Below are positions 1 to 40,042 of a DNA stretch of 40,042 nucleotides, one piece after another. Below the pieces are notes generated by a model. The model did not search any database. It was not told where the DNA came from and worked only from the letters and a program-made list of their open reading frames with translations. The stretch comes from a virus, in IMG/VR virus record IMGVR_UViG_3300028025_006607, positions 1 through 40,042 of that record, one strand, 5' to 3'. Each line of letters begins with the position of its first letter. Position 1 is the stretch's first letter. The position numbers were made by a program, and so were the translations under genes.

Positions 1-739
1 ACTGATTTAAAGACTCTACAAATTGACGATACGCCAAGATTGTATCTGGGATTTGTTTACGGCGAATATTTCTTGAGTTAAAGAATACCATAAACTCATA
101 ATCTTTACCTTGGAATAAATTTTTCTTAAAATCTTGAAATTCTTTATTAGTCTCTTTATTAGTAATAGGATAAAATACTTCAGTGTTTAGTCCATGAGGA
201 ACATACTCTATAATTTTATTTTTAACCTTATCATCTAAAACAAGTTTATTAATGTTAACTGTTTGTTTTGAAATACCTAATAAAGCATCACACGATTCAT
301 AAAATGACTTGTTATAATAGGGTGCTGGGAGATCATCCCAAATGTTAAGATAAATAACAGGAATATTTTTTCTGATCTCATTTTCAATTTGAAATAACCA
401 AGTAAAATAACGAGGATCAGTAATCATCATTATAGCATCAGGTTTTTCAAGTTTAAGAATTGTTCTTAAAATATTAGCATCACCGTAACCATTGTTAGGA
501 TAAAGAAAAACACTAGCATCCTCTATTTTAGAGTTTTGGTTAGTATCTTGACTTAAGTCAAATCTTTTACCAGCATCTGGGTGATTAATAGCTGCTCCAA
601 GACATACCCAATTATAATGGTGTGCTGTATGGATTACTATTTCTTTACCAATGTTTCCTACGCCTGAGGGTAGTCTAATATCATCTGTGATCAATAGAAT
701 TTTTTTTCTTTGATCCTTAGGCAAATAACCTTCTTTCAT
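1..739 (-). CDS. Glycosyltransferase, GT-B fold, family 4-like (3' end outside window)
   Basis: An open frame starts at ATG 739 and runs off the left edge without a stop, giving about 246 residues. The start ILLITDDIRLPSGVGNIG resembles the N-terminal Rossmann half of GT-B glycosyltransferases (a loop with GVG contacting the acceptor). The end FFNSRNIRRKQIPDTILAYR resembles the start of the C-terminal donor-binding domain (SRN..RRK) of glycosyl transferases group 1. The nucleotide-sugar binding E-x7-E region would lie outside the window. It could glycosylate phage DNA, virion proteins or host surface glycans; the sequence does not say which. It is the last gene of the leftward array, 7 bases after a ribbon-helix-helix gene. 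The family call is fairly firm, the substrate is unknown. Confidence 0.72.
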   Translation of the reverse strand, partial: MKEGYLPKDQRKKILLITDDIRLPSGVGNIGKEIVIHTAHHYNWVCLGAAINHPDAGKRFDLSQDTNQNSKIEDASVFLYPNNGYGDANILRTILKLEKPDAIMMITDPRYFTWLFQIENEIRKNIPVIYLNIWDDLPAPYYNKSFYESCDALLGISKQTVNINKLVLDDKVKNKIIEYVPHGLNTEVFYPITNKETNKEFQDFKKNLFQGKDYEFMVFFNSRNIRRKQIPDTILAYRQFVESLNQ

Positions 740-746
740 AAACTAA

Positions 747-932
747 TTAAATATCTAAATCGTTGTGGTTGTGAATTTGTTTTCTAAAGCCTTCATCAGT
801 AAGATACAAATGAATTGATCGGTCAGCAAGTTTTTGGAACGAGAATTTATGTCTTACGCAAGATACTTTAAATTCATCAAATAACTCTGTTTGTATTTTA
901 ACACTTGTAAGTGTCATATCCTTTTTACTCAT
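747..932 (-). CDS. Small ribbon-helix-helix-like protein
   Basis: This 61-residue protein has a short strand-like stretch (MTLTSVKIQTELFDEFKVSC) followed by two predicted helices, the pattern of CopG/Arc ribbon-helix-helix DNA-binding proteins. The segment TSVKIQTELFDEFK is typical of the beta strand plus first helix. Such proteins act as dimers that repress nearby promoters. It lies between the glycosyltransferase and a nuclease gene, with an AT-rich 47-base leader upstream. The target is unknown, and the family assignment rests on pattern only. Confidence 0.5.
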   Translation of the reverse strand: MSKKDMTLTSVKIQTELFDEFKVSCVRHKFSFQKLADRSIHLYLTDEGFRKQIHNHNDLDI

Positions 933-979
933 AACATGGTTTTTAAATTATATACTATTATAAATATATATGGATAACG

Positions 980-1930
980 TTAAGATAGCCCCCTATCGCA
1001 CAAATCTTTATTTCCTTTAAAAGGACAGTAAGTGCAATTGTGTTTTGAGGGTACCTTAAGTTGGGAACCTATGTTATAGGATCCGTCTTTATTAAACGCC
1101 ATCTCAATAAATTCATTAATAGCTTTAGTAGTTTTATTTAACTTGATTTTACCCGAGGATGGTACGTGAAGTTGTACTCTTGGGTCTGGGTAGTCAGGGT
1201 TGTTATGCAATTTACGTTTAACAATGAAATATTCTATTTCGATATTATCAATTGGGAAACCGTATTGCTCACTAAAGAATTTTTTGTAAAGAATTAACTG
1301 CATGTTTTTTATCTCATCAGTTTTTTCTTTATCTCTCCAACCACGAGTGGAGGTTTTGATGTCTATGATTTTGATCTGGTTTAGAGTCTCGTTGTATAAG
1401 ACAACGTCCAAGAATCCTTTATAGATAATGTTTTTATAAAGTGGATTGGGGTGAAGTAGGATTGGTACTTCAATACCTACCAACCACCAACCTCGTTTAC
1501 TAAAATATTTACCTTTGTTCTTTTTGAACCACGATAAAATACCTAAACCATCCTCATAAAATTCTCTTAGTTCTTCAGATGATGAAAAATGTTGTTTAGC
1601 ATTTTTTTCGTACTCTGATCTGTAAGTTTCTCGGAGTTGTTGTTCAAACATGGTCTCTAGATCCAATTGGTCTGCTGCGGTTTTACTTTCGTTATAAAAC
1701 ACAGTCAAATACTCTTGCATCACAGCGTGCATTGCTGTACCGAACGTCATATGAATCGAGGATTCCGAACGATAATGCCCATCTCTATACTGGAGTGTCC
1801 ATTTATGGGGGCAGGCCTCAAACATAGAGAATTGACTAAACGATATCGCTCTCTGATATCGATAGTCAACCTCTTGTGGTTTGAATTGTTTTACTTCTTT
1901 AACTATAGAAGGTACTTTCTTTTTAGCCAA
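980..1930 (-). CDS. PD-(D/E)XK nuclease, RecB/Cas4-like with probable Fe-S cluster
   Basis: The 316-residue protein carries the main marks of the RecB/Cas4/AddB nuclease family. These are an N-terminal QFSMFEACPHKW motif, GTAMHAVMQEYL (the G-x3-H-x3-E helix), GFLDVVLYNE and IKIIDIKTSTRGW (the catalytic D...D-x-K core), and MQLILYKKFF (the Q-x3-Y motif). Four cysteines, one near the N-terminus (ACPHKW) and three near the C-terminus (CTYCPFKGNKDLC), match the 4Fe-4S staple of Cas4 and AddB. It would cut or resect DNA ends in recombination, repair or host DNA breakdown. There is no Cas1 or CRISPR nearby, so a CRISPR adaptation role is not supported. It ends 3 bases before the DUF1599 gene on the other side. 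Confidence 0.85.
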   Translation of the reverse strand: MAKKKVPSIVKEVKQFKPQEVDYRYQRAISFSQFSMFEACPHKWTLQYRDGHYRSESSIHMTFGTAMHAVMQEYLTVFYNESKTAADQLDLETMFEQQLRETYRSEYEKNAKQHFSSSEELREFYEDGLGILSWFKKNKGKYFSKRGWWLVGIEVPILLHPNPLYKNIIYKGFLDVVLYNETLNQIKIIDIKTSTRGWRDKEKTDEIKNMQLILYKKFFSEQYGFPIDNIEIEYFIVKRKLHNNPDYPDPRVQLHVPSSGKIKLNKTTKAINEFIEMAFNKDGSYNIGSQLKVPSKHNCTYCPFKGNKDLCDRGLS

Positions 1931-1933
1931 AAC

Positions 1934-2287
1934 TTATTTCCACTTATTTCTCATAACTAGCTGGGCAATAATCCCGTAGTTGGAGATATCAATAAAACTG
2001 TCAATCACTGATTCACCTGCAACGTAGTTTTTACCACCACGTTTTAGAAGGTTTTTCAAGCGATTAATCTTGTCGTTGCAACGCAACCAAATACCTGTGA
2101 TTGAAAGATTAATATCATCTTGGTCTTTAAGTGAGGAACCTAAAGCAATATTACTTAGACCATAATCCATCATTTTAGCAGCGAACAATTCGTATTGTTC
2201 TTTTTGAATTTGTTGAAATTCAGCTGCTAATTCAGGATATAATTTTTCAAAATCATTGATCGCAGAATAGGGAACTTTTTGATCCAT
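1934..2287 (-). CDS. DUF1599 / nucleotide modification associated domain 1 protein
   Basis: The 117-residue protein is nearly all one domain: YGLSNIALGSSLKDQDDINL, GIWLRCNDKINRLKNLL, then ESVIDSFIDISNYGIIAQL. This pattern of an Asn/Gly loop, WLR..DKINR and an ES..D...D..NY helix fits DUF1599, a family named for its association with modified-nucleotide gene clusters. The helical E..D pattern suggests relation to all-alpha NTP pyrophosphohydrolases. In this genome it fits with the 7-deazaguanine genes at 11-17 kb, although it sits next to replication genes. The biochemical activity is not established. Confidence 0.65.
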   Translation of the reverse strand: MDQKVPYSAINDFEKLYPELAAEFQQIQKEQYELFAAKMMDYGLSNIALGSSLKDQDDINLSITGIWLRCNDKINRLKNLLKRGGKNYVAGESVIDSFIDISNYGIIAQLVMRNKWK

Positions 2288-2302
2288 AACTAATTTTTTA
2301 AT

Positions 2303-2740
2303 TTATAAAGTTTTTACTAATTTATCTTGTTCTTTTTGATCAATTCCCATCTGCCACAAAATATTTCGTACACCATGTTCTTGAATTATATCAATGTAGT
2401 AATCAGCTTCACCTAAACTACATTCGTAGTACTTTGCTACATATTCGACTATGTTTTGTGGTCTTTGTTTTTTACTTGGTTTGATATATTTTAACCAAAC
2501 TTTTTTCTTTGGGATCATTTCTCTGTAGATGGTATAAATTTGTTTTTTATTTTGTGGACTTATCTTTTGGACATAATTCACAAGTTCAAGGTAATTTATA
2601 TCCATAGATAAATATCTATGAACCATATAAGAGTTAAATGAGTCCCATGACTCTTCACTAAAATCTCCAGGAGGAGTTTTCTTAACTGTTATCTCTTCCA
2701 GCCAATCAAATAGTGTCTTCGTAGTCGTCTTTGATGTCAC
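2303..2740 (-). CDS. Clamp loader small subunit, gp62-like
   Basis: The 145-residue protein starts with FDWLEEITVKKTPPGDFSEE, then SYMVHRYLSMDINYLELVNY, a central IPKKKVWLKYIKP and a C-terminal helical part. Small clamp-loader subunits of T4-like marine phages share the order F.WL..I...K, (F/Y)MV.R.LS and (P/S)KKK..LKYIK. With gp44 it would form the pentameric ATPase that opens and loads the gp45 sliding clamp. gp44 lies just upstream, separated by three very small genes. T4 gp62 is longer (187 residues), so this is a compact form. The start overlaps the preceding gene by 35 bases, but no later Met precedes the conserved FDWL segment. Confidence 0.68.
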   Translation of the reverse strand: MTSKTTTKTLFDWLEEITVKKTPPGDFSEESWDSFNSYMVHRYLSMDINYLELVNYVQKISPQNKKQIYTIYREMIPKKKVWLKYIKPSKKQRPQNIVEYVAKYYECSLGEADYYIDIIQEHGVRNILWQMGIDQKEQDKLVKTL

Positions 2741-2948
2741 CTGGTAGAGTTTCTTTTAGAATTGCACCTGTTTTAACATCGTAAAATACAGGAATAGGAA
2801 TAAGTGCATCTTGCGCAGTACCTACAGCAAAACGTGATGCTTTACGCAAGATAATACCTTCAGCTACTACATAATTACCATCTGGAGTAATTACTTTTTC
2901 TGTGTTTTTTAGATCAATGTTTAGTTTTAGATCTTGATTTTGATTCAT
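2706..2948 (-). CDS. Small protein of unknown function
   Basis: The 80-residue product is not recognised. It is predicted to be mostly beta (NYVVAEGIILRKASRFAVG) with an acidic tail (DIKDDYEDT). The ATG overlaps the stop of the upstream gene as ATGA, and its end overlaps the gp62-like gene, so it is translationally tied into the clamp-loader operon. There is no signal peptide or membrane segment. Confidence 0.6.
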   Translation of the reverse strand: MNQNQDLKLNIDLKNTEKVITPDGNYVVAEGIILRKASRFAVGTAQDALIPIPVFYDVKTGAILKETLPGDIKDDYEDTI

Positions 2949-3142
2949 AAGTTTTCTTTTTTGTGTTTAATCCAATCAATATAGAAGCCGAGTGCTACTA
3001 TAATGTTCATTCCAAATGAAGCTAATATTTCATAAATGTCTTCATAGATATTCATCGTCAAATGGACATGTCCTACCATCCAGAAAGGTATGGAAAGATT
3101 TCCGCTAATCCAAGTTAGAGTGTACTTCAGGAACTGCTTCAT
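2945..3142 (-). CDS. Small membrane protein
   Basis: The 65-residue protein has two likely membrane segments: SGNLSIPFWMVGHVHLTMNI, and one through ASFGMNIIVALGFYIDW. It ends in a basic tail (KHKKENL). It overlaps the upstream gene by 38 bases and the downstream gene by an ATGA, so it belongs to the clamp-loader operon by arrangement. The function is unknown. Small phage membrane proteins of this kind are often involved in host takeover, but nothing in the sequence shows that here. Confidence 0.55.
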   Translation of the reverse strand: MKQFLKYTLTWISGNLSIPFWMVGHVHLTMNIYEDIYEILASFGMNIIVALGFYIDWIKHKKENL

Positions 3143-3317
3143 ATTCTATATCTTGAATTTCTCTACAGAAATAATATATATTTTCTTTTTTAAGCACTGA
3201 ATCGCAGTGCCAAAACTCTTTAAGCAACTCAGCATCTACTGGTTTATCTCGCTCTTTATAAGTTCTATAGAGATAGAATGAACGAGGGCCCATATGTACT
3301 ATCTCCATATTGATCAT
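3105..3317 (-). CDS. Small protein of unknown function
   Basis: The 70-residue protein is not recognised. The start is supported by an ATGA overlap with the stop of the gp44-like gene. It has a basic, aromatic N-terminal half (FYLYRTYKERDK) and two cysteines (WHCD, YFCRE). It lies between the two clamp-loader subunit genes. Confidence 0.55.
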   Translation of the reverse strand: MINMEIVHMGPRSFYLYRTYKERDKPVDAELLKEFWHCDSVLKKENIYYFCREIQDIEYEAVPEVHSNLD

Positions 3318-4231
3318 AGAACTGAGATGATTTTAGCTATACAGGCTATAATATTGATTTCCTTATCAATTCTAAAGTTAGAGTGGTATTGATATTCTTC
3401 AAGAGTAATTACCACCATGCCTTCTCGCCCGTCAGCATAGTCTGAAACGCGCGAATAAAGCTCCTTAAAAAGTTCATCATAATCATTAATGTTAGAATCA
3501 GCTATTATCTGACGAATGTTTTTCCAGTTTTTACCGGTTTTAAGCTCGTTTATTACTTGCTCAATATAATTGTTCGATACAAGTATCGATTTATCTAATT
3601 TAAGCACGTTATTAACGGTAGATAACTGTGCTGTACCTAGAATTTTACGAATATCAGGGTAAAATTGTTTAACAATAGTTCCGAGTGCTTCTTTATCCCA
3701 TTGAATACTCTCTTTATCTAAAACGCCTGCTACGTGACGAGCAACATCCTTCATAGAAGGTGGTACAATTTTGAGTACCTGACAACGTGATTGAAGGGGA
3801 TCAATAATGCGCTCTACATAGTTACAGGTTAAGATAAAACGTGTACTACGTGAGAATGTTTCGATTACGTTTCGAAGTGATGCTTGAGCTTGGATTGTTA
3901 AAAAATCCGCTTCATCCAAGATAACGATTTTAAGAGGCTTAAAAGACGCCGACGAAGCAAAGCCAGAAACCTTATCCCTAATAGTCTCAATACCGCGCTC
4001 ATCTGAAGCGTTGATGTAAAGATAATCACACTCCAGATTATTAACAATAAGCTTAGCAAGAGTAGTCTTGCCGGTTCCTGGTCCACCATAAAAGATAAGA
4101 TTTTGTATGTCGTTCTGTTCTAAATATTTAGCTATAGTAGCTTTGATATTTTCATTACCTACATATTCATTTAGTCCTTTAGAACGATATTTTTCAACAA
4201 ATAGAGTATGTTCTTTACTCGAAATCACCAT
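3314..4231 (-). CDS. Clamp loader large subunit (AAA+ ATPase, gp44/RFC-like)
   Basis: The 305-residue AAA+ ATPase begins FVEKYRSKGLNEYVGN, the usual RFC start. It has Walker A GGPGTGKT at about residues 49-56, Walker B VILDEAD at 103-109, sensor 1 ILTCNY near 133-138 and the clamp-loader SRC motif at 148-150. The C-terminal half is the helical collar. It would load the sliding clamp at primer-template junctions by ATP hydrolysis, working with the gp62-like protein. T4 gp44 is 319 residues, so the length fits. The gene overlaps the small upstream gene by 17 bases and lies downstream of groEL in the same leftward run. Confidence 0.93.
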   Translation of the reverse strand: MVISSKEHTLFVEKYRSKGLNEYVGNENIKATIAKYLEQNDIQNLIFYGGPGTGKTTLAKLIVNNLECDYLYINASDERGIETIRDKVSGFASSASFKPLKIVILDEADFLTIQAQASLRNVIETFSRSTRFILTCNYVERIIDPLQSRCQVLKIVPPSMKDVARHVAGVLDKESIQWDKEALGTIVKQFYPDIRKILGTAQLSTVNNVLKLDKSILVSNNYIEQVINELKTGKNWKNIRQIIADSNINDYDELFKELYSRVSDYADGREGMVVITLEEYQYHSNFRIDKEINIIACIAKIISVL

Positions 4232-4474
4232 ACAAATCGTATTTCTTAGGTTCAGGTTTTAGAATTTCTATTTCTTCGGTTGTAATAATATACAACTTTC
4301 CATTGATGGGCTCAAGCCTAAATGCTTGAGGTTTAACAGTTGATTGTTGATACCAAGCGTTTAATACCTCGGTTAGTGATTCATAAACTTTCTCATCACC
4401 GAGGAGGGACCAACGATCACCTGGAGGGCGACGTTCGGCAATTTGAATGTTTTTTTCTACTTCTTGAGTATCCA

Positions 4475-4475
<1 letters not shown>
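4215..4475 (-). CDS. Small protein of unknown function
   Basis: The 86-residue protein is not recognised. It has a charged N-terminal helix (TQEVEKNIQIAERRPPGDRW), a middle helix and a C-terminal beta hairpin (GKLYIITTEEIEIL), then an acidic tail. Its start abuts the groEL stop, sharing one base, and its end overlaps gp44, so it is part of the chaperonin/clamp-loader operon. Confidence 0.6.
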
Positions 4476-6457
<1,982 letters not shown>

Positions 6458-6461
<4 letters not shown>

Positions 6462-6742
6462 AGTGTAATTATATTAGAGATTCGATTAATTATATTATTA
6501 TATTCTTTAATAAAGTTCTTTATAGAGTCATAATTTTTACTCATAGCTTCGTCTTTAGCAATAGCAGATAAAGCAGAGTTTAAATTTTTATAAAAACCAA
6601 TAGTTTGATGGTATTCTTTTCCGCTTTCCTCAGCTGTGATGGATTTATGGACACCAAAACAATAATCATCTAACTGAATATAGTATGGAGTTAGTGATGG
6701 ATCTTTAATGTAGCGGGTTGTTTTTATGTCTTTCTTTTTCAT
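6458..6742 (-). CDS. Unknown protein, first gene after a promoter
   Basis: The 94-residue protein is not recognised. It opens with a basic segment (KKKDIKTTRYIKDPS), has a beta-like middle part (YYIQLDDYCFGVHKSI) and a helical C-terminal half. It is the first gene behind the promoter-like element at 6764-6795, and it is coupled by ATGA to groES. It therefore heads the transcript that also carries groES-groEL and the clamp loader. Confidence 0.65.
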
Positions 6743-6763
6743 AACAATTATTTAATTATAACG

Positions 6764-6795
6764 TGAATATACGAAACATTTTTGGCTAAGCCAAA
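6764..6795 (-). promoter_or_regulatory. Promoter-like element, Bacteroidota type
   Basis: Read on the minus strand, TTTGGC is followed, 20 nt after the TTTG, by TATATTC, next to a shared TTTCG. This fits the Bacteroidota sigma consensus (TTTG and TAnnTTTG). The same layout occurs at five other places in the window. The ATG of the next gene is about 22 bases downstream. The -33 part is also a perfect palindrome (TTTGGC TTA GCCAAA), so it may double as a terminator stem or operator for the clamp gene that ends at 6810. Confidence 0.65.
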
Positions 6796-6809
6796 TTCTA
6801 TTATAAATA

Positions 6810-7550
6810 TTATTGATCTGCTTTTCTTACAACGTAATAGATACTTCTCCAATTATCTCCTTCAAACACTAGTTTGAGTAAACCTTGTATGTTTAAACTC
6901 ATAATAGCTTTATCCGCATCTTTATTATTCGCGAATATAACGCGGATCATCTCAGAGTTGAATGGGATGTTGAAATTATATTGTTCGCCCGTTACAACCG
7001 TGTTAGGCACGATATACTCAATTTTATTTGTGTGGTTTGAGTTGTCACCAAATATCATTGTTAAAACCTGATCACCATCAAAGTTTTTAGAGATAGTGAA
7101 TGCTACATTATCACTTTGTAATGCATTTTTGGCTTTGATGATTGCTGAGACAGCATCTGACTCTAGAACACTCTCGATAATATAATCATTCGGGTCGGTT
7201 ACTTTACCTGGTTCCTGAATGAGTAGGAGATCAGCTAAAGAATAGTTTAGTTTGTAACTAACATCCTCGATAACTAGTTTGCTAAATATTTTCCCGCTTT
7301 TCTCCAGCTGCAGATTAAGGACACCTGAAGTAATAGATAATAGTTTATCAAGTTGGGTGGTGTTGTAAATAGCAATCTCGCTATTCTCTAGCTCAAAGTT
7401 ATTATAGGTTACCTGCCCAATCATGTCTCGAGATGGGGCATTGAATTTAATGTTTAACTGTTTGTCCTGTATTGACCATTTTACAGCATCGATTATTCCA
7501 CCTAAATTGTACTTTGAGATAACTGATTGTAACTCTCCTTTATTAATCAT
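6810..7550 (-). CDS. Sliding clamp, gp45-like
   Basis: The 246-residue protein has the length and layout of a T4-type clamp subunit (gp45 is 228). There are repeating beta-alpha-beta units, an interior QLDKLLSITSGVLNLQLEKS and a C-terminal strand ending with LKLVFEGDNWRSIYYVVRK. It would form a trimeric ring that tethers the DNA polymerase; in T4 the clamp also activates late transcription. The neighbours support this: the polymerase C-terminal gene lies 2 bases upstream and the clamp loader lies downstream. The sequence is divergent, so the call rests on pattern plus context. Confidence 0.78.
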   Translation of the reverse strand: MINKGELQSVISKYNLGGIIDAVKWSIQDKQLNIKFNAPSRDMIGQVTYNNFELENSEIAIYNTTQLDKLLSITSGVLNLQLEKSGKIFSKLVIEDVSYKLNYSLADLLLIQEPGKVTDPNDYIIESVLESDAVSAIIKAKNALQSDNVAFTISKNFDGDQVLTMIFGDNSNHTNKIEYIVPNTVVTGEQYNFNIPFNSEMIRVIFANNKDADKAIMSLNIQGLLKLVFEGDNWRSIYYVVRKADQ

Positions 7551-7552
7551 AT

Positions 7553-8482
7553 TTAAAAGCTAAAAAACATGTTACGGTATGGATTCAAGTTCAATCTCCA
7601 ACCTAAGTCGTGGTAAAAACCTTCGAGTTTAGATTCAAGAATGGATTCAAATGATTTGTGTTTATCTGCATAATCATCGAGCAATATACGAATCTTTTCT
7701 GGCATATCAAAGTCTAGAAAGGCAAGTGCATCAATCCTGTAAGGATTATCTTTTAAATAAATCCATTTTACTTTATCACCTTGTGTGATTCGAGAATGTT
7801 GTTTATCCAAACCCCAAAACGTTAATAAATCATTGTATTTGATAGCTGCTTTTACAGGTGCTGGAGCTTTCGACTTAATTAAAGAAAACATTTCTCCTGG
7901 TTTAGGACCGCGTTCAACATAATCATTTAGGGTTTTTACTGAGGTTGGATTACCTAAGATTGTAATGTTAAGGTCTTTTGACATAATATGCTCTCTAAAT
8001 TCAAGGAGCAATTTATCAATCTCGGATTGCTTAGACCCTTTCAAAGCCATTTCTAGAATCTTGTTAAAGAACTTTCCGAATATAGGTGGAAAGTTAGCTT
8101 TCATAAATTCTAGACCTTTAATATCTAGCTCGTTTTTAACTACACCCTCTTTCTTAGTAACCCATTGTGCATAGCGACGAGTTGCTCTGAAATAGGCTGA
8201 GCGGATGATACACTCAGTTTTCATTTCAAAACGGTGGATTGGAACGTTAAATACGTTCGTAGACATCTCTGAATAATAATCTGTAATCAGGTCTTGGTAT
8301 TTGAGGGCAATTTCCTCGAGCTTATTATCTTTTTCTGCCTCATCCATCTCATCAAAATTAGGGTAAAGATACCTAAGCAGAGGTTCAGCATTATAATAAT
8401 TAGAGTCTGTATCAACATAAGCACAATAATTTTTATCGCCTTCTTTACAAATAAACCAAGGTGTACTTTCTAAATTAATCAT
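7553..8482 (-). CDS. DNA polymerase family B, C-terminal part (palm motif C, thumb)
   Basis: The 309-residue protein begins just before polymerase motif C, CAYVDTDSNYY (about residues 20-30), with the two catalytic aspartates of the Y-x-DTDS motif. It continues through the KxY-like region and thumb; FEMKTECIIRSAYFRATRRYA matches the region where T4-like polymerases have K.RY. It lacks the exonuclease and motifs A and B, which are in the gene at 8935-10656. Joined, the two parts give about 882 residues, close to T4 gp43 (898). Its ATG overlaps the stop of the Smr-domain gene (ATGA), so the split is embedded in a translationally coupled operon. Confidence 0.9.
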   Translation of the reverse strand: MINLESTPWFICKEGDKNYCAYVDTDSNYYNAEPLLRYLYPNFDEMDEAEKDNKLEEIALKYQDLITDYYSEMSTNVFNVPIHRFEMKTECIIRSAYFRATRRYAQWVTKKEGVVKNELDIKGLEFMKANFPPIFGKFFNKILEMALKGSKQSEIDKLLLEFREHIMSKDLNITILGNPTSVKTLNDYVERGPKPGEMFSLIKSKAPAPVKAAIKYNDLLTFWGLDKQHSRITQGDKVKWIYLKDNPYRIDALAFLDFDMPEKIRILLDDYADKHKSFESILESKLEGFYHDLGWRLNLNPYRNMFFSF

Positions 8483-8709
8483 CCTATTACTTCTATTATT
8501 CCTGAATTATATGTAGGCATAATATACGAAAAATTATTTGTATTTAAAAACTTAAGTACTATTGTTTGCATATCAGAGGAATCTCCTGTAATGACAATTG
8601 ACTTATCATTAATTTTACCTTTCCAAAAGTAAAAATTCTCTAGCAATTTATCTACTTCACTGTGTTTTACACCGTGTAGATCAAGAGTTCTCGTTGGTTT
8701 CTTCTTCAT
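8479..8709 (-). CDS. Smr-like domain protein
   Basis: The 76-residue protein starts RTLDLHGVKHSEVDKLLENF and continues to KSIVITGDSSDMQTIVLKFL and a final beta strand. The LDLHG motif, the (V/I)ITG motif and the alpha/beta order match the Smr domain found at the end of MutS2 and alone in bacteria, where it binds or nicks nucleic acid. The glycine-rich loop after ITG (usually GKG) is changed to GDSSD. It lies between the two halves of the DNA polymerase. Whether it is active, or acts with the polymerase, is unknown. Confidence 0.62.
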   Translation of the reverse strand: MKKKPTRTLDLHGVKHSEVDKLLENFYFWKGKINDKSIVITGDSSDMQTIVLKFLNTNNFSYIMPTYNSGIIEVIG

Positions 8710-8938
8710 AAATTATACCTTCAACTTCACCTTTGTTGTTGTAGATTTGTTCAGGAACTGAAATACGAAATTTTTTACCTTGAATAGAAAATGATCCACC
8801 TTGCCTAAGCATTTTTCTAAATAGATTTTCTTCTTTTTCAGTCCACTTTTCAGATAAAGCAATAGTTTCTTCTTTATTTAAAATAAGACCATCACTTGAG
8901 ATGGATGTGCCCCGGCGGATTGCTTGTTTTGTAATCAT
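8681..8938 (-). CDS. Unknown protein between polymerase halves
   Basis: The 85-residue protein is not recognised. It contains a basic start (TKQAIRRG), a helix rich in Lys and Glu (EKWTEKEENLFRKMLRQGG), then beta strands and an acidic tail. It is joined to both sides by overlaps: its ATG overlaps the polymerase N-terminal gene stop as ATGA, and its end overlaps the Smr gene by 29 bases. There is no homing-endonuclease motif (no GIY-YIG, HNH or LAGLIDADG). Confidence 0.6.
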   Translation of the reverse strand: MITKQAIRRGTSISSDGLILNKEETIALSEKWTEKEENLFRKMLRQGGSFSIQGKKFRISVPEQIYNNKGEVEGIIYEEETNENS

Positions 8939-10656
8939 AGTGTTAGTTCTCCTTTTAATACTTTGTTCATGTGCATGTTAGCAAATAAAGCTGATTCTTG
9001 AATAATACGTTGACCTGATAAAGTAATGGATTCGCTTAAAATTACATTACCATATCGGAATGACCCTAAAGCAGTAGCACCATACAATGAGTTTAATAAG
9101 ATTTTCATTGTGTGTTGCATTAGGTGGAATTTTTCCCCGTCTGCTTTGTTACCTAATTTATAGGCCGTTTTCATTTTATTTTTGTAAATAACTCGTTCCT
9201 CAAACCATTTTGCTAGGATGGTTTTTAAAACCGAGTCAAAATCTGTTCTGTACATTACCCCATTCGCTGAGAGAGAGAGATTAGATGATTCGATAAAAGA
9301 TATAATATCTTTTACTCTCATTTGAACTGTTTTACGTTTAGCGTTTTGGATGGTAAAAGTAAGGTCTGGATCCATTTTTTTTAGATCATTCAAACCATAG
9401 CGGCAGTTGAAAATTTCTTTGTTTTCAACTACTACTCTTTCATTAGGTACTAAAATTCGACCTACTAATGTTTCTTTACCAATGTTTAGAGACATGATAA
9501 TAGAGGGGTATAGTGAGGTTAAATCCTCGTCAAACATGTAGTTATACAGACCTGCTTGAGGGCAAAACAAATAACCACCTGCATAATTCTTTTTAATAAT
9601 AGGGGTGCGATCGCGAGCTGGTGGGATAATGTTCTGAGATAACAAATAAGCCGAAATAGCACCATCGTGAATCATACTATTCTTATAAACGTCCGAATAG
9701 TTGATTTTACCTTTGTGGGCTAGGTTTTTAGTTAAAGGGAGATATTGGAATTTCTCGTCTAATGCTTTTAAAATTTCTACGTCTCGAAAGTTGTAAGCAA
9801 TAAACTTTTGTTTGTCTTCTCTAAACAAGCGATCTAAACTACCCTCGTACTCGATTTTTTCTAAACCAACGTATTTTTTTCCTAATGCATCTAATTTGAA
9901 AGAAGGTTCATCTCTAAAGCTAAACTTTTTATGTAGCTTCATATAATCCAAAGACTCGGTACCTGCTATCTTCAACCAACCATCTCGGTTCCATTCACTC
10001 TCATCTACTACAATTCCGATAGGAGATAGCATATTAGCTACTTCTTGATCGAATACATTGCAAAGGCGATAGTACAAGTAGGGTATGTCAAAGTAGTCGC
10101 TATTGTAACCAACTAAAATATCTGGGTTGATGTTACGAAGATGATTCAAAAAAGATTCGAGTAATTGTTTCTCAGTTTTAACTGGGATGATTTCTCGATT
10201 ATCTTCTTGTGCTTGTTGGAGTTCTCCCTTTTTGTCTAGGATAAGGATTTTCCATTCATCTTTTTGACGGTGCCACCAAGCTATAGAAGTGATAGGTTTT
10301 GGAGCGCTGCGGATATAATCTTCGGTAAGCGCACCCCCCATTTCACACTCTATATCAAAAAATACCTCTTGGTGAGTAACAGATGGTTCGTCATTTGCCC
10401 CGTACATATCCACTAGAAACCTTTGATAAGGTCGCATGTCGTGAAGGTGTAGATTGGGATTATCTTTTGTCCATCGAGTTACTTTACGAAGTGATTCTTG
10501 TCTTAGACCCCTAATGTTTCGATGGGCATCATGATCACTACACTCCTCGTAGGCATGGTAGTTCCAGACCATTACCTGGTAACCACCATCGTCCCACAAG
10601 TGAACTCTGTAGTTGTTATCCTTAAGGGGTTGAACAAAACAAGATTTATAACTCAT
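8935..10656 (-). CDS. DNA polymerase family B, N-terminal part (3'-5' exonuclease, motifs A and B)
   Basis: The 573-residue protein has the three exonuclease motifs: FFDIECEMGG (Exo I), VGYNSDYFDIPYLYYRL (Exo II) and AYNFRDVEIL (Exo III). It also has polymerase motif A DEDLTSLYPSIIMSLN and motif B KILLNSLYGA. The reading frame then stops after KVLKGELTL, before motif C. The missing motif C and thumb are in the separate gene at 7553-8482. Together they would be the replicative, proofreading polymerase. The upstream MazG-like gene ends at the same base where this starts. All catalytic motifs are intact, so the split looks functional rather than decayed. Confidence 0.93.
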   Translation of the reverse strand: MSYKSCFVQPLKDNNYRVHLWDDGGYQVMVWNYHAYEECSDHDAHRNIRGLRQESLRKVTRWTKDNPNLHLHDMRPYQRFLVDMYGANDEPSVTHQEVFFDIECEMGGALTEDYIRSAPKPITSIAWWHRQKDEWKILILDKKGELQQAQEDNREIIPVKTEKQLLESFLNHLRNINPDILVGYNSDYFDIPYLYYRLCNVFDQEVANMLSPIGIVVDESEWNRDGWLKIAGTESLDYMKLHKKFSFRDEPSFKLDALGKKYVGLEKIEYEGSLDRLFREDKQKFIAYNFRDVEILKALDEKFQYLPLTKNLAHKGKINYSDVYKNSMIHDGAISAYLLSQNIIPPARDRTPIIKKNYAGGYLFCPQAGLYNYMFDEDLTSLYPSIIMSLNIGKETLVGRILVPNERVVVENKEIFNCRYGLNDLKKMDPDLTFTIQNAKRKTVQMRVKDIISFIESSNLSLSANGVMYRTDFDSVLKTILAKWFEERVIYKNKMKTAYKLGNKADGEKFHLMQHTMKILLNSLYGATALGSFRYGNVILSESITLSGQRIIQESALFANMHMNKVLKGELTL

Positions 10657-11276
10657 TATTTAAAGAATTGCTTCAGATCTGGTTTAAAGTAATTGATTGA
10701 TTTCATTACTTTACGGTCTCGGCTACGATATACAACATACTTGTCACCAACCTGTTCGAAATGACAAGGTTCGCCTTGCTCTTGGGAACGAACTTCAACA
10801 GTCTTTTCTGCCTCCTCTTTAGTTCCGCAAGCCTTAGATAGATTTGACGCTTGTACTTCCATGTAAGCCGGCCAAATTTTAGACTTAAGACCATGAAGCA
10901 TAGTACCGTTCCCAAGGGAAACGTAAGCAATGTCGCACAACGCATCCAAAACTTCGACGATGTCTCCATTTTCGCAAGCTTGTTTATACTCTTCAAGTTC
11001 TTCAAGAACGAAGTTGTATACGAACTCCCATTCAGCTCGATTTGTGGGTATTTGGGGGGCATAGTTGTTGGGTTTATTCATTAGTGCATTAAACTCTTCT
11101 ACCTCACTAACAAATGGGACGTACTGCCCTTCAAATAGTTTAGCAATACGTGCTGAGGTAACCTCGGACCAATCCATTTCGGGGTTGCGGGTTGCCTCAT
11201 CTCGATCCGAGAATGAGCGGAGCATTCCAATACTATTGATTAGTTCAATCTGGATAAGTTCTTGTAAGTGATTCAT
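10656..11276 (-). CDS. MazG-like nucleotide pyrophosphohydrolase
   Basis: The 206-residue protein carries the MazG/PRA-PH all-alpha NTP-pyrophosphohydrolase signature: VLEELEEYKQACENGD (E-x2-E) followed by EVLDALCDIAYVSLGNG (E-x2-D), then EVQASNLSKACGTKEEA, typical of phage phosphoribosyl-ATP-pyrophosphohydrolase-like proteins. It would hydrolyse an NTP or modified dNTP to the monophosphate. A role in clearing unmodified or unwanted nucleotides fits the DNA-modification genes upstream, but that is inference. The N-terminal 80 residues are a helical extension. Confidence 0.8.
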   Translation of the reverse strand: MNHLQELIQIELINSIGMLRSFSDRDEATRNPEMDWSEVTSARIAKLFEGQYVPFVSEVEEFNALMNKPNNYAPQIPTNRAEWEFVYNFVLEELEEYKQACENGDIVEVLDALCDIAYVSLGNGTMLHGLKSKIWPAYMEVQASNLSKACGTKEEAEKTVEVRSQEQGEPCHFEQVGDKYVVYRSRDRKVMKSINYFKPDLKQFFK

Positions 11277-11454
11277 ATTTGTTTTGTTGGGTTAAATGAC
11301 GATAAAAACGCTCGCTTACTACATTAGTCCAGGTGTGGATTCGACCCTCACTAAAACTGTTTTTTTGTTTTGGGTCGATTAGTATTTGAAGATTACCTTG
11401 TAGTTCAGCTACAATCAAGCGTTTGATTTCTTCTTCAGATAGAGATATTTCCAT
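11245..11454 (-). CDS. Small protein of unknown function
   Basis: The 69-residue protein has an amphipathic helix at the start (LSEEEIKRLIVAELQGNLQI) and a mixed C-terminal half with SFSEGRIHTWTNVVSERF. It is not recognised. It overlaps folE by 20 bases at its start and the MazG-like gene by 32 bases at its end, in a different frame from each, so it fits the operon style seen throughout. Confidence 0.55.
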   Translation of the reverse strand: MEISLSEEEIKRLIVAELQGNLQILIDPKQKNSFSEGRIHTWTNVVSERFYRHLTQQNKYESLTRTYPD

Positions 11455-12139
11455 TGTTAATTTTTAGTGAATCAAAAAATTCTTGGCGAGCTTGGTTACT
11501 GTTATCCATAAACACACCAGATGCTTTAGTAGTTACCATTGCTGCACCTTGGTGGTTAATACCTCGGCAAGATACACAATTGTGTGATGCAACCACAGTT
11601 ACAATAACACCCTTATTATTCTCACAAACTTTATCTACTGCTTGGTGAATAGCTGAGGTAAGTTGCTCTTGGATAGCACCTCTACGACCAAAATGTTCTA
11701 CAATTCGATTCAGTTTAGATAATCCAATTACACGGCCATTATCTCCAGCTACATAACCAATGTGTACTACACCACGAATTGTTTGGTGGTGGTGTGAACA
11801 CATTGAGGTAAGTTGAATGTTACGTTCAATGACAATTCCATCATAACCATCACTTGGGAATGAGGTGATCTCTGTAAAGTTGTTGTAACGACCTTTCCAC
11901 AAATCGTTTACGTATGCTTTAGCTACGCGACGAGGTGTCTCCATTGAGTTAGGATCGTTTTGCCAATCACATTTTAGAGCAGTAAGAAACTTTCCAAAAT
12001 GTTCTGCTGCTTCATCAATCATTTGATCCTTTTGTTCTTGGGAGAGTGGAAAATCTCCGGCTACACCATTTGCGAACCCTGCTGGTACACATTCAATGTC
12101 GTTGTATTTCTTACGACGCTTGTTTTCAATATTTTCCAT
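11435..12139 (-). CDS. folE: GTP cyclohydrolase I
   Basis: The protein, 234 residues from ATG 12139, catalyses GTP to 7,8-dihydroneopterin triphosphate, the first step of 7-deazaguanine synthesis. The zinc and active-site motifs are visible: QLTSMCSHHHQTIRGVVHIG (Cys and His ligands), GLSKLNRIVEHFGRRGAIQE and ASHNCVSCRGINHQGA (the second Cys ligand). ATG 12139 is chosen over the upstream ATG at 12184 because the extra 15 residues overlap the upstream gene, and because the promoter-like element at 12155-12186 sits just before 12139. QueD, QueE and QueC encoded nearby would carry the product on to preQ0. Confidence 0.94.
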   Translation of the reverse strand: MENIENKRRKKYNDIECVPAGFANGVAGDFPLSQEQKDQMIDEAAEHFGKFLTALKCDWQNDPNSMETPRRVAKAYVNDLWKGRYNNFTEITSFPSDGYDGIVIERNIQLTSMCSHHHQTIRGVVHIGYVAGDNGRVIGLSKLNRIVEHFGRRGAIQEQLTSAIHQAVDKVCENNKGVIVTVVASHNCVSCRGINHQGAAMVTTKASGVFMDNSNQARQEFFDSLKINNGNISI

Positions 12140-12154
12140 ATAACTTATTTTACG

Positions 12155-12186
12155 TAAATATACGAAACAATTTTTACAAAGCAAAA
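12155..12186 (-). promoter_or_regulatory. Promoter-like element before folE
   Basis: On the minus strand TTTTGC is followed by TTTCG and TATATTTA in the same register as five other elements in the window. It spans the stop codon of the upstream phosphoribosyltransferase gene. The folE ATG lies 16 bases downstream. It would let folE and the genes below be transcribed separately from the upstream que genes. Confidence 0.6.
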
Positions 12187-12698
12187 ATTGACTTCAAATT
12201 TCTTTTATAACCTCCAGTTGAATCCATCCCATAACCAATCAGCCATTCATCTTCACATTCAAAAACGTATCTAAATGAGGCTACATAACTGTGTGATTCA
12301 ATAGGTTTAAACTCGTTTTTAGCTCGTTTAACTAAAGTAACAATATTGATTGTTTTAGCTCCTTTTAAATTAAAGTATTTAGCTAAAAATTTCATTGTTT
12401 CCCCTGAATCGAAAATATCATCTACAAGGTAAACGTGTTTTCCTTGCACTGATGTTTCAACGTCTTTAGTTAGATTAATACTACCTCGTTCTTTACCTGA
12501 ATATGATTTAACTCGAATAAAGTCACATTCTACATCAATATCTATGTTGCGGACTAGATCAGAATAGAACATAAATGCTCCATTTAATATTCCAACCATT
12601 ACAACTGGTGTAGCATCGTTAGCATGCTCACGAGAAATTTGTTGAGCAATAATTTTAGTTTTAATGTCTATATTATGTGCTGAATATAACTCAACCAT
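12174..12698 (-). CDS. Hypoxanthine phosphoribosyltransferase-like protein
   Basis: The protein is 174 residues from ATG 12698. It has the PRTase core: VVMVGILNGAFMFYSDLVR (loop I), FIRVKSYSGKERG (the flexible loop region) and the PRPP-binding motif VYLVDDIFDSGETM, then LVKRAKNE and WLIGYGMDSTGGY as in HPRT. It would join hypoxanthine or guanine to PRPP, giving IMP or GMP. In this cluster it could feed the GTP pool used by FolE; that is inference. ATG 12698 is preferred over 12728 because it overlaps the stop of the small upstream gene and begins the conserved domain. Confidence 0.85.
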   Translation of the reverse strand: MVELYSAHNIDIKTKIIAQQISREHANDATPVVMVGILNGAFMFYSDLVRNIDIDVECDFIRVKSYSGKERGSINLTKDVETSVQGKHVYLVDDIFDSGETMKFLAKYFNLKGAKTINIVTLVKRAKNEFKPIESHSYVASFRYVFECEDEWLIGYGMDSTGGYKRNLKSIFAL

Positions 12699-12825
12699 TT
12701 TTTTTACATTTTTTACAAATCCAAACAAAGTGAGGAATACTCCAATTATTCCTCTCTACTTTAACTCCTGTTTTGAATGTTATAAATTCTAAACAATCGT
12801 GACATACTATCTTTTCAGATTTCAT
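12691..12825 (-). CDS. Small zinc-ribbon-like protein (44 aa)
   Basis: A 44-codon frame from ATG 12825 to TGA 12691 has two Cys-x2-Cys knuckles, VCHDC near the start and ICKKC at the end, 28 residues apart, with aromatic residues between. This is the form of a minimal zinc ribbon. The start overlaps the preceding stop and the end overlaps the ATG of the phosphoribosyltransferase, and it fills an otherwise empty gap, which supports it as a real gene. The role is unknown. Confidence 0.6.
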   Translation of the reverse strand: MKSEKIVCHDCLEFITFKTGVKVERNNWSIPHFVWICKKCKKNG

Positions 12826-12994
12826 TACTATAAATAAATTCAAATGTTTCGTTTTCTTTAAAAGTTTTTAGACCACTATTACCTATGTAAGATAAAGAGT
12901 AACCATATATTTCTAAAGCTTTAATTACCGTTGCGGGTTCAATTATATTATTGGTCCATAAGGTCCAGAGGATTTGAAGATATTGATCAGGCAT
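12815..12994 (-). CDS. Small protein of unknown function (59 aa)
   Basis: A 59-codon frame begins at ATG 12994, overlapping the SET gene stop in a TAATG, and ends at TGA 12815 inside the zinc-ribbon gene. The product is helical at the N-terminus (YLQILWTLWTNNIIEPATVI) with a beta-like C-terminal part and no known motif. Support comes from the tight overlaps at both ends and the lack of any other frame in the gap. Confidence 0.55.
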   Translation of the reverse strand: MPDQYLQILWTLWTNNIIEPATVIKALEIYGYSLSYIGNSGLKTFKENETFEFIYSNEI

Positions 12995-13383
12995 TATTTT
13001 CGTTCAATATTTGGATGGTTTTTCCAATAACCTTCTCCATAGTTAGTACAAATTTCTTCTCCGACTTCTATATCTCTAAGAGCTATAAATTTACAAGTAT
13101 TTTTTTTAACATCAAAAAACCAAGTAGCATTATTTTGATCTGAGTGATTATAGATACAACCATAACCTAAAGGTATAGTTTCAATAAATATACCATCTGA
13201 ATAGGTGTCGTGGTTGTGTTTAAAAGAGTAATCAGGGAATGCCATTCTATGTTCACTAGAAAGTGATAGAACAGGGCATTCCTCAATTATTTCTCCTTCA
13301 CAAATAACTTCTTTAGCAAAAACTCCTAGCCCATGTATTGAGCTACTTCGCATTATAACTTTATGAGCTATTTTAACTACCAT
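12994..13383 (-). CDS. SET domain protein, putative lysine methyltransferase
   Basis: The 129-residue protein is a compact SET domain. It has SSIHGLGVFAKEVICEGEII at the N-terminus (the x-G-x-G SAM-binding loop), YNHSDQNNATW (the NHS motif of the pseudoknot) and FIALRDIEVGEEICTNYGEGYW (the GEE...YG motif with the catalytic Tyr). Family members transfer methyl groups from S-adenosylmethionine to protein lysines. There is no post-SET cysteine cluster. It sits among 7-deazaguanine genes, 2 bases after queE. The target could be a host or phage protein; the sequence gives no hint. Confidence 0.87.
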   Translation of the reverse strand: MVVKIAHKVIMRSSSIHGLGVFAKEVICEGEIIEECPVLSLSSEHRMAFPDYSFKHNHDTYSDGIFIETIPLGYGCIYNHSDQNNATWFFDVKKNTCKFIALRDIEVGEEICTNYGEGYWKNHPNIERK

Positions 13384-13385
13384 GA

Positions 13386-14177
13386 TTAAACTTCTCTTTT
13401 TGTATCAAATGCAATTATGTGTTCACGGCCTGTAAAGTTGTACATATTTTCAGTACACCAATTAATTACCATAGGGTAAACACGGATTAGCTCTTCACGA
13501 TTATCACCAGGAGGCATAACCCAAATCTTATCTTTAGGTACCTCTAACTCATCCATAAATGCTCTAATTTCAGTCCAAACATCTGGACGTTCAACTGGGT
13601 TAACTACTACTTTCATGTGGTAGTCTGAGTGGTAAGCCATTGACTTTTTAATTGCATCTTTATTTAAACGCAAACTATTATGCTTATCAATCATTTTTTG
13701 GTCAGTAACTGAACCTTTTGGGGTTAGTACTCCTAAAACTGGGATAGAGTTTTTAAATTTGGGACTGAAGCTAACTAATCCAATAGGGTAATCAGTTTCA
13801 ACAAAATGACTTCCTTCCGTTTCAATAGTAATTATAATCCCACGTTCATTTGCAAAATGTGTTAATTCATTTACTAGTTTAGGCCACATTGTAGGTGAAC
13901 CCCCAGTTAACATCATTTCTTTAATTTCAGGATTAGCATCATACATCGCTACAATATCATTAAAACTATAACGAGCTTTTTCAGGATGAATAGATGTGTA
14001 AAAAGAATCACACCATCCACCTTCACCAAAATAACAGCGGTGGGTGCAACCCGTTGTACGAACCGCAACTGTGGGACGACCTGCTCTACTACCTTCACTT
14101 TGGATACAAGTATAAAGTTCTATTACACCTGCTAATTTTGCCTTTTCGGCTTCTGTCATTCTAGGAATTTGACTCAT
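13386..14177 (-). CDS. queE: 7-carboxy-7-deazaguanine synthase (radical SAM), QueE
   Basis: The 263-residue radical SAM enzyme would convert 6-carboxytetrahydropterin to 7-carboxy-7-deazaguanine. It starts with VIELYTCIQSEGSRAGRPT, the QueE substrate-loop motif (QGEG-like), then VAVRTTGCTHRC, EMMLTGGSPTMWPKLVNEL and IITIETEGSHF, followed by LVSFSPKFKN as in QueE. The cluster cysteines are Cys44, Cys48 and Cys56, a C-x3-C-x7-C spacing rather than the common C-x3-C-x2-C. The start overlaps the end of the HNH gene by 17 bases. The assignment is firm from the order of motifs and from the QueD and QueC genes nearby. Confidence 0.92.
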   Translation of the reverse strand: MSQIPRMTEAEKAKLAGVIELYTCIQSEGSRAGRPTVAVRTTGCTHRCYFGEGGWCDSFYTSIHPEKARYSFNDIVAMYDANPEIKEMMLTGGSPTMWPKLVNELTHFANERGIIITIETEGSHFVETDYPIGLVSFSPKFKNSIPVLGVLTPKGSVTDQKMIDKHNSLRLNKDAIKKSMAYHSDYHMKVVVNPVERPDVWTEIRAFMDELEVPKDKIWVMPPGDNREELIRVYPMVINWCTENMYNFTGREHIIAFDTKREV

Positions 14178-14529
14178 AATTAAATTTTAAATACTCTTCA
14201 AATGTAGTGATTCTTTTTTGTCTTTCCAAGTGATGATATTCAGCATGGCAGTTTCTACAAAGGGGCACACATTTTCTAATTTCTTTTTTTATACGTTCAA
14301 TACTATAAGCGTTGTATTGTAAATTTGTAACTCCTATTTCTTTAGTTTTAGGATCTAAATGATGAAATTCTATTAAGTACCATCTATCAAGATGACATTT
14401 CATACATTTTAATCTTTTTCTAACTCTTGTTATAAATTCTTTATTTCGCTTTTCGTAAGATTTTTTATGTTTTTTTGCTTTAGCACTATTTTCGGCATAA
14501 TACTTAGCATGATATTCTTTTGTTCCCAT
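14161..14529 (-). CDS. HNH endonuclease
   Basis: The protein is 122 residues from ATG 14529. A basic N-terminal half (KAKKHKKSYEKRNKEFITRV) precedes an HNH fold with zinc knuckles: LKCMKCHLDRW, then LIEFHHLDPKTKE (the catalytic HH), and CVPLCRNCHAEYHH. Such free-standing HNH genes are usually homing endonucleases in phages. It lies between queD and queE and is cut off from queD by the hairpin at 14541-14574, as expected for an inserted selfish gene. ATG 14529 is chosen because the ATG at 14556 lies inside that hairpin. Confidence 0.87.
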   Translation of the reverse strand: MGTKEYHAKYYAENSAKAKKHKKSYEKRNKEFITRVRKRLKCMKCHLDRWYLIEFHHLDPKTKEIGVTNLQYNAYSIERIKKEIRKCVPLCRNCHAEYHHLERQKRITTFEEYLKFNYESNS

Positions 14530-14540
14530 GGTTATAAATA

Positions 14541-14574
14541 TTAAGGGGGTTTCCAAAATATTGGTCCCCCTTAA
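14541..14574 (-). terminator. Strong hairpin, probable terminator after queD
   Basis: A perfect 9-bp stem (TTAAGGGGG with CCCCCTTAA) encloses a second 4-bp stem (CCAA with TTGG). On the minus strand it follows the queD stop at 14580 and is followed by an AT-rich stretch. It separates queD from the HNH gene. Confidence 0.7.
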
Positions 14575-14579
14575 ATTTA

Positions 14580-15044
14580 TTATCCTTTATAAAATGCTGT
14601 GTTCTTTTCGTGCTCACGGAATTCAACTTGAATTACCTTTACGCGTCCTTCGGTTTCAATTTGAACAAAATCGTTTAGTTTATTATAAAAATATTCAGCA
14701 AAACGTTCTGCTCCTGTAGCTGGGAGGATTCGAAGTTGGATAACTCCAAATCGTTCCATTGCTTTAAATCCTTCTAGTTCAGGATCATCTTCAGCTACAA
14801 GGGTAGTATGATCTAGCATATAATCCATCCATGCTTTAGGATTCATACCATCAATAGTATTTTTAGCACGTTTCATGCCTCCAAAATCCCAAACCCAGTT
14901 GCGTTCGTCAAGTTCACCTTCAAACCATACTCTAAGGCTTACCCCGTAACCATGTAGGAAACGACAATGAGTTCCTTCAGCTTTCCACTGACGGAATACT
15001 GTTGAATAACCATCAAATACTTTAGTGGATCTAAAACTACCCAT
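14580..15044 (-). CDS. queD: QueD-like 6-carboxytetrahydropterin synthase (variant zinc site)
   Basis: The 154-residue protein belongs to the PTPS/QueD family, which converts dihydroneopterin triphosphate to 6-carboxytetrahydropterin. Visible parts are HCRFLHGYGVSLRVWFEGEL with catalytic Cys27, NWVWDFGGMK, MLDHTTLVAEDDPEL with the Asp-His pair at 78-79, ATGAERFAEYFYNKL and the closing FREHEKNTAFY. Of the three zinc histidines of E. coli QueD, only His31 is kept; the others are Phe17 and Tyr33 by alignment. The FRQ...HCR.LHGY form appears to be a known QueD subfamily of bacteria and phages (from memory). It overlaps the thioredoxin gene by 8 bases. Confidence 0.88.
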   Translation of the reverse strand: MGSFRSTKVFDGYSTVFRQWKAEGTHCRFLHGYGVSLRVWFEGELDERNWVWDFGGMKRAKNTIDGMNPKAWMDYMLDHTTLVAEDDPELEGFKAMERFGVIQLRILPATGAERFAEYFYNKLNDFVQIETEGRVKVIQVEFREHEKNTAFYKG

Positions 15045-15294
15045 TCTTTTGGTTATAAAAGTCGATTACTTGTTGCATTGAACGAACACCTGTAAAACGT
15101 GCTTTTTCTTGTTCGTCTTCTACTAGAATAACTGTAGGAATACTCTTAATACCATAGGTTGTAGCGGCATCTGGGGTGTAGTCTACGTTAAGTTTTTTAA
15201 TAGACATACCTTGTTTAGCTAGTTCGTCCATTACAGGACCGAATTGTTTGCAGGGACCACACCAGTCCGCTGAAAAATACCATAATTGTTTCAT
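15037..15294 (-). CDS. Thioredoxin
   Basis: The 85-residue protein has the thioredoxin active site FSADWCGPCKQFGPVMDEL and the cis-proline segment YGIKSIPTVILV. It is shorter than E. coli thioredoxin (109), missing the first strand and helix. It would reduce disulphides in the cytoplasm and could recycle the phage ribonucleotide reductase encoded at 27-31 kb. The start overlaps the small membrane protein stop as ATGA. Confidence 0.94.
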   Translation of the reverse strand: MKQLWYFSADWCGPCKQFGPVMDELAKQGMSIKKLNVDYTPDAATTYGIKSIPTVILVEDEQEKARFTGVRSMQQVIDFYNQKNG

Positions 15295-15437
15295 TTTTTG
15301 TCTAAAAATTGATAATTAATAAAAAGAAACATAAACGCCGCGGCCATAAACCAATGACGACTTGATGCTTCAACTAATGAGCTTGCTAAAAAGCTCCAAT
15401 GTCCATATCTCAGAACCCAATCTCCAAATTTTTTCAT
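15291..15437 (-). CDS. Small membrane protein (48 aa)
   Basis: A 48-codon frame from ATG 15437 to TGA 15291 is linked by ATGA overlaps to the genes on both sides. The product starts KKFGDWVLRYGHWSFLASS and has one clear membrane segment (HWFMAAAFMFLFINYQFL) with a basic end. Its function is unknown. The double overlap makes it a likely real gene. Confidence 0.62.
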   Translation of the reverse strand: MKKFGDWVLRYGHWSFLASSLVEASSRHWFMAAAFMFLFINYQFLDKK

Positions 15438-15661
15438 ACCAGTTCCTCTAATATTCCTACTATTTCGCTAAATATAAGAACAAAAGCTGCGGTAGCCAAA
15501 TCAAATGGTATAAGAATATAACCAGTTATACGAATACTTGATTTGATAAAACTCATAATCTTATGCCATTTTTGATTAGGCATATGTTTTTGTTCTTCTT
15601 CCCAACGTTCTTTATTTTTACCGTTGAAAATGTCTCTGTAAATATTATTTCTATCGCTCAT
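15434..15661 (-). CDS. Small membrane protein (75 aa)
   Basis: The 75-residue protein has a charged N-terminal half (KNKERWEEEQKHMPNQKWHK) and a C-terminal hydrophobic stretch from about residue 44 (ITGYILIPFDLATAAFVLIF) through a second helix. Its start overlaps queC by 11 bases and its end overlaps the next small membrane gene. The function is unknown. Confidence 0.6.
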   Translation of the reverse strand: MSDRNNIYRDIFNGKNKERWEEEQKHMPNQKWHKIMSFIKSSIRITGYILIPFDLATAAFVLIFSEIVGILEELV

Positions 15662-16532
15662 GATTTTCTAGTACTTTAGTTACTTCTGCTACTACATGCT
15701 CCCAAGTCACAGGACCTGTCTCATCTGCATAAGGTGCAGGATCAGGACGACCTAGTTTAATAAATGCTTCAACTCGTTCAACTGAACTTGCTGATTTGTA
15801 ATCTGAATGCCATTGGTAATCAGGTCCTCCGGGTGTCATTCCCATAAAGACTAAGATTGGTTTATAAGATGTGTTTGTACGTTTGTAAACTTCCTCAAAG
15901 TCAATACCTAGCTCATCACATAGTTTTTCTCCGTCTTTTAAGATAGTGAACTTATCGCCTTCAAGATAAGGTGTCCAATAAGATACCCGATCACTATCCC
16001 AATTACCACTGCGGAAAGCAAAATCGTCCGCATCGCGGAATTCTTGTCTGCAGTCTGGGTAGATAGCGTGATCTCCTGCGTGGATTCCGAGGGCGATTGA
16101 ACAGTCTTCTTGTTTTTCATTAGCGATAGATAAAGCAATTGCTTGAGTAATTGAACTAAAGATTTTGTTTCGGTTTGGAACAACTGTTGCTTTCATATTT
16201 TCTTCAGCATAGTGTCCTTCAGGTACTTCGTCACCTCCAGTTACTAAAGCCGAGTTTAGTAGTTGACTCAGACCGTCAAGTTTAATTACCTGGTAGTTAA
16301 CTTTAGAGAAGTGATGCATAATAACTTCAGCTATATCGCTTTTATACTTAGTCTCATCAGCTCTGGCATTCAGGTAGTTAACCAGGTCTTGAGCTCGATC
16401 AAGCTCTACTCGATGTTTTTGACCATAATCAAATGATACTGCTGTTACAGTATCGAATTCGCTTAGCGCTCTAAGCAATAATGTTGAGGAATCCATTCCT
16501 CCAGATAACGAAACTACAACGTGTTTTGCCAT
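15651..16532 (-). CDS. queC: QueC-like 7-cyano-7-deazaguanine synthase (no zinc cysteines)
   Basis: The 293-residue ATP-dependent enzyme would convert 7-carboxy-7-deazaguanine to preQ0. The PP-loop VSLSGGMDSSTLL is at residues 7-19, followed by AVSFDYGQKHRVEL, TVVPNRNKIFSSI, LGIHAGDHAIYPDCRQEF and TPYLEGDKFTILKDGEKL, all standard QueC steps. QueC normally has four C-terminal Cys ligands (SC...CG.C..C). Here that region reads NTSYKPILVFMGMTPGGPDY then SDYKSASSVERVEAF, with none of them. It is also longer than typical QueC (about 220-240). It lies directly downstream of the DpdA-like gene. Confidence 0.87.
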   Translation of the reverse strand: MAKHVVVSLSGGMDSSTLLLRALSEFDTVTAVSFDYGQKHRVELDRAQDLVNYLNARADETKYKSDIAEVIMHHFSKVNYQVIKLDGLSQLLNSALVTGGDEVPEGHYAEENMKATVVPNRNKIFSSITQAIALSIANEKQEDCSIALGIHAGDHAIYPDCRQEFRDADDFAFRSGNWDSDRVSYWTPYLEGDKFTILKDGEKLCDELGIDFEEVYKRTNTSYKPILVFMGMTPGGPDYQWHSDYKSASSVERVEAFIKLGRPDPAPYADETGPVTWEHVVAEVTKVLENHER

Positions 16533-16564
16533 TTTATATAATTTAAAATTTACCAGGTATTTTG

Positions 16565-16582
16565 AGCGTATAGGTAAACGCT
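16565..16582. repeat. Short inverted repeat between dpdA and queC
   Basis: AGCGT and ACGCT are separated by 8 bases, and the whole is a near-palindrome of 7-bp arms. It lies 1 base after the dpdA-like stop and 32 bases before the queC start. It could be an operator or a weak transcript-end hairpin; there is no T-run on the minus strand, so terminator function is doubtful. Confidence 0.35.
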
Positions 16583-16583
16583 A

Positions 16584-17372
16584 TTACAAATTATTGATTG
16601 TTGCAAACATAATAAGATTATGATCCAAAATATCAAAATCGATTTGATCCTCAAACATGTAGAAATAATCGTTCATGTTTGCTTTTGGTTTTTGAGTTAA
16701 ACCAAATTCAGTGTATCGAATACCCTCTAAAGCAGCCATTATTGGGTTAGAGGTATCAATTGATTCTATAAATTTGAATCCTTGGTACCATCCAAATTCT
16801 TGTGGTACTGAACAACCTAGCAAATGTACTCGATCATTGTCTTCGATAACTCCAATTTTGTATAAAATTGAGATTACAGAGATACGACCAAGTGCTTTGC
16901 CTAAATCTTTGTTTGGATGGGGTACTACATCGTTGTAGTACGAGGCACCATACGAGAATGCAATTTTCTTGTAACCCAAATCCTTGTAGGTTTGGTAACA
17001 AGTAGCAGCCTCATGAATTGTTTGAGCTTGGACTACTGCTACTTTAGTAGTGTTTTCAGGCAATACAACTGGTGCCCATTGACGAGCATTTACTACTGAT
17101 TTATCTCGGTCTTGCCAAACATCAGGTACAATAAATTCATCTGGTTCAAATTCGTTGATCCAGTACAAAAGACGATCAGTATCATAGGCATGGCCTAACT
17201 CATGTAATGAATTGTCCATGATAATGTAGCGTCCCATTTTCTTGGATTTGCGAAAATATTCTAGATAACCTGGTTCTGAATCGAACAAGTGTGGGAGAGC
17301 ATAATCATAATTGTTAAATTCGCGACTATACTCTAATAGACATAACGGGGTTTCGTGACTAATCTTTACCAT
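16584..17372 (-). CDS. dpdA: DpdA-like DNA transglycosylase (TGT family, 7-deazaguanine insertion)
   Basis: The 262-residue TIM-barrel protein fits the short phage DpdA group of the tRNA-guanine transglycosylase superfamily. Its motifs are IIMDNSLHELG (Asp53), PDEFIVPDVWQDRDKSV, VAVVQAQTIHEAATCY, KKIAFSYGA, VHLLGCSVPQEFGWY and FIESIDTSNPIMA (Asp206, candidate nucleophile). The Cys3-His zinc site of true tRNA enzymes is absent, as in phage DpdA proteins. It would swap guanine in phage DNA for preQ0 or a derivative, protecting it from host restriction enzymes. It heads the gene run containing queC, queD, queE and folE, which strongly supports this reading. No QueF is seen, so preQ0 is the likely base. 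Confidence 0.82.
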   Translation of the reverse strand: MVKISHETPLCLLEYSREFNNYDYALPHLFDSEPGYLEYFRKSKKMGRYIIMDNSLHELGHAYDTDRLLYWINEFEPDEFIVPDVWQDRDKSVVNARQWAPVVLPENTTKVAVVQAQTIHEAATCYQTYKDLGYKKIAFSYGASYYNDVVPHPNKDLGKALGRISVISILYKIGVIEDNDRVHLLGCSVPQEFGWYQGFKFIESIDTSNPIMAALEGIRYTEFGLTQKPKANMNDYFYMFEDQIDFDILDHNLIMFATINNL

Positions 17373-17505
17373 TGTAACTTTTTACTTTATAATAAATATA
17401 CGAAATAGCTGGTGATAGTCCAAGCCCACCTGCTAAAGCTGTGAAAAGATTTGGGTGCCAGTGTTCACCACAGAATCCAAGAGTGTGTTTAATAACTTCG
17501 ATCAT
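17359..17505 (-). CDS. Small membrane protein (48 aa)
   Basis: A 48-codon frame from ATG 17505 to TAG 17359 has its start overlapping the upstream stop as ATGA, and its end overlapping the dpdA-like start by 14 bases. The product has a short polar start, then a hydrophobic stretch (LFTALAGGLGLSPAISYIYY) and a basic tail, so one membrane helix is likely. The promoter-like element at 17393-17424 lies inside it, so part of this region may be conserved for DNA rather than protein reasons. Confidence 0.5.
   Translation of the reverse strand: MIEVIKHTLGFCGEHWHPNLFTALAGGLGLSPAISYIYYKVKSYNGKD
17393..17424 (-). promoter_or_regulatory. Promoter-like element before dpdA
   Basis: On the minus strand CTTGGA is followed, 20 nt after the CTTG, by TATATTTA with the shared TTTCG directly before it. 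The dpdA-like ATG is 21 bases further on. The -33 half matches the other copies less well, and the element overlaps a small coding frame. Confidence 0.5.
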
Positions 17506-18029
17506 AATTTTGTTTTTTTAGGACGTCCGCGTTTACGAATCTCGGGGGGAAGGGGGGTACCAAACTCATCAAGTGAGTAATAAAATTCTAACAAATCACC
17601 ACTCCAGTTGCAAAGACGATTAAGTAATTCCTCTTGGGTAATTTTAAACGAGGAAGTAAAAGATGTAATAAGCTCCTCTAAACGAGCTGATTCTTCTTTT
17701 TGGAAATCGACCATCAAACGGCGATAACGAGCAACATCTATACGGATTTTTTCGTATTGTGCTTGTGAATCATCTTTATCTAGATTCAGCTTTTTACGTG
17801 CTTGTATTGCAGCATTTTGTGCTTGCCAATAGTAGCACGAGAAATCAAAATCACCGTTTAGAATACGGTCTTTTAACGGTGACCTACGTCCAAGTGGGTG
17901 TCCCTTCTGTGCATGGCTGCGCCACCACATAAACTTGTTGTAGTTAAGAGGTTGTAGCTTGGATAGTTCCTTTGCTACAACCTCTTCTGGTTGGGTAATA
18001 AAGTGATCGAGAAAACAGTTAAAAGGCAT
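17502..18029 (-). CDS. Unknown protein with C-terminal AT-hook-like tail
   Basis: The 175-residue protein is not recognised. It is largely helical, with NYNKFMWWRSHAQKGHPLG and DRILNGDFDFSCYYWQAQN near the start, a long charged helix (ARYRRLMVDFQKEESARLEE) in the middle, and an end PEIRKRGRPKKTKL. The RGRPKK end resembles an AT-hook, which binds AT-rich minor grooves, so DNA binding is possible. It follows a promoter-like element and is followed by ATGA coupling to a small membrane gene. Confidence 0.65.
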   Translation of the reverse strand: MPFNCFLDHFITQPEEVVAKELSKLQPLNYNKFMWWRSHAQKGHPLGRRSPLKDRILNGDFDFSCYYWQAQNAAIQARKKLNLDKDDSQAQYEKIRIDVARYRRLMVDFQKEESARLEELITSFTSSFKITQEELLNRLCNWSGDLLEFYYSLDEFGTPLPPEIRKRGRPKKTKL

Positions 18030-18120
18030 CGTCTACAGAACCTGGATTATTTTTTAAATACTCTCTTAATGTACGAAGAGATTTTTGAGCAGCCAAATCT
18101 TCTTGCTCAAGCTTGGGCAT
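18019..18120 (-). CDS. Very small protein (33 aa), tentative
   Basis: A 33-codon frame from ATG 18120 to TAA 18019 overlaps the genes on both sides. The product is acidic and helical (LEQEDLAAQKSLRTLREYL) and ends SVDDAF. It fills the gap of about 80 bases between its neighbours, but the same stretch carries a promoter-like element, so it may not be translated. Confidence 0.35.
   Translation of the reverse strand: MPKLEQEDLAAQKSLRTLREYLKNNPGSVDDAF
18066..18097 (-). promoter_or_regulatory. Promoter-like element before the AT-hook-like gene
   Basis: On the minus strand TTTGGCTGCTCAAAAAT is followed by TTCG and TACATTAA in the same register as the other copies. The ATG at 18029 is 37 bases downstream. 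The AAAAAT stretch after the -33 part is shared with the copies at 6764 and 18314. Confidence 0.55.
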
Positions 18121-18292
18121 CCAAGATCGATTGTAGCTCGACTTTGCGGATTGCCATTTTTTGGAATTCTTGTACCACATCTACTTTATTGGGATTATCT
18201 GGGTGATAACGGAACAACTCATCCATTACTGTGCTAATGGACATTAATTCATCGATCATTTGTGTGCGTTGTTTTTGTACTTCTGTTGTCAT
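18107..18292 (-). CDS. Small helical protein of unknown function
   Basis: The protein is 61 residues from ATG 18292, nearly all helical (EVQKQRTQMIDELMSISTVM, then VVQEFQKMAIRKVELQSIL), with a short proline-containing turn (HPDNPNKVD). It is likely a small coiled-coil dimer. ATG 18292 is preferred to 18328 because the promoter-like element at 18314-18345 covers the latter. Confidence 0.6.
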   Translation of the reverse strand: MTTEVQKQRTQMIDELMSISTVMDELFRYHPDNPNKVDVVQEFQKMAIRKVELQSILDAQA

Positions 18293-18313
18293 AACTGTGT
18301 TTTTATTATGTTG

Positions 18314-18345
18314 TAAATGTACGAACAATTTTTAGGGTAGCCAAA
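18314..18345 (-). promoter_or_regulatory. Promoter-like element, best match to Bacteroidota consensus
   Basis: On the minus strand TTTGGCTACCCTAAAAAT is followed by TTCG and TACATTTA, 20 nt after the TTTG. It lies in the intergenic gap just below the stop of the large membrane protein gene (18347). The ATG of the next gene is 22 bases downstream. Confidence 0.68.
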
Positions 18346-18346
18346 T

Positions 18347-19507
18347 TTAAAAATAACGTATCATATCATTATTTGGATCTTCTGATTGTTTCTTTTTGGG
18401 AGTATACGGAGAGTTTAGGGTAATATTTTTTTCAATTTCTTCCTTTATTTGTTTTTCTTCATCTATAATCTTCCAATCTTGTTCTGGGGTGTCTTCAGTT
18501 TGGTAGAATAATTTACCTGTTTTAGGATCAACCATAACAGGTACTCCTTGTATTTCTTCATTTAATATATCTAAAGAGGGTTCACCACTCATTTTGATTT
18601 CAATTTCTGGTTCCTCTTCTAAACCATCCATTAGAGTTACATCCCATTCTTTTAAGTCATCTTCAGTATAGATATCACTTCCTTCATTATCTTCTACTTG
18701 TTCTTTTAATGGGTATTCTTTTTTAGGACGTAGTTGGTTAAAGGCAAAGTTAGCAGCAATTACAAGTGCTATTGCTAGAGGATCAAATACAAAGATGATT
18801 ATTAGAAGAAGCCAGTTAATAATCCGGTTCATCTCTACCCCAGTTAACTCTGAAAGATATTTAAGTGGGCCTAGTTCACTTGCTACTTCACTATTAACTT
18901 TAGTTTCTAGGATTTTTGTTTCAAGAGAAAATATAGAATCATTTATAACATCTAGTTTAATGGCTAGTCTTTCGTTTTCTTTAGCTGTTGATTCGATGTT
19001 TCGAATAGCTGAATTGTTTGTTCTAACTACTAGATTACCATTTTTATCTGTAAATTGGGTTGTTGAACCTTTAGAAAGTGTACCTCTAAGCTCGTTATTT
19101 GATTTTCTATCTGCTAAAAGATTATCTCTTGTTTCCTCATATAATACTTTTTTAGTTTCTAAAGCAGTGATTTGTTGAGTTACAATACCTTCTTTATTAG
19201 CTGTTTCCTGATACGCCCCAGATAAAAAACCATAGATACCTGCTGAGGTAATTAATATAAGCACACAAGTTGCTACTGCTAGGTATGCTCTTAAACCTTT
19301 ATTTAAGGAATCCCAGTATTGGTAAAGTAGGGAAGCAATTACAAGTTTAGCTACCTCAAGTGAAGAGGCCATGATAATGACCTCAAGTGACGCCCCAGCA
19401 AAGAGTTTGCTAAGGCCACTAACTGAATAGAAAGCGGCCGAAGCAGACACTGACAGGGCCGATAATGCTATTAAAAGCGGAAATATTTTATTCTTTAGGT
19501 TCTTCAT
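18347..19507 (-). CDS. Multi-pass membrane protein with periplasmic coiled coil
   Basis: The 386-residue protein has about three N-terminal membrane segments (IFPLLIALSALSVSASAAF; ASLEVIIMASSLEVAKLVIA; AYLAVATCVLILITSAGIYG). A long charged helical region (about residues 100-225) follows, then another membrane segment (WLLLIIIFVFDPLAIALVIA) and an acidic cytoplasmic tail ending PYTPKKKQ. The FDPLAIALVIAANFAFNQLR segment is, as far as I recall, typical of a conserved unknown protein in T4-like marine phages. It lies next to the holin-like gene, so a part in lysis or lysis timing is possible. It overlaps that gene by 20 bases. Confidence 0.75.
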   Translation of the reverse strand: MKNLKNKIFPLLIALSALSVSASAAFYSVSGLSKLFAGASLEVIIMASSLEVAKLVIASLLYQYWDSLNKGLRAYLAVATCVLILITSAGIYGFLSGAYQETANKEGIVTQQITALETKKVLYEETRDNLLADRKSNNELRGTLSKGSTTQFTDKNGNLVVRTNNSAIRNIESTAKENERLAIKLDVINDSIFSLETKILETKVNSEVASELGPLKYLSELTGVEMNRIINWLLLIIIFVFDPLAIALVIAANFAFNQLRPKKEYPLKEQVEDNEGSDIYTEDDLKEWDVTLMDGLEEEPEIEIKMSGEPSLDILNEEIQGVPVMVDPKTGKLFYQTEDTPEQDWKIIDEEKQIKEEIEKNITLNSPYTPKKKQSEDPNNDMIRYF

Positions 19508-19925
19508 CTCTTATACCTTTATGTTTATCTATTTTATCCAAGATTTGGTTTAATAGACTCATCTGGATAAATCCTGCCATAGATGCATTTTTAAGTGCAC
19601 TTATGAGCTGGAACACCATAAAAGGTACTACAATTACTTCACTAAGCCAAGCTGTACCAGCAAAGCCTTGTTCAACCATTAAAATAACTGTTAAAATAAC
19701 TAACCACGCAACGGTGTTTCTTAGTACTTTAATTGCTTTACGTGTTTGAAATCCTTCTCTTCTAGTACCAGCAATCATACCAAAGATACCATCTAAAAAC
19801 ATTACTCCCACTATAGCTAGATACTGATCAGAATTTGCCATTGTTAGATTCATAAAATAGGAACACATAAAGGTTACACCTGCGGTAAATGATGTAATAG
19901 CTAATAGTGGGAGACTTAGTTTCAT
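19488..19925 (-). CDS. Holin-like membrane protein
   Basis: The 145-residue protein has four likely membrane segments (start to residue 27; VGVMFLDGIFGMIAG; TVAWLVILTVILMVEQGFAG; VIVVPFMVFQLISALKN), with a polar loop (TRREGFQTRKAIKV) and a charged C-terminal tail (LDKIDKHKGIRDEEPKE). The LDGIFGMIAG...F...K pattern resembles the phage toxin-secretion/lysis holin family. It sits right beside the endolysin gene, the stop of one meeting the start of the other. It would form membrane holes that release the endolysin at lysis. Confidence 0.65.
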   Translation of the reverse strand: MKLSLPLLAITSFTAGVTFMCSYFMNLTMANSDQYLAIVGVMFLDGIFGMIAGTRREGFQTRKAIKVLRNTVAWLVILTVILMVEQGFAGTAWLSEVIVVPFMVFQLISALKNASMAGFIQMSLLNQILDKIDKHKGIRDEEPKE

Positions 19926-20743
19926 TATGCTATATCTTTAGATTCAATAAGAGTGTAGGTAAATGATTTAAAACCAGCAGTTTTAGCTTTTCTAGCAATA
20001 GCCATAAACTCTTCAAAATCAGCTGCTCTTTTAAATACTTGGCATCCTTCAGACCAGTTTTCTACATAAGTTGAATCTGCTCCGGCTTTATGGATATTGA
20101 TGCCAAAGATACCTTCTTGGATTTTGGTTTCATCATAGGTCATATCTCTGTTAGGATCTCTATAAACTTTAACAGATTTTTGCTGTCTTAAAGCTTCATA
20201 TTTACCTTGGTGTAGACCTAAAGCATGTGAATCAATATATTGACCTTCTACTAGTCTTGCAACTCCAGCAGCATTATGATATTCTTTTACTCCTTTAGTT
20301 CCGGGGTCGGTAGTATTCATCCATTCTTTGTAAATCCATTCCCCATTAGCTTGGTAGGATAAAGTTAGTCTGTCATCAAAAGCATTAGTTACTTTTTGAC
20401 CTGTATCTGAGTTACGAACACCAACAATATTTAAATGGTAATCTTTACCTTCAAACCATTTATATCCTTTAGCTTTAACAGCAGTTTCAACTTTTTCTTT
20501 TGAATATTTAGTAGTTCCTGTTGTAGGTTTTGATGTTGTAGCTGGGGTTTTGGTTTCAACTACAATACCCATTTTTACTAGAGTAGCGGGGCCTACAATA
20601 CCATCAGCAGGTAAACCATTTTTCTTTTGCCAAGCTTTAACTGCTTCTTCTGTTTTTGGGCCAAAATTGCCTATTGGGTCAACACCTAAAACGATCTGTA
20701 CTTTTTTTACAATCTCGTTATTATCACCTCTTTTTAATATCAT
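19925..20743 (-). CDS. Endolysin-like protein: peptidoglycan-binding domain plus L,D-transpeptidase-like domain
   Basis: The 272-residue protein starts with a peptidoglycan-binding type 1 domain (LKRGDNNEIVKKVQIVLG, FGPKTEEAVKAWQKKNGLPA, DGIVGPATLVKMG), then a Thr/Pro/Lys linker (about residues 65-82). The C-terminal domain has GIFGINIHKAGADS and WSEGCQVFKRAADFEEFM, that is His then Ser-x-Gly-Cys, the arrangement of L,D-transpeptidase (YkuD-like) catalytic sites. In phages such proteins cut peptidoglycan during lysis. There is no signal peptide, so a holin would be needed, and one is encoded next door. The catalytic-domain type is less sure than the binding domain. Confidence 0.78.
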   Translation of the reverse strand: MILKRGDNNEIVKKVQIVLGVDPIGNFGPKTEEAVKAWQKKNGLPADGIVGPATLVKMGIVVETKTPATTSKPTTGTTKYSKEKVETAVKAKGYKWFEGKDYHLNIVGVRNSDTGQKVTNAFDDRLTLSYQANGEWIYKEWMNTTDPGTKGVKEYHNAAGVARLVEGQYIDSHALGLHQGKYEALRQQKSVKVYRDPNRDMTYDETKIQEGIFGINIHKAGADSTYVENWSEGCQVFKRAADFEEFMAIARKAKTAGFKSFTYTLIESKDIA

Positions 20744-20760
20744 TTTATTATTATTTTAAA

Positions 20761-21045
20761 TTAACCAAGTTCTTCTTCTTCGTAATCGTAGCTCTTTTTA
20801 GCTTTAGAAGTTTTTTCTTCTTTTTTATCTCCAAAGATCTTACCAGCTTCAGCAATACCAAAGGCACCAAGAGTAATAATTACAAATGAATTGAATACAG
20901 TATCTGAGATAACAAGTTCTTGTCCGAAAATACCTGTAATAATATCAGCAACTGCTGCTAAACTCATTACTGAGAAAGACATAAAACCAACGATTGTTTT
21001 TTCGTTGTAGTCATTTTTGTCTTTAAAAATGTCTTTAAACGCCAT
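20761..21045 (-). CDS. Small membrane protein next to endolysin
   Basis: The 94-residue protein has a charged start (FKDIFKDKNDYNEKT), two membrane segments (IVGFMSFSVMSLAAVADIIT; FNSFVIITLGAFGIAEAGKI) and a Lys/Glu-rich tail (DKKEEKTSKAKKSYDYEEEE). The hairpin form with charged ends fits small holin or antiholin proteins, and it lies 17 bases from the endolysin. It is not recognised by sequence. Confidence 0.6.
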   Translation of the reverse strand: MAFKDIFKDKNDYNEKTIVGFMSFSVMSLAAVADIITGIFGQELVISDTVFNSFVIITLGAFGIAEAGKIFGDKKEEKTSKAKKSYDYEEEELG

Positions 21046-21105
21046 AATTTTAATTGTTTTTAGTTAAAATGGCACAACTATTAATCAAAACGTTTGTTAT
21101 AAATA

Positions 21106-21525
21106 TTAAAGTGTTTTTAAAGCGTCCTCAAGAGAACGCTGTAGAGCTTTGGAGAATGCCTTTCTATTAAGCGGAACTTCATTGTTTTCAACATCTAAAG
21201 CAGCTGCGAATAATAATGTTTTTCTTTTAGCATCTCCTGCATATTCTTTCCCGTCAATAGTAATTTTAACCTCTACAATGTAATCTTTTCTTAACCATTG
21301 TAATCCTACTATGTTAAGTTTTTGTTGTGGGGATTCTATTTTAACAATTTCTACTGCAATATGACATGATAAAGGATTAATGTTTTTATCATATAGCAGT
21401 TCTTCAACTGTTTCTTTAACACCAAATCGAACATCTCTGTCTTCGATTGTTTGTACTGGGGTAGAGTTGATAACTGTATCAATCTGAGAGGTTGCTAGGG
21501 TAGCTGCTAATAAAAGTGATAACAT
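21106..21525 (-). CDS. Secreted or periplasmic protein of unknown function
   Basis: The 139-residue protein has a short hydrophobic start (MLSLLLAATLATSQ) that may be an export signal. The rest is beta-rich with a helical end (RKAFSKALQRSLEDALKTL). The shape recalls small periplasmic or lipid-linked envelope proteins, but no family is recognised. It is the downstream end of the envelope/secretion block: it starts 1 base after the stop of the GEVED protein gene. Confidence 0.55.
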   Translation of the reverse strand: MLSLLLAATLATSQIDTVINSTPVQTIEDRDVRFGVKETVEELLYDKNINPLSCHIAVEIVKIESPQQKLNIVGLQWLRKDYIVEVKITIDGKEYAGDAKRKTLLFAAALDVENNEVPLNRKAFSKALQRSLEDALKTL

Positions 21526-21526
21526 A

Positions 21527-22579
21527 CTAATTATTGTGTCCTGTTCGTATTAAGTAAAAATTTGTGCTACCTCGGTTTGTTAATCCGCTTGTAGTAACAC
21601 TTTGTTGTCCGGTATACGTATTTTTCAAATTACTACTAGAAGCATTTATAACATTCCATTCTGCAACAGTAAATATTCTATAATTAGGTACCCCTGGTCT
21701 CCAGCTTCTACCTATTATTCTCATAAAAGTTAAGTAAACATCTGTGATACTTAAGTTATTATCTCCGTTTACATCCATTCTATAATAGTCTTTAGATACA
21801 AATGATTGAGATAATACTTTTTGGTTGAATGCTTGGGCATCATTTATTAAGGGAGACGTTATAGATAGATTACCAAGACGTAATTCAAAATCATATAAAT
21901 TAGCATCTCTAGAAGATGTTAAATTATACCTACCATTAACATCTGTTGTATGGTTACTTAATAAAGTATAAGTAGCATCTGATTTTAATTTACTATAGAG
22001 CTGAAATGGTATATTAGGAATACCTACCCCGTTCGCTCCATAAACATACCCTGAATAAGAAAATGGGTCTTGTGCTCCTGTAATAGTGGTTCTAAAGTCA
22101 AATGTATTACCATATGAATAGTTACCACAAAGAGCAGGTGCTGCAGAATACACCATTATAAAACGAGCATAAACTTGCCCATTAAATACTGAAGTAGGTA
22201 CAGTAAAAGTGCTAGTAAAACTTCTAGTACCAGTCCAAACATCAGTATGTGAATAAACTAGTTCGCCAGCATCATTTAGATTACCATTACCATTAAAGTC
22301 AATCCATAATTTAAAATATTGCTGGTATGCTCCTTTAGTTTGGGCTGTAAATGAAATTGAAATGTTTTGCCCTGCGTTAATAGTAGGGATAGGAGTACCT
22401 GTATAATTGTAGTAACCAGGGCCTGTATAGTTTGTATTACCCTGATAGTATTGTCCGTTTATGGTTATATTAGCCATATATTCATAGCCAAAGCTAGTAG
22501 CACTACTAGCGCAAAGAGTAGTTTGGGCATATGATTTTATACCTAATAAAATAAATAATATTATGAGTAAGTTTCTCAT
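21527..22579 (-). CDS. Secreted GEVED-domain protein with dockerin-like module
   Basis: The 350-residue protein has a signal peptide (LLIILFILLGIKSYAQ). A GEVED-type beta domain follows (about 25-165), with FKLWIDFNGNGNLNDAGELV. A prealbumin-like domain (about 172-245) has GVGIPNIPFQLYSKLK and TDVNGRYNLT. A dockerin-like stretch is near 268-290 (MDVNGDNNLSITDVYLTFMR). The last two modules match those in the T9SS protein at 24917-26803. There is no T9SS signal at its own C-terminus. Such proteins act outside bacterial cells. It would be exported by Sec to the periplasm or beyond. Confidence 0.78.
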   Translation of the reverse strand: MRNLLIILFILLGIKSYAQTTLCASSATSFGYEYMANITINGQYYQGNTNYTGPGYYNYTGTPIPTINAGQNISISFTAQTKGAYQQYFKLWIDFNGNGNLNDAGELVYSHTDVWTGTRSFTSTFTVPTSVFNGQVYARFIMVYSAAPALCGNYSYGNTFDFRTTITGAQDPFSYSGYVYGANGVGIPNIPFQLYSKLKSDATYTLLSNHTTDVNGRYNLTSSRDANLYDFELRLGNLSITSPLINDAQAFNQKVLSQSFVSKDYYRMDVNGDNNLSITDVYLTFMRIIGRSWRPGVPNYRIFTVAEWNVINASSSNLKNTYTGQQSVTTSGLTNRGSTNFYLIRTGHNN

Positions 22580-23928
22580 AGTATAAGTTTGGAACCTAAT
22601 AGTACTTGGTAATTTAAAACATTAGCACCTGCTAAATAAGTTCCACCACCTGTTAATCCTACTCCAAATGTTTTAGTTAACTTGTAGTTTATATTAAAGA
22701 ATGGAATGACAATAGGTTTAGAATCAAACCAAGATTCAGTATAGTATTTTGAATAAGGAGCATAAACAGCAGCCGTAATTAAAGTACCATCTATATTTTT
22801 GTAAATTTTACCTTTATACATAAACCCAGCTACAGCTAGAGTTGATATAATAGGTTCTTTATATAAGTAACCAGCACTACCAGCAGCACCATAGATAGCA
22901 GTAAAACGTTTTAAACTGTTTACTCTGATGAACATAGTTGTATTAGTCCAGGAACCAGGTTGAATTGAAAATCCTGAAGATAATAAATTAATGTGTTTAT
23001 TGCCTTTTTCAGTAGTACCAATCCAAGATTTCATTAGTGTAATATTACTAATTTTAGCTCGAATCATGTAGTCGGCTGATAAGCCAAATGATGCTGTTCC
23101 GTCTCCTTTTACGCGAGTAAAAGAAAATGTACCTCTAGCATCATTAGTTTTATCATCTGTTTTTTGAAGACCAACTATATCACCAGTTACTAAAATAGCA
23201 GGCTTTTGTACTTGTGTTCTAGCTTTAGCTGTTGTTTTAGAAGTTTGGTTTGCTTCTGTTTTTTGTTGTTCTGTTTTTGCTTCGTCTATTTTTTCTTCAG
23301 ATGGTACTCCTTCTTGACTCTCCCCTTGAGTTTCTCCTGCTGTTGTTCCTCCGCTAGATTCGCTAGAGTTAGAACCCCCAGAATTAGGTTCGCTATTACC
23401 CCCACTACTACCAGAACCGGAATTTGAATTATTGGGGGAACCAGTGTTATTGCTATTGTTGTTATTGTTACTATTGTTACTTGAGCTGGTGGTATTTGAC
23501 TGGGGGTTGTTATTGTTTTCGTTAGTGTTGGAGTTGGATGAGTTAGTGGAGTTAATATTTCCTCCTAGATTCATAGAAGAAATAGACGTAACAGCACTTA
23601 AATTTAAAACACTATTAACTAGATTTGTAGTTAAATTTGTAGTAGATGTTGTTGTAACCGTGGTAAATACTTCATCACAAGGGGATGCTATAAAGTTAGA
23701 GTATACTTGGTTAAGCCACGTATCTAAAACACCACTAGAAATTTCATTGTAAGTAAATGCTCTAGTTTGCCCATAGTACGATACTATAATAGGAGCAGAC
23801 ATATCGTACATCAAAGTTTGCACTTGTTGAGTACAAGGGTCAACATACGAATACATGAAGGTCTGCCCTTTTAAGGACAAACCTCCAAGTAGGAATAATA
23901 AAGCTAATATTTTACTTTTCAAAAACAC
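22576..23928 (-). CDS. Exported protein with low-complexity linker and probable outer-membrane barrel
   Basis: The 450-residue protein has a signal peptide (SKILALLFLLGGLSLKGQ). An N-terminal domain (about 20-90) contains VDPCTQQVQTLMYDMS. A long Asn/Ser/Gly/Glu-rich linker (about 120-235) follows. The C-terminal 210 residues have alternating strands such as KDIVG..., FTRVKGDGTASFGLSADYMI and FGVGLTGGGTYLAGANVLNY, ending in KLIL. This is the pattern of a small outer-membrane beta barrel. It overlaps the CsgG-like gene by 17 bases. Similar marine-phage proteins may exist near csgG genes, but I cannot name a family. Location in the outer membrane is inferred. Confidence 0.7.
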   Translation of the reverse strand: MFLKSKILALLFLLGGLSLKGQTFMYSYVDPCTQQVQTLMYDMSAPIIVSYYGQTRAFTYNEISSGVLDTWLNQVYSNFIASPCDEVFTTVTTTSTTNLTTNLVNSVLNLSAVTSISSMNLGGNINSTNSSNSNTNENNNNPQSNTTSSSNNSNNNNNSNNTGSPNNSNSGSGSSGGNSEPNSGGSNSSESSGGTTAGETQGESQEGVPSEEKIDEAKTEQQKTEANQTSKTTAKARTQVQKPAILVTGDIVGLQKTDDKTNDARGTFSFTRVKGDGTASFGLSADYMIRAKISNITLMKSWIGTTEKGNKHINLLSSGFSIQPGSWTNTTMFIRVNSLKRFTAIYGAAGSAGYLYKEPIISTLAVAGFMYKGKIYKNIDGTLITAAVYAPYSKYYTESWFDSKPIVIPFFNINYKLTKTFGVGLTGGGTYLAGANVLNYQVLLGSKLIL

Positions 23929-24634
23929 CGTTCTTGATAAGTTTTTCGATTACATTAGTACTAGCAGTTTCTAATGATTTACGAGTTGCCTTACCAACTG
24001 TGCTTTGAGAGAAAGTCATACCATCTAATGACTTTAAGAATGCTTCACCAGTTTTAGTAGCCTCACCTTCACCTGAACCAATATAAATTTGGCCAGTTTC
24101 AGCGTTTACAAATCTAACTTGTAGTCTAATAAATGTAGTTACTACAACTTTAGCTTTGCCTTTTACTACTGTTTCGTCCTCATCAACAGCAAAGTCAGCT
24201 ACAGTTACGTAAACAAAGTAACGAGCAGCTTTAATTTTACCTTTACCGTCAATAGGCTCTTCAAAGACACCTTTTTTAGATGCTTTGAATTGGGTTACCA
24301 TTCTTTCTTTGATTTCAGATTTTTCTTCGGTAAAATCAAAGCGATTTGTTTCATCTAAATAATCAAGCACTGATTCAGCAAATCCTAAACCTACATTTTT
24401 TTCTTGTAAGCCAGGGTACATTTTAAATACTTTCTCTAAATCTACGTTCACAACTTGAACAGTAGTTTTAGCCCCAGTATAATCTGAAACTGTTGAAATG
24501 CTTTTAGATACTACTTCATCTCCATCAGTTACAGTTGACATTGAACCGCAACCTGATAATAGAAGGAGGAATACTAGACTACCAAGGATCTTCTTCACTT
24601 GTCTCTTCTTTTTTAGCAGGAGCTGGTTTTTCAA
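23912..24634 (-). CDS. CsgG-like outer-membrane lipoprotein
   Basis: The 240-residue protein has a lipoprotein signal (KKILGSLVFLLLLSGCGSMS, Cys29 being the likely lipidated residue). A CsgG-like body follows, with KTTVQVVNVDLEKVF, GFAESVLDYLDETNRFDFTE, AARYFVYVTVADFAVDEDE, AKVVVTTFIRLQVRFVNAETG and ending STNVIEKLIKN. CsgG family proteins form ring-shaped outer-membrane pores for curli subunits. CsgG homologues have been seen in some marine T4-like phages. A GTG at 24598 would give a shorter, more standard signal peptide (VKKILGSL) and cut the overlap with the upstream gene from 56 to 20 bases; the given start is the ATG. No curli subunit gene is seen. Confidence 0.72.
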   Translation of the reverse strand: MKNQLLLKKKRQVKKILGSLVFLLLLSGCGSMSTVTDGDEVVSKSISTVSDYTGAKTTVQVVNVDLEKVFKMYPGLQEKNVGLGFAESVLDYLDETNRFDFTEEKSEIKERMVTQFKASKKGVFEEPIDGKGKIKAARYFVYVTVADFAVDEDETVVKGKAKVVVTTFIRLQVRFVNAETGQIYIGSGEGEATKTGEAFLKSLDGMTFSQSTVGKATRKSLETASTNVIEKLIKNGVFEK

Positions 24635-24914
24635 TTACTCTTTCTCTAATTACAGTGTTACCACCGCTTTGTTTTTGTTGGTTAGTGTTTTCAATGTTAA
24701 CAACTATTGGAGCAGGAGTAGCACCACCAACTGGAGTAGTTTGAGCTGGGGCTTCAATTACTTGTTCAGTTTTTACTTCTGTTTCTTCTTCAACACCAAA
24801 AAATTTATTGATGTTTGTTGTTACGTAAACCCCAGCTGCTGTGACAGCAGTTGTAAGCACACCTATTATAGTCTTTTTAAGACCTGATAATCCGCCTTCT
24901 TGTTCTTCGCTCAT
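24579..24914 (-). CDS. Single-pass membrane protein with Pro/Glu-rich tail
   Basis: The 111-residue protein has one membrane segment (KKTIIGVLTTAVTAAGVYVT, about residues 13-33). A low-complexity tail follows, rich in Glu, Pro, Thr and Gln (EETEVKTEQVIEAPAQTTPV), ending EETSEEDPW. The tail could span the periplasm. The CsgG-like lipoprotein starts inside it in another frame, an arrangement that recalls Rz/Rz1 spanin pairs, but that likeness is only structural. It is not recognised. Confidence 0.6.
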   Translation of the reverse strand: MSEEQEGGLSGLKKTIIGVLTTAVTAAGVYVTTNINKFFGVEEETEVKTEQVIEAPAQTTPVGGATPAPIVVNIENTNQQKQSGGNTVIRERVIEKPAPAKKEETSEEDPW

Positions 24915-24916
24915 TT

Positions 24917-26803
24917 TTATTTAGATATTATAGTTCTACTTGTGGCAACCTGCTTACCAGTTAAAATAGAAGTGTAATAAACACCATTATTTAAAACTGA
25001 TAAGTCTACTTCATATACATATTGACCTGCGGGTACATATTCGTTAATAACCTGGATTAATTTTTTTCCTGTAATATCAAATATAGCTACTTCTGTTTTA
25101 GAGTCTTGTAAAACATTAAATTGAACTACAGCTAACCCTTTTGTAGGATTAGGGTAGGTTACAATATCAAACCCCTCTAGGGCTTTTGGGTCTGAATTAC
25201 GTTTTCTAATTTCGATTCTACCATTAGTAGGTTTGATATTCATATCACTTGATTGAACATCACCCACATATTTTTCAGCTACATAAAGTGGGGATACAGT
25301 CCAGTTTAGTTTAGGTTTTAAAGCAGTAAATTGTAGAGTAAACACTACATCACCATCTACTAAATTATTGTCGTTTGAAAAATCGGCTCCACCCCATTCT
25401 ATAGCACCGTTTGAAGGGTTAAAGTACGACATCCAATTCATTGCTTTTTCACTGTTTAAAACATTACTGAATGAAAGCAAATCTTGGTCGTATTTAACAT
25501 TTAATTGTAAAGCACTTAAGTTATCTTGACCAGTAACTACAGTTACAGGAACGTTTACTAGGTTACCTTCTGTTACTTCTAGGTCTGGGAATCTAACTTC
25601 AATTTCATCTATTACATTATCGTATTGAACTGTTTGGTCAATAATGTAGTTTGGAGCATTGTTTGGATTAACAATTGTTATGGGCACTAAACGTGCCATT
25701 TTAAAACCAGTTGAGTTAGCATCACCCTTAACCGCTACATAGTATGTAACTGAGTCTTTACCGTTAATTAAGTACTCAAAGTTAGTTACACCTGGGATTG
25801 TTGAAGCTTGGGATGTAGATGTACCATTGATTGTGTTACGTTGTGTTTCTGTAAAGAATAAAATATCAGGCACATTATTAGGCCAAGTAGCAAAATTACC
25901 AGCTAATTTACCAAACACAGCATACGCATCCGAAATTGTAACTGAGTTAGATCCGTTTACATCCATAGTATAAAAGTCAAATCCTGTTGGAGTGTATTGA
26001 CCTAATACTGCTTGGTTAACTTTTTGGGCGTCTGCCGTTGAAATTACATTACCAATTGTCATGGTATCACCCTGAACTTTGATACGAGCGTGCCAATAAG
26101 TAGTATCTAATGTTTGAGTAAAGCTAAATCTACCTACTGTATTTGTTTTAATTGTTTCTACAGTAGTCCAAGTTGAACCTGTTTTAGGTTTTTTCTCTAA
26201 AGATAACCATAAGTTTTTAGCTCCATTACCTGCTGGGGTTACAAAACGTCCTTTAAATGTAAAAGCACGTTGAGTAAAGTTACCACCATAAGAATACATT
26301 GTTAAAGTAGTATCGTTTCCTAAATTAGTAGCAGCTAAGTTACTAAATGTTTGAGTGCCTGAAATTTTTAAGTCTTTAATACTATCTAAAGTATTCCAAG
26401 TAGCAGGTACAGCATGAGTAAAAGTAATACCTACAGCAGCGCCATTGGCATAACTAAAGTTTGTATTAGTACCTGTATAAACTAAAGTAACTGTAATGTG
26501 ACCATCAGTTTGGTTAACTACATATTGCATGTATTGGTCTGTAGCACTATATTTTAAAGCTACTACAGGAGCAGCTCCATTAAAAGCTACTTTATCATAC
26601 CATACTCTAAATTGTAAACCAGTAATTTTTTTACCGTTTTGATTAGTATAGTATAAGTCGGCTTCTGTAGTACCTGTAGTTGAAGTACCTACAGTATAAG
26701 AAGTATCTAAAATTACCCAGTGACCATTACTTGGAGCAGGTAAAGTTTGACCAAAAGTTACTACTGTAAATAGTAAAGCTAAAATTGAAAGGAATTTTTT
26801 CAT
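24917..26803 (-). CDS. Secreted cohesin/dockerin-like protein with type A T9SS sorting domain
   Basis: The 628-residue protein has a signal peptide (KKFLSILALLFTVVTFGQ). A cohesin-like beta sandwich (about 20-165) follows, then a prealbumin-like domain (about 180-255) and a dockerin-like module with MDVNGSNSVTISDAYAVFGK (near 280-300). A second cohesin-like domain lies at about 400-530 (LQLNVKYDQDLLSFSNVLNS; NNLVDGDVVFTLQFTALKP). The last 75 residues are a type A T9SS signal: VTYPNPTKGLAVVQFNV, VAIFDITGKKLIQV, AGQYVYEVDLSVLNNGVYY and a final TSRTIISK. The T9SS would move it across the outer membrane and anchor or release it. It starts 4 bases inside the metallopeptidase-like gene and is in the same run as the CsgG-like gene. 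Confidence 0.87.
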   Translation of the reverse strand: MKKFLSILALLFTVVTFGQTLPAPSNGHWVILDTSYTVGTSTTGTTEADLYYTNQNGKKITGLQFRVWYDKVAFNGAAPVVALKYSATDQYMQYVVNQTDGHITVTLVYTGTNTNFSYANGAAVGITFTHAVPATWNTLDSIKDLKISGTQTFSNLAATNLGNDTTLTMYSYGGNFTQRAFTFKGRFVTPAGNGAKNLWLSLEKKPKTGSTWTTVETIKTNTVGRFSFTQTLDTTYWHARIKVQGDTMTIGNVISTADAQKVNQAVLGQYTPTGFDFYTMDVNGSNSVTISDAYAVFGKLAGNFATWPNNVPDILFFTETQRNTINGTSTSQASTIPGVTNFEYLINGKDSVTYYVAVKGDANSTGFKMARLVPITIVNPNNAPNYIIDQTVQYDNVIDEIEVRFPDLEVTEGNLVNVPVTVVTGQDNLSALQLNVKYDQDLLSFSNVLNSEKAMNWMSYFNPSNGAIEWGGADFSNDNNLVDGDVVFTLQFTALKPKLNWTVSPLYVAEKYVGDVQSSDMNIKPTNGRIEIRKRNSDPKALEGFDIVTYPNPTKGLAVVQFNVLQDSKTEVAIFDITGKKLIQVINEYVPAGQYVYEVDLSVLNNGVYYTSILTGKQVATSRTIISK

Positions 26804-27237
26804 TGGATGTGTTTTAAGGCGTTTTCTTTAAGCCAAGGTTCAGGGTTTGTTAGTTTTTGTATAAATTCTAATTCATATCGATAACAATAATTTTCTTCTT
26901 CAGCAGGGGTCATTTTTACCCCCTTACGTAGGAAGTATAAATGAAGGGATTCATGAATCAAAACACAAGCTAGGTTATTGACTCCTAGTTTTACGTCTTT
27001 AGTTGACACATAAATCCTACCTGTTTTTCCTACTAATTCATTAGAAGAAAAATTACTTATCCAAAAACTAACCTCCTGACAAACACTATCCAATAACTGG
27101 TGTTTTTGTAAATCGGTCTGTTTTATAACAGTAAGCGCTGAATCTATCTTTAAATCCCAACCATCTCCTGCTTTATCAACTCTAATTTGACCTGAGCAGG
27201 TAAACGGTATGAGAAGTAAAAGTAAAAACAGTCTCAT
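26800..27237 (-). CDS. Secreted small HExxH metallopeptidase-like protein
   Basis: The 145-residue protein has a signal peptide (RLFLLLLLIPFTCSGQ) and a zincin motif CVLIHESLHLYF (His95-Glu96-x2-His99). Acidic residues follow (TPAEEENYCYRYELEF) that could give the third zinc ligand. It is much smaller than most zinc proteases. Substrate and activity are unknown; it may trim a phage or host envelope protein. Its stop overlaps the start of the T9SS protein gene (ATGA), so the two are made together. It begins just below the terminator hairpin at 27252-27275. Confidence 0.72.
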   Translation of the reverse strand: MRLFLLLLLIPFTCSGQIRVDKAGDGWDLKIDSALTVIKQTDLQKHQLLDSVCQEVSFWISNFSSNELVGKTGRIYVSTKDVKLGVNNLACVLIHESLHLYFLRKGVKMTPAEEENYCYRYELEFIQKLTNPEPWLKENALKHIQ

Positions 27238-27251
27238 TTACTTATAAATAT

Positions 27252-27275
27252 AAAAAGAGAGCATTGAATGCTCTC
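27252..27275 (-). terminator. Rho-independent terminator
   Basis: On the minus strand an 8-bp stem (GAGAGCAT with ATGCTCTC) with a 3-base loop is followed directly by TTTTTATATTT. It lies downstream of the coiled-coil gene (27303-27542) and just above the secreted metallopeptidase gene, so genes from 27237 leftward probably need their own promoter or read-through. Confidence 0.78.
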
Positions 27276-27302
27276 CTTCTTAAAAGTATTTTTAACTAAA
27301 AG

Positions 27303-27542
27303 TTATTGTTTCTTTGCCTTAGGCTTGTAATATCTTTTTTTCTTAGGTTTAACAGCTACTACTATATCTTTAGCTTCTTTTACTACTTTTTTAGTAGCTT
27401 CTTTAACCTCTTCTTTAAATTCAATTACTTCTTCTTTAACTTCAGCTACTTTTTCTTTAACTTCAGTTACTTTAGCTTCAATTTTTTCATCAATTGTAGT
27501 TTGTCCTAATAACCAATTCCAAAATTTTTTTAAAAATTTCAT
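27303..27542 (-). CDS. Small Lys/Glu-rich amphipathic helix protein
   Basis: The 79-residue protein has an aromatic N-terminal patch (MKFLKKFWNWLLGQ). A long regular helix follows, built of repeating (K/E)-V-x-E-V-K units (VTEVKEKVAEVKEEVIEFKE), and then a very basic tail (KPKKKRYYKPKAKKQ). It may lie on membranes or DNA, or form a coiled coil. The function is unknown. It is followed by a terminator. Confidence 0.6.
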   Translation of the reverse strand: MKFLKKFWNWLLGQTTIDEKIEAKVTEVKEKVAEVKEEVIEFKEEVKEATKKVVKEAKDIVVAVKPKKKRYYKPKAKKQ

Positions 27543-27576
27543 TTTAATTTAGTTTTAATGTTTATTATAAATATTA

Positions 27577-29286
27577 TTATCCATCGCAAGAAATGCAATC
27601 CACAGTGCGAGAACCAAGATCTCCTTTGATTACTGAGTCAGTACGCAAATAATATAGTGTTTTGATTCCAAGCTTCCACGCCTCTATATGCACCTGGTTA
27701 ATCCATTTTGGTGAATCTGTTGGATCAAACGACACGTTAAGTGATTGGGTTTGGTCAATGTACTTTTGTCTGATAGCAGCTTGTTGAACTAAACCTAGCT
27801 GGTTAATCTCTGGGAATGTCAAGAATACATCTTTTTCCTCATCAGTTAAGATATCACTTGGTAGGTTAAGGACTGAACCGTTATCAGCTAGGATTTGATC
27901 CCATACTTTATTTACATTGTGTCCTTTTTTATCCAGCAAAGTCTCTAATTCTGGGTTTTTAACAATAAATGTTCCTTTAGCACCGTTAAAAACGTAAACG
28001 TTTGCTGGTTGGGGTTCAATACCTGCTGAACATGCGCTGATACGAGAATTGGATACAGTTGGAGCGATTGCTAGCAAGTGTGTATTACGCATACCTGTAC
28101 CTTTACACCATAATGGCTCACCATATTCAACAGCCATTTTGCGGGATGCTGCTTCGGCTTGTGTTTTGATTTGGCTAAAGATGGTGTGTGTCCAAGCTGT
28201 AGATGCGATTGAGTTAAATGGTAAATTCTTTTGTTGTAAGAAAGTATGCCAACCCATTACACCTAAACCAAGTGCACGACCTTTTTTAGCGTGACGGTGT
28301 GAGCGAATCATAGATTCTTTACCGTTTGTTTTCTGGATGAATTCCTCCATTACACCATCCAAGAAATAGATAGCAGTTTCAACTACGTCTGTGTCTTTCC
28401 ATTCATCGTACTTGGCTAAGTTAAGAGAGGACAAACAGCAAATAAAGGAGTGTTCCTCATCTGTGTGCAAAGTAATCTCTGTACAAATGTTGGTCATGGA
28501 GACATCCAAGTTGTTCATTCGGTATGCTAAAGGATTGTCTTTGTTGACATTGTCCCTAAACATAATATATGGTTCTCCGGTTTCTACGCGTGATTTAAGT
28601 ATTTCTAACCACAGTGACATAGCCTCGCTGTCGCGATCATTTAAGCGCTTCATAAACGCATCATCTACAACTACACACTGGTGTAGGTTAAGACATTGAC
28701 GGTTTGGATCACCTTTTGGACGGCGAATTTGAAGGAACTCGTGAATATCTTTGTGATTAATATCTAAGTTTACTGATGCTGCTCCTCTACGTACTGAACC
28801 TTGATTAGTTGCGATAATAGTTGAGTCATAAATTTTAGCCCAAGGTACTACTCCTTCAGATCTTCCATTTCCAGTGATGTTTTCTCCTCGTCCTCGAATT
28901 CTGCTAAGGGAAATTCCTACACCACCACCGTACGAAGTAAGACGCATAAGTTCTGCGTTAGTAAGGCCGATACCTCTAACACTGTCTGGAGTATCAATTC
29001 CAAAGCAGCTAATAGGCAAACCACGATCAGTTCCGGTATTGCTGAGAACAGGGCTTGCTAATCCAATCCAACCATTCCAAATATATTTAAAGAATTTGTT
29101 TTCTAAATCGGGGCGATTTAGACGCATTGCTACTGCGTGTGCAACTCGTCTATATGCTTTTTTAGGTGTTTCACCTGGTAATAGATAACCCTTAGAGATT
29201 GTTGAGAGGGCTACCTCATCAAAATATTCGGGATAGTCTTTACCACGCTCCCATTGTGTAAAATCTACTACTAAATTATTGTCCAT
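27577..29286 (-). CDS. nrdA: Ribonucleotide reductase class I, large subunit NrdA
   Basis: The 569-residue protein makes dNDPs from NDPs with NrdB. It has the active-site cysteines Cys94 (LPISCFG) and Cys283-284 (FICCLSSLNL), the N-x-C-x-E motif NICTE at 266-270 with the radical Cys268, and the C-terminal redox pair CISC at 564-567. It is much shorter than E. coli NrdA (761) because it lacks the N-terminal ATP-cone, so it should escape dATP feedback inhibition through that site. Only 1 base separates it from the T9SS type B gene upstream. It matches phage supply of dNTPs during replication. Confidence 0.96.
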   Translation of the reverse strand: MDNNLVVDFTQWERGKDYPEYFDEVALSTISKGYLLPGETPKKAYRRVAHAVAMRLNRPDLENKFFKYIWNGWIGLASPVLSNTGTDRGLPISCFGIDTPDSVRGIGLTNAELMRLTSYGGGVGISLSRIRGRGENITGNGRSEGVVPWAKIYDSTIIATNQGSVRRGAASVNLDINHKDIHEFLQIRRPKGDPNRQCLNLHQCVVVDDAFMKRLNDRDSEAMSLWLEILKSRVETGEPYIMFRDNVNKDNPLAYRMNNLDVSMTNICTEITLHTDEEHSFICCLSSLNLAKYDEWKDTDVVETAIYFLDGVMEEFIQKTNGKESMIRSHRHAKKGRALGLGVMGWHTFLQQKNLPFNSIASTAWTHTIFSQIKTQAEAASRKMAVEYGEPLWCKGTGMRNTHLLAIAPTVSNSRISACSAGIEPQPANVYVFNGAKGTFIVKNPELETLLDKKGHNVNKVWDQILADNGSVLNLPSDILTDEEKDVFLTFPEINQLGLVQQAAIRQKYIDQTQSLNVSFDPTDSPKWINQVHIEAWKLGIKTLYYLRTDSVIKGDLGSRTVDCISCDG

Positions 29287-29287
29287 C

Positions 29288-30880
29288 TTATTTTATGATT
29301 GTTATATTGAATGTATGATTTTCTTTTTTAGAAGCCCAATTTAAGTATAAAGTCCCGTAATATACTCCAGGGGGAACATCACCACCGTTCCAATCGTTTT
29401 TGTAATCTGTTTGCTCATAAACTATTTTACCCCATCTATTGTAGATTACAATATAGTTAGTAGTCCAAGTGTTTAGATTTTTGATCTTAAACGTATCGTT
29501 AATATTATCTCCATTTGGAGTTAACACGTTTGGAATTGTTACTGGACGGGGTCTTGGACGAGGTTCAGGTTCAGGGCCATTTGGATCTTCGTCTAATTCA
29601 GGATCGATTGGAGGAGGGGGAGGAGGTGGGGGGCAGTCTTTAACTACAATTACTATTGTATCAAATTCTGACATAGGTAATCCACACTTATTGATTAAAG
29701 TATTTCCATCATCTCCTTTTTTACTGTAAAGATAATATCTTCCATTTAATTGGAGTCCAAAAGGAAAATATAACTCTAGAGAATCAGTTTCAGCGTTGAC
29801 ATCACAATTAGCCTGGATTTGAGTTATAGCTACAGGTTGACCATCGGGACCTGTCATTCTAAAGTCTGTAGTGTTAACTGAATAGCAGTCTAGCTTGATA
29901 TGGAATTTTAAAGTTAAACTAGTATCTCCACAACTTGCCTCTATGTAAGGTAAAGCAGTTAACGTGTCAATAGGATATAAAAAAGGATCATATTGTACAC
30001 CTTGGGTTGCTAACAGGTTGCAATTTGGAGAGACTGAGATCATCATGTCTCGGCTTGCACTTCCTACTTGATACCACGAACCATATAAAGTGTCGAATCT
30101 CCACTCTTCAACCAAAACTGATAATACATCAATTTCTACTTGGGTTGGAAGGAATGAAATTAACCCTGTACTAGGGTTAATGTTAAAGTAAGTTGAGGTA
30201 ACAGGTTGAGTTGCAGTCCAACCTGCATCAAATGGAATGTTTGTTTGGGTTGGGTAAGCTCCTTCTCTACAGTTAATTAAAGAGTAAACGATTGAATCAC
30301 CATTAGCCTCAATTACGGATTGCTTCCAGTTAAACGGATTACCCACACAGAATGCTCGTACTGGTTCACTTACAAAAATAGGAGATGAATTTTGCCCTTG
30401 TGTAGAATTGTCCAGTTTGGCATCAAAATAGAATCCATCGTTACCAAAAGCACCGTTTGATCCGTTTATATTGTTGATACCTCCTGGTCTGCAGCAATTG
30501 TCGTACCAAAATCTATAATCCGAGCAATTACCGGGTAAAATAACGTACCCAATGTATAAGTAAACCTCTAGCGTTTTGGTTGTAGGCCCAGGAACAACAC
30601 AATCAAATAAAGTAGGGGCTACTAAACCAGAACCAGGTTGCAAATTCATAGGAATGTTTATGTTTGAATAACATCCTGAACTAACTGTTACCTGATCTGT
30701 AGTGGGCATAGCAATACCTGTTACATCTCGATAAACTCGTAAGATAACTTTATAATGACGAGCTACTCCTGTTGAATCTCCTATGTAACGATACTGGATG
30801 TCACCTCCAGAGAGGTGACTACCCAGTAAAGATAAAGTGGAGAATAAAAAAGATAAAATTAAAAGATACTTTCGTCCCAT
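29288..30880 (-). CDS. Secreted protein with type B T9SS (gliding-motility) C-terminal domain
   Basis: The 530-residue protein has a signal peptide (YLLILSFLFSTLSLLGSH). The start SHLSGGDIQYRYIG is typical of large surface proteins of Bacteroidota. Cysteine-containing beta domains follow (to about residue 415), then a proline/acidic linker (DCPPPPPPPPIDPELDED; PEPEPRPRPRP). The C-terminal 85-residue domain has VLTPNGDNINDTFKIKNL, IVIYNRWGKIVYEQTDY and DWNGGDVPPGVYYG, the type B T9SS sorting domain (gliding-motility-associated). The gene lies inside the nrd operon, overlapping nrdB by 22 bases. Its role could be adhesion or change of the host surface; the sequence does not say. Confidence 0.9.
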   Translation of the reverse strand: MGRKYLLILSFLFSTLSLLGSHLSGGDIQYRYIGDSTGVARHYKVILRVYRDVTGIAMPTTDQVTVSSGCYSNINIPMNLQPGSGLVAPTLFDCVVPGPTTKTLEVYLYIGYVILPGNCSDYRFWYDNCCRPGGINNINGSNGAFGNDGFYFDAKLDNSTQGQNSSPIFVSEPVRAFCVGNPFNWKQSVIEANGDSIVYSLINCREGAYPTQTNIPFDAGWTATQPVTSTYFNINPSTGLISFLPTQVEIDVLSVLVEEWRFDTLYGSWYQVGSASRDMMISVSPNCNLLATQGVQYDPFLYPIDTLTALPYIEASCGDTSLTLKFHIKLDCYSVNTTDFRMTGPDGQPVAITQIQANCDVNAETDSLELYFPFGLQLNGRYYLYSKKGDDGNTLINKCGLPMSEFDTIVIVVKDCPPPPPPPPIDPELDEDPNGPEPEPRPRPRPVTIPNVLTPNGDNINDTFKIKNLNTWTTNYIVIYNRWGKIVYEQTDYKNDWNGGDVPPGVYYGTLYLNWASKKENHTFNITIIK

Positions 30881-31845
30881 TGTAAATGTCCTTTTGAATA
30901 ATTTGTTACACGGTTTGCAAAAAAATCAGTGTGTTGTTTTCCTGCTGAGAGGTGATCAAACCATTTCATACGCTCAACAGCAGTTACATCAATATCGGTA
31001 ACGATTGGATTGTAACCAAGGTCACCAAGTTTTGTGTTGATTCGATTTTTGATGAAATTTTGCAAGTCATATTTTGAACATCCCTCTAGATCACCTAACT
31101 CATATACTTTATCAATAAATTCAAGTTCGAGTTTAAGGGATAATAGAGCAGCCTCAATAATAGCGGCCTCTAGTTCTTTTGTTTTAAGGGATGGGTTTTC
31201 TTCAATCAGTGTTCTGAATAACCAACAACCTGCTTCTGAGTGCATTGATTCATCTCGAATAGACCATTCTACGATTTGTCCAACTCCTTTAAGCTTGTTA
31301 CGCATTTTAAATGATAGTAAGATCGCAAACGAAGAGAATAGATTAACACCCTCTGTGAAAGCTGAGAAGATGGCAAGGCTCTTAGCAATCTCATGGAAAT
31401 TTTTCTCACCATTGAAGCTATCACGAACCACCATAAGATTTTCAATCTTAGCCATGGTCGTTTCATCTTCAAGAAACTCAGCAAAGTTATCCAGACCAAG
31501 TGTTTCATTTAATAGAGAGTAAGCTTCAGCGTGAATTGTTTCCATGCTACCAAATGTGGTCGCCATCATAATTATTTCAGGCTTACGGAACCATTTAGTA
31601 ACTAGGCCGGTCCAGTAATCGTTTACTACAGTTTCTGTTTGAGCAAATCCCTTTAAAATCGATCCTATAATGTTTTTTTCTGTTTCGTTTAGATTAGCAT
31701 TCCAATCATTTAGATCAGACATCATAGGTACCTCTGTATGTAACCAGTGAGCTTGTTGTTGTTTAAGCCAATAGTCATATGCCTCAGGATATTCGAAAGG
31801 TTTATAGACAATTCTTTCATGCAACAGATTTCGTTTCTTTGCCAT
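30859..31845 (-). CDS. nrdB: Ribonucleotide reductase class I, small subunit NrdB
   Basis: The 328-residue protein holds the diiron-tyrosyl cofactor. All ligands are present: Glu71, Glu102 and His105 (METIHAEAYS), Glu165 (FTEGV), Glu199 and His202 (RDESMHSEAG), with the radical Tyr109. The first ligand is Glu rather than the Asp of E. coli. It starts 11 bases below the helicase gene stop and overlaps the T9SS type B gene that separates it from nrdA. Confidence 0.96.
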   Translation of the reverse strand: MAKKRNLLHERIVYKPFEYPEAYDYWLKQQQAHWLHTEVPMMSDLNDWNANLNETEKNIIGSILKGFAQTETVVNDYWTGLVTKWFRKPEIIMMATTFGSMETIHAEAYSLLNETLGLDNFAEFLEDETTMAKIENLMVVRDSFNGEKNFHEIAKSLAIFSAFTEGVNLFSSFAILLSFKMRNKLKGVGQIVEWSIRDESMHSEAGCWLFRTLIEENPSLKTKELEAAIIEAALLSLKLELEFIDKVYELGDLEGCSKYDLQNFIKNRINTKLGDLGYNPIVTDIDVTAVERMKWFDHLSAGKQHTDFFANRVTNYSKGHLQWDESIF

Positions 31846-31856
31846 TGTAAAGTTAA

Positions 31857-33215
31857 TTAAGAGTTTAGGAAAAAGTTATTGAATTGGCGAAGTTGATCCT
31901 TTTCAGAATCTGTAACTTGCCCATAACTTGTCTTGGTGTCAGCTGGGGTGATGTTCTCGAGTTCAGCATCGGAGATCATTTCAAAATGACCTGTTGAAGT
32001 ATCTACTTTAGCGCCATAAGTTAATCCATCCATTCCGTACCTGTTCTTCATAATGTGCCATCTACCGGTGCCATTAACTTTATCCTGACGTTTACGACTT
32101 AAGGACGCAGCGAAATCGGTAATCATGATTTTATCATAAGAACCGGCGGCTTTATCACCCTCAATAATGTCGTCTTTGGCACCAGCGCGGTTAACCTGTG
32201 AGACGCTCCAAACTGGAATGTTTAGCCCGCGAGCTAATCCTTTAGTGCCAATATAAATATCATCAATCTCTTCTTTACGTTCACGATTATTTTTCTTTGA
32301 GCGAAGAAGATCTACATAGTCGATTATAATTAAATCGGGTTTGAAATCTAAATCAATACACTTTTTGATATGTGATTCAAGCGTAGATATGGATGCTCTA
32401 CCTGGCGCATATTCTTTAATAATTAGCTGACCTGGTAATTTATCCATTACTTGGGTTACCTTGTCTTTGTGGGTTGAGATTACGTTTACAGGGATCTCTG
32501 TAAAGTAAGCGTCATATCGACGGCCAACATAATCCTCACCTAACTCAAGAGTATAGTGAATTACGTTGTAACCCATTTTGACAGCATGCCCACCTAAAGC
32601 TACTAGTGCCCAAGATTTACCACCTCCTGGATTACCAAATATAAGACCAAAATCTCCATTTCCGAGACCGCCTTGAAGTAGGTTGTTAAATTCATCCCAA
32701 GGAGTTGGAACTGCGATTCGATGTTCCTCGCGATAGCGTGTTTCAATGTCTTTATTATATTCATGACCTAGGTTTTTGTCTTGACCTGCTTTCATAGCAG
32801 ATTCGATCATAAATTTAATCGAATCATAATCTCCAGCTTGTAACAGATCAACGGATTGAAGTAGGGCTTTTTTAAGCATTTGGTTTTTACAGAACGATGA
32901 AAATTCTTCTTGGATATAAGCCAAGTCATCAGTTTCTTTGTATGCCTCTCGAAGTTGTTCTTTAATGGCAATTTGTAAAACCTCGTTTTGTACTTTTTTG
33001 TATTCGACTTTAAGTACCTCAAGTGATGGGGTTGCATGGTACTTATCAAAGTATTTTAAAATTTCTTTAATCAACCACTTGTGTGCCTGGGATTCAAAGT
33101 ATTCCTCACTGATGATATCGTGGATATTGATTAAAAAATCCTTGTGATTTAAAAGTGATGCAATTACTTTGGTCTGGAAACCAGGACCGTATTGATTTAT
33201 ATTATTTAGTGTCAA
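31857..33215 (-). CDS. Replicative DNA helicase, DnaB/gp41-like
   Basis: The 452-residue protein has a helical N-terminal domain (about 1-140). The RecA-like motor follows: Walker A FGNPGGGKSWAL at about 194-201, then YTLELGEDYVGRR, Walker B PDLIIIDYVDLLRS near 293-306, and the later motifs PVWSVSQVNRAG and HIMKNRYGMDG. It would unwind DNA 5' to 3' at the fork as a hexamer. T4 gp41 has 475 residues. No primase (gp61) is in the window. Confidence 0.93.
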   Translation of the reverse strand: MTLNNINQYGPGFQTKVIASLLNHKDFLINIHDIISEEYFESQAHKWLIKEILKYFDKYHATPSLEVLKVEYKKVQNEVLQIAIKEQLREAYKETDDLAYIQEEFSSFCKNQMLKKALLQSVDLLQAGDYDSIKFMIESAMKAGQDKNLGHEYNKDIETRYREEHRIAVPTPWDEFNNLLQGGLGNGDFGLIFGNPGGGKSWALVALGGHAVKMGYNVIHYTLELGEDYVGRRYDAYFTEIPVNVISTHKDKVTQVMDKLPGQLIIKEYAPGRASISTLESHIKKCIDLDFKPDLIIIDYVDLLRSKKNNRERKEEIDDIYIGTKGLARGLNIPVWSVSQVNRAGAKDDIIEGDKAAGSYDKIMITDFAASLSRKRQDKVNGTGRWHIMKNRYGMDGLTYGAKVDTSTGHFEMISDAELENITPADTKTSYGQVTDSEKDQLRQFNNFFLNS

Positions 33216-33221
33216 TGTAAC

Positions 33222-34262
33222 TTATTTATTATAACTGATTATATCTTTAAATGTGTTTTGAATCCAGTAGTCAATATTCTTGATTAGATGTTTCAAACCA
33301 TCCTCGTGATAATACTTAAGAAATTCTATGGTATCAAGTTCAGGTAAAGGATATTCGATAAGAGTATCGAGGAATTCTTTTTCAAGATCATCTAGCATCG
33401 GATTATGTAGATTCATAACCTTGTAATTTTTTTCAAGCTGGTCTTGCATGTCTAAAATACGAGCGTATATGATGTTTTCTTTTAATTTTTCCTCACTTAT
33501 GTCTAAAATATCTTGTAGCGTCAATATACGCTGAGAGAGTTCGGGAAACAACTTCATTAGTTTCTTTTCTCCAAGACCTTTTACACCTGCTACTTTATCT
33601 GAATTATCGCCCATTAGTACTTTATATAGGATAAAGTTTGCAGCAGGAATACCAAATTTTTCGATTACTGTATCTGTTGTATAGTAATCTTTTTCGATTG
33701 GGCGATACACAATAATATTATCGTTTATTAGCTGGATAAAATCCTTGTCGCTGGAGACGATGAATACTTTTGAATTATAGTTGTCTGATAATTGCGTTGC
33801 TAAATGCGCTATAATGTCGTCAGCCTCTGTTTTATCGAGTGATACGGTTTTAACAGGTAAGCACTGTAAATAATGGATTAAACGCACTATTTGGTCAATT
33901 TTAGCCGCGTGTTCGTCATCCAAAGACTCGAATATATCCCAGTTTGTAATGCGGGATATGTTACGATTAGATTTGTATTCGGGGAGAAGGTTCTTACGGT
34001 TAACCGTAGAACCAACTCCATCGAATACCATATAAACCGATGTAGGTTGAATACGATTTACTAGAGTACCTAATGAGCGAAGAAATCCACCTAATCCACC
34101 AACATGCACCCCGTCTTCATTGACGAAGTTAAGCATTGCAAAATTACGAAAAAATAGATTTAGACCATCAATTAAGAGAACGCGATCATGTTTATTAAGG
34201 GATTCTGTGTCATTCTCCTCAACTACATTGTTCAGGAGTGATAGTAAATCTTTTGTATCCAT
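33222..34262 (-). CDS. 5'-3' exonuclease, FEN/RNase H-like
   Basis: The protein is 346 residues from ATG 34262, with the FEN/PIN nuclease core. It has VLLIDGLNLFFRNFA (Asp32), VYMVFDGVGSTVNRKNLLPEYKSNR, KTEADDIIAHLA, VFIVSSDKDFIQL and LMGDNSDKVAGVKGLGEKK (the helix-hairpin-helix). It would remove RNA primers and process flaps, as T4 RNase H does. ATG 34262 is chosen over 34310 because it lies 2 bases below the UvsX stop and avoids a long overlap. Confidence 0.92.
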   Translation of the reverse strand: MDTKDLLSLLNNVVEENDTESLNKHDRVLLIDGLNLFFRNFAMLNFVNEDGVHVGGLGGFLRSLGTLVNRIQPTSVYMVFDGVGSTVNRKNLLPEYKSNRNISRITNWDIFESLDDEHAAKIDQIVRLIHYLQCLPVKTVSLDKTEADDIIAHLATQLSDNYNSKVFIVSSDKDFIQLINDNIIVYRPIEKDYYTTDTVIEKFGIPAANFILYKVLMGDNSDKVAGVKGLGEKKLMKLFPELSQRILTLQDILDISEEKLKENIIYARILDMQDQLEKNYKVMNLHNPMLDDLEKEFLDTLIEYPLPELDTIEFLKYYHEDGLKHLIKNIDYWIQNTFKDIISYNK

Positions 34263-34263
34263 T

Positions 34264-35343
34264 TTATTCCGGTTCTTGGGTGTATACTTCTGCTGGCTCG
34301 AAGGTATCAACTTCCTCTACGATAGAAAAATCTCCTCCACCAAGAATGCGACTCCATTCTTTGGCGTGTGAATCTTTATAATCTTTAAGAGCCTTATCAG
34401 TATCGTCAATAAAACCGTGTGGTGTCATGATAATCTTACCTTTTGTGGTAATACCATTAATGTGGTTTTTGTCAATCTGGATATTAGTACGCTTAGCAAA
34501 TTCGACTTGCTTACCATCCTTAATTGCTTTAATCTTGTTTGTACCAGCATTTGCAATGTTACCAAAGGTAATTACAAAAGTAGCATCAAACCACATCGCA
34601 AAACCCCCCTTATTCATCAACTTAGGTTGACCCATAGGCATTTCTGGTTTAGCTGTCCACACTTTGTTAATACAAACCAGAGTATTTGTGTACTTTGAAG
34701 ATTCTTTACGTGATAAAGTGATCTTTTGGTTTACACCATTACCAAACTGAGTTGACATCGCACCTGCGTTCCATTCGTTATTGTTCTTTTTAGATGTAAT
34801 GGACAATTCGCAAGGTATAGAACCAATAGAGTCCCACAAGAACATCAAATCGTATGGCAAATTGCCTTTTTTCTGTTCATCAAGCAAATCTAAAATGAAA
34901 GCTGCTACATCCTCAATAGTATGGATAGTCTCGCGATCAGCGTATAGGAAGAATCCATTATAATCTAGAATCTCTCCAGTTTCCTTATCTACTACTTCAT
35001 TAATTTGTAAGCCCATTTGAGTGGCGTGCTCCCAGTTCCATTTCATCTCGGTGATAATAAACACTGGTAGAATACCTGCTTTTTGGGCGTTTACAGCCGC
35101 CTCGATGAGTGCGGTTGTTTTACCTGTATCACTGTGTCCTCGAAGAAGAACAATGTGGCCTGTTGGAATACCAGGCACACTTGTTACTTCTTGAAACGCA
35201 GGTGAAAGAGGCACCCATTGTTGTGGTTTGAATTTAACCGAACCGGATAAACCTTTTTTGTCTTTGAATTTTTCAAGACTAAACCCAGCCTTGATCTCAG
35301 CAGACACTGCTGCTGAGAGTGATTCACTACGTTTCTTAGCCAT
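34264..35343 (-). CDS. RecA-like recombinase, UvsX-like
   Basis: The 359-residue protein has Walker A RGHSDTGKTTAL (about 68-79), the catalytic Glu in FIITEMKWNWEHA (about Glu99) and Walker B YDLMFLWDSIGS (Asp171). LVCINKVWTAKPEMPMGQPK resembles the recombinase loop region, and the end is acidic. T4 UvsX is 391 residues. It would coat single-stranded DNA and pair it with homologous duplex, for repair and recombination-driven replication. It sits directly between gp32 and the exonuclease gene. Confidence 0.92.
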   Translation of the reverse strand: MAKKRSESLSAAVSAEIKAGFSLEKFKDKKGLSGSVKFKPQQWVPLSPAFQEVTSVPGIPTGHIVLLRGHSDTGKTTALIEAAVNAQKAGILPVFIITEMKWNWEHATQMGLQINEVVDKETGEILDYNGFFLYADRETIHTIEDVAAFILDLLDEQKKGNLPYDLMFLWDSIGSIPCELSITSKKNNNEWNAGAMSTQFGNGVNQKITLSRKESSKYTNTLVCINKVWTAKPEMPMGQPKLMNKGGFAMWFDATFVITFGNIANAGTNKIKAIKDGKQVEFAKRTNIQIDKNHINGITTKGKIIMTPHGFIDDTDKALKDYKDSHAKEWSRILGGGDFSIVEEVDTFEPAEVYTQEPE

Positions 35344-35345
35344 AA

Positions 35346-36170
35346 TTAGAAGGGCAAATCGTCAGAGGTGCTGCCTTCATCAAACAAACTGTCAAATTTG
35401 TCCAACTTGCTTTGCTTTACAGCTGCGTTTGAGGTATTGATTGAGTAGTTTGTTTTGGGTGTCTCTTCAGCCTCTTTCTCATCATCGATGATCTCGCCTT
35501 CAGCAGCCTCTGGGTTCAACCAGTTTTGCAGAGCAATTTTCATCTCATCAAACGAGAATGGCTTAAACAACTCTTTGGGGTTTGGTTGATTATCTTTCCA
35601 CAAGCGAATCTGCTCAGCCTCACCCAATGGGGTATTCTTCATTGAAGGGTTAACAGTGGTCTTATTGTAGGGGGTACCAGTTGATTCTGGGCCTACAGTG
35701 GTCAACTTGATATCGCGACCCTCCATTACGTCAGTGTAATCACCAACTTCCTCGTCAACAGCCATTTGCAAGAACGCCTCGTAAATTTCTTTACCGAACT
35801 GCCACAAACGAACACCTTTGTCTTCCTCGCCGCGTACGATTACGGGGGCAAAGTAACGAGCTTTTGGTTCGATTTTTTTAGACAACTTCCAGTTTTCCTT
35901 GTCGTTAGTCTTTTTCAATTGAGCTGCGAACTCAACGATTGGGTCTTTATCTCCCCAGTTGATAGGAGATACCATTACGGGCTTATCGATTCCGTAGTGG
36001 AAGAAAATCTCACTAAAGGGCATTGTTGAGTTGAACTTTGAGGGTACAACACGTATTGTTTGTTTACCTACAGTAGGTTTCCAAAACAGGGAGGCACGTT
36101 CACCTCCACCTTTACCGTTTGAGGTTTTCTGCATTGCGTTTAAACGCGATTTGATTGCTTCTAAATCCAT
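35346..36170 (-). CDS. Single-stranded DNA-binding protein, gp32-like
   Basis: The 274-residue protein has a basic N-terminal region (LNAMQKTSNGKGGGERASLF), the core with FWKPTVGKQTIRVVPSKFN and an aromatic-rich, DNA-binding middle. The acidic tail ends STSDDLPF, the usual partner-binding end of gp32-type proteins. T4 gp32 is 301 residues. The zinc-binding Cys/His group of T4 gp32 is not visible. It follows a promoter-like element with a hairpin (36198-36229), so it may be transcribed strongly and separately. UvsX lies 2 bases downstream. Confidence 0.85.
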   Translation of the reverse strand: MDLEAIKSRLNAMQKTSNGKGGGERASLFWKPTVGKQTIRVVPSKFNSTMPFSEIFFHYGIDKPVMVSPINWGDKDPIVEFAAQLKKTNDKENWKLSKKIEPKARYFAPVIVRGEEDKGVRLWQFGKEIYEAFLQMAVDEEVGDYTDVMEGRDIKLTTVGPESTGTPYNKTTVNPSMKNTPLGEAEQIRLWKDNQPNPKELFKPFSFDEMKIALQNWLNPEAAEGEIIDDEKEAEETPKTNYSINTSNAAVKQSKLDKFDSLFDEGSTSDDLPF

Positions 36171-36197
36171 TTTTTATAACTTATTTATGTTTGATAC

Positions 36198-36229
36198 TAA
36201 ATGTACGAACCTGCCTTTGGGCAGCCAAG
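36198..36229 (-). promoter_or_regulatory. Promoter-like element with internal hairpin before gp32 gene
   Basis: On the minus strand CTTGGC is followed, 20 nt after the CTTG, by TACATTTA with the shared TTCG. The spacer holds a hairpin (CTGCC CAAA GGCAG) found in no other copy. The gp32-like ATG is 28 bases downstream. This may be a promoter with an operator or a short leader hairpin. Confidence 0.62.
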
Positions 36230-36673
36230 TTAAAGTTCAATAATCTCGTGAATTTTAGTTCTTAGCTGCTTTAACTCGTTTTGTTGAGTTAGCAAAATGG
36301 TGTTTTTATAGTGTTGCCAGTCAATCTGGAAACGTGTATCTACCACCCCACCATTTAAGCTTTTAATAAGCTCGTTTAGGGCGTTAATTGTGTATAGAGT
36401 GTTTGATTCTTTTTTACGATGAACCAAAATCGTGTTTTCCGGGATACTCGAAATATTTCCGTGATCAATATTGTATGTTAAAACGAACTCGTCGTTGTTT
36501 TTTACCTCTAGTACGAATATTTTATTGTACATTATTGTATACTTGCTTTGAAGAGAATCTACTAGATATTCTAGGTCATCCAAAGTAGTAAACGTACAAA
36601 ATAACTTGTTATTTAGCATATGTAAGTCTGTAGGGATATGTTCAAAATCATATTGAATGTCTACATTATACAT
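36230..36673 (-). CDS. Unknown protein between polymerase and gp32
   Basis: The protein is 147 residues from ATG 36673, and not recognised. It has two beta-rich sections (NKLFCTFTTLDDLEYLVDSL; NKIFVLEVKNNDEFVLTYNI) and a helical C-terminus (TQQNELKQLRTKIHEIIEL). ATG 36673 is preferred to the ATG at 36709 because it follows the polymerase stop by one base without overlap. It sits among replication genes, so a replication role is plausible but unproven. Confidence 0.65.
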   Translation of the reverse strand: MYNVDIQYDFEHIPTDLHMLNNKLFCTFTTLDDLEYLVDSLQSKYTIMYNKIFVLEVKNNDEFVLTYNIDHGNISSIPENTILVHRKKESNTLYTINALNELIKSLNGGVVDTRFQIDWQHYKNTILLTQQNELKQLRTKIHEIIEL

Positions 36674-36674
36674 A

Positions 36675-37943
36675 TTATACGGCGAGTCCAAAGTCATAAC
36701 TGGTTCCATGTTTAATTTCTATGTTTAGTTTGCGTTGGTTAAATATTTCTATAATGGCTTTTAGTTCATCTTTTTCGGTGGCGTCCCAATCAAACAAAAA
36801 CGAATCATAGGTATATAGTACTAATTTAGTTTTTTTATTTTTTAATATTTTAAATACGTCCCACAAGATACTAACGTTATATGCGGTTTCCAAGTTTTGT
36901 AACAAATAGTTTAATAGTTTTTGCGGGTTCATTTTTTCCAGCTTATCTCTATAGTACTCAAATCCTGATATTGGACATTTAATGTAACCTTGGTGCTGGA
37001 AAGTGTCCCACAAATCGTCTACGTATGCGCTTACTTTTTTAAAGAATTCAAGCTCTTTATATTGAGGTAAAATTCCCCCATATAGCTGTTGTAAAGTTAA
37101 GATTTTTGCATCTTTTCTATCCAACTTATAAATTTCTGCAAAGTGACTATAAATATCCTCGTTGCCAAAATCGTAGCCAACCAACCTAGATAAAAGAGTA
37201 GGATGATAAGCACGAATATCAATTTCAATAAGTTTGTCATGTCGCGGGATAAATGATTTTCTACACCCATTTTCCTTGTTTAGCGCGGCAAAGTTAATAC
37301 CATCGTATGTGTTTGATGGGCGTGTAGTTAGCGTTTTAAAATTATAGTGGGTATAAACGATACCATCGCTGTCTTTATTGAAGTACTCGTTAAATAACGT
37401 TGGTTCAACGGTAATACCCGCTTGCTCAATACCGTAGAACATCCAACTCGCTTTGTGGTTATAAAATTCATTAACCGGTTGATCTACTAAGTGTTCGAGC
37501 TCCTCAAAGATTGACTCACAATACTCGTAGTGTTTAACGATCGGTACAAGTATGTTTACGTCTTTTCTATGAGGGTATTTTTGGTAGATAAACTCGTGTG
37601 CCGAGGTAGGGTATATATACGTAGGGGAGGTGAGTGTGATGTCAACAAGCTGCTTAAGAGGAAAATAGTGTAGGAAATCTTTCTTGTCCCTACAATATAT
37701 CTTGTCTAGACCCTTTATTAACTTGAATACTTTATCCTCGAATAGATTTTCTTCTACCTCGGTGTGAAAAATAGGTAAGAGGTATCCCTTACTCTCGGGG
37801 AGAGGCCTAATATAAATTGCACAAATGCTGTTTTGGGAGGGGTGTGTGAATGGAGAGTAGGGGATAATCTCTACAAATGCCTCTTTAAAACCCTTGTAAC
37901 AAAACTCGTCAAATTGACTCTTATTTTCTATCAACCAAAACAT
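36675..37943 (-). CDS. DNA polymerase family A-like, no recognisable exonuclease
   Basis: The 422-residue protein carries family-A polymerase motifs. Motif A is IEIDIRAYHPTLLSRLVG, followed by NEDIYSHFAEIY. Motif B is DRKDAKILTLQQLYGG, with the R-x3-K-x6-YG layout. Motif C is LVLYTYDSFLFDW, where the usual His-Asp-Glu reads Tyr-Asp-Ser. Both catalytic Asp residues remain. The N-terminal 200 residues show no intact 3'-5' exonuclease motif; the DxE position reads VEII. It is much shorter than full PolA. As the genome also has a family-B replicase, this may be a repair, gap-filling or lesion-bypass enzyme; that is inference. Confidence 0.78.
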   Translation of the reverse strand: MFWLIENKSQFDEFCYKGFKEAFVEIIPYSPFTHPSQNSICAIYIRPLPESKGYLLPIFHTEVEENLFEDKVFKLIKGLDKIYCRDKKDFLHYFPLKQLVDITLTSPTYIYPTSAHEFIYQKYPHRKDVNILVPIVKHYEYCESIFEELEHLVDQPVNEFYNHKASWMFYGIEQAGITVEPTLFNEYFNKDSDGIVYTHYNFKTLTTRPSNTYDGINFAALNKENGCRKSFIPRHDKLIEIDIRAYHPTLLSRLVGYDFGNEDIYSHFAEIYKLDRKDAKILTLQQLYGGILPQYKELEFFKKVSAYVDDLWDTFQHQGYIKCPISGFEYYRDKLEKMNPQKLLNYLLQNLETAYNVSILWDVFKILKNKKTKLVLYTYDSFLFDWDATEKDELKAIIEIFNQRKLNIEIKHGTSYDFGLAV

Positions 37944-37953
37944 TTACCATCAT

Positions 37954-38562
37954 TTACTTATAGTATTTAAGGTAATCATCCTTTAAGTATCTGCCAAATT
38001 GAGGTAATAGGAGTTTTTGAGAAGTTAAAATAGTTACGTTTCTATTAACTTTATAAACCTGTTCTTGGGTACCAACTAATAACCATGGGAGGTTAAATGG
38101 TTGCCAAAGTGAGAATTGATATTGAGAATCCTTAGCTATTAATTTATCATAAGTGTCTTCATCAATCTCTAAATATAATATCTCATTTCCCTTTTTACAA
38201 AAGTACCTTCTAAATTCTCCGATTTGATAATCTTGTGAGGTTGGTTCTGGGGCATTATAAGCTGGAGAGATTAAAACTGGTGGGGGAGGAGAAATTAGAT
38301 TATTGTAAGTTGAATTATTATCTAGATCAGTATTAATTATTACTGAGTAATCTGATTTGGTTGTATCTGTAGTTGTTTCAGCTGTAGCTAGATTTTGGGT
38401 GAGTTCAAAGTTAGGCCTATCATCAGCATTTTTGCCTGTGTAGTATTGACCTGTGGATGTTTTAAAGTAGTATCCTTGATAAGGTTGTTTATTTGAGATA
38501 TAAACAAATTCATCCCCGTTAGTATATAGGTTAGTTTTTACTTGTGACTTAGGGTAATACAT
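37954..38562 (-). CDS. Probable virion structural protein
   Basis: The 202-residue protein starts MYYPKSQVKTNLYTNGDEFV and QPYQGYYFKTSTGQYYTGKN, a form I recall from T4-like marine phage structural proteins. A Pro-rich middle (ISPPPPVLISPAY) and a C-terminal half rich in Tyr and Leu follow. It sits 2 bases below the tail-lysozyme gene and 10 bases above the family-A polymerase gene. The exact virion part is unknown. Confidence 0.58.
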   Translation of the reverse strand: MYYPKSQVKTNLYTNGDEFVYISNKQPYQGYYFKTSTGQYYTGKNADDRPNFELTQNLATAETTTDTTKSDYSVIINTDLDNNSTYNNLISPPPPVLISPAYNAPEPTSQDYQIGEFRRYFCKKGNEILYLEIDEDTYDKLIAKDSQYQFSLWQPFNLPWLLVGTQEQVYKVNRNVTILTSQKLLLPQFGRYLKDDYLKYYK

Positions 38563-38564
38563 GA

Positions 38565-40042
38565 TTAAGAGGTGTATTCTTTAAGGAATTTTTCAGCATA
38601 AGATATACGTTTATTAAGACTTTGGGCTATTTCAGCTGCATTTGGTCTTTCGAAACTATTTACAAATGAAGTAGCAGCATCAATTACTGTGGTTTGAGCT
38701 TTTAAATTGGCTAAAGCTTTAGATTCTGTACTTTGTAATTCAGACCAAGTAAATTCTAATTGGGTTTCTAAACTGATGTTTCCTCTAGATTCACCTCTAT
38801 TAGCTGCAAATTCAAATAGATTAGTTCTTCTTTGATTTCGCCATTGAGCTAAACCATATGCTCCAATTGGATTTACAATATTAAGTTCAAGACCAGACTC
38901 GGCAAAGAAATTACCTGCTATACCGGCAGCTTGTTCTTTTTCTAATTTTTTATTTACAAAGAATTGTATAATTTCAATTCCTCTTCTATTTTGTTCAGCT
39001 GTTGTTATAGCCTCTCTACCTGTTACTTGACTAGGACCTGTACTTGTTCCTGAAAATCTTCGGGATTTAACTTTAAGTGTATCACCAGGTTGGGATACAT
39101 CAGTAGGAGTCATAATTGTTTCTAATTCTGTAGTCCATATATTGTTTTCAACTTTATGGGCTAATTTAGAAATAACAAATAACATTGTTTCTGGGTAGTT
39201 AGAAGGGAGGTATGAAGTATCTACTTTAATACCATTAAGTAATTTAAGACCAGATAAACCATCTAGTGATAATCCTACACTAACAGGTATGAAACCCATA
39301 GTACCTGAACTTTTTTTCTGAGTGACGGCTGTTCGAGTTTCAATATACTGCATCAAAGTTGCTAATAAAGTAGTATATGATGAAACTTCAGCTTCATTTA
39401 AGAATGGTTTAGTTGGGGTTGGGTTATTTTGATCTGTTCCTATAGAACCTAAAAATCTTTCAAAATTAACTAAAGATTCTTTAAATTGGTTTTCAGGACT
39501 TGTAGTTTCAATATTAGTTACACCATTAGGATTATACCCAGTAGATGCAAATATTTCAGAATTGATTCTATCTTTTAAACCACGGTTTAAAGATGTAAAT
39601 GCTGTAGCATCTTCACCTACTATACCTCCTTGATTAGTAGCTCCAATAGATATGATTTGAGCAAATTTAGGATCAAGTTTAGATGTAAATCTAAAGTCTT
39701 TAATAAAACCAGCCTCACCTGTAGTTAAAGGATTATTATATCCGTATACTTGAAACACTGGGTCTGATAGTGTACTTCTTCTACCTAATGATTTTAAAAT
39801 AGCATTTCTATTAGGAAGAGTAGTTTCATCTATAATTTTAAGGGTATTAGTACTAGTGTCAATAAATGGTCTAAGAGTATTTATCCCACCTAAAGCTATT
39901 GAGATACCATTACAAAGTGTTTCTAATAATGTATAAATACTTGTTTGGTTTTTGGGATCTCCGTTATTACCAATGATGTTTAATAAATGATCAAAATTTA
40001 TATAAACATTCATTATTTTTCCTACTTGAATACCTTCTATAG
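38565..40042 (-). CDS. Tail/baseplate protein with C-terminal tail-lysozyme domain (5' end outside window)
   Basis: The frame is open to the right edge: codons before ATG 40013 read IEGIQVGKI with no stop, so the true start lies outside the window. The visible part (about 491 residues) has a beta-rich virion region. The end is a phage tail lysozyme domain: IIQFFVNKKLEKEQAAGIAG, NFFAESGLELNIVNPIGAYG, LAQWRNQRRTNLFEFA and SFVNSFERPNAAEIA. Such domains cut peptidoglycan during tail insertion. The Glu of FAESG is the likely catalytic residue. Confidence 0.82.
   Translation of the reverse strand, partial: IEGIQVGKIMNVYINFDHLLNIIGNNGDPKNQTSIYTLLETLCNGISIALGGINTLRPFIDTSTNTLKIIDETTLPNRNAILKSLGRRSTLSDPVFQVYGYNNPLTTGEAGFIKDFRFTSKLDPKFAQIISIGATNQGGIVGEDATAFTSLNRGLKDRINSEIFASTGYNPNGVTNIETTSPENQFKESLVNFERFLGSIGTDQNNPTPTKPFLNEAEVSSYTTLLATLMQYIETRTAVTQKKSSGTMGFIPVSVGLSLDGLSGLKLLNGIKVDTSYLPSNYPETMLFVISKLAHKVENNIWTTELETIMTPTDVSQPGDTLKVKSRRFSGTSTGPSQVTGREAITTAEQNRRGIEIIQFFVNKKLEKEQAAGIAGNFFAESGLELNIVNPIGAYGLAQWRNQRRTNLFEFAANRGESRGNISLETQLEFTWSELQSTESKALANLKAQTTVIDAATSFVNSFERPNAAEIAQSLNKRISYAEKFLKEYTS

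Follow-up and report, generated by a model that had tools for sequence, protein, structure and literature searches.

A six-gene phage cassette with CsgG-fold proteins, a predicted outer-membrane barrel and a T9SS-type cohesin scaffold that may act at the host envelope

Phages are generally assumed to touch the envelope of their hosts mainly for entry, for the exclusion of rivals by one small protein, or for lysis. In a stretch of viral DNA of 40,042 nucleotides (IMG/VR record IMGVR_UViG_3300028025_006607, positions 1 to 40,042; the whole stretch is called the window here), a first-pass annotation had pointed to a CsgG-like lipoprotein encoded next to a barrel-like exported protein and a membrane tether. 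This raises the question of which envelope structure a phage could build from such proteins. In this study, the genes, their neighbors and their relatives in other phages were analyzed by profile searches, structure prediction and comparison of loci. The genes belong to a six-gene, putative envelope cassette, of which no earlier description was found in an open-access library.

Gene content, linkage and distribution of the cassette

All three originally noted open reading frames were confirmed on the minus strand (Table 1), and the overlapping run described for them is present: the tether and CsgG-like genes share 56 nt (24579-24634) if the TTG start is used, the CsgG-like and barrel genes share 17 nt (23912-23928), and the barrel gene overlaps the lectin-slot gene by a further 4 nt (22576-22579). 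The check suggested at first, whether the three genes stay together in other phages, came out positive in all loci with enough flank, but the unit itself consists of six genes, including a T9SS cohesin scaffold and a lectin-type protein. The interval 22576-24914 highlighted at first leaves out the scaffold gene on its upstream side and, downstream of it, the genes of the lectin-slot protein and the second CsgG-fold protein.

Table 1. Features of the cassette and neighboring genes in the window ("unit" denotes the six constant genes).
Feature	Coordinates	Strand	Evidence
Holin	19488-19925	-	PF01471/PF05105 and phrog_199/phrog_1493 for endolysin and holin pair
Endolysin-like protein	19925-20743	-	PF01471/PF05105 and phrog_199/phrog_1493 for endolysin and holin pair
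Second, shorter exported CsgG-fold protein, 139 aa, without hairpin region (unit)	21106..21525	-	Profile comparison
Lectin-slot protein, 350 aa: signal peptide, GEVED head, constant C-terminal module (unit)	21527..22579	-	PF20009 5e-12
GEVED head of lectin-slot protein	about 22091-22318	-	PF20009
Predicted outer-membrane barrel protein, 450 aa: signal peptide, N-terminal domain, linker, barrel (unit)	22576..23928	-	Alignment A6, AlphaFold model, structural matches
Predicted CsgG-fold lipoprotein, 240 aa, TTG start, lipobox LLSGC (unit)	23912..24634	-	AlphaFold model, PF03783 in relatives
Tether, 111 aa, weak hydrophobic segment at about residues 15-34 (unit)	24579..24914	-	Alignment A4, hydropathy
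Exported scaffold, 628 aa (unit)	24917..26803	-	PF00963 4.2e-6, PF18962 1.1e-10 (both over cut-off), TIGR04183 7.3e-10
T9SS type A sorting domain of scaffold	24926-25156	-	PF18962, TIGR04183 over cut-off
Cohesin domain of scaffold	about 25208-25597	-	PF00963 over cut-off
Exported 145-aa protein with HESLH, overlapping the scaffold start	26800..27237	-	Sequence

For the linkage counts, 58 distinct CsgG-like sequences of the window clade and 53 distinct other sequences were used, and only loci with enough flank were scored. Thereby, the CsgG-like gene was found linked to the tether gene in 45/45 window-clade and 48/48 other loci, to the barrel gene in 51/51 and 43/43, and to the scaffold gene in 40/40 and 48/48, respectively. 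A search seeded with the barrel recovered the CsgG-like and tether genes in 54/54 loci, and the 139-aa protein was encoded downstream as a separate open reading frame in 241/241 loci with enough flank. Altogether, every one of several hundred loci with sufficient flank retained all cassette genes. The clustering is beyond chance, as it persists between phages with an identity of just 43-46% in their CsgG-like proteins. The 145-aa HESLH protein is an optional member (36/58 distinct window-clade loci, 10/53 others); it matched no Pfam or NCBIfam family and, judged by its motif, is possibly a small metalloprotease. The holin and endolysin genes adjoin the cassette in the window and many relatives and lie outside the constant unit. 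Lysis genes in this position would also fit a role of the cassette in lysis.

Contigs bearing the cassette reach a size of up to 434 kb. They stem from large phages of freshwater and marine origin, which form a very common group and apparently infect Flavobacterium-like bacteria; the isolate Flavobacterium phage immuto, which infects Flavobacterium, carries the cassette, too. Among 84,980 species genomes, scanned in a way that reaches close relatives only, there was a single match. It is probably a phage contig in a metagenome-assembled genome, since the contig bears the same cassette genes and no CsgG was over threshold elsewhere in that assembly.

The CsgG-fold proteins, the barrel and the tether

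Single-sequence scans of the three originally noted proteins against Pfam and PHROGs gave no informative match, the window CsgG-like protein alone did not match PF03783, and a profile search by sequence against solved structures gave no match. Among 28 CsgG-like family members, six matched PF03783 (E 0.1 or better; best 1.9e-4), and one relative, from phage L170, exceeded the cut-off of 20.8 with 21 bits. With the AlphaFold model, the best solved structure was CsgG (Foldseek 2.6e-6; Z 12.1, 170 residues, 4.1 Å). Eight CsgG entries were on top of the structure search (Z 11.1-12.1, 156-171 residues), followed by matches with 10.7, 9.1 and 8.9, and PelC was among the matches (Z 9.1). By its model, the protein has the CsgG fold, in line with the initial assignment. 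The lipobox cysteine is Cys29 (24548-24550). A lipobox-like context was present in 58/58 distinct CsgG-like sequences of the window clade, and in 24/52 distinct sequences from the other clades, no Cys lies close to the end of the signal peptide.

CsgG proper has two transmembrane beta-hairpins per subunit and forms a ring of nine in the outer membrane. In the phage protein, the first CsgG-type hairpin is present and acidic, with a charged fraction of 0.41 in one strand vs 0.19 in real CsgG, while a hydropathy measure, by which real CsgG hairpins are not cleanly separated, was not decisive. The region of the second transmembrane hairpin is about 12 residues shorter and strandless in the model, and this hairpin is apparently absent. 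A curli-type pore formed by this protein alone is therefore unlikely, and as the first hairpin is strongly acidic as well, a channel is more likely provided by the separate 12-stranded barrel; the term 'CsgG-like pore' used at first is not supported. A comparison of the family profile with nine curli CsgG proteins was not significant (probability 2.1), and CsgE, CsgF and curlin (PF10614, PF10627, PF07012) were found in 0/26 phage records, some of them fragments, in agreement with the earlier remark that no curlin-like repeat protein is present. The 139-aa protein resembles the CsgG-like family in profile comparison (probability 91.8, E 7.6e-7) and by blastp between members (up to 2e-6). Its identification as CsgE was rejected on comparison.

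The barrel protein contains a small conserved N-terminal domain (residues 23-117), an Asn/Ser/Gly linker predicted to be disordered (residues about 118-240; 23209-23577), and 12 predicted strands in residues 244-448 (22585-23199), which confirms the exported protein with barrel-like C-terminus and long Asn/Ser linker recognized before. Nearly all its structural matches are outer-membrane barrels, among them EspP (Z 17.3), NalP (16.8), CymA (16.4) and OmpG (15.2), also FapF and KdgM, and PelB (entry 9h80) as a weak match. The protein is predicted to be an outer-membrane barrel; the models of the CsgG-like and barrel proteins are single-chain and of moderate confidence (pLDDT 70.6 and 61.5, respectively). 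In comparison with CsgF (probability 7.8), the barrel protein aligned precisely where its mature chain has its N-terminus (QTFMYSYVDP vs ELVYTPINP), a weak motif similarity between the N-termini of both proteins to be taken as a lead.

One hydrophobic segment was found in 21/21 tethers, with a best 19-residue Kyte-Doolittle mean of 1.0-1.6. Because this segment is weak, the single-pass topology assumed before is likely rather than certain, whereas the Pro/Glu-rich tail stands: it comprises about 75 residues, with abundant Pro, Glu, Asn and Gln. Its end, [PS]W, is present in 112/112 distinct tethers, whether or not the next gene overlaps.

The scaffold and the lectin-slot protein

The scaffold is composed of a signal peptide, an N-terminal cohesin-like region (by eye), a module of the lectin-slot type, a cohesin domain and a T9SS type A sorting domain. 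PF00963 was over cut-off in the window scaffold and in most other scaffolds tested. PF18962 gave exactly one match over cut-off per record in 26/26 phage records, always in the scaffold gene, which thereby combines the C-terminal domain and the signal peptide (by eye) of type A cargo. Use of the host T9SS is suggested by this single type A signal per record and by the isolate infecting Flavobacterium. In immuto, the scaffold is split into two genes, gp014 and gp015. Signal peptides were recognized by eye on cassette proteins across clades.

The heads of the lectin-slot proteins vary between phages, including C-type lectin, PA14, GEVED, ConA-like and Ig_7 domains. The head of the window protein matches 5 of about 20 relatives and its C-terminal module all 20 listed. 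This constant module was found in 26/26 phage records, within which it is confined to the cassette locus (lectin slot and scaffold), and contains a dockerin-like Ca-binding motif, DVNGDNNLSITD (one calcium loop, by eye). The type I dockerin family PF00404 scored 0.0043-0.013 in three relatives. As these values are below cut-off and the scaffold, too, contains the module, a cohesin/dockerin contact between scaffold and lectin-slot protein is a guess from sequence. A T9SS signal is absent from the lectin-slot protein. A diversity-generating retroelement as source of the lectin variability was rejected, as no reverse transcriptase was found in the 26 phage records, and so was a tail-fibre part, as the module occurs only at the cassette locus in proteins with signal peptides.

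Possible function of the cassette

We infer how the products may be located, assembled and used from four features, namely gene content, linkage, predicted folds and export signals. The exported proteins would cross the inner membrane by Sec, and the scaffold would pass the outer membrane via the host T9SS and end up on the cell surface together with its cohesin domain. The CsgG-fold protein, aided by its shorter paralogue, may form a ring beneath the outer membrane with the barrel above it as channel, as PelC works with PelB, and the tether would join this complex to the inner membrane, its -[PS]W end being the likely contact. The lectin-slot protein could be passed through or held by the complex and attach to the scaffold in a cohesin/dockerin-like manner, while its exchangeable head would bind sugars on the surface of the infected cell or its neighbors. 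The most likely use would be surface remodelling during infection, blocking rival phages or keeping neighbors or particles close. That the cassette is an envelope machine displaying a glycan-binding protein on the infected Bacteroidota cell has, in our judgement, an even chance of being correct. Somewhat more tentatively, we propose a new phage system in which a T9SS-planted cohesin scaffold is loaded with an exchangeable lectin by ring, barrel and tether, and which alters adhesion or phage entry. In hundreds of contigs of large aquatic phages, six genes are retained together that seemingly serve to build an outer-membrane complex and a lectin on the surface. If so, the surface of infected Bacteroidota cells would be designed by the virus, with effects on aggregation, sinking of organic particles and phage competition. 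The cultured pair of immuto and Flavobacterium sp. LMO8 makes this reading testable.

Export, nutrient entry and release at lysis had all been considered for the channel; the set probably forms an envelope export complex, the other two uses being less well supported than export and display. With regard to lysis, the CsgG-like protein alone could be a nonameric outer-membrane channel which depolarizes the cell or leaks, as proposed for phage Melnitz. CsgG as best structural match, the adjoining holin and endolysin in the window, and the same proposal for other phages with csgG and csgF (PMC9004378) speak for it. We consider it unlikely in view of the lacking room for a second hairpin, the acidic strand of the first, the insignificant similarity to curli CsgG profiles and the 26 phage records without CsgF, CsgE or curlin hits; moreover, the immuto holin is about 30 kb from the cassette. 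The tether and lipoprotein had also been likened to a spanin pair, which would break the outer membrane at the end of infection. Such pairs come to mind because the gene of a protein of inner-membrane type overlaps a lipoprotein gene next to the holin and endolysin genes. However, a lipobox is lacking in roughly half of the clades other than that of the window, and the lipoprotein has a folded domain of CsgG type. Many members have no gene overlap while the tether end is constant regardless of it, and in loci with sufficient flank, the tether and lipoprotein genes were always accompanied by those of the barrel, the scaffold and the lectin-slot protein. The analogy was abandoned as very improbable.

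An uptake device, in which the surface lectin captures polysaccharide and barrel and periplasmic ring import it to feed phage production, would explain the sugar-binding heads and the resemblance of the barrel to the small-molecule channels CymA, OmpG and KdgM. However, no degrading enzyme, SusD-like protein or inner-membrane transporter was found in the cassette, and a T9SS-bound cohesin scaffold is foreign to known uptake systems, so that we rate this possibility as low. We give little credence to the barrel protein being a small autotransporter that threads its own N-terminal domain, with the remainder as unrelated surface decoration: the order of domain, linker and 12-stranded C-terminal barrel is of autotransporter type in the model, and EspP and NalP are the best matches, but the N-terminal domain is small, constant and unlike a typical passenger, the coupling with the CsgG-fold genes is strict, and other kinds of barrels score nearly as well.

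Compared with known systems, the proposed display complex shares the CsgG fold and an exported partner encoded alongside with curli secretion (type VIII, CsgEFG), but differs by the absence of CsgA/B, CsgE and CsgF, the apparently missing second hairpin and the separate barrel. The PelB/PelC exopolysaccharide exporter combines a ring-forming periplasmic lipoprotein of the same superfold (PelC) with a separate outer-membrane barrel (PelB); the likeness is one of structure, and the barrel of the phage, with 12 strands by prediction, lacks a large periplasmic portion. Like a cellulosome, the cassette has a cohesin on a surface scaffold and a dockerin-like calcium loop on a partner with a carbohydrate-binding head, but the dockerin match is below cut-off with a single loop, the module is also in the scaffold, and enzymes are absent. 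For 'Cryophage' (PMC7468147), phage-encoded proteins are reported that bear T9SS type A signals and, in one case, a PA14 domain; in the available part of that report they are single variable cargo genes, and no scaffold, barrel or CsgG-like partner is described there. CsgG/CsgF genes with recognizable CsgG occur in pelagimyophages and the Methylophilales phage Melnitz, which are phages of Proteobacteria (PMC7029224, PMC9004378). These also encode a CsgG-fold protein without curlin subunits in a conserved gene group of unknown use, whereas the cassette, which belongs to phages of Bacteroidota, has a remote CsgG relative, no CsgF, a separate 12-stranded barrel, a lectin and a T9SS cohesin scaffold. 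The csgG genes of pelagiphages, so far unexplained, can now be compared with this cassette.

Gene order and linkage of the cassette

The first-pass annotation had described three ORFs, coding for a CsgG-like lipoprotein, a barrel protein and a membrane tether, and these proved to be real and to lie in a single minus-strand run. A three-gene unit is too narrow, since further genes belong to it, with the scaffold before the tether and the lectin slot after the barrel. Adjoining genes of the local run mostly overlap or almost abut. The window, a 40-kb virus record, also encodes DnaB helicase, ribonucleotide reductase, chaperonin, QueC and phage tail lysozyme.

Genes of the local run, listed in transcription order
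Product	Position	Strand	Features
Exported protein with HESLH motif	27237-26800	minus	first in transcription order
Scaffold	26803-24917	minus	cohesin domain and T9SS type A sorting domain
Tether	24914-24579	minus	hydrophobic segment and Pro/Glu/Asn/Gln-rich tail
CsgG-like protein	24634-23912	minus	CsgG fold in model
Barrel protein	23928-22576	minus	12-stranded barrel in model
Lectin-slot protein	22579-21527	minus	GEVED head, constant C-terminal half
139-aa protein	21525-21106	minus	remote relative of CsgG-like protein
94-aa protein	21045-20761	minus	between 139-aa and endolysin-like genes
Endolysin-like protein	20743-19925	minus	
Holin	19925-19488	minus	last of local run

The HESLH protein (145 aa), whose gene overlaps the scaffold start and is found at ~60% of window-clade loci, is possibly a very small zinc protease. 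Adjoining the holin, a 386-aa protein (18347-19507, minus strand), which combines several hydrophobic stretches with a long central region, could not be placed clearly in any Pfam or PHROGs family.

Linkage was counted for 111 distinct CsgG-like sequences, scoring only loci with enough flank. The three genes first noticed stay together in other phages, with the tether present at 93/93 and the barrel at 94/94 loci, and a search seeded with the barrel recovered CsgG-like protein and tether in 54/54. Scaffold and 139-aa gene were each found at 88/88 loci. As the lectin-slot count in this set could include the scaffold, a second count accepted the lectin gene only where it formed an ORF of its own, giving 65/65 on either side and 218/241 downstream of the CsgG-like gene in a set with some contigs counted more than once.

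The contigs that carry the cassette measure between a few kb and 434 kb. In the isolate Flavobacterium phage immuto, the cassette corresponds to gp013-gp019, whose annotations read lectin, hypothetical, cohesin and hypothetical protein. Flanking genes vary: endolysin-type genes are close by in the window clade, and holin and adjoining endolysin of immuto are ~30 kb away. Several clades (L149-L152, L155 and others) carry ~0.3-1.3 kb of extra sequence in the tether/CsgG-like or CsgG-like/barrel interval. One cassette-bearing contig (L227, RFPL01000028.1), binned as a Sphingomonadaceae MAG, is probably phage DNA in that bin.

CsgG-like protein, barrel protein and tether

As a single query, the CsgG-like sequence of the window gave no match at all; its relatives are abundant among viral contigs. 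The suspected CsgG similarity was recovered at the family and fold level: PF03783 was matched by 6 of 28 diverse members (best 1.9e-4), one phage's protein exceeding the curated cut-off, and the model built from the 28-sequence alignment (pLDDT 70.6) had solved CsgG as best structural match (Foldseek 2.6e-6; Z 12.1 over 170 residues). The model opens with strand-helix-strand-helix, continues with three long strands and closes with a C-terminal helix. Same-superfold proteins follow behind CsgG (Cj1090c Z 10.7, PelC 9.1, LptE ~8), and the modelled fold is therefore that of CsgG. Profile comparison of the phage family with nine curli CsgG proteins was not significant. When aligned by eye with CsgG, the first hairpin is retained, acidic and with invariant EDE, and the second-hairpin segment is ~12 residues too short; that this protein forms a barrel on its own is doubtful.

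The predicted barrel-like C-terminus and long linker of the neighboring protein were borne out by its model (mean pLDDT 61.5; ~70-87 across most of the barrel), which comprises a small N-terminal domain, a ~120-residue unstructured linker and 12 long strands (residues 244-448). Structural matches are outer-membrane barrels (EspP, NalP, CymA, OmpG; also FapF, TamA, PcoB, KdgM). In curli systems CsgF serves as the plug of the CsgG pore, and the conserved mature N-terminus of the barrel protein (QxFxYSYxDPCT) aligns weakly with that of CsgF, a likeness regarded as a lead only.

The tether had been described as single-pass with a Pro/Glu-rich tail. All 21 aligned tethers indeed carry a single hydrophobic segment near the N-terminus, of modest strength, followed by a tail rich in Pro/Glu/Asn/Gln. 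All 112 distinct tethers end in [PS]W, and 20 of them keep it where the next gene does not overlap the tether end; the motif is therefore conserved as protein and not merely as the next gene's start codon.

Scaffold, lectin slot and 139-aa protein

The scaffold, encoded directly before the tether, combines a cohesin domain with a T9SS type A sorting domain, which occurs exactly once per record in 26/26 phage records, always in the scaffold. The exported lectin-slot protein has a constant C-terminal half and a varying head: the window has GEVED and immuto a C-type lectin, and elsewhere the head is PA14, ConA-like or Ig_7 combined with C-type lectin. Within the 26 records its constant half recurs only inside the scaffold. 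T9SS signals were found neither in ten lectin-slot proteins scanned nor in that of the window. Two tandem lectin-slot genes in one phage (L170, 1494-3770) suggest duplication or exchange of heads. By sequence comparison the 139-aa protein is a remote relative of the CsgG-like protein (probability 91.8, E 7.6e-7 against the CsgG-like family, over a background of 0.2-7.8 for other pairs tried with the program; blastp 2e-6).

Proposed function and relation to known systems

The analysis shows which genes the cassette holds, how they are linked, which folds are predicted for them, and that a sorting signal and a swappable head are present. The exported products would cross the inner membrane by Sec, the scaffold would be displayed via the host T9SS, ring and barrel may form a channel in the manner of PelC/PelB, the tether would anchor the complex to the inner membrane, and the lectin may dock onto the scaffold. 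That the glycan-binding head varies and its base stays constant suggests that changing surfaces have driven selection. As a possible purpose, this fits surface remodelling (exclusion of rival phages, or adhesion to neighbours or particles) better than lysis. Competing readings are a curli-type pore, a spanin, an uptake channel and an autotransporter. Uptake or 'sibling capture' has been proposed for pelagimyophages, which carry CsgG and CsgF without curlin subunits (PMC7029224), and lysis control for phage Melnitz, likewise with CsgG and CsgF and no curlin subunits (PMC9004378).

No published description of the cassette was found in the open-access literature searched. Judged by architecture and linkage, it appears to be a new system made of known folds.

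A T9SS cargo in a phage has one earlier mention (PMC7468147). Between the two ribonucleotide reductase genes, the window encodes an exported 530-aa protein (29288-30880, minus strand) that bears a type IX secretion signal of the CHU_C family (PF13585, 3.8e-19), a second phage-encoded T9SS cargo of this genome; the CHU_C signal occurs in 3/26 phage records.

Follow-up and report, generated by a model that had tools for sequence, protein, structure and literature searches.

In the virus record analysed here, 40,042 bases in full (the window), the main genes lie on the minus strand. Among its genes are those for phage replication, ribonucleotide reductase, GroEL, an endolysin and a tail-lysozyme protein, together with queuosine-type genes. 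The gene followed up, C, is intact and stands second in a block of seven genes with the order Z-C-s-G-B-D-e (Table 1). The genes of the block abut or overlap in the window, and C overlaps its upstream gene by 4 bases. This order was nearly invariant in the approximately 150 loci examined, where the block usually lies near holin-like and endolysin genes. Signal peptides were predicted, by a simple heuristic, for proteins encoded between about 18.3 and 30.9 kb of the window and for none elsewhere in it. The terminator-like hairpin upstream of Z, a match to the consensus only, is consistent with a block starting at Z, while the total count of such hairpins in the window was not above that in shuffled sequences.

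Table 1. Features of the conserved block and of the separate type B gene in the window.
Feature	Position	Strand	Description
Type B T9SS protein	29288..30880	-	530 aa; signal peptide; type B domain at residues 448-520; between nrdB and nrdA
Terminator-like hairpin	27252..27280	-	directly upstream of Z; consensus match only
Gene Z	26800..27237	-	145 aa; predicted exported; HExxH motif
Gene C	24917..26803	-	628 aa; ATG start
C, putative Sec signal peptide	26750..26803	-	residues 1-18; cleavage before Q; own heuristic
C, transthyretin/CNA-B-like domain	26069..26275	-	residues 177-245; family profile against 2igl, E 0.0023; transthyretin-like match at 174-245
C, dockerin-like region	25868..26053	-	about residues 251-312; common to D
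C, cohesin	25208..25597	-	residues 403-532; Pfam PF00963, Foldseek, PDB profile
C, type A T9SS sorting domain	24926..25156	-	residues 550-626; PF18962, TIGR04183
Gene s	24579..24914	-	111 aa; one apparent N-terminal transmembrane segment; proline-rich tail; topology from sequence
Gene G	23912..24634	-	CsgG-family outer-membrane lipoprotein; lipobox SGC
Gene B	22576..23928	-	450 aa; signal peptide; Ser/Gly/Asn-rich linker; conserved C-terminal part
Gene D	21527..22579	-	350 aa; signal peptide; GEVED domain; dockerin-like C-terminal region
D, GEVED (exchangeable module)	22091..22318	-	residues 88-163; Pfam 5e-12
D, dockerin-like region	21677..21895	-	residues 229-301
Gene e	21106..21525	-	139 aa; possibly exported; closes the conserved block

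The C protein consists of a signal peptide, an N domain, a transthyretin/CNA-B-like domain, a dockerin-like region, a cohesin, a linker and a type A C-terminal domain of the type IX secretion system (T9SS), in this order. The original prediction had recognised this last domain from the motifs YPNPTKG, DITGKK and GVYY and the terminal IISK, all of which are found in C. Profile searches agreed, giving 1.1e-10 and 42 bits (cut-off 27) for PF18962 and 7.3e-10 and 38.7 bits (cut-off 23) for the NCBIfam model TIGR04183. The C family profile also matched PDB structures of T9SS type A domains (8glk, 1.3e-4; 8glj, 0.008), and in the AF2 model of C, whose overall confidence is low (pLDDT 50.7), the C-terminal domain is mostly confident, with seven strands. 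The signal peptide, likewise proposed before, was recovered by our heuristic in C and in 76 of 81 distinct homologues. Because a Sec signal together with a type A domain is the signature of T9SS export, C is predicted to be T9SS type A cargo and, as had been suggested, would cross both membranes by means of the host machinery.

The cohesin of the original prediction was also found, with a PF00963 match of 4.2e-6 and 27.4 bits (cut-off 24.1). A Foldseek search gave 43 PDB matches at E<=1e-3, mostly to cohesin modules (best 3.7e-7, with a probability of 1.00 to many cohesins), and these depend on the same low-confidence model of C. In a PDB profile search, the family profile matched cohesins of C. 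acetobutylicum as well. The N-terminal domain of C looked cohesin-like by eye, but it was rejected as a second cohesin, since hhalign gave no significant result (0.12).

C and D have in common a region of about 170 residues with a DVNGDN-type loop (hhalign of C residues 176-395 against the D C-terminus: 99.9, 1e-31). The earlier assignment of a dockerin-like module held up, but more weakly. About a dozen dockerin chains were among the PDB matches of the dockerin-like profile (best 0.0045), and of the two F-hand repeats, one has a full, conserved calcium loop. However, the best member of the family scored 0.0068 and 17 bits against Pfam Dockerin_1 (PF00404), under the cut-off of 22.9, and the other repeat is degenerate. 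In C itself, it is the first repeat that is degenerate, and the single full EF-type loop reads DVNGSNSVTISD. Binding to the cohesin is thus not assured, as the region falls under the Pfam cut-off and has one full calcium loop only.

Relatives of C numbered 15 and then 297 in two IMG/VR scans, so that at least 297 contigs contain one. PF18962 was matched at E<=0.001 in 13 of 14 related IMG/VR records, one of these matches (G001) lying under the curated cut-off, and also in the cultured Flavobacterium phage immuto. The sole related record with no match ends inside the gene (G009). The tag occurred exactly once in 15 of the 16 records searched (the window, 13 relatives and immuto) and exactly once per genome in all 11 long relatives (102-176 kb). 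It was seen in 81 of 81 distinct complete C homologues, 78 by a narrow pattern and three by eye. This recurrence across the relatives and immuto indicates that the tag in C is not there by chance. The majority identity was 0.80-0.85 in the C ectodomain, 0.50 in the linker and 0.62 in the tag; a bacterial tag-only match (L177) was left out of this sub-alignment. Lower conservation is usual for T9SS signals. One phage homologue bears the UniProt name 'Secretion system C-terminal sorting domain'. A tblastn search with the bare tag (83 aa) gave no match in isolate phages, the method being too weak for a short and divergent domain.

It is conceivable that the block consists of host surface genes acquired by chance and has no role in infection, as hosts carry many T9SS tags (one Flavobacteriales genome gave 98 matches). 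This reading is largely contradicted by the block, whose sequence and gene order are conserved throughout a broad group of phages, and we regard it as highly improbable. In addition, our GTDB scan found only one full-length C relative, with 51% identity, on a 16.5-kb contig in a Sphingomonadaceae bin (RFPL01000028.1), which is probably a mis-binned phage contig; the scan gave one tag-only match besides. The G family was found in 0 of 296 Bacteroidota genomes, in a search that had no positive control. Both results argue that the block is not recent host DNA.

The partner gene D encodes a protein with no T9SS tag and no obvious signal for outer-membrane export. With the immuto D as the query, D was found in 12 of 12 long genomes and C in 10 of the 12, and nothing else was matched. 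The 86 distinct D proteins carry a C-type lectin (35), one unassigned domain (26), GEVED (16) or PA14 (9). When the domain type was placed on the tree of the C ectodomain, at least 23 changes were required, while the minimum would be three. For example, the D proteins of L152 (lectin) and L156 (GEVED) differ in type, whereas their C proteins are nearly identical. These frequent changes suggest a constant scaffold and an often-exchanged binding module, and they are expected of a part that faces a ligand. That the C-type lectin is the target of a diversity-generating retroelement was considered and rejected on its pattern of variation. The lectin has no hypervariable sites and varies less than the dockerin-like part does, and exchange of whole domains therefore fits better.

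The swapping of domains in D, among them lectin, PA14 and GEVED, resembles that in receptor-binding proteins, and a virion part would show the same pattern. C and D might then sit in the particle for host recognition, with D as the exchangeable receptor-binding tip; phage tails often contain Ig-like and adhesin folds. However, the signal peptides in 76 of 81 C and 84 of 86 D proteins (the latter also by heuristic) would send both to the periplasm before assembly in the cytoplasm, which makes incorporation into virions unlikely. The T9SS tag is retained by every intact C, and the block sits between nucleotide-metabolism and endolysin genes. We give this explanation a low probability, the lowest of those that assign the block a function.

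Another use of a binding domain would be ecological, in that the lectins could fasten the infected cell to particles, to algae or to its neighbours, and so increase the yield or the odds of meeting new hosts. The binding domains of D are of glycan type, and T9SS cargo in Bacteroidota often serves in adhesion and polysaccharide use. Against this stand the shortness of infection and the fact that neither C nor D showed a catalytic domain, and the exchange rate of D fits an arms race at least equally well. Such a foraging aid seems unlikely to us.

HExxH was kept in 63 of 63 Z homologues, so Z is a candidate zincin-like metallopeptidase. G was related to bacterial CsgG by hhalign (93.6, 2e-7, 157 columns), while unrelated controls gave at most 7; the bacterial comparison set excludes a different, 460-aa kind of CsgG. 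The top Foldseek match of G was CsgFG (E 0.038), from a model of low confidence (pLDDT about 50). Sequence searches against the PDB or Pfam gave no match or a weak one to CsgG, the Pfam CsgG model matching weakly in 3 of 16 members and not at all in the G of the window. Since both the profile-profile and the fold comparisons support CsgG, we assign G to the CsgG family of lipoproteins, and its role as a multimeric outer-membrane pore is a prediction. The C-terminal part of B looks like a putative outer-membrane barrel. Gene e was tried as a CsgG-like partner and gave no signal against CsgG. A gene for a 127-aa membrane protein lies between C and s in many relatives, namely in L156 (2420-2800) and as 64 other distinct sequences, but it is not present in the window. 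The genes s and G overlap, and by eye their topology is like that of a spanin pair, one member in the inner and the other in the outer membrane, although G, with 240 aa, is related to CsgG.

This part of the block could be taken for a helper of lysis, in which s and G would be spanin-like or form an outer-membrane pore, Z would cut, and C, D and B would aid release. Holin-like and endolysin genes adjoin the block, s and G overlap as spanin genes do, and a CsgG-family lipoprotein and a protein with HExxH would suit the opening of an envelope. However, G at 240 aa with CsgG homology is unlike a small o-spanin, and the cohesin, the dockerin-like regions, the exchangeable domains and the T9SS tag would all be left unexplained. 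We consider this, too, an improbable account of the block.

The phage immuto (MW353175, Immutovirus) carries the same block as gp13-gp19, of which its record annotation names a lectin and a cohesin domain and nothing more. As in the window, there are homologues of C, s, G, B and e, and its gp13 has a lectin and a dockerin-like region. Unlike in the window, C is divided between two genes in immuto, and D lies upstream of C. Its gp14 corresponds to the dockerin-like half of C and gp15 to the cohesin and the tag, and each begins with a signal-peptide-like sequence. This split is as expected if the two halves meet non-covalently. Flavobacterium, the host genus of this cultured relative, is known for T9SS, and the virus of the window probably infects Flavobacterium-like bacteria as well.

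Taken together, we favour the reading that the block encodes a cohesin scaffold displayed by the T9SS on the infected cell, where it would present an exchangeable, docked D domain (probability about 0.58). From the sequences, we infer export and anchoring of C, docking with D and a route for D. C would be made during infection and cross the inner membrane by its Sec signal. Its type A domain would then be recognised by the host T9SS, which would carry it across the outer membrane and leave it on the cell surface. There, the cohesin would hold D through the dockerin-like region of D. A second C might be held in the same way through its own such region, which would build a short chain. The ligand-binding domain of D (GEVED here; C-type lectin, PA14 or the unassigned domain in relatives) would thus be presented on the infected cell. 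As D has no T9SS tag, it might leave through the putative G pore of the block or travel out bound to C in a folded state; movement of folded proteins by T9SS has been described (PMC9251779).

Blocking of re-infection, adhesion and help in lysis are all possible purposes of such a display. The original prediction had named blocking of superinfection, aggregation of cells or holding of receptors as examples; each of these may be right, and the sequences do not discriminate between them. Modification of the surface seems the most likely to us. Our first choice, which we put forward tentatively, is masking or altering of surface glycans to keep competing phages, or the offspring of the phage itself, from adsorbing to infected cells and to debris; the reason is that the exchanged part faces the ligand. 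The fullest version of the reading, a cellulosome-like display in which a T9SS-anchored cohesin scaffold carries interchangeable dockerin-bearing lectins delivered through the phage's own CsgG-type pore, changes the set of glycans that the infected cell binds or exposes and so controls who adsorbs, is possible but more doubtful.

The block resembles a cellulosome in its cohesin fold, in the DVNxDG-type loops on the partners and in an anchored scaffold with docked modules, the docking here being predicted. Cellulosomes differ in that they are anchored by bacterial scaffoldins, whereas the block has one full calcium loop, no enzymes and a predicted anchoring of phage cargo by T9SS. G is like the CsgG curli channel in being a lipoprotein with homology at the profile level; no curlin-like subunit was recognised beside it. 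The csgG gene has been listed among phage-carried genes in a marine survey (PMC7003362).

The original prediction had called a phage gene of this kind very unusual. It is no isolated case, since relatives occur widely within one group of phages, and T9SS type A cargo of phages had already been reported (PMC7468147 and PMC6949934). Cryophage has genes for type A cargo (endoglucanase, GH39 and a PA14 protein), for which its authors suggested that they employ the host system and act in superinfection exclusion (PMC7468147). By its reported domains, it is like the window in having phage type A sorting domains and variable cargo that includes PA14. However, the variable cargo of Cryophage is itself tagged, while the window has one conserved tagged scaffold, an untagged exchangeable partner and a CsgG-family gene. 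The crAss-like BACON phages of Bacteroidota also have T9SS sorting domains, with other domains and in another gene context, and the available text of that report contains no mention of cohesin or dockerin (PMC6949934). In the open-access literature, we found no report of cohesin or dockerin in such phages, nor of any system that joins a cohesin scaffold to a docked lectin of exchangeable type and to a CsgG-family gene. What is new here is the elaborate version with a scaffold and an exchangeable partner. The informative unit is accordingly wider than gene C, and comprises the whole block with D and the CsgG-family lipoprotein, plus a separate type B protein; the original prediction for C had named none of these.

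If the reading is right, the dedicated surface export of the host is hijacked by Bacteroidota phages of a widespread group, which remodel infected cells with an exchangeable lectin. This would offer a testable system for phage control of adsorption to infected cells. It would also give a reason why the T9SS state of a host may affect infection beyond loss of the receptor. Immuto on Flavobacterium sp. LMO8 would serve as a cultured model with a naturally split scaffold.

The separate type B protein matched CHU_C with 3.8e-19 and 69 bits (cut-off 27). Nine relatives were found, with 65-82% identity in their best segments, and eight of them gave a type B score, the ninth being cut short. All relatives with flanking genes adjoin nrdB or nrdA. 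In four of them (L231, L233, L236 and L237), the Z-C-s-G-B-D-e block is seemingly absent after nrdA. A stretch like the type B tag region (6e-4) was also seen at 519121-519387 of LR756502.1, a 642-kb record of an uncultured phage.

Elsewhere in the window, the DNA polymerase is split over two ORFs (7553-10656; phrog_262 positions 62-567 and 565-841) with two small ORFs between them. A phage GroEL-like chaperonin at 4475-6461 is followed by a small gene, maybe for a co-chaperonin. GTP cyclohydrolase, QueE-like and QueC-like genes lie at 11435-16532 and probably belong to a 7-deazaguanine DNA modification or queuosine pathway.
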